From Streptomyces sp. NBC_00654 (GTDB lineage Bacteria > Actinomycetota > Actinomycetes > Streptomycetales > Streptomycetaceae), in NCBI RefSeq assembly GCF_026341775.1, contig NZ_JAPEOB010000002.1, positions 434,001 through 498,000 of the forward strand: a DNA stretch of 64,000 bases, read 5' to 3'. This document shows positions 1 through 64,000 of the stretch, in pieces. The stretch's first letter is position 1, and each line of letters starts with the position of its first letter. The notes below the pieces were generated by a model, which was given only the letters and a program-made list of their open reading frames with translations, searched no databases and had not been told where the DNA came from. The position numbers and the translations under genes are program-made.

Positions 1-558
1 TTCACGGACCAGGTTGAGCACCTCGATCACCAGCTCCGGGTCCAGGGCCGAGGTGATCTCGTCCAGCAGCAGGACCTCGGGGCGCATCAGCATGGCACGC
101 GCGATCGCCACGCGCTGCTGCTGTCCGCCCGAGAGCTGTTCGGGATAGGCATCCGCTTTGTCCTTGAGCCCCACACGTTCGAGCATGACGCGTGCGTCGG
201 CTTCCGCCTGGACCTTCGAAGACACCCCGGCGCGGACCGGTGTGAGGGTGCAGTTCCGCAGGACCGTCATGTGCGGGAAGAGGTTGAAGCTCTGGAACAC
301 GATGCCGACTCTGCGGCGCAGCCTGACCAGATCGACCCCGTCGCCGGAGACGACGTCGCCGTTGAGCAGGATCTGTCCGCCCTGAATCGGTTCGAGTCCG
401 TTGACGCAGCGCAGGAGGGTCGACTTCCCCGACCCGGACGCACCGATGAGGGTGACGACCTTGTTGCGTTCGACGCCGAGATCGACACGGTCGAGGACCG
501 TGGTGTCGCCGTACTTCTTGGTGACCTGCTCCAGGGCCACGTGTGCGGTTGTCGTCAT
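1..558 (-). CDS. Polar amino-acid ABC transporter ATP-binding protein (C-terminus beyond window)
   Basis: This is the ATPase that powers import of a polar amino acid (glutamate/glutamine/aspartate class, GlnQ/GluA type). The 186 visible residues contain the Walker A motif GASGSGKST, the Q-loop in VFQSFNLFPHMTV, the ABC signature LSGGQQQR and the Walker B VLLLDEITSALD. The C-terminal part lies left of position 1. The ATG at 558 follows the permease stop by three bases, so it is the last visible gene of a lipoprotein-permease-ATPase operon. Family membership is certain. The exact substrate cannot be read from the sequence. Confidence 0.95.
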   Translation of the reverse strand, partial: MTTTAHVALEQVTKKYGDTTVLDRVDLGVERNKVVTLIGASGSGKSTLLRCVNGLEPIQGGQILLNGDVVSGDGVDLVRLRRRVGIVFQSFNLFPHMTVLRNCTLTPVRAGVSSKVQAEADARVMLERVGLKDKADAYPEQLSGGQQQRVAIARAMLMRPEVLLLDEITSALDPELVIEVLNLVRE

Positions 559-561
559 GGT

Positions 562-1662
562 TCAGGCTCTCTTCAGCTTTGTCCCGGAACGGGCCAGCAG
601 GTAGTCGACGAAGCGGGTCTGCGGGATGGTGACGAGGACGAAGACGAAGCACACGGCGGTCACCGCGGAGAGGTTGAAGTCGTTGGCGGAGTAGATCTTC
701 GCCTGGCTGAAGGCGTCGATGATGCCGACCACGATGACCAAGGCCGTGTCCTTCTGCAGCCCGATGAACTGGCTGAGCATGGGGGCGGCGATGTTCCGGG
801 ACATCTGCGGCAGGATGACGAACCTGAGGACGTCCGGCTGCGAGAGGCCCATGGAGAGCGCCGCCGAGGTCTGCCCCTGATTGATGGACTCGATGCCGGC
901 GCGGTAGAGCTCGGCGTTGTAGGCACTGTAGGTGAGCGCCAGGGCCGCGATGGCGTAGACGATCGGATCGCCCTCGCTGAGTACGGGCACCTCGGTCAGG
1001 GGAAGACCGAAGCAGACCAGGTAGATCAGCACCACGGACGGGATGCCGCGGAACACGTCGATGTACGTGATCGCCAGCGCCCGAACCGGCCAGAAACCCT
1101 TGCCCGGCAGCAGCCGTGCCACAGCGAGAGCCAGTCCGAAGAGCATGGCCAGGATCTGCGCGCCGACGGCGATCTCGATGTTGATGACGAGAGCCTTGAA
1201 GACGTCTCCCAGGCTCTCCGTCATGAACGACACATTGAAGAAGGTCTTCTGCACCGCGCCGTCGTTGGTGAGGACGAGCAGGCCGGCGACTGCCACGACG
1301 GCAACGAAGCCTGTCAGGCCCAGCGAGGACACCGACGCGTTCCTGGAACGGGCGGCCGCGATGCGCGATTCGGTGTAGTGCCCGGCCTCCCACTCCTCGT
1401 CCGAGAGCCTGTTGCGCCGGTAGGCCAGCAGGAGCGGGCCGCCGAGGACGATCACCGGCAGCACGACTCCGAACACGAGCCGGGGCAGCTGTCCGGGAGT
1501 GAGGGTTCCGGCGAACTGGTAGCACAGCACCACGGTCAGGAGGGCGAGCACCGCGGCCCCGCCGAGATACCCCGAGGTACGCAGCGGACGAGCCGGGACG
1601 AAGCTCTCTTCGCCGGGTGCGGGTCTGCCGGTGGACTCCTTGTGGAGCGTTCGGGCAGCCAT
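562..1662 (-). CDS. Amino-acid ABC transporter permease (His/Glu/Gln/Arg family)
   Basis: Integral-membrane subunit of 366 residues, longer than the usual 220-300 because of an N-terminal extension with two extra hydrophobic segments (about residues 30-50 and 55-75). The core carries several transmembrane helices and the EAA loop region, seen as AELYRAGIESINQGQTSAA with the typical G after the loop. The ATG at 1662 lies two bases beyond the stop of the solute-binding gene (1665-1667). This tight packing supports co-translation with the lipoprotein upstream and the ATPase downstream. It moves the amino acid delivered by the lipoprotein across the membrane. Confidence 0.93.
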   Translation of the reverse strand: MAARTLHKESTGRPAPGEESFVPARPLRTSGYLGGAAVLALLTVVLCYQFAGTLTPGQLPRLVFGVVLPVIVLGGPLLLAYRRNRLSDEEWEAGHYTESRIAAARSRNASVSSLGLTGFVAVVAVAGLLVLTNDGAVQKTFFNVSFMTESLGDVFKALVINIEIAVGAQILAMLFGLALAVARLLPGKGFWPVRALAITYIDVFRGIPSVVLIYLVCFGLPLTEVPVLSEGDPIVYAIAALALTYSAYNAELYRAGIESINQGQTSAALSMGLSQPDVLRFVILPQMSRNIAAPMLSQFIGLQKDTALVIVVGIIDAFSQAKIYSANDFNLSAVTAVCFVFVLVTIPQTRFVDYLLARSGTKLKRA

Positions 1663-1664
1663 GG

Positions 1665-2537
1665 TCAGGCACTCCAGTCGGGGAGTGCCTGCGGATCGCC
1701 GCCGAGGATCGGGTTGAGCCACTTGTCCATGATCGACTTCAACGTGCCGTCCTTCTCCATGTCGGCGAGGATTTCGTTCACCACCTCGACGTTCGGCGAT
1801 CCCTTGGGGAACAGCGGGGCGACATCGCCGCCGACCGGGTACCTGCCGATGACTTCGAGCTTTCCGCCGGACTTGGCGGCGCGGGGCATGACGGTCGCGG
1901 TGTCGTTCAGCGCGGCGTCGAGCTGGCCGGCGAGCAGGGCGTTGAAGAGGTCGTCGTTGGAACTGAACACCCGGACCTGCTTGGGTTTGAGGGTGTCGTT
2001 GGCGAACTTCAGCTGGAGCGATCCGGCCAGAACACCGACAGTCGAGTTCTTGATGGTGGACGGGGAGAGTCCCGAACCGCTCTTGGCGAGGACGCCGGTC
2101 TCGTAGGTGTTGTAACGGGTCGAGAAGTCGACGGCCTTGCGTCGTTCCGGAGTGACGAGGATGTCCCACACCGCGAAGTCGAAGTTCGACGCCTTGGCCG
2201 TCACCAGCGCCTCGAAGGAGGCGTTGACCAGGGTGATCTTCTTGAGGCCCGCCCGGTTGGCGATCTCCGCGTCGAGGCAGTACATGTAGCCGCCGTCGAT
2301 GGTTTCCAATGTGTTGCCCCGGTATCCCGCAGGGAAGGGCAGCGAGGCGGCGACGGTGAGTTCACCCGCCTTCTTCGTCTTCAGCTCATGGATCCGAGGG
2401 CTCTTGGTGACCTCGCAGTCCCCGAACGGTTCGGCCCGATGCGCGGAGTCCGCTCCGGCCCCGCCGGAACAGGCTGTGAGCACGGCGAGGACGGTGGCAA
2501 TGCCCACCGCACCGCTGATTCTCAGTGACTTCTTCAT
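1665..2537 (-). CDS. Extracellular amino-acid-binding lipoprotein of the ABC transporter
   Basis: Family-3 solute-binding protein of 290 residues. The start MKKSLRISG is followed by a hydrophobic stretch and a lipobox VLTAC, so the mature protein should be anchored by a diacylated Cys. The body shows SBP_bac_3 features: DAEIANRAGLKK, NFDFAVWDILVTPERRKAVDFS and a late ADMEKDGTLKSIMDKW segment. ATG 2537 was chosen because an AGAGG ribosome site lies just upstream and the upstream in-frame extension lacks a signal-like start. First gene of the operon. It binds a polar amino acid outside the cell. Confidence 0.93.
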   Translation of the reverse strand: MKKSLRISGAVGIATVLAVLTACSGGAGADSAHRAEPFGDCEVTKSPRIHELKTKKAGELTVAASLPFPAGYRGNTLETIDGGYMYCLDAEIANRAGLKKITLVNASFEALVTAKASNFDFAVWDILVTPERRKAVDFSTRYNTYETGVLAKSGSGLSPSTIKNSTVGVLAGSLQLKFANDTLKPKQVRVFSSNDDLFNALLAGQLDAALNDTATVMPRAAKSGGKLEVIGRYPVGGDVAPLFPKGSPNVEVVNEILADMEKDGTLKSIMDKWLNPILGGDPQALPDWSA

Positions 2538-3143
2538 GTGCGACCTCTGGGGAGAATGACCTCGGAGTACGAGGAGAGGAGCAGCCCGAGTCCACGCCAT
2601 GCGCTGCCGCGCGAACCCTGGAACATCATTGATATTTCAGTGATGTGGGACGCACGTTATACGCGAGGGCGTGTTTTTGGCCATACCTTTGGCGCACGGA
2701 GATGGCCCGCCTGCGCCAACGGCGGGCGAGCAGACGGGCGAGCGAGCCAAGGACCGTGGCCGGGCCGGGGCCGATCGACGGGATCTGGCCACCCGCCGGT
2801 CAGGTCTCCGTCTCCCGGCGGCATTCCTTCCCGGGTGAGTCCGCCGATCGAGCTGTCGACGGGGCTCACAGCGGCCCGGACCGAGCCGGCCGGCCGCCGC
2901 CCGGCCCAGTCGGCTCCGTGATCGCTTCGGTGAGCCGGTCGAGGTGGTTCGTACCGGACGCGCTCCGTACGGACACGGCGCCGGCCATGGCGCACGGGGC
3001 CCGACAGTGTCGCGGCCAGTCGGCGTTCCGTCCCGCGCGAGGACGCTGCCGGCACGTGCTTCGGATCAGCGGCTCTTCGGCAGCTGGTCGGCTTGGCGGC
3101 GGACGTCGGCGGCGATGGCGGTAGCGATGGCAATGGCGGTAGC
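2538..3143. other. Intergenic region upstream of the transporter operon
   Basis: About 600 bases with no convincing gene. The part next to the lipoprotein (2620-2670) is locally AT-richer, contains TATAAC on the minus strand and probably holds the operon promoter. The rest has irregular codon use in all frames. Part of it may be the decayed 5' portion of the S8 protease pseudogene that follows, but I cannot align it. Confidence 0.4.
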
Positions 3144-3696
3144 GGCGGCGCGAAAGGCTTCCTCCCGCGGCCCGCGCCCCGGCGACATGAGGATCAAACC
3201 GGAGATCCCCCCGGCGTGAACATCGTCGCCGCACGTGCCGCAGGCACGGCCATGGGCACCCGGTCGGCGCCACCCACACCGCGGCCGGCGGTACGTCGAT
3301 GGCGCCCCCGCACGCCGCCGGAGCCGCGCGATCCTGGCCCAGCGTCACCCCGACTGGACCGGTCAGCGGATCAAGGAGACGGTCACCGCACACGCCAGAA
3401 GATCAAACAGCTACGAACCCCGAACGGACTGCTCACCGGACAGCTCTCCGGCCGAATCACCGCCACCGGCGGAACATCACCCTCGGCGGAACCAGGGACG
3501 ACTACCAACTGGCGGGCTCCGACCTGACGTACCAGCGCATGCTGTACCTGAGCACGCGCTACTCCGCGTACATGACGGGCCCCCGCACGAGGTACACGAC
3601 GGCACGAACCTGTATGTGTCCCTGCGGACCGCAGTGTGGGACGCCGCCGGAAACCGCACCACCCAGTCCATCCACCGGGCCTACGCACTGAAGTAG
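3144..3696 (+). pseudogene. Decayed S8 (subtilisin-like) secreted serine peptidase, C-terminal part
   Basis: Pieces of a Streptomyces secreted subtilase can be read in order but in changing frames. They are SSRGPRPGDMRIKPEI (frame 1, around 3150-3210), PGVNIVAARAAGTAMGT (after a shift near 3210), GGTSMAPPHAAGAA with the catalytic Ser motif (after a shift near 3265-3290), ILAQRHPDWTGQRIKETV (another shift near 3325), and the C-terminal YVSLRTAVWDAAGNRTTQ ending at the stop 3694-3696. At least four frame changes separate them. The Asp and His parts are not visible. This is a dead gene; the functional assignment rests on these motifs. Confidence 0.85.
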
Positions 3697-3757
3697 CGCG
3701 CACGCCGAAGCCTTTGCGAACCGGGGCCTGACGCTCCGCCCAACGGCCGTCCGAGAA

Positions 3758-4557
3758 TCAGGCGAGCTCATCAAGGAAGTCCGAGAGTAACGCGCACAGT
3801 GCCTCTGGATGCTCCAGGTGCAGGTCGTGACCTGCACCTGGGATGCTGACGGCCACAGTGGCGGTCCCTCGACGGAGCATGGCGTCGGCCTCCTGCGGCG
3901 GGACGAAGCTGGACTGGGCCGGAATCATCAAGGTCGAGCACGTAACCTGCTCCCATTCGTCCCAGAACGTGCGCTGAGCATTCTCCGCCAGCGAGCGGAC
4001 CATCACGTCCCGGTCGAAACGCGGCCACCAGCCACCATCGAGCTCTTCCAGGCCGGCCGCCCAGCCTTCACCGACCGGTCCGCCGCCGAGGAACTGGGCG
4101 GCGGCTTCGCGAGAGCTGAACGGCACCGGCCACGACTGGAGCCATCCGCCGGCCTCGACGGAAACGCGGGAGTCCCCAGAACCTGGACCAGCCTCGATGA
4201 GCACGAGCGCGCGGACCCGGTCGGGATGTGCGGCGGCGTGAGCATAGCGGTGTGTCCGCCCAGAGACTGACCGACCACGACAGGCCGTCGAAGCTCCAAC
4301 TGATCGATGACAGTGACGGCGTCAGTGACGTACGCGGCGCGGGAGACATCCTGCGGATGACGTTCGCTGGCGCCGTGCCCGCGTAGGTCGACCGCGACCA
4401 CCCGGTACCGGGACGTCAGGCGCCGGGCCATCGCCTCCCACTCACCGGAGTGACCGGCCAGACCGTGCAGCAGCACGACGGGCGTGCCCGGCCCGCCCCA
4501 GTCCCGGCACACAAGTCGCACGCCATCTCGCATCACCGTGCGCTCAGACCAAGCCAT
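3758..4557 (-). pseudogene. Alpha/beta-hydrolase with a single frameshift
   Basis: The N-terminal half (ATG 4557, GGAG ribosome site six bases upstream) reads VVLLHGLAGHSGEW, VVAVDLRGHGASERHP and the nucleophile elbow VVGQSLGGHTAML. The C-terminal half, in the next frame, reads AHPDRVRALVLIEAGPGSGD and ends with the catalytic His region GAGHDLHLEHPEAL. The two halves join around 4230-4245. The interval is 800 bases, one short of a multiple of three, which fits a single-base deletion. If this is real, the enzyme is lost after the nucleophile Ser. If it is a sequencing error, it is an intact hydrolase of about 266 residues. Substrate unknown. Confidence 0.85.
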
Positions 4558-4797
4558 GCGAATCTCCAAGAGTTCGATGCCGATCTTGCTCATATGCCTC
4601 AGGATCCCAGGTGCTCCGCGAGGGAGGGCGCGGTGCCCGCGGCGGCTACGTCGAACGAACCGGAAGCCGGGACGGCGGCTCGGGGCTTCGTCATGGGCAC
4701 GGCCAGGGAGGATGTGGGAGAACACGGAAAACCCGCCGCAACCAACTCCCCAGGTACAGCGCGACGCCCTCGTCGTGTTGGGTGTGGAATGGGCGGT

Positions 4798-5103
4798 ATG
4801 AGTTCACAGGACGACGGACACGAAGCGCAGCTCGCGGCACCCGAGGTCAACGTCGAGCCCGATGGGCGCCTGACCGTTCCCGCGGAACACGTCACCGCGC
4901 TCCTGCGGTCCATCGCCCGCTCCTGGCAAGCCGGCGCGCACGACGGCATCCCCGTACTGGACACGGAGGACGGCCCAGGAATCGGCCTGGAGCCCGTGAC
5001 CGTCCGCTCCCTCGCCGATGTCCTCGACAACATCGCCAACCAACTCGACGTCCAGTACATCCACATCACGACCCACACCACACACACCACACACACCGAG
5101 TAG
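4798..5103 (+). CDS. Small conserved actinobacterial protein (DUF6213-like)
   Basis: A 101-residue acidic soluble protein. The middle reads DGRLTVPAEHVTALLRSIA and the end ADVLDNIANQLDVQYIHI, a pattern I associate with the small DUF6213 family of Streptomyces (from memory, not checked). No catalytic motif and no membrane segment are seen. The extreme C-terminus is a low-complexity Thr/His tail encoded by a CACACC repeat. The start is the first Met after a weak GGGCGG site. A remnant with nearly the same C-terminal coding sequence lies at 18985-19060. Function unknown. Confidence 0.7.
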   Translation: MSSQDDGHEAQLAAPEVNVEPDGRLTVPAEHVTALLRSIARSWQAGAHDGIPVLDTEDGPGIGLEPVTVRSLADVLDNIANQLDVQYIHITTHTTHTTHTE

Positions 5104-5632
5104 CAACACCAGCGGAACGGCCGGCGGGGCGCGGACAACCTCGGGCATCCGCGCACGCGTCCACAACGCATCCGGGAGCCGGTGAACGGAGGCGCACTGT
5201 GTGCGCGTCGGCGATTCACCCGTCGGTGCTCAGGGGCTCAGGTGCCCGCGCGCGGCATGTTCCTGTCCGATGGCACGGTGCAGGACCCACGGGGGCACCG
5301 CGGGGAGCAGGCCGCCGAGACGGGCGGCCGCTCTCAAGTCCCCCGCCGCTCCCGTAAGCAGGGAGCCTTCGCCCCGATAGGAAGAGAGCCTTCGCCGCTG
5401 CCCGGGGCCACCCGCCCCGGGCAGCGGCAAGGCCGGTGACAGCCTCTTCGAAGAGGTCGAAACCGGCCGCTTCCTCACCCGGTCGGCATGCTCACGCGAT
5501 GAACACGCTGGTCCCGAACTCCTGGACCGTTCTGCCGCCAGGAGGAACGACCGCCAGGACCTCTCCCGTGCAGTTGGGCCCGGTGGATGTCACCCATGTT
5601 CACCGCCCGGGGCGCACCGGGCGATCCGTTCG
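5104..5632. other. Intergenic region between the small protein and the chitinase promoter
   Basis: No gene is supported here. The stretch holds the strong hairpin at 5394-5428 and otherwise GC-rich sequence without coding pattern. Reading frames open to the left of the chitinase start lack a ribosome site and run through the hairpin. Confidence 0.5.
5394..5428. terminator. Perfect 15-bp hairpin, probable terminator
   Basis: Two perfectly complementary 15-base arms (5394-5408 and 5414-5428) flank a five-base loop. There is no T run, as is usual for Streptomyces terminators. It lies about 290 bases downstream of the small-protein gene and upstream of the chitinase promoter, so it would insulate the chitinase from read-through. 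Confidence 0.7.
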
Positions 5633-5674
5633 TGGTCTGGACCTATTGACGCATTGGTCCAGACCTTCTACGTT
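5633..5674 (+). promoter_or_regulatory. Chitinase promoter with paired 12-bp direct repeats
   Basis: Two direct repeats, TGGTCTGGACCT (5633-5644) and TGGTCCAGACCT (5655-5666), overlap a sigma-70-like promoter. The -35 is TTGACG (5646-5651) and the -10 is TACGTT (5669-5674), with exactly 17 bases between. Streptomyces chitinase promoters are known for such repeats, which mediate chitin induction and glucose repression. They resemble half of the DasR-responsive element. The regulator itself is not in this window. Confidence 0.85.
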
Positions 5675-5816
5675 GTGGGGCGTCCTGACCGAAGGCGGCA
5701 CCGGGTCCGCAGTCCGGCTCCGCCTCGCACACCGGCCTGCCTTCGTCCGGTCACCCGCAGGCGTAAGCGCACGGTTCATCTCACCCCTGTACCACCCCAC
5801 CACCACAGGGAGAACC

Positions 5817-8177
5817 ATGTTCCACAGGCGCAGACCACTTCCCGGACGGAGACCACTTCCCGGTACGAGGGCAGCGGCACATCCGCACCGCTCCGGCAAC
5901 GCACGACGGCTGCGGCGACGTTTCGCGGTCCTCGGCACCGCCCTGCTGCTGCCGCTCGCGGGGCTCACCGCCCTCGCGGCACCCGCCCACGCGGCCGGCA
6001 CGCTGACCGCGTCCTTCACCACGCAGGACAACGGCTCCTGGTGGAAAGGGACGTACATCGTCCGCAACACCGGTACGGCCGCGGTCAACGGCTGGACCCT
6101 GGAGTTCAACCTGCCGGCCGGGGTGACACTGTCCGGCAACTACAACGGCGAAGTGACCGTCTCCGGCAGCCATGTGACCGTCAAGAACGCCTTCTACAAC
6201 GCCAATGTCGCGGCCGGCGGCAGCACCGAGCCATACAGCTACTGGTTCACGGCGAACGGCACCCCCGGCACCCCGACCGGCTGCACGGTCAACGGCGACA
6301 AGTGCGACGGCAGCCCCGACGTCCCGCCGACCGCCCCCGGAACGCCGAAGGCCACCGCGATCACCGCGCACACGGTCTCGCTGAGCTGGGCCGCAGCCGG
6401 CGGCGGCGACCACCCCGTGGCCGCCTACGAGGTGCTCAGCGGTCCGGACACCGTCGCGACAGCGACCGGAACCTCCGCGACCGTCACCGGCCTGACGCCG
6501 GCAACTGACCACACCTTCACCGTCCGAGCCAAGGACATTCGCGGCAACATCGGACCGGCCAGTGACCCGCTGTCGGTCAAGACGGTGGACCCGGCGACCG
6601 ACCCGACGCCGCCGACAGCGCCGGGCAGTCTCCGCTCCACCGGCAAGACCGCCTCCACCATCGGTCTGGCGTGGGACAGGTCCACCGACAACGTCGCCGT
6701 GGCCGCCTACGACGTCTATCGCGGCCGCACCCTGGTCAAGTCCGTCGGCGCGGATACCCTGACCGCCACCGTGGAGGGGCTCTCCCCGGCCACCCCGTAC
6801 ACCTTCACCGTCAAGGCCCGGGACACCGCCGACAACCCGTCGCCCGCCACCGACGCCCTGACCGTCACCACCGACGACGTGGCCGGCGCGGGCAAGCAGC
6901 TCAAGGTCGGCTATTACGCGCAGTGGGGCATCTACGGACGCCAGTACTTCGTGAAGAACCTCGACACCTCCGGTGCCGCGGCCAAACTGGACGTCATCAA
7001 CTACTCGTTCGAGAACATCGACCCGAAGAACCTGACCTGCCAGGCGGGTGTGACCAAGGGTGTCTCCGGCAACCCGCAGGACCCGGACGAGGGCACCGGC
7101 GCCGGTGACGCGGACGCCGACTACGCCCGCCCCATGTCCGCCGCCCAGTCCGTGGACGGCGTCGCGGACGACGGCTGGGGCAAACTGCGCGGCAACTTCA
7201 ACCAGTTGAAGAAACTGAAGGCCAAGTACCCCAAGCTGAAGGCCGTCGTGTCGCTCGGCGGGTGGACGTACTCGAAGTTCTTCTCGGACGCCGCCGCCAC
7301 ACAGCAGTCCCGGGAGAAGTTCGTCAAGTCCTGCATCGACGTGTGGATCAAGGGTGACCTGCCTCTCTACAACGGCGCGGGCGGGCCGGGCACCGGGGCC
7401 GGCATCTTCGACGGCATCGACATCGACTGGGAGTGGCCGGGCTCCGAGGGCCACCCGGGCAACCACTACGGCCCGCAGGACAAGGACAACCTGACCGCCC
7501 TGCTCGCGGAGTTCCGCAAGCAGCTCGACGCGCTCGGCGGCGAGCACAAGCTGCTCACCGCGTTCACCCCGGCCGACCCGGCGAAGATCGAGGCCGGCTG
7601 GGACCTCAGCCGCATCTTCGAGTCCCTCGACTACGCCAACGTGCAGGGCTACGACTTCCACGGCGCGGGCAGCGACAACTCCTGGGAGCCGAACCGTGCC
7701 GGCCACGCGTCCAACCTCTACACGGACGAACAGGACCCGTACTCATTCCACTTCAGCGTCGAGAACGCCATCAACGCCTACCTCGGCGCCGGGGTCAACC
7801 CCCGCAAGCTGACCGTGGGCTTTCCCTTCTACGGGCGCGGCTGGCAGGGCGTCGCCGAAGGCGGCGCCAACGGTGAGTGGCAGAGCGCGAACGGTGCCGC
7901 ACCCGGCCAGTTCGACACCGAAGCCGGTGTCAGGGGCTACAACAACCTGATCACCAGCTTCCCGAACATGACCATCCGTCACGACGAGCAGTCGGTGTCG
8001 ACGTACGGCTACACCGGGGCCAACGGCCAGTGGTGGTCCTTCGACGACACCTGGTCCATCGCGAAGAAGACCGCCTGGGTCAAGTCCAAGGGACTGCTGG
8101 GCGGCTTCGTCTGGGAGATGTCCGGCGACACCCCGAACGGTCAGCTGATGACCGCGCTGGACAACGGGCTGAAGTAG
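5817..8177 (+). CDS. Secreted modular chitinase: CBM2, two FnIII, GH18
   Basis: Hydrolyses beta-1,4 bonds of chitin outside the cell. The 786-residue precursor begins with a long Arg-rich n-region and a hydrophobic core ending APAHA, with cleavage near residue 59. A type-2 carbohydrate-binding module follows (about 61-160, with WWKGTYIV and WTLEFNLP). Two fibronectin-III domains (about 170-258 and 268-355) precede a GH18 catalytic domain (about 362-786). The catalytic signature DGIDIDWEW puts the acid Glu at about residue 539, and VVSLGGWTYS is the SxGG motif. The start ATG has an AGGGAG site five bases before it. It is transcribed alone between two hairpins. Confidence 0.97.
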   Translation: MFHRRRPLPGRRPLPGTRAAAHPHRSGNARRLRRRFAVLGTALLLPLAGLTALAAPAHAAGTLTASFTTQDNGSWWKGTYIVRNTGTAAVNGWTLEFNLPAGVTLSGNYNGEVTVSGSHVTVKNAFYNANVAAGGSTEPYSYWFTANGTPGTPTGCTVNGDKCDGSPDVPPTAPGTPKATAITAHTVSLSWAAAGGGDHPVAAYEVLSGPDTVATATGTSATVTGLTPATDHTFTVRAKDIRGNIGPASDPLSVKTVDPATDPTPPTAPGSLRSTGKTASTIGLAWDRSTDNVAVAAYDVYRGRTLVKSVGADTLTATVEGLSPATPYTFTVKARDTADNPSPATDALTVTTDDVAGAGKQLKVGYYAQWGIYGRQYFVKNLDTSGAAAKLDVINYSFENIDPKNLTCQAGVTKGVSGNPQDPDEGTGAGDADADYARPMSAAQSVDGVADDGWGKLRGNFNQLKKLKAKYPKLKAVVSLGGWTYSKFFSDAAATQQSREKFVKSCIDVWIKGDLPLYNGAGGPGTGAGIFDGIDIDWEWPGSEGHPGNHYGPQDKDNLTALLAEFRKQLDALGGEHKLLTAFTPADPAKIEAGWDLSRIFESLDYANVQGYDFHGAGSDNSWEPNRAGHASNLYTDEQDPYSFHFSVENAINAYLGAGVNPRKLTVGFPFYGRGWQGVAEGGANGEWQSANGAAPGQFDTEAGVRGYNNLITSFPNMTIRHDEQSVSTYGYTGANGQWWSFDDTWSIAKKTAWVKSKGLLGGFVWEMSGDTPNGQLMTALDNGLK

Positions 8178-8188
8178 TGAAGTAACGC

Positions 8189-8216
8189 GCACGGCCCGGA
8201 TCCCGCCGGGCCGTGC
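8189..8216 (+). terminator. Chitinase terminator hairpin
   Basis: Perfect 11-base arms (8189-8199 and 8206-8216) with a six-base loop, starting 11 bases after the chitinase stop. No T run follows. Confidence 0.8.
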
Positions 8217-8688
8217 ACCGGACCCGGGCGCGGTCGGCGGACTCCCGCCCGGGTCGTTCCCCACTCACTCCCACCGCCCGGCGATCCGGTCCACGGCTCA
8301 CGATCGGGGCCCGACACGCCGACGCACCGTGCCTCCGTTCCCATCACGTCACGTCATGGCCGACGGCCGACGCGGACCGTCAGGCCCCGATACCCAACAG
8401 GGCCGGCAGGCCCCTCGGCCGCCTCCACATCGCGAGCGCCCGCCTCCGCCGCCTCCCCCGGGGCCGACCTCGGCTCCTGGGGAACCACCCCCAGCACCTC
8501 CCGCCGCGCGCGGCCGTCCACGCGCGGCCGGGGCTGGGGCTGAGGCTGAGGCTGGGGCGTCCGCGACCCGCGCTCGCCCGTCTCAGCCATCCCGGCGGCG
8601 GGGGCGTACGTCGCGGAGGTCCGGGCCGGCCGCAGCCCGGATCGTGCCCAGGATCGCTTCCCACCGGGCGGACAGGACGTCCGGCGGG
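8217..8688. other. Intergenic, low-complexity stretch
   Basis: About 470 bases without a supported gene. A G/C-rich low-complexity run (8530-8560) repeats GGCTGAG-like hexamers. Translations are proline/arginine-rich in every frame, which is typical of non-coding high-GC DNA. Confidence 0.45.
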
Positions 8689-8934
8689 TCATGCCGCTCT
8701 CGTCCCCCGCTTCTGCTCCTGGCGGTGAGCAAGCCGCCGGAGCTCCACCCGGGCCGCGGGGGTGCGGCCGGACGGGGTGGACCAGAACGGATGCCACAGG
8801 ATCCAGGCGGACAGATCCAGGAGGCGGCGACGCAGGGCGGTGGTGTGGCGGGATCGTGGCGCGGCGAGCTGCCGGTAGGTGGCGAGCCACTCACGCTGGG
8901 CCCGGACCAGATCATCGGGGAAGGGAAAGGTCAT
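8689..8934 (-). CDS. Small conserved Streptomyces protein beginning MTFPFPDDLV
   Basis: An 81-residue basic protein rich in Trp and Arg (MTFPFPDDLVRAQREW at the start, RRLLDLSAWILWHPFW in the middle). It has no transmembrane helix and no known catalytic motif. Small proteins with this opening occur in other Streptomyces genomes as far as I recall. The ATG at 8934 is only nine bases from an SOS-like palindrome, and there is little room for a Shine-Dalgarno site. This suggests a short or leaderless transcript and possibly DNA-damage control. Function unknown. Confidence 0.7.
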   Translation of the reverse strand: MTFPFPDDLVRAQREWLATYRQLAAPRSRHTTALRRRLLDLSAWILWHPFWSTPSGRTPAARVELRRLAHRQEQKRGTRAA

Positions 8935-8942
8935 ACATCGAT

Positions 8943-8958
8943 TAGAGCACCTGTTCGA
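8943..8958 (-). promoter_or_regulatory. Possible LexA (SOS) box
   Basis: The plus strand reads GAGCACCTGTTC at 8945-8956, one mismatch from the actinobacterial SOS core GAACNNNNGTTC, with flanking TA and GA. It sits 9-24 bases upstream of the start of the small gene, where a LexA site would block transcription. Confidence 0.45.
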
Positions 8959-9347
8959 TTTTAGATGCGACTCGATTCGGGGCACTCCGCCCGAACGGAT
9001 GACGCCCCCGGCGGGCCGATGACCGCCTGATCGCAAGACCGCGCTACTGCGGCGACGGGTGTACGGAAACGACCGCGTCGGCCCCACCCCGACGACCCCG
9101 GCCAGTGGGACTGGGTGGGCGACGTGCCGTGGCCACAGGCCTCCGACGGGAATGCCGGGCCCGATGGTCGCGCCGGCCGTCTCGGGTCTCACTGTTCCCC
9201 TGCGGCCACCCCGCTGGTCGGCGCCGTACCGGTCCAGCAGGGGCACGGTCCTGGTCGCCACGGTGAACTGGTAGCACGCACCCCCGGGTCAGGGCGAGCC
9301 GGGAACCACGAGTGCGCCGTCGCCCGTTCTGCGTGTGCCCTGGAGTG
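8959..9347. other. Intergenic region
   Basis: About 390 bases with no supported gene on either strand. The AT-richer left end (8935-8970) belongs to the promoter of the small gene. I see nothing else. Confidence 0.4.
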
Positions 9348-9863
9348 TCAGAGCACACGCTGGTAACGGAGTTCGGAGAGCGTGATCTCGTCGTAGACAT
9401 CGTCCTGAACCGCCCCGTCGGCTTGATAGCCCGCCCGCTCGTAGAAGCGCCTGGCTTGGTGGTTGTCACAGAGAACCCACAAGGCCGACGCCTCGAAGCC
9501 GTGGCTCTTCATCTGGGCGTGAGCCTCGCCCAGTAGCCTCCGGCCGATGCCCCGGCCGATCAGATCCGGCGAGACGTACAGGGCGTAGACCTCACCCAGC
9601 CGCCCCACACCGGGAACCTCGCTACGGCACGGCCCGAAGCAGATCCACCCCACCGGGCCCCGGTCACCGAGCGCCACAAGGTCTCGTGACGTCCGGCGGG
9701 GTCGAGAGAGCAACCGCCGCCGCTGGTCGGCGTCACCTTCGGCCGTCATCGCGTCCAAGTACGCCTGGGGGACGATGCCGGTGTACGCCGCCTGCCACCC
9801 CCTGACCCTGATCGCCGAAACGGCCTCAACATCAGCTCCATCCATTTCCCGCACATGCACCAT
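9348..9863 (-). CDS. GNAT-family N-acetyltransferase
   Basis: Single-domain acetyltransferase of 171 residues. The acetyl-CoA-binding motif A is LIGRGIGRRLLGEAH, preceded by the beta-4 strand GEVYALYVSP. Motif B is seen as NHQARRFYERAGYQADG. It opens with VREMDGADVEAVSAIRVRGWQ, typical of the family. ATG 9863 was chosen over an upstream in-frame start because family members begin here. No operon partner. Substrate unknown. Confidence 0.9.
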   Translation of the reverse strand: MVHVREMDGADVEAVSAIRVRGWQAAYTGIVPQAYLDAMTAEGDADQRRRLLSRPRRTSRDLVALGDRGPVGWICFGPCRSEVPGVGRLGEVYALYVSPDLIGRGIGRRLLGEAHAQMKSHGFEASALWVLCDNHQARRFYERAGYQADGAVQDDVYDEITLSELRYQRVL

Positions 9864-10345
9864 CGCTCCACGGTAAGGCCACAGGACTTCAGACCGCACT
9901 GCCTCATCCCGCCGACGCGGCCGTCCGGTTCCTTCTCGGAGAGGCGTCCGCGCGGCAGGGTGAAGCCGTGATCACTTCTTTTGCACCGCCGTGGTGGACT
10001 GCCTGGGGAAGGTCTACCGGGCCCTCTTCGGCTGGGTCCAACTGGTGCGTTCGACGGACAACTCCTCCGCCGAGGCCGTCTTTGACATGGATCTGTCCTT
10101 TTGGCCGTTGCGCAGGGCATGGGGAGTAGGCGGTGGGTTCGCGAACGGCGGCAAGCTCACTGCCACAGGCGGGTGATCCCCGGAACAGCGTCGGGCTCTC
10201 GGACCGGCCGGCATCCACGCCACCCGTTTCGCGGACTGAGGACGTCGGCCGCTTCTCCTCTCTCCCGTGATACGCGTAGCCCTGAATGCCCCCGAGGTGC
10301 GGAACCGTCCCTGTCCGCGAGGCAGGGGCAGAGAACAGGAATTAA
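9864..10345. other. Intergenic region
   Basis: About 480 bases with several overlapping open frames but no ribosome site, no recognisable product and no consistent codon use. It may include gene debris that I cannot identify. Confidence 0.4.
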
Positions 10346-10386
10346 GGCGCATGTCCCGTTGGTAGCTCTCCAGAGGGACATGCGCC
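10346..10386. repeat. 12-bp perfect inverted repeat
   Basis: GGCGCATGTCCC (10346-10357) and its exact complement (10375-10386) flank a 17-base loop. It lies about 200 bases before the secreted-protein gene at 10582 and follows no gene directly, so it is not an obvious terminator. Confidence 0.55.
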
Positions 10387-10581
10387 ACGTGCAGGCTTGG
10401 GAGACGTTCCCGCGGGCCATTCCTCCCCATGAGTCTGTCGGCCCGGGAGGCTCAGCGGCGGACAGTGCCGGAGGCCTCCCCGCTCTCGCGGCTCGTGCCC
10501 TGTCGGGACGTCCCGGCTTCCGACGGGCCTGCCGGGCCGGTGGACCGCTGGGAGAGTCCGTAATCCACAGGGGAGTTGACC

Positions 10582-10956
10582 ATGCGACACACGATTCGGG
10601 TCCTGCTGGCCGCCGTCACGGCCACCAGTGCCGTCCTGCTCACCGCGACCGCTGCCTCGGCGAGTGAGTACCCCGTCCAGGCCGAGGGCCAGAACCGCGG
10701 ATTCGGCGGGGCCGACGACAACGGGCTGCGGGTGTACGCCTGTGACACCTTCGCCGACAACTGGGGTGTACGCACCCACTACACGTACCGGAACAGCACC
10801 GGGGGCACCGCCACCCGCACCATCACCGACGCGAACGGTGTCACCGCCGGCTGCGGCGAACAGAACATGGCCGCCTCCGCACCCGCCCTCAGCTACCAGG
10901 TCTGCACCGGCAGGGCCGGAGCAGACACCGCCTGCGGCCCCTGGTTCAGCCTCTGA
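10582..10956 (+). CDS. Small secreted protein
   Basis: A 124-residue precursor: MRHTIRVLLAAVTATSAVLL is a classic signal peptide with cleavage after TAASA (near residue 31). The mature part of roughly 93 residues has four Cys (in VYACDTFADN, AGCGEQN, QVCTGR and DTACGPW), enough for two disulfides. The ATG has a GGGGAG site upstream, and the hairpin at 10977-11004 ends the unit. No family recognised. It is probably an extracellular disulfide-stabilised protein. Confidence 0.8.
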   Translation: MRHTIRVLLAAVTATSAVLLTATAASASEYPVQAEGQNRGFGGADDNGLRVYACDTFADNWGVRTHYTYRNSTGGTATRTITDANGVTAGCGEQNMAASAPALSYQVCTGRAGADTACGPWFSL

Positions 10957-10976
10957 GAACCCGTTCCCTTCCGAAC

Positions 10977-11004
10977 CCCGGCAGCCGTGGACTCGGTTGC
11001 CGGG
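10977..11004 (+). terminator. Terminator hairpin after the secreted protein
   Basis: Eleven-base arms with one G:U pair (10977-10987 and 10994-11004) and a six-base loop, starting 20 bases after the stop codon. Confidence 0.65.
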
Positions 11005-11177
11005 CGGAACGGAGAACTGCTCCAGCACCCGTTCGGGTTGGGGCCGTCACCCTAGCGTCCGCGGGAACGTCCCGTCCCGGACGCGAGGCAGCGGCATCTT
11101 CCAGGTTCCATCCGCTGACCAGCGCCAATGCCGTATGCCGACCAACGCCCACGGCCCGGGCGTGGACGATGAGGCCT

Positions 11178-12113
11178 TCACGAGACGCTCCAGTTGGTGG
11201 TGGTGACAGTGGGAGAAGCCGTGGTGACGGCGACCGCGTTCGCACCGACGATCACCAGCATGGCGAGCCAGGCCGTCACATCGAGGTGCTGGCCGAGTAC
11301 GACGAGACCGATCAGTGCGGCGAAGACCGGGTTGATGCTCATGAATACACCGAAGAACTGCGTGGGCACTCGCCGCAGTGCCAGCAGATCTGCCAGGAAT
11401 GGCACGGCGGAGGACAGCACGCCGGCCGCCAGTGCGCAGCCCATGGAGGCCGAGGTCGGGGGACGCAGCCACAACGCCAGGACGCCGACGGGAAAGTAGA
11501 GCGCACCTGAGACCGCGGCGGCGGCAGCCGGCCCCTCCAGTCCGGGCAGGCGGCGGCCGACGACGCGATTGAGGAGGATGTAGCTGCCCCAGCACACCGC
11601 GGCGAGCAGAGCCAGGGCGATGCCCAGGTAGTCGGTGGAGGGCGAGGGACGGGCCAGGACGACCACCGCGCCCGCAGCGGCCACCGCGCACAAGGCGTCG
11701 ACGCGGCGGCGCGAGCCGGACAGGGCCACAGCGAGCGGGCCGAGGAACTCCAGCGTGACGGCGAGCCCGAGCCCGATACGGTCGATGGCCATGTACAAGG
11801 ACAGATTCATCGCGGCGAACACCAACGCGAGCCCCAGGACCGGCCGCCACTGCGCCGCGGTGAACGATGCCAGCCGCGGCCTGCCGACCGCCCACAGCAC
11901 CCCTGCGGCAACCCACTGGCGGACCGCCACCACACCCACCGGGCCGATCACCGGGAACGCCAGCGCCGCCGCCGACGCTCCGGCCTGGTTGGACAGGCCA
12001 CTGCCCAGCATCAGCGCCACCCCGGTCAGGCGCTTGCCGTCCTGGCCGGTACCACCGCTGTGGGCGGCGCCGGAAACACGTCCGGCACCCTCATGAGAAT
12101 TCTCCAGCACCAT
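11178..12113 (-). CDS. EamA/DMT-superfamily exporter (RhtA-like)
   Basis: A 311-residue membrane protein with about ten hydrophobic helices arranged as two EamA repeats. The second repeat begins about DYLGIALALLAAVCWGSY and carries PFLADLLALRRVPTQFFG, the signature of the RhtA-like amino-acid/metabolite exporter branch. The ATG at 12113 has a GAAGG site only two or three bases away, so an upstream start is possible. It is divergent from a LysR gene with 69 bases between the starts, the usual regulator/exporter pair. Substrate unknown. Confidence 0.88.
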   Translation of the reverse strand: MVLENSHEGAGRVSGAAHSGGTGQDGKRLTGVALMLGSGLSNQAGASAAALAFPVIGPVGVVAVRQWVAAGVLWAVGRPRLASFTAAQWRPVLGLALVFAAMNLSLYMAIDRIGLGLAVTLEFLGPLAVALSGSRRRVDALCAVAAAGAVVVLARPSPSTDYLGIALALLAAVCWGSYILLNRVVGRRLPGLEGPAAAAAVSGALYFPVGVLALWLRPPTSASMGCALAAGVLSSAVPFLADLLALRRVPTQFFGVFMSINPVFAALIGLVVLGQHLDVTAWLAMLVIVGANAVAVTTASPTVTTTNWSVS

Positions 12114-12140
12114 GCCCTTCACCGTGGTGCCGGCGCAGCA

Positions 12141-12184
12141 ATACGCAAAATGCATCCACCAGCCCATTGATACGCTCAGCGTAT
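12141..12184. promoter_or_regulatory. Probable LysR operator in the divergent promoter
   Basis: A perfect 15-base palindrome ATACGCTCAGCGTAT (12170-12184) fits the T-N11-A rule for LysR-type binding sites and overlaps the LysR start codon. A weaker related element ATACGCAAAATGCAT lies at 12141-12155. The regulator probably represses itself here and controls the exporter. Confidence 0.65.
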
Positions 12185-13085
12185 GGAAGAGCGACGATGG
12201 AACACCACTGACCTGGAGCTGAAACACCTACGCTGCCTGGTTGCCATCATCGACACCGGTAGCTTCACCGACGCCGGCTTTGAACTGGGCATTTCCCAGG
12301 CGGCTGTCTCCCGCAACCTGCGCGGCCTGGAGCAGCTCCTCGGCGTGCGGCTGCTGCACCGCACCAGCCGCACGGTCGCGCCCACGTCCACAGGCGTGCG
12401 GGTTCTCGCGCGCGCACGCATCCTGCTCGCCGGCGCCCACGATCTCGTCGCGGAAGCGACCGGCGGACATGCCCGGCTCCATATCGGCCACGCCTGGTCC
12501 GCCTTCGGCTCCCACACCACCGAGTTCCAGCGCCGCTGGCACGAGCGCCACCCCGAGGTCGAGCTGCGGCTCGTCCGCCACAACTCCCCCACCGGCGGGC
12601 TGGCCGAAGGAATGTGCGACCTGGCTGTCGTCCGCGCCCCACTCGACCTGAAGCCCTGGTCGCACGCCCTGGTGGGCCACGAACACCGCGTCGTCGCGCT
12701 CGCCTCCGACGATCCCTGGGCCCGTCGGCGCAGCATCCGCCTGGACGAGATCCCGGCCCGCACCCTCGTCATCGACCGACGCACCGGCACCACCACTCTG
12801 GGTTTGTGGCCCGCAGACGAACGACCCGACGTCGAGTACACCCACGACATCGACGACTGGCTCGCCGCCATCGCCACCAGCCGCAGTGTCGGCGTCACTC
12901 CCCGGGCCACCGCCGCCCAGTACCGCCGCGACGGCATCGTCTACCGCCCCCTGCGCGACGCCGCCCCTGTCCCCGTCCACCTCATCTGGCGACGTCAGGA
13001 TCCCCACCCCGCCACCCACGCCGCCGTCGCCCTCGCCATCGACCTCTACCACGGGGAGGACAAACCCCCGAGCTTGCGGAAATGA
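12183..13085 (+). CDS. LysR-family transcriptional regulator
   Basis: A 300-residue regulator. An N-terminal winged helix-turn-helix (about residues 10-70, LKHLRCLVAIIDTGSFTDAG, AAVSRNLRGLEQLLG) is followed by a LysR substrate-binding domain ending GIVYRPLRDAAPVPVHLIW. It is divergent from the EamA exporter and likely controls it in response to the exported compound. Start ATG 12183 lies inside the palindromic operator, consistent with autorepression. Confidence 0.92.
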   Translation: MEERRWNTTDLELKHLRCLVAIIDTGSFTDAGFELGISQAAVSRNLRGLEQLLGVRLLHRTSRTVAPTSTGVRVLARARILLAGAHDLVAEATGGHARLHIGHAWSAFGSHTTEFQRRWHERHPEVELRLVRHNSPTGGLAEGMCDLAVVRAPLDLKPWSHALVGHEHRVVALASDDPWARRRSIRLDEIPARTLVIDRRTGTTTLGLWPADERPDVEYTHDIDDWLAAIATSRSVGVTPRATAAQYRRDGIVYRPLRDAAPVPVHLIWRRQDPHPATHAAVALAIDLYHGEDKPPSLRK

Positions 13086-13212
13086 GTTGATGCGAGAACT
13101 CCTCCGGAGTCCGAAGCGATCACGTTTCCACAGGTCAGCGTTTGAGCAAGCCCCGAGAATCGCACGTTGTGCGAGGCACGTCGGGTGAACCGGGCGGAAC
13201 GGCACCGCACCA

Positions 13213-13240
13213 AGACCCCGGGCATCACCGCTCGGGGTCT
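13213..13240 (+). terminator. Terminator hairpin downstream of the LysR gene
   Basis: Eleven-base arms with one mismatch (13213-13223 and 13230-13240) and a six-base loop, about 130 bases after the LysR stop. Confidence 0.6.
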
Positions 13241-13366
13241 CGTGCTGTCGTTCCCATGTCCGGCTACGAATCCTTGGAACTGACAGGGTCACAGTCGTGA
13301 GCGGGCAAGGGTCGGCGGATCAGCGCGGTCCTCGGCCAGTGTGACCGGGCGGCCGGGGAGCGGTGC

Positions 13367-13729
13367 TCAGTTGAAGACCAGGACGTCGGTGCGCATCGGC
13401 AGTGGGCTGCTCCAGCCGATGTTGATCTTGAACGTCACCAGTCCGTTACTGGGGGCGATGCTCGACACCTGGAAGGGTGCCCCACCGACGAACCGGTTCC
13501 CGTTGCCGTCGATCTCGGAGGCCGTGATGACGACCGTCGAGTTGACCCCGATGACATTCCAGGGGAGTTGGAGGTTGAACGTTCCGTTCCCCGGGGTCCA
13601 TGTCCACCACGCCCGCCACACGGCGCCGACGTTGCCGCCGATCGCCGCGAGGCCCTGATCCCTGTCGGCGGCCTGCGAACTACTCGCGATCCGCGGCACC
13701 TCAGTGGCGGAAGACTCGACTGCGGCCAT
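13367..13729 (-). CDS. Hypothetical beta-rich protein
   Basis: A 120-residue protein with no signal peptide. It is Trp-rich (VWRAWWTWTPGNGTFN) with alternating hydrophobic strands (VNSTVVITASEIDGN, LVTFKINIGW) and almost no helix-forming segments after residue 35. This suggests a small beta-sandwich, perhaps carbohydrate- or surface-binding. The start is set by a strong AGAGGA site. No family recognised. A palindrome lies 36 bases upstream. Confidence 0.7.
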   Translation of the reverse strand: MAAVESSATEVPRIASSSQAADRDQGLAAIGGNVGAVWRAWWTWTPGNGTFNLQLPWNVIGVNSTVVITASEIDGNGNRFVGGAPFQVSSIAPSNGLVTFKINIGWSSPLPMRTDVLVFN

Positions 13730-13765
13730 GACTTTTCCTCTCACGTCGGGAGCCCCCATGAGCCC

Positions 13766-13780
13766 CTCGAATACTTCGAG
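13766..13780 (-). promoter_or_regulatory. Palindrome upstream of the beta-rich protein
   Basis: CTCGAA and TTCGAG arms around TAC, 37-51 bases upstream of the start codon. The position fits an operator or -35 region element; the regulator is unknown. Confidence 0.35.
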
Positions 13781-14147
13781 TGTCCGCTCATGCGCACAGC
13801 GTAACAATCACTCGGGCGGGTGAACCTCCGGCGCGCCTCCGTGCAACTCGCACCAACACCGTTCGCGGCCGCCATCAGGGCGGCGACCCCAGCCCCCGAC
13901 GCGGTCCGCGCCTCGCCCGCGATCAACCCACACCCGTACACACGACCAGGCACCCAGCAGCCCCTCCCCGCTGACGCCCACCCGACGCCACCATCACACC
14001 CGCTCACCAGCTTCGACGTCGGCTCGGCCTCGCTACATGCGAGCGCTTCCGCCAGGCACGGTGGCGTTTCGGCCGAGACCCTGCCTCCACCCCGACGGGG
14101 GAACTCGGCCTACTACAAGGCACGTTGGGTCATCGGCCTGTTCCGGC
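13781..14147. other. Intergenic region
   Basis: About 370 bases with proline/alanine-rich open frames on the plus strand that lack a ribosome site and family resemblance. Nothing else is seen. Confidence 0.4.
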
Positions 14148-14429
14148 ATGCTGCCCGACCTGAACCGGGAACGTGAACGTGAACGCATCAACGAGGCCGT
14201 GACGGGCCTGCTGGCCGCACGGGACACGCTGGACGCCGACATCACCGGCTTCGCGTGCCACCTGCGTCGCTCCTTCGACGCCGTCACTGCCGGTCTCATC
14301 CCGCACTGGAATCCGGTGCCTGTGGCAGCTGCGACAGGCACAGAGCGGTGCTGCCATCACCTCCAAGGAATACTCTTTGCGCGTGCCGCCCTCCGGATGA
14401 TGAGGTGGCACGATGACCAACCGCGATGA
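14148..14429 (+). CDS. Possible small protein or gene fragment overlapping the phosphotransferase start
   Basis: A frame of 93 residues with consistent G/C third positions opens MLPDLNRERERERINEAV and contains a helical region ending SFDAVTAGLIPHW. The last 30 codons look less coding, and the frame overlaps the next gene by 17 bases. No ribosome site or family is recognised. It may be the remnant of a longer helical protein. Low confidence. Confidence 0.3.
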   Translation: MLPDLNRERERERINEAVTGLLAARDTLDADITGFACHLRRSFDAVTAGLIPHWNPVPVAAATGTERCCHHLQGILFARAALRMMRWHDDQPR

Positions 14430-15375
14430 AGTGGCGGCTGTCCGACCGTTGACACTGGACTGGGTCAGCCGGCACCTGAATGTCGGCGAACGGATCGTCA
14501 GGGCTGAGGCGTTGCACGGCGGGATCACTGCCGAAATGCGGAGACTGATCATCGGCACGCCGGACGGAGGCACCCGTGACCTGGTGCTGCGGAGTTTCGT
14601 CGACCCCTTCTCCGTGGGGCACGCCGAAGACTGGTTGAACAGGGAGGCCGGCGCCCTGATCCTGCTCGCCGGAACCGGCGTGCGGGCTCCTGGACTGGTC
14701 GCGGTTGATCCGACCGCCGCGCATTGCGAGTTTCCCTCGCTCCTTATGACACATCTGACGGGCCGGACGGTCCTCGACGATGAGGGAATCGAGACACGCG
14801 TTCCTCTGCTGGCCCGTCAACTCGTGGCGATCCACGCGTTGCGACCCGTCGAGCGGCCCAAAAAGTATGTGACGTTGACGACCGCCGACACCGTCGTGAC
14901 TCCAAAGTGCGCCGACGCGGCGGTATGGGCCTCGGCGATCGACGTGATCCGCAGGCCGGCACCGCCTTATGAGGGGCGATTCCTGCACCGGGATTTCCAA
15001 CCCGGCAACGTACTGTTCGACGTGTCGCCCCCAAGCCTGGCAGGTGCCCGGATCACCGGCGTCGTCGACTGGGCAGCGACTTCCTGGGGCCCGGCGGATC
15101 TCGATGTGGCGCACTGCTCCACCAATCTCGCGCTGCTGCACGGCCCGGCCTGGGGTCTGCGGTTCTCCGAGGCGTACGAGGAGGCCGGTGGAGTGCTGGC
15201 CACGGCCGCGAGCGAGCGGCTGTACTGGCACGTGCGGGACGGGCTGGCATGCTCAGAAGAAGTGCAGCAGGTGGCGCAGCCCTGGCGGAACGCAGGGAGA
15301 ACAGAGTTGACGACGCGAGCTGTGGAGGAGCGGCTGGATGCCTATGTCACCGCTCTGATGGACGCGCTGGGCTGA
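14413..15375 (+). CDS. Aminoglycoside-phosphotransferase-fold kinase
   Basis: A 320-residue APH-family kinase. The Brenner motif HRDFQPGNVLF (catalytic Asp near residue 194, metal-binding Asn near 199) is followed by the second Asp motif ITGVVDWAATSWGP. The N-terminal lobe reads EALHGGITAEMRRLII and the hinge region LLMTHLTGRTVL. A GAGGTGG site precedes the ATG. It would phosphorylate a small-molecule hydroxyl. Whether that is an antibiotic or a metabolite cannot be told. It is transcribed alone and followed by a hairpin. Confidence 0.88.
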   Translation: MTNRDEVAAVRPLTLDWVSRHLNVGERIVRAEALHGGITAEMRRLIIGTPDGGTRDLVLRSFVDPFSVGHAEDWLNREAGALILLAGTGVRAPGLVAVDPTAAHCEFPSLLMTHLTGRTVLDDEGIETRVPLLARQLVAIHALRPVERPKKYVTLTTADTVVTPKCADAAVWASAIDVIRRPAPPYEGRFLHRDFQPGNVLFDVSPPSLAGARITGVVDWAATSWGPADLDVAHCSTNLALLHGPAWGLRFSEAYEEAGGVLATAASERLYWHVRDGLACSEEVQQVAQPWRNAGRTELTTRAVEERLDAYVTALMDALG

Positions 15376-15387
15376 GCCGAAGCGTGC

Positions 15388-15502
15388 GGCCGACGTCGGC
15401 CCACGGCGCGGGCCGGATGTGAGCACCGGCTCCGGCCTAGCCGATCGCACACCCGCACCCGGGTACGGCCGAACGGTCACGGAGGGTGACGGACCGTTCG
15501 GC
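15388..15502 (+). terminator. Palindrome and terminator hairpin after the phosphotransferase
   Basis: A perfect 14-base palindrome (15388-15401) is followed by an inverted repeat with 11-base arms (15468-15478 and 15492-15502, 13-base loop). The second is the more likely terminator. The remaining 200 bases to 15717 show no gene. Confidence 0.55.
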
Positions 15503-15717
15503 GGCAAGGGATGGTCACGAACTCCGCCCGCCACCGCGTCTTGGTCTTCTTGATGCGGTCCGTCGGACGCCGGGGCGGCGCGCCGGCCCGGCGTCGTCAA
15601 TCAGGAACACCGATCAGCGAAACGTTTCGCTCCCCCCGTACCCATCGGCTGAGCCGGTTGATGACCCAAGTCGCCTGAGAACACCCGGACTTGGGCCACC
15701 ATGAGGAGTGTGAGTCC

Positions 15718-16131
15718 CTACTCCGGTTGCGTCACCGTCAGCGCCCACCGAATGTCCTGAGCTGAGGCGTCAACGCCGATCGAGAAAGAACCCGACCGCA
15801 CGACGCCCGGATCCATCGTCACCGACCCCACCCCTGCACTGCCGACAGGACAGTCCACTGTGAACTCAGCCACCTGCAACCGCTGTGACTCCATGGTCAC
15901 TTGAACGTTGCCGCCTCCCTCACAAGCAACCGTGAGGACAGTCGGCAGCCCCTCCCAAGCACCCCCTGAGGCAACACCACCATCGCCTCTCATTTCCTCC
16001 ACCCACACCAGACCTTCCGGCCCCGGGTGCGGAAGCAGCCCCCCAGCGGCGGCGGCCGGTGAAGCCGCCGCACCCGCCAGAGCAAAAGCCGCCGCTACCG
16101 CTACAACCATGCTCTTTCCCGTACTTATCAC
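15718..16131 (-). CDS. Small secreted protein
   Basis: A 137-residue precursor starting at GTG 16131, chosen for its AAGGAG site and because the signal peptide (n-region ISTGKS, hydrophobic MVVAVAAAFALAGAA, cleavage after SPAAAA) begins here. The mature part has two Cys (VACEGGG and VDCPVGS) and beta-rich sequence ending IRWALTVTQPE. No family recognised. A 9-bp palindrome lies in the promoter. Confidence 0.75.
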   Translation of the reverse strand: MISTGKSMVVAVAAAFALAGAAASPAAAAGGLLPHPGPEGLVWVEEMRGDGGVASGGAWEGLPTVLTVACEGGGNVQVTMESQRLQVAEFTVDCPVGSAGVGSVTMDPGVVRSGSFSIGVDASAQDIRWALTVTQPE

Positions 16132-16188
16132 GTCTGCTCCTTGGAAGGCCCGATGAAGCAGACAGTGTGGCGCGAGAGAACTCAAGAC

Positions 16189-16210
16189 GCATGAGTACAC
16201 ATACTCATGC
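16189..16210 (-). promoter_or_regulatory. Palindromic operator candidate
   Basis: GCATGAGTA and its exact complement flank CACA, 58-79 bases upstream of the GTG start. Size and position are typical for a dimeric repressor or activator site; the regulator is unknown. Confidence 0.45.
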
Positions 16211-16567
16211 ACTTACCACCCGTGCGGGTAGGAGCGGTTGGGCGTTTTGGCCAGGCCATGCCGAGGCTGGGCGGGGCGGCGCGGCTGCTACGGATGGTGA
16301 TGGTCGCGACAGGCACGGTGATGCCTCCAGATCGGTGGTATCGATAGAAGTCCCCATTGCGCTACGGCATTTCGCCGAGGAATGTCGGGCAGGAGTGGGC
16401 GTGTCAGTGAGGGCGTTCAGCATGCCGGTGCGGATGGGAAGAGGCCAGCTCTGCGGCTCCCCATCCGACGGATGAAATTCGACGGACCTCGACGCCGATT
16501 ACACGAAGGTAGTGTCCTGGCCATGATTGCCAACGTGCGTAGCTACAAGAAGAATCAGGTCTCCTAA
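16211..16567. other. Intergenic region with a short leader-like frame
   Basis: No full gene. A 14-codon frame (ATG 16523, reading MIANVRSYKKNQVS) ends at 16567, exactly where the insertion-sequence-like end begins. It may be the displaced start of the beheaded gene that follows. Confidence 0.35.
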
Positions 16568-16583
16568 GAGCTGTCCCGTAATC
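16568..16583. mobile_element. Solo insertion-sequence end
   Basis: GAGCTGTCCCGTAATC resembles the terminal inverted repeat of IS5-family elements in Streptomyces. No matching complement is seen near the IS5-type transposase remnant downstream (17247-17888), so this may be a solo end left after deletion. Confidence 0.4.
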
Positions 16584-17238
16584 CGAGGTCATCACGGCAA
16601 TCGGTCGGTTCCAAGACAACTACAAGTTCAAGCGTGTTACTGCGGCGCTCGACGAGATCGACGACTACACCACCGACGTCTGGTTTGTCGATGGCGACCT
16701 GCACATCTCCGGCGACCTCGACCTGACGGGCGAGAGCGTCTACCTCCTGGTCGTGCTCGGCGATCTGGTCGTCGACGGCGCGTACGGCGATAGCGACGAT
16801 CCCGGGTCCTTTCTGCTGGTGACCGGCAACATGCGGGCACGCGACGTGGTGACCGCCGACTGGCTCCAGGTCCACGGCAATCCGAGCACCGATCGGCTCA
16901 TCGGCGACTACAACCACTACTCCGCCCACATCGGCGGCGACGTCCATGCCCGGCTCTTCTGTGGCGAAGAACATCACTTCACCATCGGTGGCGCGCTCAT
17001 CGCCAACGCGGTGATCGGTGAGCCGCGCCTGGAGATCGTGACTCCACCGACCGTGATCGAAATCGATGACACCCGCATGCTGAAGCATTTCGACCGCGAC
17101 CTACTGGACGTGTACGGCGACGAAGACGATGACGGCAACGTCATCAGCTGCGTGGACGGTTTCGACTACTTCAGCGAGCTGAAGCGGCGCGTCAATGCAG
17201 GTCTGCCGCTCCGCACCACGGCAACACGCGACAGCTGA
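16582..17238 (+). pseudogene. Beheaded hypothetical gene (repetitive beta-strand protein)
   Basis: The frame is open from 16582 with normal codon use but has no ATG or GTG near its beginning; the first Met is at 16753. The translation has stacked short strands (VWFVDGDLHISGDLDLTG, VYLLVVLGDLVVDG, SFLLVTGNMRARDVV, SAHIGGDVHARLF), reminiscent of beta-solenoid proteins, then an acidic segment GDEDDDGN. The insertion-sequence-like end lies directly at the open 5' edge, so an insertion/deletion probably removed the start. If translation begins at 16753, a 161-residue fragment is made. Function unknown. Confidence 0.65.
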
Positions 17239-17246
17239 GCCTTCAC

Positions 17247-17888
17247 CGCCGCACCGGATGGGGCCGGGCTTGTTCGCCACCAGGTGCCGGTCGCGTCCGC
17301 CGCCTTCCAGGCAGAGGCCCGAGACCGTTGAGGAGGTCCAGGGTCGGGGCCGGGAGTGGCGAGTCGTGGCGGTTGGCCCCGGCCAGGACACGACCCAGGG
17401 GGATGCCGTAGCCGTCCACCGTGCCGGAGCGTTTCAGGCCCTGCCTGCCCTGCCTGCCCCGGTCAACCGGCGAGCGCCCCACGACCTCACCACCGCCCGG
17501 GCCTTGGCGATGCATCCGTCGACGGCGACCTGGTCCAGGACCAGCCCCACGATCCGGTCGTACCCCTGAAGCGCGAGCTGTCTCAGCCGGGCCAGGACAC
17601 CCAGCCGGATCCACTCGTCGCGGCGGGTGCGGATCGTGGTGGCCGAACACGTGGGGTCGGCAATCGCCTGGCAGGAACAGCTGAACCGCAGGTGCTGCAG
17701 CAACTTGTCGAAGGCGACCCCTCACCGACACTGTGGCGGTAGAGGCCTTCCCGGCATCCGGCCCGTGAAGGCCGGTAGGGTCGAGGGGGCGGGCAGTCAG
17801 CCTTTTCCGACCTGAAATTGCAGGTCACGGGGCTGGCGTGGGACGGGAGCGGGGTGCTCGGGCTGGTCGGGTCCTCGATCGACGGCAT
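17247..17888 (-). pseudogene. Decayed IS5-family transposase
   Basis: Transposase segments appear in order in shifting minus-strand frames. LYRHSVGEGSP is near 17735, LLQHLRFSCSCQAIADP and RRDEWIRLGVLARLRQLAL lie between 17700 and 17570, VLDQVAVDGCIAKA is near 17520, and GTVDGYGIPLGRVLAGANRH lies near 17420-17370. Several frameshifts and a missing C-terminus make it inactive. Identification rests on the AVDG and YGIPLGRVLAGANRHDSP signatures. Confidence 0.8.
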
Positions 17889-17950
17889 GTGATGGTCCGC
17901 CAGTGGAAGAATTGCGCTGTCACGCGGATCGTGCTGCTCTCTCGCGTGAC

Positions 17951-18373
17951 CTACCAGTACGTGGCCGGTCCCGTGAGGACCCAGCCGGCGTCGGTGGGCC
18001 TGACCCAGAAACCCAATGCCACCTCGATTACCTGCGCGCGGTAGGTGATCTCGACATAGAAACTGCTGCCGGTGTGGCCCCAGTGGAAGTCCGCGAGATC
18101 GAGTTCACCGAGCCAGGACAGGTCCTGCTCCCACTCGTCGGCAGCAGGACTGCCGCTCGCCCCGTCCTCGATTGCACTTGCCTCGACGGAACCGGTCCAC
18201 AGCGACTTGAGCACATGCCGGACCGGGTGGTGATCGATGAGCTGCTCGGCCTCAGGGATCCTCCCGGCCCGGAGCAGGCTGAAGTAGCCGCGAACGACCG
18301 CTTCGACATCGGTCTTGGCAGGGCGCTCCGTCCAGATCTCCACCGCGAGATCATACGAGTTCGGTGACGCCAC
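17951..18373 (-). CDS. Hypothetical protein, possible NTF2/SnoaL-like fold
   Basis: A 140-residue soluble protein. It begins with helices (TDVEAVVRGYFSLLRAGRIP, EAEQLIDHHPVRHVLKSLW) followed by strands (SSFYVEITYRAQVIEVALGFW, WVLTGPATYW), the order seen in NTF2-like proteins. The start GTG 18373 is a guess because no good ribosome site is visible. No catalytic residues can be assigned. Confidence 0.6.
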   Translation of the reverse strand: MASPNSYDLAVEIWTERPAKTDVEAVVRGYFSLLRAGRIPEAEQLIDHHPVRHVLKSLWTGSVEASAIEDGASGSPAADEWEQDLSWLGELDLADFHWGHTGSSFYVEITYRAQVIEVALGFWVRPTDAGWVLTGPATYW

Positions 18374-18538
18374 TGAGCGGTTTCGCGCTGGACATCGTGG
18401 GCGGCGGGGCTGGGTGCTTCCCCCGAGCACGCCACGCCCGTCCCACGCCAGCTCCGATTCTGGCGCCGCTCGGGGGCTGGCCGCCCCAGCGGGCTGTATC
18501 TCGGCTGCCTCCTGGCCCTCCTCTCATACACTCAGCCG

Positions 18539-18697
18539 ATGGAGACAGCACTGATACTCGGCGGCAGCGGGGTCGCGCTGCTCTTCTTGAGCATCTTCGC
18601 CGTGGTGCTGCTGTGCGGGCGCCGAGTGCGGCGCGGCCGGAAACTCGGCCGCTACCCATACCGCGCCAAGCCCAACGGCACCTACGACAACTCGTGA
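18539..18697 (+). CDS. Small single-pass membrane protein
   Basis: A 52-residue frame with strongly coding third positions. One hydrophobic helix (residues 3-26, ending FLSIFAVVLL) is followed by a very basic tail (GRRVRRGRKLGRYPYR). Topology would be N-out/C-in by the positive-inside rule. No Shine-Dalgarno site is obvious. Function unknown. Confidence 0.55.
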   Translation: METALILGGSGVALLFLSIFAVVLLCGRRVRRGRKLGRYPYRAKPNGTYDNS

Positions 18698-18984
18698 TAG
18701 ATGGGTTTTCGACCAAGCGAAACGTCTCCACCAGAGGCTTCGCATGCGTGTTTACCCGTCCGGCAGTTCACGCTGAGGCTCACGTCGTGTCCAGCGTTCT
18801 TGAGGGCGAGGCCGTTGATGTCTGGCTGCGGTGCCTGGCCGTCGGGGGTGGGGGAAGAAGTCGTGGTCGTCCTCAATTTGGCCTCCGCCACGCCGTGGTC
18901 ATCCTCCTGACCGGACTGCTCACCCGCACCTGAACCGGCCACCAACGCGGTGACCGTGCGGTGTGGACACCCCCGCCCCGCGGC

Positions 18985-19060
18985 GACACCGTGCCCTTCC
19001 GTGGCGGCATCGGCCAACTCGACGTCCAGTACACCCACATCATCGTCGCGGATGCCGAAT
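18985..19060 (+). pseudogene. C-terminal remnant of a paralogue of the 4798-5103 gene
   Basis: The sequence reads IGQLDVQYTHIIVADAESRE. The first dozen codons match the end of the small protein at 4798-5103 (NQLDVQYIHI), with 27 of the first 30 bases identical between 19017 and 5041. No start or upstream body of the gene is visible. Confidence 0.6.
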
Positions 19061-19095
19061 CCCGTGAGCGGACTCGGCAGCGATTCGGGGCTCGG

Positions 19096-19132
19096 TTGAG
19101 TCTCCCGTGGGGGGAGACCTCAAGCTGGGGAC
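19096..19132 (+). promoter_or_regulatory. MerR-type promoter/operator
   Basis: An inverted repeat GTCTCCC (19100-19106) and GGGAGAC (19112-19118) lies directly behind a -35-like TTGAGT (19096-19101) and only 14 bases before the start codon. A dyad between the promoter elements is the usual MerR arrangement and suggests autoregulation and a very short leader. Confidence 0.55.
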
Positions 19133-20083
19133 ATGGACAGCGACACGCTCTATTCCATCGGAGAGCTCTCCCGCCGGACCGGCCTCACCGTGAAGACCAT
19201 CCGGTACTACTCCGACCAGGGCATCGTCCCGCCGACCGAACGGAGCCATGCGGGCTACCGGCTCTACGGTCTCGACGCACTGGCACGCCTGGATCTGGCC
19301 CGCACGCTGCGCGATCTCGGGCTCGGCCTGGCGACAGTCCGCAAGGTGCTCGACCGGGAGGCGTCCATACCGGAAGTCGCCGAAGCACACGCCGACGCCC
19401 TGGACGTACAGATTCAGACCCTCCGCCTGCGCCGGGCAGTACTGCGAACAGTCGCCAGAGGCTGCCCCACCACTACAGAGATGGACCTCATGCAGCGACT
19501 CGCCACACTCTCCCGGTCCGAACAGCGCAGGCTGGTCAACGACTTCATCGACGACGCCTTCGAGGGCCTCGAAACCAACCCCGAGTTCGTGAACCTCATG
19601 CGGTCCGCCCTGCCCGAACTCGCCGACGACCCCACGCCGGAACAGGTCGGGGCCTGGGTGGAACTTGCCGAACTCTGCCAGACCGCAGACTTCCGTACCG
19701 CTGTACGGCGCCTGGCGGTGGAGCAGGCGGAAGAACCCTCCCAGCAGGACGTCAACGGCCTGCACGACGGCCTCAACCGAGCGGTACGGGATCGACTCGA
19801 CGAAGCAGTATCCGTCGGCATCCTCCCCGCCTCCGCCAAAGCCCCACCCCTCTCGGCCTCACTGAGCGGTCTCTACGGCCACGCGTTCGAGCGTGTCGGC
19901 GACGGCGATCTGCGCCGCTGGCTCCTCGCCCGCCTGCAGATGACCGTCGACCCACACGCCAAGCGCTACTGGCAACTCCTGGCGACGATCAATGGATGGT
20001 CCGCGTCACCGACGCTCGCTCCCGTGTACACCTGGTTCACCACCGTTCTCTGCGGCACTGGTGCCTCGGCGGCGAAGACTTGA
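19133..20083 (+). CDS. MerR-family transcriptional regulator
   Basis: A 316-residue regulator. The N-terminal MerR helix-turn-helix reads YSIGELSRRTGLTVKTIRYY, with the wing SHAGYRLYGLDALARLDLART. A coiled-coil helix follows (about 80-110), then a long C-terminal effector part with no Cys metal site; Cys are at CPTTTEM, AELCQT and VLCGTG only. This suggests a small-molecule or stress sensor rather than a metal sensor. A small membrane protein follows after 17 bases, probably in the same transcript. Confidence 0.92.
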   Translation: MDSDTLYSIGELSRRTGLTVKTIRYYSDQGIVPPTERSHAGYRLYGLDALARLDLARTLRDLGLGLATVRKVLDREASIPEVAEAHADALDVQIQTLRLRRAVLRTVARGCPTTTEMDLMQRLATLSRSEQRRLVNDFIDDAFEGLETNPEFVNLMRSALPELADDPTPEQVGAWVELAELCQTADFRTAVRRLAVEQAEEPSQQDVNGLHDGLNRAVRDRLDEAVSVGILPASAKAPPLSASLSGLYGHAFERVGDGDLRRWLLARLQMTVDPHAKRYWQLLATINGWSASPTLAPVYTWFTTVLCGTGASAAKT

Positions 20084-20100
20084 GCTTCGGAAGGCATCGC

Positions 20101-20322
20101 GTGAAGTACGACATCTTCCAGACTCTCGGTGTGGCTCTCCTCGTCCTCGGGGGGCAGGGAGCGATCCGTCAGCTCGTCGACCACGACAACGCCGGGCTGC
20201 TCGGCCGGCTGCCGGGCGGATTCGCGGCGAGCATCACCGTCTACGTCGTCGCCGTCGCCATCGGCGCTGCTGTTGCGGGCTGGGCACGCGGCAAGGCGAA
20301 GGCAATCGGGCAAAGAAGCTGA
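20101..20322 (+). CDS. Small two-helix membrane protein
   Basis: A 73-residue protein starting at GTG 20101, which has a GGAAGG site six bases upstream. Two hydrophobic helices are visible (residues 5-20, LGVALLVLGGQGAIRQL, and 43-63, ASITVYVVAVAIGAAVAGW), followed by a basic end. It lies 17 bases after the MerR gene, so it may be part of the regulated unit. Function unknown. Confidence 0.65.
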   Translation: MKYDIFQTLGVALLVLGGQGAIRQLVDHDNAGLLGRLPGGFAASITVYVVAVAIGAAVAGWARGKAKAIGQRS

Positions 20323-20439
20323 CGGGACGTGGGAGAAGGGTCGCCGAGCGGACACTGCGGGGAGGAGGGAGTCGTGGGGGGGGTGTCTCTATGTCGTTCG
20401 TCAAGGATGTGGCGCCGGGTATGAGGCTGTTTGGGATGG

Positions 20440-21654
20440 TTATGCGGCGAGGGTGACGGTGGGGGTTCGAGACTCGTAGAAGGTGCCGTCCCGGAGCATG
20501 GCGAAGAGGACACTGATGCGTTGACGGGCGAGGCGGAGGAGGGCTTGGGTGTGGGTTTTGCCGCGGGCGCGTTGCCGGTCGTAGTAGGTGCGCGAGGCCG
20601 GGTCGGCGTTCATGCAGGCGAATGCGGAGAGGAACATGGCGCGTTTGAGCTGCCGGTTTCCGCCTCTGGGTGCGTGTTCGCCGTGGATCGAGGTCCCCGA
20701 CGATTTTGTCGTCGGGGCGAGGCCGGCGTAAGAGGCGAGGTGGGCGGCGCTGGGGAAGCCGGTGCCGTCGCCGACGGTGACCAGAAGGACGGCGGCGGTC
20801 CTGACTCCGACTCCGGGCATCGAGGTCAGGACCGGATGAAGAGGGTGGGCCTCCAGCAGGGTGCTGATCTGGGCTTCCAGTGCCCGGCGCTGGTCATGGA
20901 CCGCGGCGAGCGAGGCGGCCAGCGACGGGATCACGATGTCGAGGGTGCCCGTGCCGGGAACAACGACGGTCTGCTCGTCGAGAGCGTCGAAGACCTCGTC
21001 GATCAGCCTCTGCGCCATCCGCGGGGCCTTGGGCCGGATCAGCTCGACGAGTCTGCGGCGGCCTGCTTTCCGCAGGGCGGCCGGAGATCCGTGGCGTTCC
21101 AGCAGCCAGGTGACGGCCCGGTGGTCCAACCGGGGCCCCAGCACGCGCTCGAGGCTGGGGTGGAACTGGGTGAGCAGGCCGCGTATCCGGTTGGAGGTCC
21201 GGGTGGCCTCGGCTGCGAGGTCCTGGTCGAAACCGGTCAGGACCGTGAGCTCGGCGGTGATCTCGTCGGTCAGCTCAAGCGAACGCAGGGTGTGAGGCAT
21301 CGTCCGGGCCGCGTCCGCGATCACCGCCGCGTCCTTCGCGTCCGTTTTCGCCTCGCCCGGATACAGATCAGCGATTCGGCGCATCGCGAGTCCGGGCAGG
21401 TAAGCGACCTCGCAGCCCGCGTCGCGGGCGACGGTCAGCGGCAGGGCACCGATGGACGCGGGCTGGTCCACGATCACCAGCACAGTGCCGAACTTGGCTT
21501 TGAGCTTGTCGAAGACGGCCCGCAGCTTGGGTTCGCTGTTGGGCATCGGCTTGTCGAAGACCTTCTTCCCGGCTGGGGTGAGCCCGTGACCGTGATGGGC
21601 GGTCTTGCCGACGTCCATCCCGAGGAAGACGCCCACGCCTTCGGTGTCGAACAT
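20440..21654 (-). CDS. IS110-family transposase
   Basis: An intact 404-residue DEDD-type transposase. The N-terminal RuvC-like domain begins VFLGMDVGKTAHHGH and carries YPGEAKTDAKDAAVIAD. The C-terminal Tnp_IS110 domain contains LTSMPGVGVRTAAVLL and FPSAAHLASYAGLAPTTKSS with the conserved Ser region of transposase_20. ATG 21654 is the natural start. Family elements insert without terminal inverted repeats, using a structured guide (bridge) RNA transcribed from a non-coding end. It may still be mobile. Confidence 0.95.
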   Translation of the reverse strand: MFDTEGVGVFLGMDVGKTAHHGHGLTPAGKKVFDKPMPNSEPKLRAVFDKLKAKFGTVLVIVDQPASIGALPLTVARDAGCEVAYLPGLAMRRIADLYPGEAKTDAKDAAVIADAARTMPHTLRSLELTDEITAELTVLTGFDQDLAAEATRTSNRIRGLLTQFHPSLERVLGPRLDHRAVTWLLERHGSPAALRKAGRRRLVELIRPKAPRMAQRLIDEVFDALDEQTVVVPGTGTLDIVIPSLAASLAAVHDQRRALEAQISTLLEAHPLHPVLTSMPGVGVRTAAVLLVTVGDGTGFPSAAHLASYAGLAPTTKSSGTSIHGEHAPRGGNRQLKRAMFLSAFACMNADPASRTYYDRQRARGKTHTQALLRLARQRISVLFAMLRDGTFYESRTPTVTLAA

Positions 21655-21960
21655 CGCACCCTCTCCAGGTCGTTGACCGTGCCGGCCTCGGCAGTGGCAC
21701 CGTGCTCGCGCATCCACGTTATGCAGACCTGCCGCCCACGTCTCTGCCCGGCATTGCGCCGGACCGGGCGGTGGCCGGGTCTCTCATCAGCGTCTCCGAC
21801 GGCACCCCCAGGCCCGGCGACACCACCCCCCAGGTCATCCGTTCGACAGAGGGGACACAGTCATACCGGGCCCGGAGGCCAGCGGCCCCATTGCAGGACC
21901 GCGAAAAACATAACAGGGGGATCGTCGGCGCCGCGCGCGGTCGGTACGTGTTCGGTGGGC
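21655..21960 (-). ncRNA. Candidate bridge-RNA / left-end region of the IS110 element
   Basis: In the IS110 group the non-coding segment 5' of the transposase carries the bridge RNA. Here about 300 non-coding bases precede the start. They contain short inverted elements (for example GGCATTGCGCCGGA and GGGCCCGGAGGCC) and a local AT-richer patch (21900-21912). I cannot fold the region or define the exact ends, so this is inference from position. Confidence 0.4.
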
Positions 21961-22347
21961 GGACAAGAAGCCACTCCCGGGCAACGACGCACCCACAGCT
22001 GATGGTTCGTCACACGATTCTGTTGATGTGTGACGCATGGGTACTACCTGTGTGCTGATCGAGCCGTTGTCGCCGCTGTGGCCGGAACGGTCGCCGGAAT
22101 CGTTGCCGCTGTCGGGCCGCATTCTGCCGCCGCACCCGTCGCCCACGCCGCACGTGAGGCGTCGGAAACGAGGCACCCGGGCCCAAGCCCCTGGCGCGGA
22201 GAACTAAGGCTTCGCGATACGGCCCCTGGCATCGTCCGTACTTGAGCAGCACACAAACCCGCGCCTCCCGCGACCGCGACTGGTTCGCGGGACGCGCGCT
22301 CCCAACAGGAGGAAGTCATCACCACCACGAACAGGCGTGTCGCAGCG

Positions 22348-22728
22348 ATGACGGTCAGCGCCGCTGTGGTCCTCACGGCCCTCACCATCCCTGCGCAGGC
22401 CGCCGATACCGCCGGCAGCGGCACAGAAGCGGTGTCCTGCTACGGCAGTGCCCGCTCGTACTCGGCCGAAGCGGGTTCCGGTCCGGGCGACAACGCGCAC
22501 TGGCCCAACCGCGGCCACTGGACCAGTGTCCTGGGCAACTGCAACGACATCAATATCAAGACCAACTCCACCCGCTCGGTCAGGGTCTGCACGCACAACA
22601 AGTGCCACGGGTGGGTCAAGGCCACGAAGGGGGTGTGGACGGTCATTTTCACGAACTCGACCCCTGACGCCGAGTACTACCTGCAGTTCGACGGTGTGAG
22701 CACCAACAGCGGGTGGATCGCGGACTGA
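22348..22728 (+). CDS. Small secreted protein (start uncertain, possible ATC start at 22318)
   Basis: The first ATG in frame (22348) gives a 126-residue product whose signal peptide lacks a basic n-region. Ten codons further upstream, an AGGAGG site stands five bases before ATC 22318. Starting there would add ITTTNRRVAA, exactly the missing basic segment. Cleavage would follow IPAQA. The mature part has Cys in VSCYGS, GNCNDI, RVCTHN and NKCHGW and ends VSTNSGWIAD. It is probably a disulfide-bonded extracellular protein. No family recognised. Confidence 0.7.
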   Translation: MTVSAAVVLTALTIPAQAADTAGSGTEAVSCYGSARSYSAEAGSGPGDNAHWPNRGHWTSVLGNCNDINIKTNSTRSVRVCTHNKCHGWVKATKGVWTVIFTNSTPDAEYYLQFDGVSTNSGWIAD

Positions 22729-22749
22729 TCAGTACGGGGTGCCAGCGGT

Positions 22750-23063
22750 TCACCCCCGCCCAGCCGTACCTCCCGGTCGGCATGGACGGCCCCGGCACTC
22801 CCCCGCTGGGTGAAGGTGAGGTCGTACAGCTCCGGATCGGACTGCTGGATCAGTCTCGGGGTACGGTGCGAGCGAAGCGGCGGGCAGTCGAGGACGGACA
22901 CCCTCACCGGCCCCAGGCCCAGCACCCGTAGCGTCGCCCGGAAGTCGTCGGCTTGATCCGACTCGACCTTGTTGGGCGCGTGGCTCTCACACGCCATCTC
23001 CCGCCAGCACTCGAACCGGTCGGCCTCGGACAGCGTCTCCCAACGGAAAACCGCCTCGATCAT
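22750..23063 (-). pseudogene. N-terminal fragment of an AraC-family regulator
   Basis: About 100 residues match the sensor half of AraC-type regulators with an AraC_binding_2 domain: FRWETLSEADRFECWREM, then VRVSVLDCPPLRSHRTPRLI and YDLTFTQRGSAG. The DNA-binding half is absent, and the frame runs into the 3' end of the convergent secreted-protein gene. The gene was truncated by a deletion near 22750. Confidence 0.7.
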
Positions 23064-23291
23064 CTGTATCCCCCGGCCTGGAGAGCATCTCATCGGTGCA
23101 GGCCAGCACCTCCAGCAAATCCGCAGGAAGCCCCGAACACAAGGGGCCGCAAGCGCACCGGCGGTCCAAGGACCCTCACGCGGAGGCAGCGCAGCCGGGC
23201 ACCCGGGCGCGGTTGTCGGAGGCGTTGGCGTACGGCGGGGAGACTCCGCCAGAGCGCGGGACCGTGCCGCCGTCCCCGAGGCGGGGCACGA

Positions 23292-24767
23292 TTACGGGGC
23301 GTGGGCGCGCTCGCGGCGGGCCCCGTGCGAGGCCGCCAGTTCGGCGAGAGCCTGACCGGTGGTCTCGTAGGCGAGTGGGGCGAGGTCCGGGGGCGGGACG
23401 TAGCCGTCGGGCATGGCCGCGTAGGCACGGTCCATGAGGCCGTCGTAGGAGTCGGCCAGCGCTTGGGGCCAGGCGCCGGTCAGCGGTGGCCTCATCCGGG
23501 CCTCCGCCGCGAGCGCCGCGTGATGCGAGGCGGCTTCCGCCGCCGCCTCCTTCATGGTGAGGTCGGCGATGAGCTTCCGGCACGGCGCGAACGCGGCCAG
23601 GGGTCCCGGCAGCGGGACGGCCGGTCCCGTGGGGGCGAGAAGGGCGTCGGCGAGCAGGGTGGCGATCAGCGGGGAGGCGTGCAGCCCGTCGCGGTGCGTA
23701 CCCGACGCCACCCACAGGCCCTCGCGGAGGGTGGGGCCGATGACGGGATGACCGTCCAGGGTCAGGGGACGGTTTCCGTGATGTGTGCGTACGACCCCGG
23801 CGCCGGCGAGACGGTGATCGAGCTGGCTGAGCGCGGCGTCGAGAAGGAAGCGCAGGGCGCCGGCAGTGGGATGGGCAGTGGGGGCCAGGGCCGGGTGGGC
23901 GCTGGCTCCGAGGTAGAGGGTCCCGTCGGCCTGCGGGACGGCGTGCAGGCCGCACGCGTACGCCCGGTTGGGGGTGCGGACCACCGAAGGCCACGGCTCG
24001 GAACCGGTAACCGTCACCGCGGTCCCGGCCGCGGCCAGAACGGGTACGACCGGCAGGTCGGGATCGAGGGCGTCGAGGATCGGGGTGGTCCAGGCCCCGG
24101 CCGCGACAACCGCGCGCGGGGCCCGGAAGACACCCGTGGGCGTGTCGAGGAGGTAGCCGCCGCCCGGAGCCGCGGTGAGCGTGCCTGTCGGAACGCGGAT
24201 CATGTTGGACGGGGCCGTGAGGGCTGCGTCCAGGGTGGCGAGCCAGACCCTGGCGTCGAGGAAGCCCTCCTCGGGCAGGTGCCAGGCGCGCAGCGCACGG
24301 TCGTTGTCCAAAGGCCGGTAGCCCGGGATGTCCGCCGGGTCGGTGTCGTGGCAGGCGAGACCGTGCTCGGCCGCGGAACGGGCGACGGCGGCGAACGAAG
24401 CGTCGTCCAGACCGGAGGAGACCGCGTTCAGGACCATGAACGTGCCGGTCCTGTACCCATCCCGTTCCGGAGCCATGGCCCCCGCTCGGGCACGGACCTG
24501 CTCCCGCCAGGCCGGCCACCTCCCGGCCGCGGCGACCGCGAGTTCGATACGGAGCCGGCCGTGGGGTGTCCGCACCCCGAGATCGGTGACTTCCCCCGAC
24601 GCGCCGAGCATCGCCCCTGCCGCACTCGATGCCGCCCCACTGCCGCTACCGGCTTCGCCGGCCAGCACCACGCGGATTGACGGCTCCGCCGCGGTGAGCG
24701 CGAAGGCCAGCGAACGGCCCACTGCTCCCGCACCGACCACCAGCACATCGACACCCTGCACAGCCAC
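23292..24767 (-). CDS. FAD-dependent amine/glycine oxidase (DAO family, ThiO-like)
   Basis: A 491-residue flavoenzyme. A dinucleotide-binding motif opens the protein (VDVLVVGAGAVGRSLAFAL). The DAO-domain C-terminal signature LTLDGHPVIGPTLREGLWVASGTHRDGL is also clear. Glycine oxidase, which makes the thiazole precursor imine, is the closest functional relative, but thiamine genes are not adjacent and the protein is longer than typical ThiO (about 390). GTG 24767 has an AAGGAG site eight bases upstream. Confidence 0.85.
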   Translation of the reverse strand: MAVQGVDVLVVGAGAVGRSLAFALTAAEPSIRVVLAGEAGSGSGAASSAAGAMLGASGEVTDLGVRTPHGRLRIELAVAAAGRWPAWREQVRARAGAMAPERDGYRTGTFMVLNAVSSGLDDASFAAVARSAAEHGLACHDTDPADIPGYRPLDNDRALRAWHLPEEGFLDARVWLATLDAALTAPSNMIRVPTGTLTAAPGGGYLLDTPTGVFRAPRAVVAAGAWTTPILDALDPDLPVVPVLAAAGTAVTVTGSEPWPSVVRTPNRAYACGLHAVPQADGTLYLGASAHPALAPTAHPTAGALRFLLDAALSQLDHRLAGAGVVRTHHGNRPLTLDGHPVIGPTLREGLWVASGTHRDGLHASPLIATLLADALLAPTGPAVPLPGPLAAFAPCRKLIADLTMKEAAAEAASHHAALAAEARMRPPLTGAWPQALADSYDGLMDRAYAAMPDGYVPPPDLAPLAYETTGQALAELAASHGARRERAHAP

Positions 24768-24986
24768 GCCCACACTCCTTCGCGTTGTCCAGCCCGGACC
24801 CCGCCCCGGGGCGTCGCACGCGGGACCACGGTTGGTGGTGACCGCACGGTCCGGACCTGGGCACACATGTCATCCAGCCACTGCGGCACAGCTCGATCAA
24901 GACGACTCCCGACCGCCCCTCCCAGATCCACCCGTGCGGCTCCCCCGGCATACGGGACGCTGTTGGTCAATTCGGAGCTCGGCGTG

Positions 24987-25029
24987 ACGTCGGCCTTCAA
25001 GACCTGGTTGTGGTCTTGAAGGCCGACGT
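24987..25029. repeat. Perfect 18-bp hairpin at the edge of the IS1182-like element
   Basis: Arms 24987-25004 and 25012-25029 are exact complements around a seven-base loop. The hairpin sits between two divergent genes and directly before the transposase, so it is not a terminator for either. It may be the element's end or a structure that limits transposase expression. Confidence 0.7.
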
Positions 25030-25050
25030 TGTTGTATGGGATGGGTGCCG

Positions 25051-26307
25051 ATGTCGATGCAGCCGACGGAGCCGGGAGACGTTCCCGCTGAGACCCTGCG
25101 AGTGGCGCGGGCTGCCTTCCCGAAGGGAAGTCTGGCAATCCGCATCCGGGACGAGCTGGGGGTGCTGTTCCGCGATGAGGAGTTCGCAGACCTGTTCCCC
25201 GCGCACGGTAGGCCTGCGTGGTCGCCGGGTCGGCTCGCCATGGTGTTGGTTTTGCAGTTCGTGGAAGGCCTGACTGACCGGCAGGCCGCGGAGGCAGTGC
25301 GGGCGAGAATCGACTTCAAATACGCGCTCGGACTGGATCTGACCGATCCGGGCTTCGACTTCTCGGTGCTGTCGGAGTTCAGGGACCGTCTGGCCGGGGT
25401 GGATGCAGGACGTCGGCTACTGGACGGCATCCTGACCGCGGCCCGGGGAGAAGGGCCTGCTAGCCAGTGGTGGGAAGGCACGGACCGACTCCAGTCATGT
25501 CTTGTCCACGGCTCGGGAGCTGAGTTGGCTGGAGATGGTGGCGGAGACGTTACGCGCCGCGCTGAACGAGCTGGCCCTGGTTGCCCCGGGTGGCTGACCG
25601 GGGTCGCCGCCCCGGATTGGTTCCGGCACGACGCAACCCGGGCCGAGGATTCGAGGTTTCCCAGGTCTCGCTCCAAGCAGGACGAAATCGGCCGGCGGAT
25701 CGGCGCCGACGGCATGCGGCTGCTCCAGGTTGTGACCGCGTCGGATGCGCCCGGCTTGCTGGGGTCTTTGCCACCGGTGGAGATCCTGCGGCAGATTTCG
25801 ATCCAGCACTTTCACCTGGTCGAGGGCGAGGTGCATCGCAGGGACCCAAAAGACCGCTCGCCTGGCTCAAAACGCCTGGTCACCTCGTATGACTCCGAGA
25901 CCCGTACCGGCTCCAAACGGGACCTGGACTGGGACGGATACAAGGTCCATCTGACCGAGACGTGCGGCCCTGGGGACGTGCGTCTGATCACGAACGTGGC
26001 CACCACCGCCGCTGCGGTCAATGACGACCGCATGGCCGCGGTGGTCCATGCCCGTCTGTCCCAGCGGGAGCTGCTACCTGAGGAGCGCTGGGTCGACACT
26101 GGCTACGCCAACAGTCCCGCCATGGTTGCCGCCCGCCGCGACTACGGGGTTGAGCTGCACGGCCCTCTCCAGGCGGTCAACAGCGTCCGGTCCTCGCGCG
26201 GTGATGGTGCTTACGGCCAGGATGCCTTCACCATCGGCTGGGATAACGAGCGCGTGACCTGCCCGAACGGTCGCTCCAGTAGATCGCGGGCCGTTTACAG
26301 CTCATAG
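25051..26307 (+). pseudogene. Inactive IS1182-family transposase
   Basis: The N-terminal part is typical (RVARAAFPKGSLAIRIRDEL, RLAMVLVLQFVEGLTDRQ). DDE-region segments follow (SKRDLDWDGYKVHLTE, DTGYANSPAMVAARRDYGV, TCPNG). Between about 25450 and 25590 the correct reading (KARTDSSHVLSTARELSWLE) is in another frame, so two compensating shifts scramble roughly 45 residues. The frame then ends about 130 residues early after VTCPNGRS. The element is dead. Confidence 0.85.
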
Positions 26308-26362
26308 CGGCGGATGCCTGTGCTCCGGGTTGGTTTCGCAGAGAGCGAGGGCTGAGCAGTGC

Positions 26363-26731
26363 TCACGGATTGATCGCCCCGAAACCCCTTACAACTTTGC
26401 CGATGTCGGATGGCCAATTGGGCCTGTATCGGGCAACGAAGTCGGCGAAGTCCTCGCACAGGTACTGCGGGTCAGAGGGCTTCAGCCGTATCTGCTGGTG
26501 ACCGCTGTGCACCCACCAGACCTCGAAATCGGTCACTGTTCCCTCGACAGGCCAGTCCTCGCTTCGCCTACGAGGCAAGAGCACGACGTCGACGAACCCT
26601 CCGACACTGAGGCCAATGTCCACGAAGACACCGATCGCCCCCGGCCTGGGCACCCGGACGACAGTGCCCGTGAAGACCTGACCGAAGCGCAGCTCGCCTT
26701 GCACTCGCTCCCACTCTGCTTCCGTCACCAC
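26363..26731 (-). CDS. S1-domain-like protein
   Basis: A 122-residue soluble protein. The segment RFGQVFTGTVVRVPRPGAIGVFVDIG resembles an S1/OB-fold RNA-binding domain (G.V..G.V..V...G.FVD.G pattern). The rest, VEGTVTDFEVWWVHSGHQQIRL, continues as strands. GTG 26731 is preceded by GAGG at eight bases; a second GTG at 26728 is possible. It may bind RNA. No partner genes nearby. Confidence 0.7.
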   Translation of the reverse strand: MVTEAEWERVQGELRFGQVFTGTVVRVPRPGAIGVFVDIGLSVGGFVDVVLLPRRRSEDWPVEGTVTDFEVWWVHSGHQQIRLKPSDPQYLCEDFADFVARYRPNWPSDIGKVVRGFGAINP

Positions 26732-27237
26732 TTACGCATCCTCGCACCTCAGCCCCGGCATGGACAGGAGAGCCCGGTGCGAGCTTCAACTCACGCCGGG
26801 CTCAACATCTGAATTCGCCAACAGCGTCATACGGCCGGGGCGCGGCGCGATCAGTGGGCTTCCGGTGCGATTGCCGAGGCACGAACCTGTTCACTCCCCG
26901 CGACGCCCGCATCCGATCCGTGGGCCCAACGCGCGGACCGGATGCCGCCCGCCCACTGAATGTCCGAAGGGGCGATCCGGGCTTCGGGCGCAGACCCTCC
27001 GTTCTCCTCGGTGATGGCCTCCGGGGACTTGCCACTGCCGTGCCGCGGGGCGGCCGACGCCGCCTGCTTCGCCTTCGGCCGTATCCGTCCGAGGTGCTCG
27101 CGCGACTGCTCTTCGCTCATCCCCAAGACCGATACCTCGTCCGATCGGCGGGCTTCCTCGCGTTCGCGGGAAGGACATCGCCACGGATTCGACACGGCCA
27201 AGGACAACGCCGCGCCGGACGGCCCGGCGGGATGGGG
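26732..27237. other. Intergenic region with a doubtful minus-strand frame
   Basis: About 500 bases. One minus-strand frame from about 27120 (MSEEQSREHLGRIRPKAKQ) has fair codon use for 60 codons but no good ribosome site and no family. It may be real or debris of the neighbouring peptidase. Nothing else is seen. Confidence 0.3.
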
Positions 27238-27956
27238 TCAGAGCCGGAAGGTCCGTACGGCGAAGGTCTGTCCGGCGACCGACGGCCAGCTCGCCCAGCT
27301 CGTCCGCGGCCAGGGTTGGCGCGTCGGCCCCGTACGGCAGGCCGACGGCGGTGGATACCACGCGCAGTGGCAGGGGGCCCTTGCCGCAGGTGCGGAGGAC
27401 GAGGTCGATGCCGTCGGCGGGCGGGGCCGCGTAGCTGCAACTCCAGCCCAGGCCGCTCCCCTGTCGCTTCGGTCCGCCGGTGAGCTGCGCACCCTCGACG
27501 GTGACGTCGAAGATCTGGTGGGCACGGGTGTCGGCGTGTACGGCGATGGTGTGGGCGTGGGCGACGAGGAGGACCCGGCCGGGGGCTTCCTGCCGGGAAT
27601 CGTGGCGTGGATGTTGGAGACGGAACCGACCACGGCCGGGCTGTCCTCGGCGTCGGAGGGGGCGACCCGAGTCTGGACCTCGGGCCGCAGACCCACCTTC
27701 CGCAGCTCACCGACGAGATACTCCCGTACGTCCGCCTGCGCGGCCGAACACGCCGGGTGCGGCACCTTCCGCGACTCCGCCGAGCAGGGCAACGGCACGG
27801 GACGCCGAGAATTCACCGACGGGGGCGGAGACCGGCCGGGGCTCGGAGGCGCGCAACGGCTGCGTGGCCGCGAAAGCGGTGAGGAACAGCAGCAGGAGAG
27901 CGGCCAGGGCCGGTATCCGTCCGCGTATCTCGACCAGTAACTGCGCCGATTGGCCT
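27238..27956 (-). pseudogene. M28-family peptidase with internal deletion and frameshifts
   Basis: The start of a membrane-anchored M28 peptidase is visible (RGRIPALAALLLLFLTAFAA). DVREYLVGELRKVGLRPEVQ and VVGSVSNIHATIPGRK follow in another frame, then GRVLLVAH. The text then jumps to what looks like the C-terminal domain (TIAVHADTRAHQIFDVTVEG, VLRTCGKGPLPLRVVST, SVAGQTFAVRTFRL at the end). The zinc-binding catalytic middle is missing. At least two frame changes are present. Confidence 0.75.
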
Positions 27957-28371
27957 CATAGTTGGAGTGGAGTATGGGCGTGGGGCCGTGCGCACCGGGA
28001 TGCCGCGCCGACCGTGACGATTCGCTCGGCGCCATGGCGCTCACCGGCGTGGTCGCGGCCGGAGCCGACCGGCACCGGCCGGTGCGGGAGAGTGTCTCGG
28101 CAACGGCGAAGCCGCCCGACAACGGTTTCGGCGGCCCTGCGCGATCAGCGTGGGGCCGCCGATCCCCGGGCGCGGGTTGTGCAAGTCCACGGCATTTGCC
28201 CGGTGTTCGGTCGGCATACGGGCGAAACCGCATCCGGGAGAGCCCCGCGGGCCGGGCCGGGCCTGCCGCGGTACCCGCGTCGCCCCTGTCCCCGCCAGGC
28301 TCCTATGACGTCCGGTTCCGATAAAGCCCGGCTCCCTCGTCCGCCCCGGCCCGATCCCCCGCGGGCTCGCC
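27957..28371. other. Intergenic region
   Basis: About 415 bases with no supported gene. Possible promoter of the former peptidase gene at the left end; otherwise nothing recognised. Confidence 0.4.
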
Positions 28372-28402
28372 CGGGTGTGGCCCGTCGTCCGGGCCACACC
28401 CG
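28372..28402. terminator. Hairpin terminator
   Basis: Exact 12-base arms (28372-28383 and 28391-28402) with a seven-base loop, followed on the plus strand by TTT. It could terminate the minus-strand acetyltransferase gene, whose stop is about 110 bases away. Confidence 0.6.
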
Positions 28403-28515
28403 TTTCGCAGATGTGCCGTTGCCAGGCTTTCGCCCTGCCGGTCCGTAGATTCCCGGGCCCGCTCCGACCTCGTGTGCGTGGACGTCGCTCCGTGCCCGGA
28501 AGCGGGCGGACAGTG

Positions 28516-29238
28516 TTACGCGGCGGATTCCGGGGAGACGATGTCCCAGGTTCCGAACAGGGTCAGGCCCGCCGATCCGGCCGCCGCCACCGAGGCGTGG
28601 TTGTCGAGCTGACAGCGGTACTGGGGCTCGTGGCCCCGCGCGAGGGCGTGCCGGGAGATCGCGCGCACGAGGCGGCGGGCGTGTCCCTTGCCCCGGTACT
28701 GCGAAAGTGTCAGTACTCCGAGATCGGCCAGTGGCGCGTCGTTCCACGGGTACATGCTCGCCACGCACACCAACTGCCCGTCCTCGAACGCCCCGTAGAC
28801 CGCCCAGTGATCCAGCTCGACGGACGCGTCGTCGAGATCCTGCTCGGACGCCGCTTCCTCGAACTGTCCGAACACGTCCGCGTCGGCATCAGTGAGTGGA
28901 CGGATCGAGGGGCTGTCCGGTTCGCCGAGCAGATTCTCCCGGGCCTCATGGGTGAAGTAGAACAGGTTGTCGGCGCCGTGCAGTGAGATTCCGGCCTTCT
29001 CCAGCCGCTGTCGGAAGCCGGATTCGTCGACCGGCTGACCGTCTTCCAGGCCCACCGCCCCGGCGACCGCGGGGGTGAGCAGGACGCGCGTCCTGCCCTC
29101 GGTCGTCGTGAGGATGGTAAGCCGTTCATCCTCGTCGAGCGCGGTGTCGACGGTGACGCTGAAAGCGCTGTCGCCGTGGAGGAGCCGGCTCGTGGGGGAA
29201 GGTACCAGCCAGAAGTCGGTGATGGCGGAGGGGAACAT
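28516..29238 (-). CDS. GNAT-family N-acetyltransferase
   Basis: A 240-residue protein. An N-terminal 110-residue segment (TDFWLVPSPTSRLLHGD, VLLTPAVAGAVGLEDG) precedes a C-terminal GNAT domain with LGVLTLSQYRGKGHARRLV as motif A. An end such as AGLTLFGTWDIVSP is seen in several actinobacterial acetyltransferases. Start ATG 29238 lacks a strong ribosome site. It is the second gene after the double-GNAT gene on the same strand, 147 bases apart. Substrate unknown. Confidence 0.85.
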   Translation of the reverse strand: MFPSAITDFWLVPSPTSRLLHGDSAFSVTVDTALDEDERLTILTTTEGRTRVLLTPAVAGAVGLEDGQPVDESGFRQRLEKAGISLHGADNLFYFTHEARENLLGEPDSPSIRPLTDADADVFGQFEEAASEQDLDDASVELDHWAVYGAFEDGQLVCVASMYPWNDAPLADLGVLTLSQYRGKGHARRLVRAISRHALARGHEPQYRCQLDNHASVAAAGSAGLTLFGTWDIVSPESAA

Positions 29239-29385
29239 GTCGGGTGCTTTCTGCTCGTTGTGGTCGGGCGGCCGGGCGACGTGCCGCACGTCGTACCGGG
29301 GGAAGTCCTCGGTGTGGAGTTTCCTTGGCTGCGGCGCGTCAACAGCCGCTGGATGTAGTCCTGATGGGCTTGGTTCGGGGGCAGG

Positions 29386-30447
29386 TCAGAAGCGTTTGAC
29401 GAGGCTGATCGAGCGGTCGGTGACGGTGAAACCGAGACTCTGGTAGAGGCCGAGGGCACCGGTGGGGCTTTCGGCGTCGACGTCGAGTACGGCGTGGTCG
29501 AGGCCGTCCGCCCGCAGCGCCCGCAGCACGTGGGCCAGCATGGTGCGGGCCAGCCCTTGTCCCCGCGCGTCCCTCCGTACGCCGACGGCCGTGATGTAGC
29601 CGAACGAGACGCCACGCAGCGGCCACTCGTCCGGCTCCACGTCGACGAAGACGAACCCGACGACACGTTCGCCCTCGTGGGTGTCCGGGGTGACGGCGAG
29701 CAGGGACAGGTCGGAACGGAACGCTTTGAGCCGGTCACCGGAGGCCCATTCGGCGGCGGTCACCGGCTGGCTGCCCCAATGGTCGCGGAAGGAGTCGTTC
29801 ATCGCGGATCTGGCCCGCTCCGTCCACTCCTCGCCGTAGGGCACGAGCCGCACTCCCTGGGCGGGCGGCGGCTCGGCCGGCGGCACCCTGAGATCGCGCT
29901 CCAGCTCCAGCCACCACCGGGCACGCTCGTAGCCGTGCTCCTCCAGGAGCCGGATCGCGGGAGTGGCGTGGTCCTGCGCGCCGGCGGCGAGCCAACCGGG
30001 CAGGGTCGCATCGCTTGCCGCGAGATGCTGAAGGCCCCGGGCCTCCTGCCATGCCAGCAGGGCTGTGCCGATGCCTTCACCACGGCGGTCCGGAGCCACC
30101 GTTCCGTCGAGTCCGACCCAGACGATCGTCTCCTGGGCCGCCGGGGCCATGGCCGAGCCGAAGGCGACGGCCCGACCGGCGGCATCGACGGCGATCACCG
30201 CGTCACGCTCGGGGTCGAAGACTTCGCTGCCGAACTCCTCCTCCAGCGCGTCCCTCGTCACCAGCGAGCGCGGATGGTCGATCTTTCCGGCGGCAAGCGC
30301 CAGGTCGAGGATCAGGCCGATGTCACCAGGGCTGGCAGGTCTCCAGGTGAGCCCGTCGCCGACCGTGGGCAGCTCGACGGTTGACGGAGCGGTCACCCGG
30401 TCGCACAGTGCGCTGAGTTCGGGGTGGTGATGTGCGGTCCCACTCAC
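29386..30447 (-). CDS. Tandem-domain GNAT acetyltransferase
   Basis: A 353-residue protein with two GNAT domains. The first has APDRRGEGIGTALLAWQEAR (around residue 120), the second VGVRRDARGQGLARTMLAHV (around 300), each with a complete acetyl-CoA loop. This is the mycothiol-synthase-like arrangement, but the sequence is not MshD itself as far as I can judge. GTG 30447 has an AAAGGA site six bases upstream and defines the start. Substrate unknown. Confidence 0.88.
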   Translation of the reverse strand: MSGTAHHHPELSALCDRVTAPSTVELPTVGDGLTWRPASPGDIGLILDLALAAGKIDHPRSLVTRDALEEEFGSEVFDPERDAVIAVDAAGRAVAFGSAMAPAAQETIVWVGLDGTVAPDRRGEGIGTALLAWQEARGLQHLAASDATLPGWLAAGAQDHATPAIRLLEEHGYERARWWLELERDLRVPPAEPPPAQGVRLVPYGEEWTERARSAMNDSFRDHWGSQPVTAAEWASGDRLKAFRSDLSLLAVTPDTHEGERVVGFVFVDVEPDEWPLRGVSFGYITAVGVRRDARGQGLARTMLAHVLRALRADGLDHAVLDVDAESPTGALGLYQSLGFTVTDRSISLVKRF

Positions 30448-30962
30448 GGGAGGTCCTTTCTCGGTGCTGAGCACACGCATTCCGGGGCTGCTGTGGCGTT
30501 GGGTGGGGGAAAGGTGCGTTGGTGCTGGTGACCGGCGATGGTGTGCCCTGGAAAAGGGCCGTCCAGTGCGTACGATCGCAAGGGGGCCGAAGGTCTTTGC
30601 AGCGGAATCACCAAAGCTTTCGGTCAATGCCACGAGCGAGCGTGCGCAGGTGCCTGCCGGACAACGCGACAGGGCACAACTCGCCGGTCACCGGCGTCCC
30701 ATGGAGGACCGCCACTGCCACTGCCAGTCCGTTCCGACTGCACCCGCTGCCGCCGATCGTATCGACCGAAAACTGCGAAAAGAACTGGTTAAATCCGTGC
30801 TCCATGTGGTGACGGTTCGTCGGGCCGCTCACGGGGGCGGAATGCGTGGTGTCCATCCCACTGACATCTGAGACGAACACTTGCCGGGTGCTTCACGAAA
30901 ACCGGGCCGACCCGGCGGAGTGGGCAGCCGCAAGATCTGCCCGTCGGCCACGAACAGCCACA
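30448..30962. other. Intergenic region
   Basis: About 515 bases without a supported gene. The sequence is less GC-rich in 30590-30800, with no coding pattern. The promoter of the double-GNAT gene should lie at its left end. Confidence 0.4.
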
Positions 30963-31313
30963 TCACCGAGTGAGAACGAGTCCGAGAGAAGCGACGGCCA
31001 TCACGAGGTAGGCACCGGGAAAGACGATGTTGTGGAACACGCGGGCACGGAAGTGGGCGGCCATGGCGCCGACGAAGAACAGAACGAGGCCGATGGCGGC
31101 GGCGGTTCCGACAGCCCGAACGCCCAGGAGTCCGACAGCGAGCCCTGCAGCCCCAGCGGCTTTCAGCGTGGCCAGCACCGGGAGCCAGGACTGCGGCAGA
31201 TTCACTTCGGCCGAGTTGGCGAGAACGAAATCGGCCTTCGCGAAGTCCGCGACGGCGATCCCGGCAGTGGCCGCGATCGTGATGACGGTGACGCATATGT
31301 AGGCGATATGCAT
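30963..31313 (-). CDS. DoxX-like membrane protein
   Basis: A 116-residue protein with four hydrophobic helices and the DoxX-like signature (LPQSWLPVLATLKAAGAAGLAVG, AAHFRARV). Such proteins are found with redox or quinone enzymes. It starts 12 bases after the ABM-like gene, so the two are almost certainly co-transcribed and may act on the same small molecule. Confidence 0.85.
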   Translation of the reverse strand: MHIAYICVTVITIAATAGIAVADFAKADFVLANSAEVNLPQSWLPVLATLKAAGAAGLAVGLLGVRAVGTAAAIGLVLFFVGAMAAHFRARVFHNIVFPGAYLVMAVASLGLVLTR

Positions 31314-31325
31314 GGCATGAGCCGT

Positions 31326-31631
31326 TCAGGAGAGGATGCGGTAGGAACCGAGGACGTCGAACGGCTGTGGTGTCGTGCCTGTCCCCACAGCCCACTTGGC
31401 CACGGTCGCTTGCAGACGACGCGCCGCCCCAACGCCTGGGAGAGGATTCTCGATCCCCTCGTCGAGGTCCGGCAAGGCAACGAATCCGGCAGTGCCGGCG
31501 TGCCGCAGATACGCGTACCGGATGCCTTCCGGCCGCTGCTCCTCCACTGCCGTGAACGCCGCCTCAATCGCATCGACAACCTCCGCGACACCTTCATCGG
31601 CCACCTGGTGGCGAATCATCAGAACAGTCAT
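31326..31631 (-). CDS. Small ABM-type (dimeric alpha/beta-barrel) protein
   Basis: A 101-residue protein: MTVLMIRHQVADEGVAEVVD and AFTAVEEQRPEGIRYAYLR match the antibiotic-biosynthesis-monooxygenase/ferredoxin-like barrel pattern, where a long helix follows the first strand. A GGGCGG site precedes the ATG. First gene of a two-gene unit with the DoxX-like protein, divergent from the broken LysR gene. It is probably an oxygenase or stress-barrel protein. Confidence 0.75.
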   Translation of the reverse strand: MTVLMIRHQVADEGVAEVVDAIEAAFTAVEEQRPEGIRYAYLRHAGTAGFVALPDLDEGIENPLPGVGAARRLQATVAKWAVGTGTTPQPFDVLGSYRILS

Positions 31632-31737
31632 GGCACCGCCCTGTTCATTTGGCTTGGTGAGCTGCTGCTCATGTGCTGTGTTCACTCTCGGCGAGCCCCG
31701 GTCTTGCGTCCAATACCTGCATCCATAACCTGATGGC

Positions 31738-32249
31738 ATGGATGTCGACACCCGGCTTTTGCGCTACTTCGCCGCCGTGGCGGAGGAAGGAAGCCTGACC
31801 CGGGCCGCGAAACTGCTGTTCGTTTCCCAACCGGCGCTGACCAGACAGATCAAGCAGCTGGAGACCCAGCTCGGCATGCCGTTGTTCACCCGGTCCCGGG
31901 CCGGCATGGCCCTGACCGAACCGGGCCGGGCCCTGGTGGCACGGGGGCCGACTGCGGCCGGCCACCGATGAACGCGAGGGCCATCCGGTCCGTATCGGCG
32001 CCGTCACCGACCAGCCCGACGACTGGCTCAGCGCGATCGCCAACGGCTACGGCATCGCTCTCGCCCCCGAATCCTCCGCCCGTTTCTACGCCCGCCCCGG
32101 CATCGTCTACCGGCCCGTCAGCGGCGTCAGCCCCCAGCCAGGTCGGCGTCGCCTGGGCACCCGCCGACGACGCCAACCCCATCGTCCAGGACTTCGTCCG
32201 CTGCTGTCTGGACAGCAGACCACTCGGGCCCGGCGGAACCCTCGCGTGA
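31738..32249 (+). pseudogene. LysR-family regulator with a large internal deletion
   Basis: The DNA-binding domain is intact (LLRYFAAVAEEGSLTRAAK, LLFVSQPALTRQIKQLE), but after about residue 70 the frame breaks. It resumes in another frame with the end of the effector domain (TDQPDDWLSAIANGYGIALA, GIVYRPVSGVS), followed by another shift to VGVAWAPADDANPIVQDFV. About 130 residues are missing. It faces the ABM-like/DoxX operon, which it presumably once controlled. Confidence 0.85.
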
Positions 32250-32281
32250 TCCGGTACCGCGGCCGGCCTCCGGCTGCAGAA

Positions 32282-33166
32282 CTAGAAGCTGCGGCATGAG
32301 CGGGCCGTGTGGACAGTGGTGGCCGTGAGGTAGAAGGCGTCCGGGCGGCCGAGGATGCCGGTGCATGTGTCGCTGTCCGCCAGATGCTCCAGGGTCGCGC
32401 GGTCCTCCGGATCCAGTCGGTCACCGATCTGATCGCGCAGCCGGATCAGGTGCATCTGCAGATGCTCGCGCGCCGGCATTCCGAGGGGTGACGGGAGGTC
32501 GGTGAAGAAGCTGCGTGTCCCGCTGGGGATGAGCCCCGCGCGGGCCAGCATGGCCGGCCAGTCCTCCACCGTCCTGACCGAGCCGGGCAGTCGGTCGCGC
32601 ATGTCGCCGAAGGCATCCTCCGAGGCGGCGTCCAGGCGGGCTTGCAGGCCCGGACGCCCCATGCCGATGTCACGGGGCAGAAACCGCGGGGGCAGCCCGC
32701 TTCCCGCGACGGCAAGGAGCCCGCCCGGCCGCAAGCAGCCGGCCACGGAGCGCAATGCCGCTTCCTGATCCCCGATACGGCAGAAGCCGTTCCGGATCCA
32801 GATCAGATCCGCGGAATCCGGCGAGCCGAAATCGCCCGGGGATTTCCTCAGCCGCGTGACGACGCGGCTTCCCATTCCTTGGGCCGCCGCACGCGAGCGG
32901 ACCCTCTCCAGGATGCCCGGCGACTGGTCGACAGCGACAACCTCGGCGTCCGGAAACGTGTGTGCCAGCAGACACGTGACCACCCCCGGCCCGCTGCCGA
33001 TGTCCAGCACACGGTGGACCGGTGTGCGTCCGCCACCGCTGGTCCGCAGCAGATCCCGCAACCAGTCCATCGTCCGGGCGAGGGCGGGAGCGTGCAGACC
33101 TGCCTCGCGTTCCCGGTGCACACCCAGCACGTCCCACTCGATGTCCTGACCATGATGTGAGTCCAT
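32282..33166 (-). CDS. Class I SAM-dependent methyltransferase
   Basis: A 294-residue enzyme. The SAM-binding motif I is VLDIGSGPGVVTCLLAHTF, followed by the acidic strand AEVVAVDQSPGIL and a motif near DLIWIRNGFC. A C-terminal helical part ends HTARSCRSF. The ATG 33166 has a GGAGG site. It lies 88 bases after the thioredoxin gene on the same strand, so it may share a transcript. Substrate unknown. Confidence 0.88.
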   Translation of the reverse strand: MDSHHGQDIEWDVLGVHREREAGLHAPALARTMDWLRDLLRTSGGGRTPVHRVLDIGSGPGVVTCLLAHTFPDAEVVAVDQSPGILERVRSRAAAQGMGSRVVTRLRKSPGDFGSPDSADLIWIRNGFCRIGDQEAALRSVAGCLRPGGLLAVAGSGLPPRFLPRDIGMGRPGLQARLDAASEDAFGDMRDRLPGSVRTVEDWPAMLARAGLIPSGTRSFFTDLPSPLGMPAREHLQMHLIRLRDQIGDRLDPEDRATLEHLADSDTCTGILGRPDAFYLTATTVHTARSCRSF

Positions 33167-33254
33167 GAGTCCTCCAGTTCCAGCAGCACGGACGGCGGGC
33201 ACCACCTGCCCGGCCCGGCCACCGCCGCGCCGAACAGGAGATGCGCACCGGGGC

Positions 33255-33596
33255 TCAGCGAAGGAAGGGGCCGAGGCTCCGTTCCAGCAGGGGCTTCGGG
33301 GCGGCGCCCGTCCACGCCTTGGCGGGAGCGCCGTCGGCGTAGACGACGAAAGCGGGGATCGAGGAGATCCCGTGCCGGTCCGCCAGTGCGGGCTCCTCAT
33401 CGACGTTGACCTTGACGACGTCCAAGACGCCCGCCTGCTCGGCGGCGATCTGCTCGACGATGGGCGTGACCCTGATGCACGGCCCGCACCACTCGGCCCA
33501 GAACTGGATCAGGACGGGGCGCTTCGCCTCCAGCACGCGCGTGGGAAATGTCTGCTCGGTGACGCTTTCCACGGAACCTGCGGGCTTTACCGCCAT
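33255..33596 (-). CDS. Thioredoxin
   Basis: A 113-residue thioredoxin with the active site WCGPC (Cys 37 and 40) in VLIQFWAEWCGPCIRVTP and the cis-Pro region SIPAFVVYADG. It reduces disulfides in the cytoplasm. It lies 102 bases downstream of the thioredoxin-reductase-like gene, so the pair forms a redox unit. The AGGGAG ribosome site is clear. Confidence 0.95.
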   Translation of the reverse strand: MAVKPAGSVESVTEQTFPTRVLEAKRPVLIQFWAEWCGPCIRVTPIVEQIAAEQAGVLDVVKVNVDEEPALADRHGISSIPAFVVYADGAPAKAWTGAAPKPLLERSLGPFLR

Positions 33597-33698
33597 GATG
33601 AAACTCTCCCTTGTTGGTGTGTTCGTGATTGCATGTGTACGGCTTCCGGCTGGCCGGGGCCGCGTCTGCCGGGGGCCGGCCGGCTCAATGACCGGTGG

Positions 33699-34721
33699 TC
33701 AGTCGGACGCGGCGCCTCGTGGGGCCGGCCGCGGCACATACCGCGGCTCCCGGGGCGAAGGGCCGGCGTCCTTCACCGCCCGCTCGACGTCCTCCTCGAC
33801 CAGGTCATGATTGAGGGCGAACGCGGCCGCCGCGCCCTGCCCCGCAGCGGTGATCACGAGCGCTTTCGCATCGGACACGTTGCCGACCGCCCACACCCCG
33901 GACACACTGGTCCGGCCCGCATTGTCGGTGGTCACCCAGCCGTTGAGGTCCCGCTCGCACCCCAGACCGGTGAGCAGGGAGTCGTGGGGCACCATGTGCG
34001 GGAAGACGAACACTGCGGAGCGCGGGACGACATGCCCCTCGGCCAGCTCGACCCCGCGCAACCGGTCGTCCTCGGTCACCAGACGCTTGACGGTCCCCCC
34101 GGCGACGACGATCCCGCGGGCAGCCAACTGCTCGCGCTCCCGCGCACCCAGGTCCAGGGTGTGCGGGAAGAACACGACGTCGTGCGACCACTGCCGCAAG
34201 AGCAGCGCGTGCCGCACCGCGCCGGGGTGGGTACCCAGCACCCCGATCGGCTGGTCGCGCACCTCGTACGCGTGGCAGTAGGGGCAGAACAGCAGGTCCC
34301 TGCCCCACCGCTCCCGCACGCCGGGGATCGCGGGGAGCTCGTCCCGCAGTCCGGTGGCCACCACGACCCGGCGGGCACCGAGCACCGCACCACCGTCCAG
34401 ACGGACGGAGAAGCCTGGGTCGATCTGATCCACACGGCTCTCGAACACGTCCACCCCGTAACCGGCGACCTCGGCCCGGCCCACCGCCAGCAGGTCGGCC
34501 GGGGACATCCCGTCCCGGGACAGGAAACCGTGCATATGCGCGGCGGGAGCGTTGCGCGGCCCGCCCGCATCCACCACCGCGACCCGGCGACGCGCCCTGG
34601 CCAGAACCAGAGCCGCGCTCAGCCCCGCCGCACCCCCGCCCACCACCACCACGTCGTACACGCCCCCGTCAAAAGTGGCGCTCCCCGTACTGTCCCGCAC
34701 ATTGTCCGTCGTACCGCCCAT
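33699..34721 (-). CDS. Thioredoxin-reductase-like FAD/NAD(P)-dependent oxidoreductase
   Basis: A 340-residue flavoprotein. The FAD motif VYDVVVVGGGAAGLSAALVL is followed by the redox pair CPYC (Cys 146 and 149) in LLFCPYCHAYEVRDQ, a second nucleotide motif near IGVLGTHPGAVRHALLL, and a C-terminal VWAVGNVSDAKALVITAAGQGA. Classical thioredoxin reductases have CATC; the CPYC variant is typical of this separate family. ATG 34721 has a GGAGGTGAT site. Its partner is likely the adjacent thioredoxin. Confidence 0.9.
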   Translation of the reverse strand: MGGTTDNVRDSTGSATFDGGVYDVVVVGGGAAGLSAALVLARARRRVAVVDAGGPRNAPAAHMHGFLSRDGMSPADLLAVGRAEVAGYGVDVFESRVDQIDPGFSVRLDGGAVLGARRVVVATGLRDELPAIPGVRERWGRDLLFCPYCHAYEVRDQPIGVLGTHPGAVRHALLLRQWSHDVVFFPHTLDLGAREREQLAARGIVVAGGTVKRLVTEDDRLRGVELAEGHVVPRSAVFVFPHMVPHDSLLTGLGCERDLNGWVTTDNAGRTSVSGVWAVGNVSDAKALVITAAGQGAAAAFALNHDLVEEDVERAVKDAGPSPREPRYVPRPAPRGAASD

Positions 34722-35085
34722 GGCGATCACCTCCACCCCGAGCGTGTACCACCGGACAACAGGCCAACAAAAAGCCTTGCCAATATCGCAAACCCCCACC
34801 ACCCGACACGTGAACCACCAGGCATCGGGCACAGGCGACGGACCCGATCACGTACGCCCGCGAACGATTGACGCCCGGTCCCGCAGCGGTGTTCTGTCCT
34901 CGGCCTCGTCGGCCGAGGACAGAACACTGCTACGCCGTGCGGTGGCTGCCGTCGCGTCGATGTGTCTGCCTGCGGTCGGGTTGCTGGTTGAAGACGTACA
35001 CGATCTGCTGGTGGGCGATGCCTTGCCCGTAAGAGCCGGACCGGGATCGGATATTCGGTGTTCTGCCTGCCCATGAGGACACAAG
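34722..35085. other. Divergent intergenic region with a long hairpin
   Basis: Contains the promoters of the reductase (left) and the acetyltransferase (right) and the hairpin annotated separately. No gene is supported. Confidence 0.45.
34885..34931. repeat. 47-base near-perfect hairpin between divergent genes
   Basis: Arms 34885-34905 and 34911-34931 pair along 21 positions with one G:U, around a five-base loop; the inner 17 pairs are perfect. It follows no gene end, so it is not an ordinary terminator. Confidence 0.75.
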
Positions 35086-35679
35086 ATGGTGCGCATGACT
35101 TTGGCCACCCCCATACTGCACACCGCTCGCCTGCGACTGCGCCCCTTCACCGACGCCGACGCGGACTCCCTGTTCGCGCTGCACAGCAGCACCCACGTGA
35201 TGCGCTATTGGGACTCCCCGCCGTGGAACGAACAGGCCCGCGCCGAGCGCTTCATCGCGATGTGCCGGAAGATGGAGGACGAAGGCACCGGGGCGCGGGT
35301 GGCCATCGACCGTGCTTCTGACGGAGCCTTCGTCGGCTGGTGCGGTCTGACCGGATGGAACCCGGAGTACCGCAGCGCGTCGTTGGGCTACTGCCTCGAC
35401 GATGCGATGTGGGGCCATGGCTTCGCGACGGAGACCGCGCACGCCGTGCTGCAGTGGGCATTCGACGCACTGGACCTGAATCGGGTTCAGGCTGAGACCG
35501 ATACGCGCAACGTGGCGTCTGCCCGGGTCCTGGAGAAGATCGGATTCGTGCGTGAAGGGACGTTGCGGGAAGACTGCGTCGTGAACGGCGAGGTATCCGA
35601 CTCGTGGGTGTTCGGGTTGATCAGGCGAGAGTGGCGGCCGTCGGCCGTTCCGATTCCAGCCCACGAAGTGCGGCGTTAG
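35086..35679 (+). CDS. RimJ/RimL-type N-acetyltransferase
   Basis: A 197-residue GNAT enzyme of the ribosomal-protein/small-substrate acetyltransferase group. TPILHTARLRLRPFTDADAD is the typical opening, DDAMWGHGFATETAHAVLQW the acetyl-CoA-binding motif, and NVASARVLEKIGFVREG the conserved end. ATG 35086 follows GAGGA by six bases. Substrate unknown. Confidence 0.92.
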   Translation: MVRMTLATPILHTARLRLRPFTDADADSLFALHSSTHVMRYWDSPPWNEQARAERFIAMCRKMEDEGTGARVAIDRASDGAFVGWCGLTGWNPEYRSASLGYCLDDAMWGHGFATETAHAVLQWAFDALDLNRVQAETDTRNVASARVLEKIGFVREGTLREDCVVNGEVSDSWVFGLIRREWRPSAVPIPAHEVRR

Positions 35680-35705
35680 TCCGTTCCTGGCACCGGCCGC
35701 GTCCC

Positions 35706-35871
35706 CGGGTTGGTCGGGGAGACCCTGACAGGCGAGACGTCCCAGGCGGGAGCGGGTGACGTTGATCGAAGGCTCGTCGGTGGGCAGCCCGAGCAGTTCG
35801 TGCGGGTCACGAACCCGGAAGATCCGCCCGGGATGCTCGTTGAAGGCGGTCACGACGCGCTGGTGGAGGGT
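35706..35871 (-). pseudogene. Winged-helix protein fragment
   Basis: About 55 codons on the minus strand read RVVTAFNEHPGRIFRVRD, PHELLGLPTDEPSINVTRSR and LGRLACQG, a pattern of a small winged helix seen at the C-terminus of some actinobacterial proteins. No start, stop or upstream body fits. It is a remnant at best. The rest of the 35680-36054 spacer holds nothing recognised except the upstream region of the next gene. Confidence 0.35.
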
Positions 35872-36054
35872 GGCGGGCTCTGCGCATCCAGTCCCGTCGT
35901 CTCCTTCGGCACCCCCGCCGCGACGCGGACCGACCGGATGTCGATGATCACCAGGGGCGGGTCCTCTCCTCGCACGCCGTTCGTGGGCAGCGACCGGAGA
36001 CCACCCGAATGACCAGCCGGATCTGGCGCTCAATTGCGGATATAGCTCCTTATC

Positions 36055-36999
36055 GTGAGCGTCATGTCACTCCCCAAACTGATCCGTATCGCCACCCGTG
36101 ACTCGCCGATGGCCCTGGCCCAGGCGGAGCGCGTACGCAGCGGACTGGCCGCGCTGGCCCCTGATCTCACGACCGAACTCATTCCGGTCACCACGACCGG
36201 CGACACATGGCTCGGCGACCTCTCCGAGGTCGAGGGCAAGGGTGCGTTCACGAAGGAGGTCGACGCGGCCGTCCTGGCAGGCGAGGCCGACCTCGCGGTC
36301 CACTGCGCCAAGGACATCCCCGCCGACCGGCCACTGCCCGAGGGCATGGTCATCACCGGGTTCCTCAAGCGCGACGACATGCGCGACGCCCTCATCCATC
36401 CTGGCGGCCGCACCCTGAACGAACTCCCTCCGGGCAGCACGATCGGCACCTCGTCGGTCCGCCGCATCGCGCAGCTCGCGGCCTCGCACCCGCACCTGCG
36501 CTGCGTACCGCTGCGCGGCAACGCCAACCGCCGCCTGGACAAGCTCGCGGCGGGCGAGGCGGACGCGCTGCTGCTGTCCGTCTGCGGCCTGCAGCGCATC
36601 AACCGTACCGACGTGATCACCGAGATCCTGTCCCGCGAGACGATGTGTCCGCCCATCGGCGCGGGGGTCCTCGCCCTGCAGTGCCGTGAGGACGACTCCG
36701 CCACCATCGAGGCGGCCGGCGGTCTCAACGACCCTCGGACCTTCCGCGAGACCACAGCGGAGCGCATGCTCCTCCACATCCTCCAGGGGCACTGCAACAG
36801 CCCCGTCGCCGGCTACGCCACCTCCCACCGCAACGGGGATCTCTCTCTGCGCGCCAGCGTGTTCACCCCGGACGGCAAGACCGTCCTCAATGCCCACGAA
36901 TGGGCCGGCCAGCTCGACCCGGCCACTCTGGGCACGTCCGTCGCCGTCGCGCTGCTGCGCCAGGGCGCACGGGACCTGATCGACAGCATCGCCCACTGA
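36055..36999 (+). CDS. hemC: Hydroxymethylbilane synthase (porphobilinogen deaminase)
   Basis: Polymerises four porphobilinogen units in tetrapyrrole synthesis. The 314-residue protein has the family opening [18 protein letters not shown], the catalytic loop [16 protein letters not shown], the Lys/Asp site [15 protein letters not shown], the Arg patch [11 protein letters not shown] and the cofactor Cys in [11 protein letters not shown]. The last motif differs from the usual GGCQVP. No other heme gene is nearby, so this is probably a second, stand-alone copy. GTG 36055 or ATG 36064 can start. Confidence 0.92.
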
Positions 37000-37020
37000 T
37001 CCATCCGGTCACCGCACACG

Positions 37021-37056
37021 GGCGCACGCCGCCGGGATCGTCCGGCGGCGTGCGCC
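37021..37056. terminator. Bidirectional terminator between convergent genes
   Basis: Perfect 15-base arms (37021-37035 and 37042-37056) and a six-base loop, 21 bases after the hemC stop and touching the stop codon of the convergent ligase gene. Confidence 0.85.
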
Positions 37057-38726
37057 TATGCCGTCCTCAGCCGGTCCGCCAGGACGCCGCGGCGCACTTT
37101 GCCCAGTTCGGTCAGGGGAAACGCGGTGACCCTCTCGACCCTGACGGGCAGGTACGACTCGTGAAATCCGTATCGGGCCGTCAGATGGTCGCGCAGGGCG
37201 CACAGATCGGGAAGGACGGAAGCGACGACAACGGCACACGGGACCTCGTGGCCGTCGGCGTCCGTCCAGGGCACCAGCACCACGTCCCGGACGCCGGGGT
37301 ACGTGAGCAGCGCATGCTCCACGTCGGCGACCGGGATCAACCACCGGTCGCCGATGCGTTCGGCGACCCGCCCCACGAAGCGCAGCCCGCCCTCACCGTC
37401 GTGGCTCATCAGGTCACCGGTGTCCAGCCAGCCGTCGTCACACATCGGCGACCAGAGCACCTGGCGGGTGTCCCGGTCAAGGGTGGCCAGGCACACCTGC
37501 GGCCCGCGCACCTCCAGCCGGAAGACATGCCGCACCCCTTCTTCCGCTGGAACGGCCCCCGCCCCGGTCCCGGCGCCGGTCCCGTATGCGGGTCTCAGCC
37601 GGATCTCCGCCGATGCGTGAGGTACACCGATACTCCGGCCCGCCCTGTGCGGAGGATCGGCCGGGCCGGTGGAGATGAGGCTGCTGGTCTCCGTCATCCC
37701 CCAGGTGTTGAGCACCACCGGACACAGCGTCTCCCGTGCCGCCGCCAGGAGTACGGGCGGCAGCGGGCCGGCCAGGCTGTGGACAACACGCAGCCGGGAC
37801 AGGTCGCGCGGGCGGCGGCGCTGTTCGTCGGTGAGGGTGCGCAGCTTCCTGGGCGAGGTCCGCACATGGGTGACACCGGTCTCCGCGATGAGGTCGAGCC
37901 ACCGGCCCGGGTCGCGGCAGTCGCTGTAGAGGGCGGGTACCCGCAGATCGAGGGTGCGCATGAGCTGGCGGAACCCGCTGGAGTGGTTCAGCCCTCCGGT
38001 CGTCGCGCATACGGAACGACCGGAGCCGCAGGCCTGCCCCCGGTCGTACAGACCTGCCAGGAGCGTGTTCGAGCTGTGCGCCACCACGTGGCTCCGGCCG
38101 GTCGTTCCCGAGCTGAACAGCAGCGCGCACACGTCGTCGGGCGCGAGCGGTTCGCCGGGCCCGGCCGCCGCCGTCCGCTCACCGTCGAAGCTCCCCCGCA
38201 GGCTCACCGCACCGGTGTCGGCCGCGTCGCCGATGACGATACGGTGCCGCAACCGCGGGAGCCGGCCCGCCTGTTCGGCAAGCACGCGCGCGTGGGCGAC
38301 ACCACCCCACTCGTCCGGTACGGCACACGCGACCGCTCCGGTGGCGGCGAGCACCCGCTCCGTCTCGTACGGGCCGAACAGCAGCGGCAACGGAGCCACG
38401 ACCGCGCCCGCCCGCAGGCAGGCGACCATCAACACCGCCGTCTCCCACCAGGACGGAAGCCGGCAGGCCACCACATCGCCGCGCCGTACCCCGAGCCCGC
38501 GCAGCGCCTCGGCGACAGCGTCGGCCCGCACGTCGAACTCCGCGAACGTCAGGCTGATCAGCCTGTTCTCGCACCGTCTCCAGGTGAGCAGGGCGGTGCC
38601 TCCGGGGTCCTGCCGTGCGGCGTCGCGCAGGCTGTCGGAGAAGGTCGTACCGCGCCACCAGCCCTGTTCGCGGTAGCGGCGGGCGGTGTCCGGGGCCGGC
38701 CCGACCGCATCCAATACAGCTCTCAC
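37056..38726 (-). CDS. AMP-binding enzyme (acyl-CoA synthetase-like)
   Basis: A 556-residue adenylate-forming enzyme. The ATP loop is LLFSSGTTGRSHVVAHSSNT, with Arg/Ser where most have Pro-Lys-Gly. The A5-like motif is TWGMTETS, the hinge WLDTGDLMSH and the catalytic-Lys end LTELGKVRRGVL. The closest groups are short/medium-chain or cyclohexanecarboxylate-CoA ligases. It starts at GTG 38726. No carrier protein or thioesterase is adjacent, so the substrate stays open. Confidence 0.88.
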   Translation of the reverse strand: MRAVLDAVGPAPDTARRYREQGWWRGTTFSDSLRDAARQDPGGTALLTWRRCENRLISLTFAEFDVRADAVAEALRGLGVRRGDVVACRLPSWWETAVLMVACLRAGAVVAPLPLLFGPYETERVLAATGAVACAVPDEWGGVAHARVLAEQAGRLPRLRHRIVIGDAADTGAVSLRGSFDGERTAAAGPGEPLAPDDVCALLFSSGTTGRSHVVAHSSNTLLAGLYDRGQACGSGRSVCATTGGLNHSSGFRQLMRTLDLRVPALYSDCRDPGRWLDLIAETGVTHVRTSPRKLRTLTDEQRRRPRDLSRLRVVHSLAGPLPPVLLAAARETLCPVVLNTWGMTETSSLISTGPADPPHRAGRSIGVPHASAEIRLRPAYGTGAGTGAGAVPAEEGVRHVFRLEVRGPQVCLATLDRDTRQVLWSPMCDDGWLDTGDLMSHDGEGGLRFVGRVAERIGDRWLIPVADVEHALLTYPGVRDVVLVPWTDADGHEVPCAVVVASVLPDLCALRDHLTARYGFHESYLPVRVERVTAFPLTELGKVRRGVLADRLRTA

Positions 38727-38979
38727 AGAACAACCCCAGGCTTCGTCATCCGCTCGCTACTGAAGCGCGGATGGCTCCTTCGTTTCAGATGGGTGCCCAT
38801 TCACTCAGGCCGGAGCCATGCGCCGGCCCGCGACACCGCCCGCCGAAGGACTCCGGCGCGATGGATCACCCGTTCACCTGTACCCCGTGAAGGTGACCGG
38901 CCGAATCCCGGCAGCGTGGACGCGGTCTGTGTGTGGTGCGCGGCGCCGCTCGGCACCGAGTCGGGCGAACGGCCGCGGA
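38727..38979. other. Intergenic region
   Basis: About 250 bases upstream of the ligase, containing its promoter and perhaps more decayed transposon sequence. No gene supported. Confidence 0.35.
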
Positions 38980-39165
38980 GAACAGCGGGTCACCCACCGA
39001 GCTCGGCCAGCCCTTCACCCGCTGGTCGGTCCGCAAACGAGAAGGGCGCCGCGAACACGCTGGCCGCTCTGAGGTCGATCCGGGCGGCCCGCCCGGACGG
39101 CGCCCCCATCTACGTGATCTTGGACAATCCATCCGCCCACAAGGGCGAGAAGATCCGGCGCTGAA
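38980..39165 (+). pseudogene. IS630-family transposase remnant
   Basis: Two fragments in different frames: TELGQPFTRWSVRK (end of the helix-turn-helix part) and, after a deletion near 39035, KGAANTLAALRSIRAARPDG followed by APIYVILDNPSAHKG, the second DDE motif of IS630 transposases. The frame ends at 39162-39164. Inactive. Confidence 0.8.
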
Positions 39166-39260
39166 AGAACCCGCCCGAGTCCGGCGCGAGAAGGGCATCC
39201 GCTGGGGCGGACGCCCACTCACAGCCGCTGCCTGACCCGGCGAACCATCTCGTGAAATAG

Positions 39261-39908
39261 CTAGTTCTTGGCCGCCAGCAATTGCAGCTCCTGGAATTGC
39301 CGCTTGTCGGTTGGCTTCGGCTCGCACAGCACCCGGGCGATCTCGCTCACGCCGACATCGCGCAGCAGCCCCGCCAGATGGTCGGGCGACCAGCGATGGG
39401 CCGTCATTACCGAGTGGTCGAAGGACTGCGTCGGGATCGCGGAGTCGTCGGTGGCGAAGCAGCTGATCAGCAGGTGGCCCCCAGGGGCCAGGACCCGGGC
39501 GAACTCCGCGACCACGGTCGGGAGGTCCTGTGGTGGGATGTGGATGATCGAGGATCGCGAAAGTACCCCGCCCAGCGCGCCGTCCGCGATGTTGAGCGCG
39601 GCCATCGAGCCCACCTCGAACCGCAGCTCCGGGTTGGCCTCCCGAGCCAGCCCGATCATCGCGGGCGACGCGTCGACACCGAAGGCACGCAGTCCCAACC
39701 GCCCCAGATGAGCAGTGATATGCCCAGGCCCGCAGCCCACATCCGCAACCTCGCCGTCACCACCAGCGCGTACCGACTCGGCGAACGCGGCGAGCAGCGC
39801 ACGCTCCAGCGGCCGGTCGCGCAGAGTGTCGGTGAAGTGCTGTGCGTAGCGCGTGGCGACGGCGTCGTAGGCATCACGGGTGGCGGGGAGGGAGTCCAGT
39901 TCGACCAT
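39261..39908 (-). CDS. Class I SAM-dependent methyltransferase
   Basis: A 215-residue enzyme. Motif I is VADVGCGPGHITAHLGRLG, followed by AFGVDASPAMIGLAREANP and a catalytic-region segment GGVLSRSSIIHIPPQDLPTV. ATG 39908 was chosen as the first Met before the conserved YDAVATRYAQHF. No strong ribosome site. Single gene. Substrate unknown. Confidence 0.88.
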   Translation of the reverse strand: MVELDSLPATRDAYDAVATRYAQHFTDTLRDRPLERALLAAFAESVRAGGDGEVADVGCGPGHITAHLGRLGLRAFGVDASPAMIGLAREANPELRFEVGSMAALNIADGALGGVLSRSSIIHIPPQDLPTVVAEFARVLAPGGHLLISCFATDDSAIPTQSFDHSVMTAHRWSPDHLAGLLRDVGVSEIARVLCEPKPTDKRQFQELQLLAAKN

Positions 39909-40089
39909 TCCGGGAATGTAGCGGGTGCCACTGACACGGGCAGCGCCCGGATCGACGCGACCCGCATCGTGGTCAGGCAAGTCTGGCCTGGTGCCGTGTG
40001 AGGGGGGATCACCACACGGTGGACCTCTCTGGTCACGGCACTAAGCACCTTTCCTCTTGCGGCCGGTCAGGAATCAATGGGCGGGAGAA

Positions 40090-41355
40090 TCACGGGCGGG
40101 GTGACCCGGTCGCACCCTGCGAGCGCCACGTCGGTATCGACAGCGTCGTCCAGGCGCGCAGCAGCCACTCCAGCGGGCCGTAGGCGTGGTGCCGCAGCCA
40201 CCATCGGCTGGCGACCGTCTGCGCGGCGAACAGGACCAGGGCGATACCCGCGACGCCGATGGGCGCGACGCGGCCGACCAGCGCGGCCCCGAAGCCGGTG
40301 AAGATCAGGGCGCAGACCAGGGACTGGCCGAGGTAGTTGGTCAGCGACATCCGTCCCGCCGGCGCGAGCGTGGTGACCACGGCCCGGCCGTAGCGGCCAT
40401 GAGCGAGGCGCAGCACGGTCGCCGCGTAGGCGGCGGCGAGCAGCGGGGCGGTGACGATGTCGAGGCCGAGGGCGAAGAGCTGGTACGCGGTCCCGGGGTG
40501 GTTCCGGCTCGCGTCCGCGTAGACGATGCCGCCGAGCAGCCCGACCGTGAATCCGGCCCACTGGAGCCGGCGCAGAAGCTTCAGGTGACGGTCGGGGTCC
40601 GCGAGGGCCCGTCGGCGCCCGGCCGCCAGGCCCAGCAGGAAGGCGGCGAGCGCGGACGGCGCCTGGAAGAAGGCCAGCAGGAGGACGACGTCCGGCAGTT
40701 GCTCCAGGTGCGCACCTATGACGGATCCCGGTCCGCCGCGCAGGGCCTCGGTCGCCTGTGCCGCGGCGGAGGCCGCGGACGGGGAGGTGCCGCCGTCCCC
40801 GCCCGCCTGACCGACGGCCAGTGCGAGGAGCCCGAATCCGATGGCGGCGACCGCCAGCAACGCGATGGCGATCCGCACCGCCGTGCGGGGCCGGACACGG
40901 CGCAGCGCGAACAGGATCAGGCCGAGGACGGCGTACAGGGTGAGGATGTCGCCGGGAAAGAGCACCACGGCGTGTACGACGCCGATCACGAACAGGCCGG
41001 TCAGGCGGCGCAGGAAGCGTGGTGCGAACCGGGCGCCGCGCCGCTCGGCCGAGTCGATCTGCAACGTGAAGCTGTAGCCGAAGAGGAACGAGAACAACAG
41101 GAAGAACTTGGCCTCGAAGAAGACCGCCACCAGTCCGCGGACGACCTCGCTCGGCGGGCCGCCGAGACCGGGGTCCTCCAGGCCGGTGCCGTGGTAGGCG
41201 GAGGCCATGTAGGTGATGTTGACCATCAGGATGCCGAACAGCGCGAAGCCGCGCAGCGCGTCGACCTGCGCCAGCCTCGCGCCGCCGCTCTGCTTCCGCT
41301 CCGCTGCCGTGGGGACGGGGCGCGAGGGGTTCTCCGTACGCGACCGGACTCTCAT
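40090..41355 (-). CDS. DUF418-domain membrane protein
   Basis: A 421-residue protein with about ten membrane helices. QVDALRGFALFGILMVNITY is the N-terminal signature and GRMSLTNYLGQSLVCALIF the C-terminal DUF418 signature. An Ala/Gly/Ser-rich loop sits in the middle (residues 205-225). The start ATG 41355 has a GGAG site. DUF418 proteins are thought to be related to membrane acyltransferases or transporters; no activity is established. Confidence 0.88.
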   Translation of the reverse strand: MRVRSRTENPSRPVPTAAERKQSGGARLAQVDALRGFALFGILMVNITYMASAYHGTGLEDPGLGGPPSEVVRGLVAVFFEAKFFLLFSFLFGYSFTLQIDSAERRGARFAPRFLRRLTGLFVIGVVHAVVLFPGDILTLYAVLGLILFALRRVRPRTAVRIAIALLAVAAIGFGLLALAVGQAGGDGGTSPSAASAAAQATEALRGGPGSVIGAHLEQLPDVVLLLAFFQAPSALAAFLLGLAAGRRRALADPDRHLKLLRRLQWAGFTVGLLGGIVYADASRNHPGTAYQLFALGLDIVTAPLLAAAYAATVLRLAHGRYGRAVVTTLAPAGRMSLTNYLGQSLVCALIFTGFGAALVGRVAPIGVAGIALVLFAAQTVASRWWLRHHAYGPLEWLLRAWTTLSIPTWRSQGATGSPRP

Positions 41356-41604
41356 CGGACTCCAAACCATCGAAACCAAAACGATCGCTGCCGATACGAG
41401 CGTACTACGTTCAGCGGTAGAGGTCGGACATACGGAGGCGCACGACGGCATGACCGACCAGCAGGTCCGGCTGCGCATCAAACACCTGGTTACCGAGGGC
41501 CAGTTCACCCAGGAGGGCGGGGACGCAAAGCCGTACTGCGGGCCATGGCCGCCGGTGCGACCGCGGCCATCGCCCCCCGCCCCCCGGCCCGTAACGCCCG
41601 CTGA
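41356..41604 (+). other. Possible gene debris
   Basis: Segments MTDQQVRLRIKHLVTEGQFT (from 41450) and KAVLRAMAAGATAAIAP (in another frame to 41604) have good codon use and look like two halves of one short gene split by a frameshift. No family is recognised. Confidence 0.3.
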
Positions 41605-42903
41605 TCAGCCGTTCTCGCAGCGATCGGGAGCGGGAACCGCCGACAGCTCGATCCCGCGCAGCCCTGTGAACGGCACGGCGGAGGCGAGCGCGAGGGCGAT
41701 CATTCCCATGAGCAGCAGGGCGAGCCAGGCGCCGGAGTCGTCGATGACGACTCCGGCCGCCGCCGACGCGAGCGATGCGCCGAGGTTCACGGAGGTGTTG
41801 ATCCAGGTCGACGCTTCCGTCCGGCCGGCTTCCGGGACGATGGTGTCGGCGATGAGGTACCCGGTGATGAGCGACGGAGCGAGGCAGAGGCCGAGAAGAG
41901 CGAGGCCCGCACCGAAGAGAACGAGCGTGTCCAGCTGGGACACGAACACCGCCGCGAGTCCCATGCCGACGCACAGGACGAACAGCCTCTTCGCGATTCC
42001 CGACTTGAGCTTCAACTGCCCGTAGAGGACCCCGCCGAGAGCACTTCCCCCGGCGAGGGCCGCCAGGAGCCAGCCCGAGGCCGGGACGGCATCATGCTGC
42101 GCGGCGACCGCCGGCGCCGCGATCTCCGCGACGCCGAGTACACCGCCGACACCCAGCAGGACGACCAGTACCCTGGCGAATCCCGGCCGGCGCAGCGGAC
42201 GATCACCGCGCGTGCCACCCCCTCCTGTCCCGCGCAGCGCCCCCGACGACGCGCTGGACGTCATCGCCGCGGTGCCGAGGAGAACCGCGGCCGCGGTCAC
42301 CCAGAGCCCGACGCCGGGCGAGCCGGCCACGATGACCGCGGTGATGATGACGGGACCACCGACGAAGAGCAGCTCCTCGCAGACCGCGTCGATACTGAAC
42401 GCCTTTGTCCGCTGGTCACCGGCCGTGGTGAGCGATGCCCAGATCATGCGCATCGCCGCTCCCAGAGGCGGCGCCGTCAGGCCGACCACCGCGCTGAGAA
42501 CCAGGAACCAGACAGCCGCGGTTCCCTCCGCGTCCGCGATGAGCGCGAGCGCGACGAACCCTGCGGCCTGTCCCGACGCCATGGTGGTGAGCGCGGTTCG
42601 CTGACCGAAACGGTCGACGGCCCGAGCACGCCAGGGGGCGGCGACGACATTGGCGATACCGAACACGGCTGTCGCGAAACCGGCCTGTGTGTACGAACCC
42701 GTACTGTCCTGGACGGCGAGGAGGAGGGCCAGACCGCCCATCGCGAGAGCGGACCGGCCGATCAGGGCGGGGAGGAAGGCGCGAAGCGCGCCGGGAAGGA
42801 GAAGAACTGCGAGCACGAAGAAGCTCCGTTGATGCGCGACCGGCGTTGCGCGCGGTCGCCGGGATCCGACGGTTGCCAAGGTCCGGAGGGCGTGAAGAAG
42901 CAC
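41605..42903 (-). CDS. MFS transporter
   Basis: A 432-residue protein with about twelve hydrophobic helices. The loop between helices 2 and 3 reads NVVAAPWRARAVDRFGQRTAL, the MFS loop pattern, and a central hydrophilic loop (GALRGTGGGGTRGDRPLRR) divides the halves. It resembles actinobacterial drug or metabolite exporters. GTG 42903 is a tentative start because the ribosome site is poor; 42870 is an alternative. Substrate unknown. Confidence 0.85.
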   Translation of the reverse strand: MLLHALRTLATVGSRRPRATPVAHQRSFFVLAVLLLPGALRAFLPALIGRSALAMGGLALLLAVQDSTGSYTQAGFATAVFGIANVVAAPWRARAVDRFGQRTALTTMASGQAAGFVALALIADAEGTAAVWFLVLSAVVGLTAPPLGAAMRMIWASLTTAGDQRTKAFSIDAVCEELLFVGGPVIITAVIVAGSPGVGLWVTAAAVLLGTAAMTSSASSGALRGTGGGGTRGDRPLRRPGFARVLVVLLGVGGVLGVAEIAAPAVAAQHDAVPASGWLLAALAGGSALGGVLYGQLKLKSGIAKRLFVLCVGMGLAAVFVSQLDTLVLFGAGLALLGLCLAPSLITGYLIADTIVPEAGRTEASTWINTSVNLGASLASAAAGVVIDDSGAWLALLLMGMIALALASAVPFTGLRGIELSAVPAPDRCENG

Positions 42904-43215
42904 ACCCTCGACGGATCAGAACCTGGGCGGGAGAGACCCAGGACCGTCAGATGAACATCACGATGAACATCCCAGAAGGCTAGCACGCCCTCTCCGCGCG
43001 GCGCCGGGGCGATTCTCGTGCCCGTGGCCCACCCGGGGTGACGTCCGAGCCGACCGCGGCGATTCCACGCCCGTGACCCCATCCACCGGCGAACCCCGCC
43101 TCCGTGGTGCCGCCGCGGCCACCGCCGGACCGGCACGAGCCGCACACTGCGGCGGCAGCGGTGCGGTGGGACGCGGCTCGTCCGGCGACCGGGGCCAGGG
43201 ACGGTGGAGACGTGC

Positions 43216-43248
43216 GCGGGCCCTGCCGGGGTGTCCGGCAGGGCCCGC
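43216..43248 (-). terminator. Terminator hairpin of the lectin-like gene
   Basis: Perfect 14-base arms (43216-43229 and 43235-43248) with a five-base loop, 26 bases beyond the stop codon of the minus-strand gene. The rest of 42904-43215 shows no gene. Confidence 0.75.
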
Positions 43249-43273
43249 CCCGCACACCGGTCGGATCAGCGGA

Positions 43274-43528
43274 TCACTCGACCCGCGTCCCCCGGTAGCC
43301 CACCGGCCCCTCTCCGGGGAACTGGGCGGACCCATGGAACGAGCTGCCGCCGTCGAAGAAGGTGACGCTGCCGTTTCCCGCGTCGCTGGACCAGGTGACG
43401 GTCGTGCCGGTGGAGGGAGCACCGTCCGCGGGAACGACCTCTGCGCGGTTGGCCAGGGAGAGCGTGAGCGGCTCGTCCGGCTGCCACCCTCCCCCGCCAG
43501 TGTGAATCTCGGTCTCGTACGTAGCCAT
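43274..43528 (-). CDS. Small OAA-like lectin-fold protein
   Basis: An 84-residue protein without signal peptide. The end FPGEGPVGYRGTRVE and the preceding GNGSVTFFDGGSSFHG resemble the repeat of the Oscillatoria agardhii agglutinin family (YAGEGPIGFRAT in the prototype). It would form a single small beta-barrel binding glycans. An AAGGAG site precedes the ATG. It stands alone. The family call is by motif only. Confidence 0.6.
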   Translation of the reverse strand: MATYETEIHTGGGGWQPDEPLTLSLANRAEVVPADGAPSTGTTVTWSSDAGNGSVTFFDGGSSFHGSAQFPGEGPVGYRGTRVE

Positions 43529-43970
43529 GTCCGCTCCTTGCTCCTCGGTTCGGCCAGCACGGTTCGAAGGACTGCTGTGCTGCCCCCACCAGAGTCAGAC
43601 GTTCGGGCACCCGCATCCCCAACAACCGGACACAAACCACACCTTCGGCTGGTCCCCCGGGCCTCGTGGCATGTCGGCGTCGGACAGTCGGTACGTCGCG
43701 TTTCCCGTAGGGACGCCATGGGTCGGCTCACCGAAGAGCCGCGTATCCGGGCGCGCCCTGAAGGCCACCACGATCGCTCCCCCGCACTCGCTGTCCGGTT
43801 GCCGGTCAAGAGAGCGACCGGCGGGGTCCTTTGGGCGTCGGGCCGGCTGCCGCCCCAGCCGGCCAGCATACAGCTTCCCTGGGAGGGGAAACGTTCGGGA
43901 CGGCAGTCGGCCTGTCCGTCACCGGCCCCGTCCGGGATGCTGAAGGCCAGGCTAGACAGGGAGGCAGACG
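43529..43970. other. Divergent intergenic region
   Basis: About 440 bases holding the promoters of the lectin-like gene (left) and the hypothetical gene (right). No gene or clear structure is recognised. Confidence 0.4.
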
Positions 43971-44366
43971 GTGTATACGGAACCTATGGCGCGAGCCGTT
44001 GTGGAACCAGCAGTACTCAAGCTGATACGGCAATACCCCCGTGGCAGGTCGTTCGCCACGACGGTCACATTCGGCGGGGACGACTTCAGCATGTGCGCCC
44101 ACATACGGGTGCGGTGGGCGGCACCCGGGCAGGTGGAGATCGCGCTGGCCTGTTGGGTCGTCAACATGGACACCGCGCGCTACTTCGGTGACAACCCACC
44201 TGCCAGGGACGAGATGCGCCTGCCACCGGAAGGCACAGCGGAGTGGGACGAGGAGCTGACCGGCCGGGTGATCGGCCACCTCGCAGCCCGTATGAAAGCG
44301 CCGGCCACCGCCCTGCCGACCCCCGACGAACACCTCACCATCACCGTGCCTCTCGTGCTGACGTAG
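43971..44366 (+). CDS. Hypothetical protein
   Basis: A 131-residue acidic soluble protein. GTG 43971 has a GGGAGG site six bases upstream; the internal ATG at 43986 lacks one. The sequence AHIRVRWAAPGQVEIALACW and HLTITVPLVLT suggests beta strands around a helical middle. No family recognised. A G/C-rich imperfect hairpin follows at about 44390-44425. Confidence 0.6.
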   Translation: MYTEPMARAVVEPAVLKLIRQYPRGRSFATTVTFGGDDFSMCAHIRVRWAAPGQVEIALACWVVNMDTARYFGDNPPARDEMRLPPEGTAEWDEELTGRVIGHLAARMKAPATALPTPDEHLTITVPLVLT

Positions 44367-44761
44367 TCCGGTCGAAGGGTCGGCCACGCAACGCCCGGGG
44401 GCGCCCCGGCCCGGCCCCGGGGGCCCCGGCCCGGACCGCACACACGCCCACCGGGCCATCGCCGCCCTCGTCTCCCGACCGCGCCGCCCAGCGGTCCCCC
44501 CGGCACAGGACGCGTACCGGACCCGTGCCCGTCCGCACGACGGCCCGCTGAATCACCCACCGGCCAACTCCCCAGGCCGACACGCCTCATGATCAATCGC
44601 GGGCAGCCCGTTACTCGATGGTCAGCGTGAAGAACCTGACAGTGGGCGGGAAGGGGGATACCCGACGCGCTCAGGGCGGTGACGCGGCGCGGCCTCGCCG
44701 TTCCCCCAGCCAAGTGGCGGCGGCGCCGGTCGAGGGCGACCATGGTTGAGGGGATGACGCC
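44367..44761. other. Intergenic region before the TIR relic
   Basis: About 400 bases of very GC-rich DNA without a supported gene. The end (44740-44761) has a GAGGGG ribosome-site-like run before the relic start. Confidence 0.4.
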
Positions 44762-44833
44762 ATGAAGGTATTCATCTCCTGATCCGGAGATCTGAGCGAA
44801 GAAATCGGGCGGATCCTCACCGACAGCGCTCCG
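44762..44833 (+). pseudogene. 5' relic of a TIR-domain gene
   Basis: ATG 44762 begins MKVFIS, then TGA at the place of the conserved Trp, then SGDLSEEIGRILTD. The consensus start of bacterial TIR domains is MKVFISWSG followed by an amphipathic helix. A GAGGGG site stands at the right distance. After residue 25 no TIR sequence continues, so only the 5' end remains, with a Trp-to-stop change. Confidence 0.55.
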
Positions 44834-44978
44834 GCGGAGCAGCCGCCGATCAGCGGCCCCGAGAGTGCGAGCGGCTCAAGACTCGGCCACCCGCACTGCT
44901 TGCGAGCCTCATGCGCTGCTGCGTGTCGGGGCGGTCGAGGAGGCAGGCGCGCCGGCAACCGGACGCCCTCGTCTCCCC

Positions 44979-45020
44979 CGGTGCACGGTGCTCGGTGCGC
45001 GGTGCGCGGTGCTCGGTGTT
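44979..45020. repeat. Six heptamer tandem repeats
   Basis: CGGTGCN units repeat six times without gap (the last is CGGTGTT). Direct repeats of CACAGCGCG follow at 45059-45085. They lie in the spacer between the TIR relic and the seven-gene operon. Confidence 0.7.
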
Positions 45021-45185
45021 CGGCGCAGGACGCCGACGTACGCACATTTCGCGCACGGACACAGCGCGCACCGGCACAGCGCGTACGGGCAGCCATGACG
45101 ATCTCAGCGGGTCGCCCGGGAGAACCGGTGCGCCCCATGCTCTCCGGAACGCAGACCGGCGCCCCGCCCCACGACGGCGCGTCCG

Positions 45186-45219
45186 GGTCGCATGTACACC
45201 GCGGTCGCATGTACACCGC
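45186..45219 (+). promoter_or_regulatory. Perfect 17-bp tandem repeat before the seven-gene operon
   Basis: GGTCGCATGTACACCGC occurs twice in direct succession (45186-45202 and 45203-45219), 19 bases before the first start codon. Each copy contains the palindrome TGTACA. Position and exactness suggest a regulator binding site or a leader element. Confidence 0.65.
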
Positions 45220-45237
45220 CAGGGAAGGGGCCGACCC

Positions 45238-46404
45238 ATGCCTGCCACCACCGTCGACTGCGACGTGGTCTTCTTCGACCTGCGCGACACTCTCGGAGAC
45301 GTCGACCGGCCCGGTCATCTCGCGTTGTATCGGCCCAGCACCGAGAAGTTGCTCGACGCCATGCGGGATCTGGTGGGACTGCGGGTCGGCGTGATCACCA
45401 ACCTGCCCGCGGAGGTCAGCGCCGAGCAGGGACATCGGATGATCGCCGAGGCCGTCGTCACCGAACACAACGGCAGCGTCGTCCACCTCGCCGACATCCT
45501 GGACCCTCAAGGCATCGTGATCAACCACGAGGCCAAGCTGGACAAGCCCGATCCCGCCATCTACCGATTCGCGGCCGATCAGATGCGCGTACCGATCGAG
45601 CGGTGCCTGTTCGTCGGGGAGAACCTCATCGAAGTCCTCGCCGCCCAGGCGGCCGGTATGCGAGGCCTGCTCAAGCCGTCGCCACCCGGCAAGGAATTCC
45701 AGCCCGCGGTGATCACGCGCCACGGGATGTCGGTCCGCGACAGTGGCCGTGCTTTCGAGGAGGTCCTCAAACAGGAGCATCTGCTCGGCGAACGCATCTT
45801 CGCGTGTGGCAGCCGAATCGTCAAAGCACTCGACTCGGTGCACCGGGCACAGGACATTCCGCCGGAAGTGCGCACCGCGATGGGGATGTTCGTCTACACG
45901 CTCACCAACTTCGCGGACCAGGCGCACCTGAAGGCCGAGGAAGCGATCGTGCCACTGGCCGTCGCGCGCGGCATGCCGCCCGAGCATGCCCGCTGGATGT
46001 TCGACCAGCACGACCAGGCCCGCGCCTATTGGGAGGCGATCCGCGTCGCCTGGCAACGGATCCAGAACGGCGACCCCGGCGACGTGTCCTACGCGATCTC
46101 CGACTTCCGCCGCTGCACGGAGGGCTTCGTCCTGCTCTTCCGGTCGCATGCGGTGCGCGAGAACGACGAGCTGTATCCGGAGCTGGGCCGCTACCTCACC
46201 GACGCGGACGACGCGACCGTGCTCGGCATCGTCCGCCACACCGGCCCGCCGGACATCGGCCCCTACGCGGCGATCGTCGGCGCGACGGAAGAGGCGCTCG
46301 ACAACGCGGACAGCCCGGACGACGCGCACGGCACGGACGGGGCGGACGGGGCGGACAGGACGGACGGGGCGGACGGGGCGACCCGGATCGCCGGAAAGGG
46401 CTGA
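45238..46404 (+). CDS. HAD-like / hemerythrin-like fusion protein
   Basis: First gene of the operon, 388 residues. Residues 1-160 form a HAD-fold domain with FFDLRDTLGD (nucleophile Asp 14, Thr 18), GVITNLP, KPDPAIYRF and CLFVGENLIEVLAAQAAGM. Asp +2 of motif I is Arg 16 and the motif IV Asp is Glu/Asn, so normal phosphatase chemistry is doubtful. Residues 210-340 look like a hemerythrin/HHE bundle (TNFADQAHLKAEEAIVPL, FDQHDQARAYWEAI, RSHAVRENDELYPEL), able to bind a di-iron centre. The C-terminus is a GAD-rich linker. GAAGGGG ribosome site. Confidence 0.8.
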   Translation: MPATTVDCDVVFFDLRDTLGDVDRPGHLALYRPSTEKLLDAMRDLVGLRVGVITNLPAEVSAEQGHRMIAEAVVTEHNGSVVHLADILDPQGIVINHEAKLDKPDPAIYRFAADQMRVPIERCLFVGENLIEVLAAQAAGMRGLLKPSPPGKEFQPAVITRHGMSVRDSGRAFEEVLKQEHLLGERIFACGSRIVKALDSVHRAQDIPPEVRTAMGMFVYTLTNFADQAHLKAEEAIVPLAVARGMPPEHARWMFDQHDQARAYWEAIRVAWQRIQNGDPGDVSYAISDFRRCTEGFVLLFRSHAVRENDELYPELGRYLTDADDATVLGIVRHTGPPDIGPYAAIVGATEEALDNADSPDDAHGTDGADGADRTDGADGATRIAGKG

Positions 46405-46406
46405 CC

Positions 46407-46931
46407 ATGTGGATCCTCCGACCGCCCGACACCAGCGGTTTCGACACGGACCAGCGGCAAACCGTGGAGGTGCTCTTCGACGCGATCCTGCCCGGCGGCG
46501 CCCGGCGGCCCGGCGCGGCCGACGCCGATGCCGCCGAATACGTCGACCGGCTCCTGGCCATGGGCCCCGGGACGCATCCGGAGATTCCGGCGTGGCGCCT
46601 GGCCTACCCGGTGCTGCTCGCCGCTCTCGACACCGCCGCGCGACAGGCGCACGCCGGACGCGGCGTCACCGCACTCGACCGGGCCGAGGCCACCGTGCTG
46701 CTGCGCGACCTGGCTGCGGGGACCCTGCCCGACTGGCCCGCAGACGCTCTCGCCCAGCCGGCCGCGTTCGCCCTGCTGCGGGCCCACTGCATCGAGGGCT
46801 GCTTCGGGGACCCGCGCTGGGGCGGCAACCACGAAGCGGTGATCTGGCGCTGGTACGGCTATCTCACACCGGCCGAACCGTTCACCCGCCCCACCGTCCT
46901 GACCGCCGGCCGGCCCGGGGAGGGCTCATGA
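46407..46931 (+). CDS. Gluconate-2-dehydrogenase subunit-3-like protein
   Basis: A 174-residue protein with the subunit 3 signature near its end (GCFGDPRWGGNHEAVIWRWY) and helices before it (TDQRQTVEVLFDAILPGG, EYVDRLLAMGP). In known systems the small subunit carries a twin-arginine signal and escorts a GMC dehydrogenase to the periplasm. Here no signal is seen, so the complex should be cytoplasmic. It starts two bases after the previous stop and overlaps the GMC gene by four bases, which supports a heterodimer. Confidence 0.85.
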   Translation: MWILRPPDTSGFDTDQRQTVEVLFDAILPGGARRPGAADADAAEYVDRLLAMGPGTHPEIPAWRLAYPVLLAALDTAARQAHAGRGVTALDRAEATVLLRDLAAGTLPDWPADALAQPAAFALLRAHCIEGCFGDPRWGGNHEAVIWRWYGYLTPAEPFTRPTVLTAGRPGEGS

Positions 46932-48598
46932 CCGCCACGACCGACGCACCCGGCGCATACGACGTGATCGTCGTGGGAGCCGGCGCGGGCGGCGGCACCG
47001 CGGCCCGCGTGCTCACCGCGCGAGGACGCCGCGTCGCCGTGCTGGAGAAGGGCCCGCTCCCGGCATCCGACGATTTCCTTCCGTACGACGAACTCCACTT
47101 CCATACGCACAAGACACTCATCCCGCACCGCGACACCGACCCCAACATCTACATGGCCGGCCCGGCCCAGGACCGGCCCACCCGGGTCGAGCGCTGGTGG
47201 AACGTCAACATGGCCGGCGGCGCGACGAACGTGTGGGACGCCAACGTGCCCCGCTACACCGAGGAGGACTTCCGCGTCCTGGACCACCTGCATGACGTGC
47301 CGCCCGACGCGGACATGGTGAACTGGCCGTGGAGCTATCGCGAGTTCGAGCCGTGGTTCGAGCGGGCCGAGTACGAATGGGGCGTCTCCGGGCGGGCCCG
47401 GCAGTCCCCCGCTCAGGAACCGATCCGGTCCGGATACGACTACGCGATGCCGCCGCTGCGCCCGCACGCGGCCGTGCCGTTCCTCACCGAGGCGTTCGGC
47501 CGCGCCGGAATGCGGCCCTACCTCGGGCCCCGCGCCATCAACTCCCGGGTGTACGACGGCCGTCCGGCCTGCTCGTTCTGCGGCTTCAACCAGTTCTTCG
47601 GCTGCGCTCTCAACTCACGGGCCTCGGCGCTGAACACGGTGCTCCAGCGTGCCTTGGCCACCGGCCGGTGCGACCTGCTGACCGGACACTGCGTGACCCG
47701 GCTCGTCCATGAGAACGGGCGGGTGCGCGGCGTGATGTACCGCACCGAGCCCGGCGGGCCCGAACGGTTCCTTGGGGCGTCCCAGGTGGTGGTGTCCATC
47801 CAGACCATCGAGTCGGCGCGGCTGTTCCTCGTGTCGCAGGTGCCCGACCCCAACCGGATGATCGGCCACTATCTGACGTATCACACCCACGGGAACGCCG
47901 AACTCACCTTCCCGCTCCAGCCCGTGTGGACCGGCGGCGGCGACCGACAGCCCTCCACCGCGATCGGCTCACTGCAGCTGCGCGACCTGTACGTGGTCGA
48001 CGACCCCGCCACCCCGGTCACCAAGGCCGGCAAGTTCTCCGTGTACGACCCCTACACGTGTGTGCCGCCGGTCCGGCTCGTGAAGGGCGCCGCGCTCGGA
48101 CCCGGCCGCGGCGGTCTGTGGGGCGAGGACCTGTACACCTACCTCGACGAACTGCGGCACCAGGGCGGCGTCTACTTCTCCTTCACGGGCGAGGCGCTCT
48201 CCCTGTACGACAACCGGGTCGAACTCGACCCCGACGTCACCGATCCGTGGGGCATGCCCGCCGCCCGGATCTGGTACCGGCACCACAGCTACGACCTGGC
48301 CGCGGCCCGCTACGCCATCGATCGTGTGGTGCGGGTGATGGGGGAAGCGGGCGGCGAGCTGCGCGGCTACGACGTTCCCGGCGCGGAGAACCCCGGCTAC
48401 GGACACGTACAGGGCACACTGCGCGCCGGCACCGATCCCGACGCCTCCGTACTCGACGAGAACTGCCAGTCGCACACCGTCTCCGGACTCTATGTCCTCG
48501 ACTGCGCGTTCATGCCGACCGCCGGTGCCTCGAACCCCACCCTCACGCTCCTCGCCAACGCCTACCGGGTGTGCGAGCAGCTCCCTGACCCCGGCTGA
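46928..48598 (+). CDS. GMC-family FAD-dependent oxidoreductase
   Basis: A 556-residue enzyme oxidising alcohols or sugars. The FAD motif VIVVGAGAGGGTAARVL is at the start, NMAGGATNVWDANVPRY is the flavin-loop region, and the C-terminal SHTVSGLYVLDCAFMPTAG with ASNPTLTLLANAYR is the GMC catalytic end. CSFCGFNQFFGC is a Cys cluster also seen in the sugar/sorbitol-dehydrogenase branch. Its ATG overlaps the previous stop (ATGA). It pairs with the subunit-3-like protein. Electron acceptor unknown. Confidence 0.9.
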   Translation: MTATTDAPGAYDVIVVGAGAGGGTAARVLTARGRRVAVLEKGPLPASDDFLPYDELHFHTHKTLIPHRDTDPNIYMAGPAQDRPTRVERWWNVNMAGGATNVWDANVPRYTEEDFRVLDHLHDVPPDADMVNWPWSYREFEPWFERAEYEWGVSGRARQSPAQEPIRSGYDYAMPPLRPHAAVPFLTEAFGRAGMRPYLGPRAINSRVYDGRPACSFCGFNQFFGCALNSRASALNTVLQRALATGRCDLLTGHCVTRLVHENGRVRGVMYRTEPGGPERFLGASQVVVSIQTIESARLFLVSQVPDPNRMIGHYLTYHTHGNAELTFPLQPVWTGGGDRQPSTAIGSLQLRDLYVVDDPATPVTKAGKFSVYDPYTCVPPVRLVKGAALGPGRGGLWGEDLYTYLDELRHQGGVYFSFTGEALSLYDNRVELDPDVTDPWGMPAARIWYRHHSYDLAAARYAIDRVVRVMGEAGGELRGYDVPGAENPGYGHVQGTLRAGTDPDASVLDENCQSHTVSGLYVLDCAFMPTAGASNPTLTLLANAYRVCEQLPDPG

Positions 48599-48686
48599 GG
48601 CGCAGGTCCTCGACGAGCCACCGGCACACCGAGCGACCCGCACACCGGCTCCGGGCGAACCGGGAATCGATTCGAAAGGCAGCATC

Positions 48687-49895
48687 ATGGACACCCTCGA
48701 CGAGCGAGTCGACATCGCCCGCGCACTGCTGTCCGCCGGGGTAACCCAGGCGGACCTCGAACTGTCGCCCGACCTGGCCGCGGCGCCGGAAGGCCCCGTC
48801 CTCGCCGCCGATCTCGGGATCGTCTTCCCCGACGGGCTCGCGCCCGTCCCTCAGCCGTTCGACGTCGAGCCGTCCCCCGACGCCGCGCTGCCTCGCGCGG
48901 ACATCGTCGTGATCACCTGGACCGTCGCCGAACAGAACGCCCTCGCGGATGTGTTCACCCAGGGATTCGGGCGGCTGCGCTGGTATCGGTACACACGCCG
49001 CTTCGAGGAGCACTACCGGCCGCTGATCAGAGGCGGAGCGCCCTCGCTCTCCGCCCGCCCACCGCGCCTGGGCTCGTACTTCCCCGTCAAGCTCGGCGAC
49101 CTGGACGTGCTGTGCGTGAAGTCCGAACTCCACCTCAATCAGGACGGTCTCAAGACCGGTGAAGGCACCGCCACCCTGCCCGTCCGGGACTTCTTCGAGC
49201 AGATCATCGAGGAGGTCCGGCCGCGGGTGATCGCCACCATCGGCACCTCGGGCAGCGTCTTCGGCGAGTTCCCCCTGGGCGATGTGGTGGTCACACGCGC
49301 GGCGAAGTTCCGCTGCCAGAAGGAGTTTCGCAACGATGAGTTCAACGGCCGCGCGTTCCAGTGCGACTGGAGCCTCCCGCTCGGCCGCATCGACGAGGCG
49401 CAGAAGATGATGCGCGGCTTCTCCGACCGGCTCACCGAACCGCCGTTCGGCCCGCCGTCCACCCGCTTCCCCTTCGTCGGACCGCTGCTCGTGCCGCCCG
49501 ACAACGAGCCGACCGTCCGCATCGAGCAGGGCGCCCGGGACATGCCCGAGTTCCACCCGATCCTGACCACCGACTACTTCGAGTACGGCACGTCCACGAA
49601 CGGCCTGGAACAGGAGGGGGCAGCCGTCGAGATGGGCGACGCGGCGCTCGGGCTGGCCTGCGCCGACCTCACCGACGCGGGTTCGGACCACGTGCCCGAC
49701 TGGGTGGTGGTCCGTAACATGTCCGACCCCCAGATCAACGGCGAACTCCCCACTCGCGAGTTCCGTCTCAACCAGCAGACCATGTGGGCGGTGGCCTACT
49801 ACGAGGCGTACGGCTACTGGACCAGCGTCTGCGGCGCGCTCACCACCTGGGGCCTGCTCGCGGGAGTCTCCGAGGCGGGCTTCGACCATGCCTGA
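48687..49895 (+). CDS. Nucleoside-phosphorylase-superfamily protein
   Basis: A 402-residue protein with the PNP/MTA-nucleosidase fold. ADIVVITWTVAEQNALADVF begins the domain, RVIATIGTSGSVFGEFPLGD the phosphate/ribose loop, and AAVEMGDAALGLACADL with WVVVRNMSDPQINGE the nucleoside-binding end (the M-E/D pattern is MG-D here). It is longer than housekeeping enzymes (about 230-300). Such domains appear both in salvage enzymes and in bacterial conflict effectors. An AAAGGC site precedes the start, 88 bases after the GMC stop. Confidence 0.8.
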   Translation: MDTLDERVDIARALLSAGVTQADLELSPDLAAAPEGPVLAADLGIVFPDGLAPVPQPFDVEPSPDAALPRADIVVITWTVAEQNALADVFTQGFGRLRWYRYTRRFEEHYRPLIRGGAPSLSARPPRLGSYFPVKLGDLDVLCVKSELHLNQDGLKTGEGTATLPVRDFFEQIIEEVRPRVIATIGTSGSVFGEFPLGDVVVTRAAKFRCQKEFRNDEFNGRAFQCDWSLPLGRIDEAQKMMRGFSDRLTEPPFGPPSTRFPFVGPLLVPPDNEPTVRIEQGARDMPEFHPILTTDYFEYGTSTNGLEQEGAAVEMGDAALGLACADLTDAGSDHVPDWVVVRNMSDPQINGELPTREFRLNQQTMWAVAYYEAYGYWTSVCGALTTWGLLAGVSEAGFDHA

Positions 49896-51189
49896 CCCGC
49901 CGGCCGTCACCCGGCTCCCCATCGAGGTCGAGCTGCTGTTCGAGCTGATGCCGTGCAATGCGCTGCGCACCTCGCAGTACGCCGGACCAGGAGCCCATCC
50001 GTGCGCGTACTTCCGCTCGTGGGGTACGTATCACTCGTACGACTACGACGCCGACGGGCCGCCGCCGGACGCCTCGATCGTGCGGCCCTCGCACTACACG
50101 GGCCGGATGACCCCGCTGCCGGAACCGCTGTCCGGTTGCCGCAAGGCCCCGATCCTCGCCGTCGGCATCAACCCCAACCTCCCGGGCTGGTGGCCCGACA
50201 GCCACGGCTCGCTCACCCCCGACTTCGACTCCGTGCGCCAGTACGCGCACTACTTCCGGCACCGAGGGGTGTTCAAGCCCGAGCTGCCCGAGGACGCGTA
50301 CCGCGCCTTCGGCGGCGGACCCGACGACGATCCCCTGGCCGGGGTCCCGCTGAGCGTTCCCGAGGACGCGCAGGGCCGCCACGGGATCCCGGTCCGCGAA
50401 CAGCCGCAGCGCATGTACCTCGTCTACCAGCGACTGCTGGACGCCCTCGGCGCCGAACTGGGCCTCGACCGGGGCACGCTCGCCGTCGGCGAGGATCTGT
50501 CGTACGGCAACATGGTCGCCTGCGCCTCGGCCAAGTGGACCACCCGTAGCGATCCGGACGACCCCCGTCTTCCGCCGATGACCGACGACCAGCGCGTCGG
50601 GATCGTCGGTGAGTGCTTCCGCACCCGCCGCCATCTGCTGCGCCAGATGTTCCAGTCGCTGCCGGCCGTGATCCTCGTGCTCGGACAGAGCACCGCCAAC
50701 GCGTTCACCGGCGAACTCGGCGACCGCCTGGCGCCGGTCCCGGCTCCGGACACCCCCATGGCGCAGCTGATGGCGACCGAGATCCGGCTCACCTACGGCA
50801 CCCTCGACGACGGCGAGGAACTCGACGCCCGGGTGCTCTTCGCCCCGCATCCCACCGGGCACCCCGACGACTACGCGCGGGCCCGGCCGCTGCTCGTCGA
50901 ACAGCTCCTGCACGAGGCCCGCTCCGGCCGGCTGGCTCAGGACGAACGCATCGGGCACCTGACGCGCCCCCGCGGCTCGTGCTCCTTCTGTCCGCTGCTC
51001 GACATCGGCCCGTGCCCGTACGCCGAGGTGCTCACACCGCTCCCGGGCGGCGGCCCCGCCCTGCTCGCCGACGGAACAGCGCCCGGCGGGGCGGAGAAAC
51101 GCACCCAGCTGCGGCTGCTCGACGGGATCACCGAGCGGGCCGCACCCGTCGCCGAGGTCTGGGCACACACCGACGACCGGGAGGACTGA
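49888..51189 (+). CDS. Cys-rich protein with uracil-DNA-glycosylase-like motifs
   Basis: A 433-residue protein overlapping the previous stop by eight bases. The segments APILAVGINPNLPGWWPDSH, PAVILVLGQSTANAF and VLFAPHPTGHPDDYARARP resemble motif A, the central strand and the His motif B of the UDG superfamily. Cys residues cluster at both ends (MPCNALRT, AHPCAYF; GSCSFCPLLDIGPCPY), as in Fe-S-containing family 4/5 glycosylases. Identity to a known family is not certain. It may bind nucleobases or nucleotides. Confidence 0.5.
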   Translation: MPDPPAVTRLPIEVELLFELMPCNALRTSQYAGPGAHPCAYFRSWGTYHSYDYDADGPPPDASIVRPSHYTGRMTPLPEPLSGCRKAPILAVGINPNLPGWWPDSHGSLTPDFDSVRQYAHYFRHRGVFKPELPEDAYRAFGGGPDDDPLAGVPLSVPEDAQGRHGIPVREQPQRMYLVYQRLLDALGAELGLDRGTLAVGEDLSYGNMVACASAKWTTRSDPDDPRLPPMTDDQRVGIVGECFRTRRHLLRQMFQSLPAVILVLGQSTANAFTGELGDRLAPVPAPDTPMAQLMATEIRLTYGTLDDGEELDARVLFAPHPTGHPDDYARARPLLVEQLLHEARSGRLAQDERIGHLTRPRGSCSFCPLLDIGPCPYAEVLTPLPGGGPALLADGTAPGGAEKRTQLRLLDGITERAAPVAEVWAHTDDRED

Positions 51190-51237
51190 CACCGAAGCGC
51201 CCCATCAGTGCCACCACCCTCCGAAAGCGAGACCACG

Positions 51238-53781
51238 ATGTCCGGCAGAGCCGACTCCGAGGGAGCCCCCGACAGGCAGTACCGCATCGCCGTCTACTTC
51301 GACACCGACCCGGAGGCCGAGCGCATCGAGGCGATCGTCGGGGACCGGGCGCACCGCTACCAGGGGGTCGTCCTCGCCGAGACCTCCGGGGAGCGGATCG
51401 CCCGGCTTCGCGCGGCCGGCCGCATCGTCGATGTCCGCGCCGATCTCACAGCCGAACACGCGGCCCGGAACGAGTCCACCGCGACGGACGCCCCGCCCGG
51501 CAGTGACGGCCCGCAGAGCATGCTGCCTCCGTGCGGGGCGGGCGCCTCCGGCACCACCGACCGGGCGGCTCCGGACCCGGAGTTCGTGGCGGACCTCACC
51601 GAACGTGCCGTGGACGCGTACGCACAGGACGCGGCCGGTACGGAGGGCGCGGTGCCCCTTGCCGTCCCGTCGGGCGAGCCGGACCACAACACCTTTCTGG
51701 TACGTCTGCGAGGACCGCTGGACCGGACCCGCCGCGCCGTCCTCTCCGGCATCGGTGCCCACGTCGTACAGTTCCAGCCGCCCGGAACCTACCGGCTCCG
51801 CCTCACCCCCGGGCAACGCGACCTGGTCGCCGGCCTGCCGTGGGTGACCGCGGTGCGCCCGTGGGGCCTCGCCGACACGGTCACGCCCGCGCTCGACGAC
51901 GCGCTCGCCCCGGCGGCCCCGGGTGCCGCCGGTCCGCGGCTGCTCGCCGACGAGGGCGTCGCCGCTCCGGACCCCTACCTCGATACGTTCGACGTTCTTG
52001 TGCACGATGCCCTCGACCTCGCCACGCTCCGGCCCGTTCTCGAAGCCACGCCCGGTGTCGAGGTGCTCGCCGCCGTCGATGTGATGCTGCGCTTTCGCAC
52101 CGACCTGACCGGGGACCGGCGGCGCGACCTGCTCGCCGTCGTCGCCGCCCGGGACGAAACCCGTCAGGTCTCCCCCTATCGGCCGCCGCTGCTCTATGCC
52201 GACCATGCCCGCCGGCTGGTCGGCGTGGACCGCGTCGGACCGCGGGCCGACGTCGCCGAGCCGCCGGCCCAGGTGCCCTGGACCGGGACGGGCGAGATCG
52301 TCGGCGTGTTCGACAGCGGCGTCGACGGCACCCACCCCGACCTCGTCGACCGCATCGTCGTCAACGAATCCCTGGTCGGGGGTGAGGCGTTCGACTTCTG
52401 CGGCCACGGCACCCATGTGGCCGGCATCGTCGTCGGCTCCGGTGCGGCGAGCGGTGGCCTGATCACCGGTGTCGCCCCCGGCGCCCGGCTGGCCGTGTTC
52501 CGCGTCTTCGACGAGGACAACCGCCTGCACGTGGGCCCCAGTCTGGGCCCGATGCTCACCCGTGCCGTCGACGCGGGAGCCCACATCATCAACCTCAGCT
52601 GGGGCAACCCGCTGTCGGGCACCTACGACCAGTACTCGCTCGCCGTGGACAGCTTCGTCGCCGAGCATCCCGATGTCCTCGTCATCGTCGCGGCCGGCAA
52701 CAGCGGTGTCGCGCCCAAGGGGACCCATGAGTTCAACACCTGCGGCACCCCCGCCACCGCCAAGAACGCGCTCACCGTCGGCGCGTGCACCACCGACCGC
52801 GACAACGACGGCCTCGCCGATCTGACCTGGAACCGCTTCCGTCAACCCCAGTTCCCGCTGCCGCCGGCCGGCGGCGAGCATGTGTGCGGCAACCCCGACC
52901 TGCCTGCCGCGATCAGCAGCCGGGGCCCCAGCGACTACGGCAGTGTCGTGCCGCACCTTCTCGCCCCGGGCACCTTCGTGCTCTCGGCCCGCAGCAGCAG
53001 CGCGCGGATGGACCCGCGGCTCCCCTGGCGTGACTCCCCCGACCACGACGGGCACTACATGTACATCGGCGGCACCAGCATGGCCGCTCCCGTCGTCGCC
53101 GGTGCCGCCGCCGTCCTCCGGCAGTACCTGCGCGAGGTCCGCCGGCTCACTTCGCCCTCCGCCGCGCTCATGAAAGCCGTCCTCATCGCCGCGACGCGCC
53201 GCCTGCCCTCGCTGCGTACGCCGCACACCGCACAGGATCTCGGCTACCCCGACTTCGACCAGGGCTTCGGGCGGCTGGACCTGGCCATCGTCCTGCCCAC
53301 CCCCGACGCGCCGGCGGATCGCCGGCTCGTGTGGGCCGATCTGTCCGACGCCGATCCCGGCGCGCTCGAAGCGTTCGCGGACCCGGAGGGCACCCGGCGC
53401 GGCAGCCACACGTACCGCCTCACCGTGCCGGACGGCCCCCACACCGACGACCTGAGAGTCGTCCTGGCCTGGACCGACCGCCCCGGCAACGCCGTGCAGA
53501 ACAACCTCGACCTCGCGGTGACCACACCGGACGGCACCATTCATGCCGGCAACGAGGAGCACACCTACAACAAGGTCCCCGGCTTCGACCGCAACGCCGT
53601 GGCGCAGCTCACCGGTCTCCCGCTCGACCGCGCCAACACGGTCGAAGCCGTCCGGATCGGCAACCCGGCGCCCGGCACCTACTCGATCAAGGTGTTCGCG
53701 CAGAACACGCCCTTCCCCGCACAGGGTTACGCGGTGTGCGCCGCCGGTCCGATCAGCGAAGAGGAGCTGACGACACCATGA
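51238..53781 (+). CDS. Cytoplasmic subtilisin-like (S8) peptidase
   Basis: An 847-residue protease with the complete triad: Asp 359 in VGVFDSGVDGTHPDL, His 390 in GHGTHVAGIVVG, Ser 614 in GGTSMAAPVVAGAA, plus the oxyanion Asn in IVAAGNSG. A 340-residue N-terminal extension contains two repeats of alternating strands. No signal peptide is present (start MSGRADSEGAPDRQYRIAVY), unusual for Streptomyces subtilases. The last 130 residues are a beta-rich P-domain-like end. Its stop overlaps the next start by four bases. Confidence 0.9.
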   Translation: MSGRADSEGAPDRQYRIAVYFDTDPEAERIEAIVGDRAHRYQGVVLAETSGERIARLRAAGRIVDVRADLTAEHAARNESTATDAPPGSDGPQSMLPPCGAGASGTTDRAAPDPEFVADLTERAVDAYAQDAAGTEGAVPLAVPSGEPDHNTFLVRLRGPLDRTRRAVLSGIGAHVVQFQPPGTYRLRLTPGQRDLVAGLPWVTAVRPWGLADTVTPALDDALAPAAPGAAGPRLLADEGVAAPDPYLDTFDVLVHDALDLATLRPVLEATPGVEVLAAVDVMLRFRTDLTGDRRRDLLAVVAARDETRQVSPYRPPLLYADHARRLVGVDRVGPRADVAEPPAQVPWTGTGEIVGVFDSGVDGTHPDLVDRIVVNESLVGGEAFDFCGHGTHVAGIVVGSGAASGGLITGVAPGARLAVFRVFDEDNRLHVGPSLGPMLTRAVDAGAHIINLSWGNPLSGTYDQYSLAVDSFVAEHPDVLVIVAAGNSGVAPKGTHEFNTCGTPATAKNALTVGACTTDRDNDGLADLTWNRFRQPQFPLPPAGGEHVCGNPDLPAAISSRGPSDYGSVVPHLLAPGTFVLSARSSSARMDPRLPWRDSPDHDGHYMYIGGTSMAAPVVAGAAAVLRQYLREVRRLTSPSAALMKAVLIAATRRLPSLRTPHTAQDLGYPDFDQGFGRLDLAIVLPTPDAPADRRLVWADLSDADPGALEAFADPEGTRRGSHTYRLTVPDGPHTDDLRVVLAWTDRPGNAVQNNLDLAVTTPDGTIHAGNEEHTYNKVPGFDRNAVAQLTGLPLDRANTVEAVRIGNPAPGTYSIKVFAQNTPFPAQGYAVCAAGPISEEELTTP

Positions 53782-55397
53782 GGATCGCCGCAGTCGGCGG
53801 CAACGCCCTGCACGCCCCGCCCCACACCCGTACCGCGCTGACGTCCGCCTACGTCCAGGGCGCCGACATCCTCGTCTTCGACGTCGCCGTGACCGCGGAC
53901 GGACGCGTCGTGCCCGGCTCCGATCAGGGGCTGCCCCGCCAGGCCGGCTCGACGGCCTCCGTCGGCGAACTCACCTTCACCCGACTGCGCGCGCTCGACC
54001 TGAGCGCGGTCTTCAGACCGCGCGGCTCCCCGGACTTCCGCTACCGGCCCCAGGGCCACGCGCCCGTGCGCGCCGAGGCCCTCGACGACCTCCTCGACGC
54101 TCTGCCCGACGACCTCACCTATGTGGTGCGGGTGAGCACCGGAGGCGCGGACACGGTCGCCGCCGTCATGGACGTCTTCACCCGCCGGGCCGCCACCGCA
54201 CGTCTCGTCGTCGCCGCGTCCGACCCCGCTCTGCTGCGCCACGCGCGTGGGCTCGACCTCGATGTGGGCACCGCGCTGACCGGACCCACGCTGCACGGCC
54301 CCGGTGCCGGACCCGACCCGGGCGCGCTCGACACGGCCCTCGGGGACGGGGCTCTCGACCTGGTCCTCGCCGGCCTCGACGATCTGATCGGCCCCGACGG
54401 CCGGCCCACCGGCCTCGGCCTCCGGCTCGGCGAGGCCCGACACACGAAGGACGTGCGGCTCGGCGTCCTGGTCCTGCCCCGGGCCGACCGGGGCATCGAT
54501 GACTTCGCGCTCGCCGCAGCGCAGCCGTATACGTGGGCCGTCGGTACGGAGTCCACCTTCGACACCGCCGAAACCCTTCGCCCCGGTACCCGCCGGCTCG
54601 ACGAGACCTTCGCCGGCACCCACATCGACACCCGCCGCTACGCGCTCGGCTACGCCAAGGCCAACGCGTACTGCCACGTCTTCCAGGACGACGGCATCCA
54701 CGTTCGTATCACCCCCTACACGGGCGACCCCCAGCCGCCCCGGCCCGCCGACCCGGTCGAGCGCCGCCTCGCCGGGCTGGAGGAGCGCACCTGGGACGCC
54801 CTCGGCGACTGGCCGTTCTACAGCGGCGGCGGCTTCGGCGTGGTCCACGGTCTGCGCGGCGACTTCGCCGCCGAGGTGCGGGTCGACTCGGCCGTGGCGG
54901 CCCAGGCCACCATGTGCGAGATGGCGGCGGTCAACGCCGACCCCGGCACACACCGCCCGCCGTACAACGACGACGGCTCGCCGTGGTTCCCGCGGTCCTT
55001 CCGGGACAAAGACGCCTTCTACGACCCCCACGGCGCACCACCGTTCGTCGGCGCCGAGCACGACGAGGACGACGGCTACCGGATCAACTGGAACCTGGGC
55101 ACGCTCTACGACACCAACCAGTACGGGCCGCCCGTCGGCGACGGGCGCGTACTCGCGGCCCGGCTGCGGCTGGAGCGGCGCGGCGCCTGCTTCGCCGCGT
55201 ACACCCGCAACGACGTCGATGCCCACGACTGGGTGTGCGTCGGGACGGTGCGCAACGACTCGATGAACGAGACCGTGCACCTGCGGTGCTCCGGGAAACG
55301 GTGGCGCCAGGAGGACGCGGCCGATCCGACGCGCTACATGCCGATACAGGCCAACGAGTTCGTCTTCCGGAACCTGCGCATCACGTGTTACTACTGA
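53778..55397 (+). CDS. GDPD-like TIM-barrel protein with altered active site
   Basis: A 539-residue protein, last of the operon. The opening IAAVGGNALHAPPHTRTALT, SAYVQGADILVFDVAVTADG and RVVPGSDQGLPRQAG follow the glycerophosphodiester-phosphodiesterase pattern. However, the HRG His, the E-x-D Glu and the H-D His are replaced (VGGN, FDV, GSD). A second domain (about 300-539) is beta-rich with many Asp/Asn/Trp and ends NLRITCYY. It is probably a non-catalytic or differently catalytic relative. ATGA overlap with the peptidase. Confidence 0.7.
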   Translation: MRIAAVGGNALHAPPHTRTALTSAYVQGADILVFDVAVTADGRVVPGSDQGLPRQAGSTASVGELTFTRLRALDLSAVFRPRGSPDFRYRPQGHAPVRAEALDDLLDALPDDLTYVVRVSTGGADTVAAVMDVFTRRAATARLVVAASDPALLRHARGLDLDVGTALTGPTLHGPGAGPDPGALDTALGDGALDLVLAGLDDLIGPDGRPTGLGLRLGEARHTKDVRLGVLVLPRADRGIDDFALAAAQPYTWAVGTESTFDTAETLRPGTRRLDETFAGTHIDTRRYALGYAKANAYCHVFQDDGIHVRITPYTGDPQPPRPADPVERRLAGLEERTWDALGDWPFYSGGGFGVVHGLRGDFAAEVRVDSAVAAQATMCEMAAVNADPGTHRPPYNDDGSPWFPRSFRDKDAFYDPHGAPPFVGAEHDEDDGYRINWNLGTLYDTNQYGPPVGDGRVLAARLRLERRGACFAAYTRNDVDAHDWVCVGTVRNDSMNETVHLRCSGKRWRQEDAADPTRYMPIQANEFVFRNLRITCYY

Positions 55398-55463
55398 GCG
55401 CACCGGTTCGGCGGTACCTTCGCCGTATTGCCTCACGGCCCCGGTGCCTGGGACCGTGGCCCC

Positions 55464-55763
55464 ATGGTCGACACCCACTCGCGCGGATACCTGCTCGCGG
55501 CCCGCAGGATGTTCTGGTCCGGTGTATCGCTGTTCGGGCTCGGCCTGGCGGCCGGCTGGTCCGCTACGGGTCGCTGGGCGACATCATGGGACTGCGACCC
55601 GACATGCCGGCCCGGGACCAGCACCACGTGGCACGTCATCGAATTCACGGCCCTTGCGGTCATCGTGCTCGGGACCGCGCTCGCAGTGTCCGCGTTCTTG
55701 ATGATCATGCTCCGTCGACCGCGTCCCCGGCCGGAGAGCGACAGCTCTCGGGCGACGGAGTAG
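55464..55763 (+). CDS. Small two-helix membrane protein
   Basis: A 99-residue protein: MVDTHSRGYLLAARRMFWSG, a first hydrophobic helix (17-35), a Cys pair DCDPTC, a second helix (55-80, ALAVIVLGTALAVSAFLMIM) and a basic C-terminus. It starts 66 bases after the operon and may or may not belong to it. No family recognised. Confidence 0.6.
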   Translation: MVDTHSRGYLLAARRMFWSGVSLFGLGLAAGWSATGRWATSWDCDPTCRPGTSTTWHVIEFTALAVIVLGTALAVSAFLMIMLRRPRPRPESDSSRATE

Positions 55764-56115
55764 ACGCGTTCCCGCACCATGAACGAGTGGATACCGCAAA
55801 CGGGTTGATACGGCGAACGGGTTGATACGGCGGACTGTGGTGGGCGCCGCGGAGTGGTCCGGCGGTCAACTGCGGGAAGGGAACGGGTTGTCCGCTCCGG
55901 TGGACAGCGGGCCAGGCCTCGCGGCCGTGCCAGTGCGCCTGCGGCACGGCCTCCCGCGCTCCAGGGTCCGGCCCGCTGTCGAGGGCTCGGCGAGCGGTGC
56001 GGCGAGGACGGCCGCGATATCGGCTCGGTTCACTTCACCCGGGCCGGTGGTCTCCGCGAGGCGGACCCTGGAGGGAACAGCGAGCGGTCGTTCCGTGGCC
56101 GTGGCCAGGTCGCGC
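55764..56115. other. Intergenic region between converging units
   Basis: About 350 bases. It contains the 17-bp tandem repeats (55783-55833) and no supported gene. Long frames here have no ribosome site. Confidence 0.4.
55783..55833. repeat. Three tandem 17-bp repeats
   Basis: ACGGGTTGATACGGCGA (55800-55816) and its near-identical copy (55817-55833) are preceded by a degenerate copy (55783-55799, 13 of 17 matching). The tandem 17-base period recalls iterons or operator arrays. Confidence 0.75.
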
Positions 56116-56676
56116 CTACCCGGGCAGTTCCTCGGCCGCGGCGAAGGTCACTTCGGACGCGGGGAGCACGCGGATGCTCCGCCCGGGGAAACCGAGGTTC
56201 CGGAAGATCTCGTTGTGGTGCGCGATCGACCGCCCGGGCGCGGCGTACTCGCCGCTGTCGGGCCGGACGGACGTGGTGTGCCCGTCGGCGACCAGCACCA
56301 GGTCGTACTGGTGGCTCAGCGCCTGTCGCGCCGTGGTGTCCACACAGATCTCGGTCGCGAACCCGGTGACGACCACCTCGGTGATGCCCCGCGCCTTCAG
56401 GACCGTGTCGAGGTCGGTGCCCAGGAAGCTGTCCGGACTGCTCTTGTGGACGACGGTCTCGCCGGCGGCGGGCGCGAGTTCGGGCACGATCCGCCAGCCC
56501 TCGGTCCCGGCCTCCAGCCCGGCACCCCGGTCCTGGATCGTGACGACCGGTATGCCGGCGGCTGTGGCGCGTTCACGCAGGCCGACGATCACGGCGACGG
56601 TCTCGGCGGCCCGGTGGGCGATGGCCACCGGGCCGTTCTGCATGTCGATGACGAGGAGCGCGGAAGCGTGTGACAT
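56116..56676 (-). CDS. Isochorismatase-family cysteine hydrolase
   Basis: A 186-residue hydrolase with the full triad Asp 11 (LLVIDMQNG), Lys 78 (VVHKSSPDSF) and Cys 111 (VVTGFATEICVDTTARQAL). Nicotinamidases and isochorismatases share this fold; the substrate cannot be told. It starts four bases after the end of the alpha-glucosidase gene on the same strand, so it is likely co-transcribed. Confidence 0.9.
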   Translation of the reverse strand: MSHASALLVIDMQNGPVAIAHRAAETVAVIVGLRERATAAGIPVVTIQDRGAGLEAGTEGWRIVPELAPAAGETVVHKSSPDSFLGTDLDTVLKARGITEVVVTGFATEICVDTTARQALSHQYDLVLVADGHTTSVRPDSGEYAAPGRSIAHHNEIFRNLGFPGRSIRVLPASEVTFAAAEELPG

Positions 56677-56680
56677 GGGG

Positions 56681-58366
56681 TCACGGTAGCGGCTCCCCTC
56701 CGGGCAGCGGCATGATCACGGAGTTCCCGCCCGTCACCTCGATCGCCGTCCGTCCCGGTGCCGGGGAGCGCAGCCACACCGCCGTGTCGCGGGGCAGCCG
56801 GCCCTCGGCGTCCAGTGGGCCGCTGGACAGGATCAGTTCCCCGTACGCCGGGAGGGCGGCGGGCTCGTCGGAGAGGTTGACGACGCACATCAGGCCATGC
56901 CCGCGGGTGAAGGCCAGGACACCGTCGCCGGCCGGGAGCCAGGTCAGCGGTCCGTCGCCGAAGCCCTCGGCGGTTCTGCGCTGCCGGAGGGCCTCGTGGT
57001 AGAGCGCGAGCATCGAACCGGGGTCCGCGCGCTGCCGGTCGACCGCGTAGCGGGACCAGTCCCGGGGCTGGGGCAGCCATGGCTCGGACGTCGAACCGAA
57101 TCCGTACGAAGGCGCTTCGGCGTTCCAGGGCAGCGGGACACGGCAGCCGTCCCGCCCGGGGTCGGTGCCACCGGATCGGGCGTGCATGGGGTCCTGGATG
57201 CGGTCGCGGGGGATGTCGGCCTCGGGCAGACCGAGTTCCTCCCCCTGGTAGAGGTAGACCGATCCGGGCAGGGCGAGGGTCAGCATCGCGGCGGCGCGGG
57301 CGCGCCGGGTGCCGAGGCCGAGGTCCGTGGGGGTGGCGAAGGCCTTCGTGGCGAAGTCGAAGCCGGTGTCCTCGCGCCCGTAGCGGGTGACCGTGCGGGT
57401 CACATCGTGGTTGCACAGGACCCAGGTCGCGGGGGCGCCGACGGGGGCGTGTTCGGCGAGGGTGTCGTCGATGGTCCGGCGGAGCCGGTCCGCGGCCCAG
57501 GGGCAGGCGAGAAAGTTGAAGTTGAACGCGGTGTGGAGCTCGTCGGGGCGGAGATAGCGGGCGAAGCGCTCGGTGTCCGGCAGCCAGACCTCGCCGACGA
57601 AGACTCCGTCGTACTCGTCGGCTATGGCGCGCCAGGACCGGTAGATGTCGTGGAGTTCGTCCTGGTCGATGTACGGGTGGGGGTCGACGCCCTCGGTGAA
57701 GTCGGCCAGTGCCGGGTCCTTGGCGAGCAGGGCGGCCGAGTCGATCCGTACGCCCGCGACTCCGCGCTCGAACCAGAAGCGGAGGATGGATTCGTGTTCC
57801 GCGCGGACCGCCCGGTGGGCCCAGTTGAGGTCCGGCTGTTCGGGGGTGAAGAGGTGCAGGTACCACTCGCCGTCCGCGACGCGGGTCCAGGTCTGCCCGG
57901 AGAACTGGGAGGGCCAGGTGTTGGGCGGGAGCTCTCCGTTCTCCCCGCAGCCGGGCCGGAAGTGGAAGAGCTCCCGCTCGGGGCTGCCGGGGCCGGCCTC
58001 CAGTGCGGCACGGAACCAGGCGTGCTGGTCGGAGACATGGTTGGGGACGATGTCGACGATGACCCGGATGCCGAGCTCCCGGGCTTCGGCGATCAGCTTC
58101 TCGGCCTCGGCGAGCGTACCGAAGGCGGGGTCGATGGTGCGGTAGTCGGCGACGTCGTAGCCGCCGTCCACCAGCGGGGAGAGGTACCAGGGCGTGAACC
58201 AGACCGCGTCGACGCCGAGTTCGGCGAGGTAGGGCAGTCTCGCCCGGACACCCGCGAGGTCTCCGGTGCCGTCACCGTCACCGTCGGCGAAACTGCGCGG
58301 GTACACCTGGTAGATGACGGCGTCGCGCCACCAGTCGTCGGTGCGAAGCAAGTGAGGGGCTGCCAT
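56681..58366 (-). CDS. GH13 alpha-glucosidase
   Basis: A 561-residue cytoplasmic enzyme hydrolysing alpha-glucosides. AVIYQVYPRSFADGDGDGTG is the opening, VIVDIVPNHVSDQH conserved region I, GVAGVRIDSAALL the nucleophile Asp, VFVGEVWLPD the acid/base Glu and WVLCNHDVTR the transition-state Asp. No signal peptide is seen, so it acts on imported sugars. Upstream lie the stump of a sugar ABC permease and a LacI gene, the usual setting of maltose/agl operons. ATG 58366 starts it. Confidence 0.93.
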   Translation of the reverse strand: MAAPHLLRTDDWWRDAVIYQVYPRSFADGDGDGTGDLAGVRARLPYLAELGVDAVWFTPWYLSPLVDGGYDVADYRTIDPAFGTLAEAEKLIAEARELGIRVIVDIVPNHVSDQHAWFRAALEAGPGSPERELFHFRPGCGENGELPPNTWPSQFSGQTWTRVADGEWYLHLFTPEQPDLNWAHRAVRAEHESILRFWFERGVAGVRIDSAALLAKDPALADFTEGVDPHPYIDQDELHDIYRSWRAIADEYDGVFVGEVWLPDTERFARYLRPDELHTAFNFNFLACPWAADRLRRTIDDTLAEHAPVGAPATWVLCNHDVTRTVTRYGREDTGFDFATKAFATPTDLGLGTRRARAAAMLTLALPGSVYLYQGEELGLPEADIPRDRIQDPMHARSGGTDPGRDGCRVPLPWNAEAPSYGFGSTSEPWLPQPRDWSRYAVDRQRADPGSMLALYHEALRQRRTAEGFGDGPLTWLPAGDGVLAFTRGHGLMCVVNLSDEPAALPAYGELILSSGPLDAEGRLPRDTAVWLRSPAPGRTAIEVTGGNSVIMPLPGGEPLP

Positions 58367-58437
58367 GTGACGGTCCTTTCGGGCAGTTCGGGTGTTCTCC
58401 GGGTGCGGGGCTCGTGGCCGGGGGCGGCATGCGCCGG

Positions 58438-58536
58438 TCAGCCCTTGAGGCCGCCGTCGGTGAGGCCGCTCATGATGTTGCGCTGGAAGACCAGGAAGAT
58501 GAGCAGGGTCGGGAAGGAGGATTCTGGCGATGAATG
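58438..58536 (-). pseudogene. C-terminal stump of a sugar ABC permease (MalG type)
   Basis: Reading SFPTLLIFLVFQRNIMSGL and then TDGGLKG before the stop at 58438-58440, this is the invariant end of MalG/AglG-like permeases. Only about 30 residues remain. The rest of the permease, its partner and the sugar-binding protein are absent. The junction at about 58536 abuts an AT-rich patch (58545-58580) unlike the rest of the window. Confidence 0.8.
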
Positions 58537-58752
58537 ACGACGCTCTACCAATATATTGAGCATTTCAGTTAATTTTTTGCATCGTCGAAGGGTCAGGTTT
58601 CTAGCAGGTCACCGCTTTGTCAACAGCCGCGACAGAACCCGGGCGAGCGGCGACGCATCCCCGCAGGTCAGCTCAACCGCTCAGTGCGGCGAACGGCGGT
58701 CTGCGGTCTGCGGTCTGCGGCAGGAGGGTTCGGGGTGTCCTCACGGGAGAAC
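58537..58752. other. Intergenic region with AT-rich patch and heptamer repeats
   Basis: The AT-rich stretch 58545-58580 contains the palindrome CAATATATTG. Three and a half copies of GCGGTCT lie at 58696-58720. No gene is supported. Confidence 0.5.
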
Positions 58753-58795
58753 GGCTCCGGCTCCGGGAGGCGGTGGGCCTCCCGGAGCCGGAGCC
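58753..58795 (-). terminator. Terminator hairpin of the LacI gene
   Basis: Perfect 18-base arms (58753-58770 and 58778-58795) with a seven-base loop, 51 bases after the LacI stop. Confidence 0.85.
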
Positions 58796-58845
58796 GGGAA
58801 AGAAGGAGGAGACGCGAGGAGGGACGGAAGGGGGGTGATGGGCCG

Positions 58846-59856
58846 TCAGCCGGCGGGCGGCGGCGCCGTCGATCCCCGTACGACGAGCTCGGGCTCGAAG
58901 AGGAGCTCGTCGGGTTCCGTCTGCGTGCCCTGAATCTGCGCGCACAGCAGCTCCACCGCGGCCCGCCCCATCGCCTCGATGGGCTGACGCACGGTGGAGA
59001 GCGGCGGCTCGATGCAGTTCATGAACGCGGAGTCGTCGAAACCGACGACCGAGACCTGCGACGGAACGGCGAGTCCCCGCCGGCGTGCGGCGCGGATGGC
59101 GCCCAGCGCCAGCGGGTCGCTGGCGCACACGATCCCGGTGACCCCTCGCTCCAGAAGGCGGTTGGCCGCGGCCTGTCCTCCTTCGAGCGAGAAGATCGAC
59201 CGTACGACGTGCTCGTCGGGCAGCTTCGTGCCCGCGGCCTCCGCGACGGCGCGGGCCGCCGCGAGCTTGCGGCGCGAGGGGACATGGTCACCGGGGCCGA
59301 GAACGAGCCCGATCCGTTCATGGCCGAGGGAAGCGAGGTGACGCCAGGCCTGCTCCACGGCGACAGCGTCGTCACAGGCGACACAGGGGAAGTCGAGCCC
59401 CGCGATCGAGGCGTTGATGAGGACCACCGGGATGCTTCGCTCCGCCAACTGGTGGTAGTGATCGTGCGGGGCGTCCTCCTGCGCGAACAGACCACCCGCG
59501 AAGATCACGCCGGAGACCCCCTGCTGGAAGAGGAGGTCCACGTAGTCGGCCTCGGAAACGCCGCCCTTCGTCTGCGTACACAGCACCGGAGTCAGCCCCT
59601 GCTGCGCCAGCGCACCGCCGATGACCTCCGCGAACGCCGGGAAGATGGGATTTTGCAGCTCCGGCAGCACGAGGCCGACGAGCCGCGCCCGCTCACCGCG
59701 CAACTGTGTGGGCCGCTCGTACCCGAGCACGTCCAGCGCCGTGAGGACGGACTTGCGCGTCGCCTCGGAGACACCGGTCTTGCCGTTCAGGACACGACTG
59801 ACCGTCGCCTCGCTGACTCCCACCTTCTTGGCCACCTGAGCAAGTCGTCGCGTCAT
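58846..59856 (-). CDS. LacI-family regulator of alpha-glucoside metabolism (MalR-like)
   Basis: A 336-residue repressor. The helix-turn-helix [20 protein letters not shown] and hinge [19 protein letters not shown] begin it, and the periplasmic-binding-like effector domain ([46 protein letters not shown]) follows. Position near the GH13 gene and permease stump suggests it once controlled a complete uptake operon. Repeated CGCAAG elements directly before the start point to autoregulation. Confidence 0.9.
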
Positions 59857-59859
59857 GCG

Positions 59860-59894
59860 CGCAAGAGTATCGCAGGCTTCGCAAGCGAGTTGCG
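59860..59894 (-). promoter_or_regulatory. LacI operator candidate
   Basis: CGCAAG, CGCAGG and CGCAAG recur at 11-13-base steps, and CGCAA-N5-TTGCG (59880-59894) forms an inverted repeat, 4-38 bases before the LacI start. Mal/Reg1-type regulators bind CTTGCAG-like repeats of this kind. Confidence 0.5.
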
Positions 59895-59992
59895 TAGATA
59901 TCCTGCTTCGTGATGCGGTACCCCTTCACGTCGGCCCTCGATCGTTTCAGCCTGCAACCAGGCAGGACGCTACCTACAGGAGGCCCGCACCC

Positions 59993-60634
59993 ATGCGCAC
60001 TCTTTACGTCGTCACCCATCCGGAGGCGACCCACCACGTCGAAGGAGTCGTCGGCGGATGGCACGACTCGCGGCTGACACCCGCCGGCGTCCGCGCGGCG
60101 GTCTCCATTGCCCAGGCGCTGCGGGCCCGGATCCCGCACGACGCGGAGATGGAGCTGTTCTCCTCCGATCTGCTGCGCACGCTGCGGACGGCCGAAGAGA
60201 TAGCCGAGGTGTTCGGTGTGAAGCCGGTCCTGGACCGCAGGCTGCGGGAGAAGTCCTACGGTGTGGCGGGGGGCAGGCCGCAGGAATGGCTGGACCAGCG
60301 GTTCATCCCACCGCCGGCTGTCGGGGAGCGGATGGAACACGACGAGGGTGTGGAGGGTGCGGAGACCAAGGCGGCCTGGGCGCAGCGCGTCTACGCGGCC
60401 ATGGACGAGATCCTGCAGAGCCCTTGCGAGCACCAGGTCATCGTGACGCACGGCGGCTCACTGACATGTGTCGTGGCGTCCTGGATCAGGATGCCGATCG
60501 AGTCGGCCGGCTATGCCGACTTCCGGGCGCCCACCGGCAGCATCACCACACTCCGCGAGGACGACTTCTTCCACAACCGGCAAGTCGTCAGCCTCGGTGA
60601 CACCCGCCACCTCGACTCCGCCGAGGCTGACTGA
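59993..60634 (+). CDS. Histidine-phosphatase-family protein
   Basis: A 213-residue phosphatase. The catalytic opening is [12 protein letters not shown], a THPE variant of the usual RHGE, and ends with [13 protein letters not shown] carrying the second His. [19 protein letters not shown] has the conserved Arg. Because the Arg of RHG is Thr, activity may be reduced or specific. ATG 59993 follows AGGAGG. Divergent from LacI. Confidence 0.85.
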
Positions 60635-60680
60635 CCTCAGCCCGAGGAGGCTGTGTCCCGGGTCCTGAATCCCGGGTCCC

Positions 60681-60704
60681 GGCTTCGGCTTCGGCTTCGG
60701 CTTC
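60681..60704. repeat. GGCTTC tandem repeat
   Basis: Four copies of GGCTTC in direct succession, about 50 bases after the phosphatase gene. Confidence 0.6.
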
Positions 60705-60895
60705 CGGACGCAGGGTCGCAGGGTCGCAGCACCGCAGCGCCACGGTGCGTGCCGACGGGTGAGGACACCTCGGATCAGGGCGTCGCATGCTGGGGCTCGG
60801 TGTCGTGGAGAGCGTTGGCGAACGCAGCGGCTGTGCACGCGAGCGGGCGCGCAAGTCGGTGGCGTCCGGAGTCGAAATCGGGAAGGCTGGCGCCC

Positions 60896-61279
60896 ATGGT
60901 TTCGGTATTGCAGAACGTGGCGATTGACTGTGCGGATGCCTACGAACTGGCCCGGTTCTGGAGCAGGGTGACTGGCCGGCCCCTGCATCCGGAGGACGAA
61001 CCGGGGCATCGGGAGACGCAGGTGCTGCTGGCGGAGGGCCCGATGCTGTACTTCAACCAGGTGCCCGAGCCCAAGAGGACCAAGAACCGGATCCATCTGT
61101 GTGTGCGCCCTGAGACCTCGCGTGATCAGGAGGTGGAACGGCTGCTGGGGATCGGTGCCACCTTTGTCGCCGATCACCGGAACCCCGATGGCTCCGGCTG
61201 GGCAGTCCTCGCCGACCCCGAAGGCAACGAATTCTGCGTTCTTCGCAGCGAGTCCGACCGGGCAGCGGTGGATTCCTGA
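60896..61279 (+). CDS. VOC-family (glyoxalase/dioxygenase-like) protein
   Basis: A 127-residue protein with the beta-alpha-beta-beta-beta pattern: VLQNVAIDCADAYELARFWS, then VLLAEGPMLYFNQVPEPK, then NRIHLCVRP and WAVLADPEGNEFCVL. One of the metal-ligand positions (NRIHL, His; NEF, Glu) is present. Members detoxify methylglyoxal or bind antibiotics. A GGAAGG site precedes the ATG. Function not determinable. Confidence 0.88.
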   Translation: MVSVLQNVAIDCADAYELARFWSRVTGRPLHPEDEPGHRETQVLLAEGPMLYFNQVPEPKRTKNRIHLCVRPETSRDQEVERLLGIGATFVADHRNPDGSGWAVLADPEGNEFCVLRSESDRAAVDS

Positions 61280-61751
61280 AGCTCACGCGCCGTCCTGGCC
61301 GGTTTCGTACGACAGTGGGTCACACCTCTTCGTTGAGCGCCGCGACGCGACCGGAGGCACGCAACCCGGCCGGCCGGGGCCTCGCGTTCGCTGCTGAGAA
61401 TGCCGGGGGATGTTGCGCATACCCGGCCCGTCGGTGGTCGCGACGAGGTAGTAGTAGGTGTGCGCACCGTTCCCACAGCTACGGGAAGGGGCCCGCGTGA
61501 CCGGGGTATGTACGCGTTGAACGCTTGTGACCACGTGAATCCTCGGCGCGGAAGGGCGGCGGCTCCGATGCGGCCCGCCTCACGCCCCATGCCCCGTGCC
61601 CCATGCCCCGTGCCCCATGCCCCGTGCCCCATACCGCGAGGGGATCCGACCGGGCGGAGCAGGACGACCGGGACGAATGCTTCGACGATCCGCGTCCCCT
61701 GCTCACCCGCCGACCTTGATCATCAGCCCTTCCCCGTCCTCGGCTGGAGCT
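61280..61751. other. Intergenic region with a 14-bp tandem repeat
   Basis: About 470 bases without a supported gene. GCCCCATGCCCCGT repeats three and a half times at 61584-61632. Confidence 0.5.
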
Positions 61752-62588
61752 TCACACGTGCAGGGTTCCCTCAAGGACGGTGACCGCGTTTCCGGTGAGA
61801 TGGACGCGGTCGCCGTGCACGGCGGTCCTGACGAGCCCGGTGCGCGTGGAGACCTGCAGGCCGGTGAGCCCGTTGCGCCCGAGCCGCGCCGACCAGTACG
61901 GGGCCAGTGCGGTGTGGGCGCTGCCCGTGACCGGGTCCTCCAGGATGCCCTCGGCGGGTGAGAAGAAGCGGGAGACGAAATCGTACTCAAGGCCGGGTCC
62001 GGGCGCAGGGGCTGTGATGATGATGCCGCGCAGGCTCTCGCGGCGGGTCACGTCGGCTACGGCGTCGAGGTCGGGGGTCACCGCCCGGACGGTGGCCTCG
62101 TCGGGCAGGACGGTCAGCAGATCGCCGAGCGCACCGGTGCGGAAGGCTGCCTCCGGCTTCACCCCCAGGGCCTCCGCGAGGCCCGCCGGCACCGGGGCCT
62201 CGGTGCCGGGCGCGGCCGGGAAGTCCAGGGTGATGCGGCCGTCCTCGTGCGCATGGGCGGTGAGGATGCCGCTGAACCTGCTGCGGAACCGTAGCTCGCC
62301 GACCACTCCTCGCTCCCTGCGCAGCGTGTGCACCGTGGCCAATGTGGCATGGCCGCACAGGTTGGTCTCGACGAGCGGGGCGAACCAGCGAATCTCCCAG
62401 TCGGCGCCCTCGACGCCCTCGTCAGCGGGAAGCGGACGTGCGAAGGCGGTCTCCGAGTGGTTCATCTCGGCGGCAACCTGCTGCATCCAGGAGACTTCAG
62501 GCCAGTCTCCGGCATCGAGCAGGCATACACCCGCGGGGTTGCCGGCGAAGGGCCGGTCGGTGAAGGCGTCTACGACATGGATACGCAT
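61752..62588 (-). CDS. PhzF-family isomerase-like protein
   Basis: A 278-residue protein of the diaminopimelate-epimerase fold. FTDRPFAGNPAGVCLL, then NHSETAF with the catalytic Glu, then NLCGHATLATVHT, and EDPVTGSAHTALAPYWSAR are the four family signatures. No phenazine genes are present, so it is one of the many PhzF relatives of unknown substrate. ATG 62588. Single gene. Confidence 0.93.
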   Translation of the reverse strand: MRIHVVDAFTDRPFAGNPAGVCLLDAGDWPEVSWMQQVAAEMNHSETAFARPLPADEGVEGADWEIRWFAPLVETNLCGHATLATVHTLRRERGVVGELRFRSRFSGILTAHAHEDGRITLDFPAAPGTEAPVPAGLAEALGVKPEAAFRTGALGDLLTVLPDEATVRAVTPDLDAVADVTRRESLRGIIITAPAPGPGLEYDFVSRFFSPAEGILEDPVTGSAHTALAPYWSARLGRNGLTGLQVSTRTGLVRTAVHGDRVHLTGNAVTVLEGTLHV

Positions 62589-62657
62589 GCCGCGACCATA
62601 ACGACGCCAATCGCGACCGAACCAAGTCCAATTCCGGATAAGTGGACTGACTTTCTG

Positions 62658-62691
62658 CCGCGGACCGCTGCCCGCGGTGTGCGGTCCGCGG
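62658..62691 (-). terminator. Terminator hairpin of the HNH nuclease gene
   Basis: Perfect 11-base arms (62658-62668 and 62681-62691), 12-base loop, 43 bases beyond the stop codon. Confidence 0.7.
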
Positions 62692-62733
62692 TGTGCGCCG
62701 GGCCCGTACGCTCGTACGCTCGGACGTCCCCAG

Positions 62734-63588
62734 CTACAGGTCCTGGTTCACGCCGCCGCTGAGATACCAGTCGCTGTCCGCGAGGCCGTATCGCAGCGCG
62801 GTGTCCCACATGTTCGGGCCGTGTGTGCGGGCATGATGGTCGGCGTCCTCTTTCAGGTGCGCGGCCAGCGCCTGGGACCCGCCTGCCCGCCAGATGGATC
62901 TGTGGAGCCACTGCTGGGATGTGAGCGGCGAGACGGCGAATTCGGCGTACCGTTCCGCCAGCTTGAACGACCGGAAGTGGTGGTCGACACGTTGCCTGAG
63001 TTCGGAGTCCCAGTCGGGCAGCGGCTGAATCCGGAACTGTACGGTCCAGCTGGAGACGTCTGCCATGAGATAGCGGCCCGTGGTGCCCGGCCGGTCGTAA
63101 TAAGGGTGAAGCGTCCGTTCGCCGGGAGAGGTTCCGATGCGGTTGCCTTTGGCGAGGTTGCATGTGCCGCACACGGGAACGAGGTTGGCCGGGCAGATGG
63201 TGTAGAGCGGGAGCGAGTCCTTCGGAAGGTGATGGTCCAGAGCGCCGACTTCACCGTTCCCGCACAGCAGGCACCGCCCGAACGGTGCCCTCGCCTTGAG
63301 CTCGTCGTATCTGACCCGCCCCTCCGTCCGCGCGACGAGGCCCCTGCTGTACACATCCCGCAGGAGGGCTCCGTCAGGGTCCGGTTTCAGCTTCTCGCCG
63401 GCTTGCCCGGCGAGGGCGAGGAGGTAGAGGCCACCGCTGGCCCCCGCGTCCGTGTAGTTCTCCTCGGCCGCCGTCAAGTCGGCTTCCCTGTCCAGCAGTC
63501 TGTCCTTGAGAGCGGCTTCCCGTATCCCGGCGCAGCTGGCGGCCAGAGTGTCCTTCACTCTCATCTTCGGAGGATCCAGAGGAATCAT
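62734..63588 (-). CDS. HNH endonuclease, PtuB-like (Septu defence candidate)
   Basis: A 284-residue protein. The HNH core is CLLCGNGEVGALDHHLPK, followed by the ICPANLVPVCGTCNLAKGN half with the second Cys pair, giving a zinc-stabilised nuclease fold. The N-terminal helices and the C-terminal helical region (SQQWLHRSIWRAGG) are typical of PtuB. Its ATG overlaps the stop of the upstream AAA ATPase by four bases (ATGA), so translation is coupled. PtuB cleaves nucleic acid together with the PtuA ATPase in known Septu systems. Confidence 0.85.
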   Translation of the reverse strand: MIPLDPPKMRVKDTLAASCAGIREAALKDRLLDREADLTAAEENYTDAGASGGLYLLALAGQAGEKLKPDPDGALLRDVYSRGLVARTEGRVRYDELKARAPFGRCLLCGNGEVGALDHHLPKDSLPLYTICPANLVPVCGTCNLAKGNRIGTSPGERTLHPYYDRPGTTGRYLMADVSSWTVQFRIQPLPDWDSELRQRVDHHFRSFKLAERYAEFAVSPLTSQQWLHRSIWRAGGSQALAAHLKEDADHHARTHGPNMWDTALRYGLADSDWYLSGGVNQDL

Positions 63589-64000
63589 GAGGTCGCCGAA
63601 TCCCTTCGGAGCGTCATCACCCTCAGCAGGCCCCGCGCTTCCGTTCCCAGTGAGTCGAACCGCTCCACGATCTCCTGATAGCTCAGGCCACTCTCGGCCA
63701 GATCGGCCAGTGCCGCGTAGAAGCCTGTCGCCGTGACCTCCAGGCCGAAGGCCTCATGGGTGAGTTCACTGACGTTCTCACCATAGGTCTCCACCTGAGG
63801 GCGCTCCGCGGTGAGGACGTCGCCGTAGCGGCGCAGCTTGTACACGCACGATGCGGGCACTTCCTGGAGAACGACGGGTGAGTGAGTGGCGACCACAGCC
63901 ATCCCGTTGAGCTCTGAGAGGAAGTCCGACAGTGCTCGGACGAAGGCGGAGAGCAGCGGGGGCTGCAGGTGCGCCTCGGGCTCGTCGATGAACACGACCG
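63585..64000 (-). CDS. AAA (OLD/ABC-type) ATPase, PtuA-like, N-terminus beyond window
   Basis: The visible 138 codons hold the Walker B/D-loop MFIDEPEAHLQPPLLSAFV, the H-loop VATHSPVVLQEV and a C-terminal segment (SGLSYQEIVERFDSLG). The Walker A part lies beyond 64000. The ATPase class fits PtuA. It is the upstream gene of the two-gene defence unit with the HNH nuclease. Confidence 0.85.
   Translation of the reverse strand, partial: VVFIDEPEAHLQPPLLSAFVRALSDFLSELNGMAVVATHSPVVLQEVPASCVYKLRRYGDVLTAERPQVETYGENVSELTHEAFGLEVTATGFYAALADLAESGLSYQEIVERFDSLGTEARGLLRVMTLRRDSATS

Follow-up and report, generated by a model that had tools for sequence, protein, structure and literature searches.

A mobile seven-gene cassette in Streptomyces sp. 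NBC_00654 that may process modified nucleobases or nucleosides

What process could unite a HAD–hemerythrin fusion, a sugar-dehydrogenase-like pair, a nucleoside-phosphorylase fold, a uracil-DNA-glycosylase (UDG) fold, a peptidase and a degenerate phosphodiesterase, and is their adjacency in Streptomyces sp. NBC_00654 anything other than a local accident? In the window—the whole stretch of 64,000 nucleotides that we analysed—gene calls from codon-position GC reproduced the arrangement given in the preliminary description: seven co-directional genes at 45238–55397, with four of the six junctions overlapping or separated by at most two bases (A/B, 2-nt gap; B/C, 4-nt overlap; C/D, 88-nt gap; D/E, 8-nt overlap; E/F, 18-nt gap; F/G, 4-nt overlap). 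The domains assigned there were recovered as well, by Pfam for A, B, C, F and G, by an AlphaFold2 model and fold comparison for E, and by profile for D (Table 1), and we agree that such domains are rarely joined. No signal peptide or membrane segment was indicated by hydropathy in any of the seven proteins, the maximal 19-residue mean being 1.59 over all of them and 1.38 inside residues 1–58. The tandem repeat upstream of gene A is a possible control element; its 17-nt unit is not repeated in the three other streptomycete upstream regions aligned. Known RNA elements gave zero matches at the gathering threshold in 40000–60000, and a search for repeats bounding the whole cassette returned nothing convincing.

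Table 1. Features of the seven-gene cassette, in window coordinates.
Feature	Position	Strand	Length	Description	Basis
Tandem repeat	45186..45219	+		perfect tandem 17-nt repeat (GGTCGCATGTACACCGC x2), directly upstream of gene A	
Gene A	45238-46404	+	388 aa	HAD-like domain + hemerythrin-type bundle fusion	Pfam PF00702, PF01814; alignment
Gene B	46407-46931	+	174 aa	gluconate 2-dehydrogenase subunit 3 (gamma-type) family	Pfam PF13618; hydropathy
Gene C	46928-48598	+	556 aa	GMC flavoprotein nearest FAD glucose dehydrogenase	Pfam; 8hdd/6a2u match
Gene D	48687-49895	+	402 aa	PNP/MTAN-fold protein	Pfam, profile, motif alignment
Gene E	49888-51189	+	433 aa	UDG-superfamily protein, GINPN motif, seven invariant Cys	alignment, predicted fold
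Gene F	51208-53781	+	857 aa	S8 peptidase, long N-terminal region	Pfam; hydropathy; 1wmd likeness
Gene G	53778-55397	+	539 aa	degenerate GDPD barrel + L-type-lectin/ConA-like domain	Pfam, alignment, VIA rows

The seven genes are a real, horizontally shared set and not a local accident. Related loci, 14 in number, were found in Actinomycetota, Acidobacteria, Pseudomonadota, a deltaproteobacterial MAG and Thermodesulfobacteriota, and all seven genes reside together on one conjugative Azospirillum plasmid; the earlier expectation of a single co-inherited unit is thus upheld, the same genes occurring together in other phyla, and the absence of such co-occurrence, which had been named as the finding that would overturn it, was not what we observed. 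As to gene order, E follows D in all 14 loci, and A, B, C, F and G recur in differing subsets and orders. Relatives of E traceable to metagenome contigs number several hundred. One locus has only D–E (L010) and another only D–E–F (L008) in the sequence examined, so that A, B, C, F and G are not obligatory; an acidobacterial MAG, with D–E alone in the examined sequence, provides a natural minimal version. On a 6.3-kb actinobacterial MAG contig (L036), D occurs without E. The cassette moves between hosts: two Mesorhizobium copies share 46% identity in E and 39% in D, and each is closer to the acidobacterial copy than to the other. Elsewhere the set is extended: some hosts have E as a fusion with an amidohydrolase resembling purine deaminases, and a UNG-like gene is also added to the cassette, the NCBIfam scores of both lying under the curated cut-offs. 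Neither of these parts has a match in the window; of the L011 fusion, just the HAD end finds a counterpart there, at gene A.

The constant heart of the cassette is the D–E pair, not the oxidoreductases. E has no Pfam match, and a sequence profile retrieved no PDB relatives at expectation values up to 1; the AlphaFold2 model and fold comparison, nonetheless, place it in the UDG superfamily, its predicted alpha/beta fold being of the family-4 UDG type with a Mug/TDG-like GINP motif. Against UDGs, E gives low Foldseek TM-scores, 0.26 relative to the query and about 0.49 relative to the target, because it contains large insertions. Motif I of family-4 UDGs contains a Glu, and these enzymes bind an Fe-S cluster through four Cys that include an N-terminal CxxC. 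E differs from family-4 UDG and UdgX in having GINPN in place of a Glu-type motif I, as well as in its 433 residues, its insertions and its Cys-rich C-terminal part. The motif is invariant (G93, I94, N95, P96 and N97, 39 of 39 rows), and so are Cys 23, 39, 84, 243, 365, 368 and 376, whose spacing is unlike that of the family-4 Fe-S Cys; the mean column identity over the 39 rows, 67%, is very high.

D, for its part, scores 21.9 bits with Pfam PNP_UDP_1, under the cut-off of 25.1, and its profile matches MTAN and PNP structures (best expectation 4e-5), which points to a PNP-superfamily fold. In common with MTA/SAH nucleosidase and DeoD PNP it has that profile match, the G-T-x-G loop and, within R-N-x-S-D, the catalytic Asp of R-x-x-S-D (R343, S346 and D347 in 30/30); unlike them, its 402 residues include insertions, and the ribose-binding Glu of E-M-E is replaced by an invariant Gly (E-M-G-D, likewise in 30/30). 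D and E thus appear to be built for cleaving nucleobases from sugars, as candidate enzymes. The pair is strongly conserved from phylum to phylum, so the chemistry at work should be strong and specific.

The genes A, B and C form a redox group, as had been proposed from their domains. Pfam recognises in A a HAD hydrolase (38 bits) and Hemerythrin (26.8 against a cut-off of 25.3), in B Gluconate_2-dh3 (60.6 bits) and in C the GMC C and N domains (76.6 and 45.5 bits). The HAD motif I of A reads D-L-R-D-T in the window, an Arg standing for the usual acid/base Asp, and D-x-R-D-T is common to the five rows aligned, namely four full homologues and the L011 HAD domain fused to the start of the amidohydrolase. 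The best structural matches of C are the FAD glucose dehydrogenases 8hdd and 6a2u (expectation 1e-27); the alignment runs over the full length of the GMC protein, Cys residues of C fall on those of the Fe-S region, and a gamma-type gene is adjacent, so that C is like the alpha subunit, and B like the gamma subunit, of the Fe-S FAD glucose dehydrogenase, from which likeness we infer putative cluster binding. The gamma-subunit relatives of B carry an export signal. B, in contrast, has an N-terminal hydropathy maximum of 0.53 and no such signal, and the seven genes include no cytochrome c or other cytochrome gene, the HAD–hemerythrin gene being present instead.

F matches Pfam Peptidase_S8 with 157.5 bits, is matched in PADLOC and NCBIfam as well, and in its peptidase and C-terminal parts is like KP-43 (1wmd), the nearest solved structure. 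We rejected an identification with IetS, with which F shares the S8 domain, because it scored 55.8 bits against a cut-off of 900; nor did Pfam reveal an ATPase, such as the IetA partner, among the seven genes or the ten flank proteins of the window. G gives 28.3 bits with Pfam GDPD, over residues 13–81 only, and its architecture comprises a GDPD barrel (about 1–270) followed by an L-type-lectin/ConA-like domain (about 270–539). In contrast to glycerophosphodiester phosphodiesterase, G lacks the catalytic His, Glu and His: by alignment to 2pz0 the first His is missing in 9/9 rows and the second in 8/9 (L011 retains it), and in the window copy neither of the two His nor the catalytic Glu is left, one Asp being kept. 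On these residues G is probably a pseudo-GDPD with a fused lectin-like domain. A C-terminal 3-keto-disaccharide hydrolase was unconfirmed, the VIA rows listed being L-type lectins and GH43/ConA-like domains. The unusual active sites that the preliminary description had remarked upon are therefore present in A (HAD motif I), G (loss of His and Glu) and D (ribose Glu to Gly).

We consider that these genes constitute a mobile cassette, acting inside the cell, for the removal and breakdown of a nucleobase or nucleoside that is modified, probably by oxidation or by an attached sugar, a reading to which we give a probability of about 0.5 and which rests on the genes, predicted folds, motifs, co-inheritance and mobility. 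Under such a scheme E, as a UDG-fold glycosylase, would cut the base from nucleic acid or a nucleotide, the Asn of GINPN activating water; D, with its ribose Glu changed to Gly, would cleave the corresponding nucleoside, the sugar of which would be altered; and the amidohydrolase fused to E, where present, would deaminate the freed purine. C and B, of the Fe-S FAD sugar-dehydrogenase type, would oxidise a sugar hydroxyl, perhaps with the hemerythrin bundle of A as iron/oxygen partner, the lectin-like domain of G might bind the sugar, and F might process or clear a protein partner. Several observations count against this scheme: UDGs usually act on pyrimidines and the PNP and deaminase relatives on purines, F and G are without a clear place in the pathway, and the dN/dS of B reaches 0.67. 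So do the loci that lack some of A, B, C, F and G, the contig with D but not E, the lack of window matches for the amidohydrolase and UNG-like parts, the scores under the cut-offs for these two and for D, and the low TM-scores of E. The interpretation in the preliminary description is partly supported, with D and E at the core and not the oxidoreductases.

A programmed-death or toxin island with the S8, PNP and UDG domains as effectors, part of the second reading in that description, found no support and we regard it as very improbable. Peptidase, nucleosidase and glycosylase domains do serve as effectors in other systems, and only remnants of F survive in two copies from streptomycetes (L006, L016), while in L007 F was not found, D–E being intact in all of these; but the very persistence of D–E without F disfavours that role, Pfam recognised no sensor, NTPase, ATPase or antitoxin-like gene among the seven, F lies far under the IetS cut-off, and no recognised defence gene was found by Pfam among the ten window flank proteins. 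Anti-phage or anti-plasmid immunity by base excision is the possibility that we take more seriously, though still as a tentative one: E, together with the UNG-like protein, would cut modified bases from invading DNA, while C/B, D, G and the amidohydrolase would unmask or destroy the decorated base (cf. Brig3 with BapA). Immunity is a purpose for the mechanism that we prefer, and the two readings overlap. A more specific version, in which the paired glycosylases E and UNG-like would excise glycosylated or hypermodified bases and C/B/A, G, D and the amidohydrolase oxidise, de-sugar and deaminate them, seems to us rather doubtful; if true, it would be a new kind of immunity in which the phage could neither hide behind modified bases nor recycle them. 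Against immunity, most immune genes are less conserved than E, and the ten flank proteins of the window fall into metabolic and regulatory types or have no Pfam match. PADLOC matched none of A, B, C, E and G and D only weakly; among 103 flank proteins from 13 loci it matched 15 families, each by single proteins, as raw counts. Models matched in those flanks include mad2, mad3, mad8, QatA, AriA, Aga_Nuclease and four others, and when 30 of the 103 proteins were scanned singly, two had matches at 1e-10, one in L010 to four families and one in L008 to a desaturase-like model. A CRISPR lies about 25 kb from the cassette in one plasmid. The phage records and IMG/VR contigs searched held no relative of E, so that a phage-borne origin was rejected. 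In their papers (PMC11078745, PMC13160076), Brig1 and Brig3-BapA are anti-phage glycosylases, derived from soil DNA, in which glycosylase and helper enzyme share an operon, and in the Brig3 paper of this pair the Brig3 core is likened to human AAG. By description, those systems have in common with the cassette the UDG superfamily and a glycosylase with partner enzymes in an operon (PMC11078745, PMC13160076); the cassette, by contrast, comprises at least seven genes, and no defence island was recognised at the loci examined.

Two further possibilities look towards secondary or sugar metabolism, and we deem each unlikely. The cassette might tailor or synthesise a specialised metabolite of nucleoside or aminoglycoside type; C would then oxidise a hydroxyl group of a sugar, and F would trim a peptide portion. 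In favour of this, the hosts include Streptomyces and Corallococcus, the distribution is sporadic and mobile, C also matches the GMC aminoglycoside oxidase 7dve (expectation 2.6e-12), and an AMP-binding enzyme and a methyltransferase are encoded upstream of the cassette, less than 9 kb away. The core is, however, very conserved across phyla, none of the seven genes was recognised by Pfam as a transporter, a regulator of the pathway or a core synthase, and no flank family outside the cassette recurs consistently in 12 loci plus the window, where the proteins shared beside it are either without a Pfam match or the UNG-like protein. Alternatively, the operon might degrade or detoxify an imported glycoside or N-glycoside by a 3-keto route in which C/B oxidise the sugar and the lectin-fold G and D cut. 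The sugar-dehydrogenase type of C/B, the lectin/ConA-like domain of G, a protein with GMC_C and 3-keto-disaccharide hydrolase domains near the Azospirillum cassette, and the amylase gene and LacI-type regulator directly downstream in the window, on the opposite strand, would all suit this proposal; it leaves the two UDG-type proteins with no role, however, B is without the export signal that its relatives carry, and the seven genes include no uptake system or sugar regulator.

The modified-nucleobase reading that we favour concerns a set which matched no known system when scanned against Pfam, NCBIfam and PADLOC or in the literature searched; among the open-licence papers listed by our search none describes the seven genes, an absence that is not proof. 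Conserved and mobile, the set unites two folds that are candidates for nucleobase cutting with parts for sugar oxidation, a lectin-like part and a peptidase, and the identity of its substrate would reveal either a new modified nucleoside in soil bacteria or a new attack on foreign DNA. The D–E pair, with its minimal acidobacterial version, makes that question directly testable.

With respect to insertion, the two flanks were searched in 31 genomes, the window's own included, and did not show a clean empty site. Outside G000 the left flank gave only short, low-score matches among these genomes, the best of 83 bits. For the right flank, good matches in relatives start only at about window base 56765, in the amylase gene. 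In one relative, a 45-base match near 44444–44488 occurs repeatedly.

The cassette is a real, conserved and mobile system of which we found no published description, and the chemistry predicted both for its most constant members and for the additional ones is the cutting and altering of nucleobases within the cell. Gene calling by codon-position GC resolved seven genes, A to G, whose junctions from A/B to F/G measure, in order, +2, -4, +88, -8, +18 and -4 bases, in a host genome of 9.6 Mb in 15 contigs. The preliminary description had proposed such an operon and left it between a redox/nucleoside pathway and a defence/programmed-death island; its domains were borne out by Pfam searches for A (HAD plus hemerythrin), B (gluconate 2-dehydrogenase subunit 3), C (GMC) and F (S8), while D matched PNP_UDP_1 with a score below the cut-off, G matched GDPD in part, and E, which had been called UDG-like, gave no Pfam match. 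Hydropathy indicated no signal peptide or membrane segment in any of the seven proteins.

Gene content was counted over 14 loci that contain E, namely L006 to L018 together with the window; contig ends cut some of these loci, so that absences may be overstated. In all 14, the gene immediately upstream of E is D, though L036, a contig from an actinobacterial MAG, runs counter to this pairing by having D and no E. G is present in 10 (with an internal deletion in the streptomycete locus L007), F in eight (as two annotated genes in the Azospirillum plasmid locus, L018) plus remnants in two streptomycete loci, and A and B in seven each by tblastn, beyond which counts L015 carries a B-like gene and L011 a HAD. 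A relative of C occurs in 11 loci, being close in eight (truncated in L007) and distant, at about 27% identity, in L013 (Massilia), L014 (Methylocystaceae) and L015; none was found in L008, L010 or L011. Besides the window, L009 and the plasmid of Azospirillum carry the complete set of seven, which makes three of the 14 loci. Gene order varies, with G preceding D in all five non-streptomycete loci that hold it (L011, L013, L014, L015 and L018) and standing last in the streptomycete loci.

Features with coordinates in the window and in the other loci
Locus	Positions	Feature
Window	45238-55397	Cassette, seven genes on the plus strand
Window	45186-45219	Perfect 17-nt tandem repeat directly upstream of gene A
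Window	20440-21654	IS110-family transposase, ~24 kb upstream of the cassette
L006 (streptomycete)	11332-11787	Remnant of S8 gene F; D and E intact
L016 (streptomycete)	11336-11476	Remnant of S8 gene F; D and E intact
L007 (streptomycete)	7971-11941	S8 gene missing, GMC and GDPD-like genes also cut; D and E intact
L010 (acidobacterial MAG)	16547-19204, 19271-21232	Two large proteins downstream of the D-E pair; PADLOC matches (CARF-linked; MkoA, MkoC, DpdJ)
L012, L017 (Mesorhizobium)	4433-5368, 7540-8481	~312 aa protein found next to both cassettes, within the operon in L017; L012 copy without Pfam match, repeat-like by eye
L013, L014	5430-6260, 6024-6851	Conserved ~275 aa protein without Pfam match, flanked by the distant GMC gene on one side and the other cassette genes on the other
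L018 (Azospirillum plasmid)	2255-4800, 4869-7733	Upstream of the cassette: GMC_C plus 3-keto-disaccharide hydrolase protein, M4 metallopeptidase, 954-aa protein without Pfam match
L036 (actinobacterial MAG contig, 6.3 kb)	2098-3333	D relative alone, no E on the contig; by eye, phosphorylase-like gene on one side and recombinase-like frame on the other

The D family profile matches MTA/SAH nucleosidases (6if8, E 4e-5), with VEMGDA aligned opposite VEME, and RN-SD opposite the R-x-x-S-D of MTAN; the Glu lost in D we take to be the ribose-hydroxyl binder of the PNP/MTAN proteins, and the Asp retained, the catalytic residue. In L013, L014, L015 and L018, E runs on into an amidohydrolase domain, and 129 proteins fall within the length class of that fusion, the amidohydrolase Pfam domain being present in 119 of the best 120 of these, the query's own record counted. 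The better NCBIfam models for this domain—guanine deaminase, TRZ/ATZ hydrolase, 5'-deoxyadenosine deaminase and 8-oxoguanine deaminase—all scored far below cut-off, and its best solved relative is the MTA/SAH deaminase 4f0r. L013 and L015 also encode a UNG-like protein, which has the motif GQDPYP and scores above the Pfam UDG cut-off and below the NCBIfam ung cut-offs; L018 has a 192-residue UNG-like piece, for which the (incomplete) PLSDB gene table has no entry, and L014 a 41-residue remnant. Because L011 fuses a HAD to an amidohydrolase, we assign the HAD of gene A to the same theme. Motif I of that HAD reads D-[LVI]-R-D-T in all five A-type alignment rows, which is not the phosphatase form, so that phosphatase activity would be unlikely. 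The proteins upstream of the Azospirillum cassette are perhaps further members.

The alignment of C with FAD glucose dehydrogenase (8hdd, 6a2u; E 1e-27) spans the whole of C and places Cys residues in the region of the Fe-S Cys of that enzyme. Fructose dehydrogenase, pyranose oxidase and a paromomycin-type oxidase are weaker matches. B belongs to the gamma-subunit family but, unlike its relatives there, lacks an export signal.

D and E are rare in sequenced species, despite 323 database relatives of E (E <=1e-3; 7995 candidates scored) and 1070 of D (7998 scored); most of the best 120 relatives listed for each come from hosts without a name, and the named hosts among the E matches listed include Solirubrobacteraceae, Longimicrobium, Corallococcus and Devosia. 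Among 295 Streptomyces genomes, three have full-length E (one further match is a 67-residue piece), and D was found in the identical three among 392; across the class E occurred in one of 394 genomes sampled, and across the phylum D in three of 396, one by a weak partial match. Two peptide patterns retrieved 12 loci from the species-genome collection. Two plasmid records matched E, only one over more than 80% of its length, and neither phage records nor IMG/VR contigs contained a relative.

Transfer of the cassette is argued by its patchy spread, by the plasmid copy and by the two Mesorhizobium loci, which share 46% (E) and 39% (D) identity with each other, versus 55% and 61% between L012 and the acidobacterial copy, and 49% and 43% between L017 and that copy. 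The identity matrices of D and E correlate at r 0.96 over all 14 loci, and at r 0.80 over the 36 pairs left with one streptomycete kept. The six streptomycete loci have only two flank protein clusters in common, each in two loci. The dS evidence for recent transfer among streptomycetes is weak. Two congeneric genomes carry the 200 bases compared with records of S. hyaluromycini and S. lucensis, which places the window genome in Streptomyces. When it was set against either of them, the cassette genes other than F gave 0.13-0.24, below gyrB (0.37) and a gyrB-like gene (0.49-0.55), but part of rpoB gave 0.23; between the two relatives the cassette (0.17-0.20) was near gyrB (0.22) and above rpoB (0.12). 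The Embleya copy, from another genus, gave 0.18-0.25 against the window, a figure for cassette genes alone. The dN/dS ranged from 0.12 to 0.67 over all pairs.

As to the purpose of the cassette, immunity, metabolite making and glycoside breakdown are live rival explanations, of which we rank immunity first. A PADLOC scan (defence-system models; threshold 1e-10) of 103 flank proteins, a selection from 13 loci, matched 15 families with one protein each as a raw count, including mad2, mad3, mad8, QatA, AriA, MkoA, MkoC, DpdJ and Aga_Nuclease; individual scans of 30 of these traced four families to one protein of L010 and a fifth to one of L008. A locus is given for those five families alone and the counts are raw, so that some loci may have a defence neighbourhood. 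Of the flank proteins placed at a locus, only the L010 pair bear names of a defence type. The commonest flank Pfam families, in the best 25 of 149, were MFS and DDE transposases with three proteins each, and of ten flank proteins of the window, eight are an AMP-binding enzyme, a methyltransferase, DUF418, MFS, isochorismatase, amylase, a LacI regulator and a histidine phosphatase, while the other two ORFs gave no match. The Azospirillum plasmid also has a type I-E CRISPR locus, at a distance of about 25 kb from the cassette.
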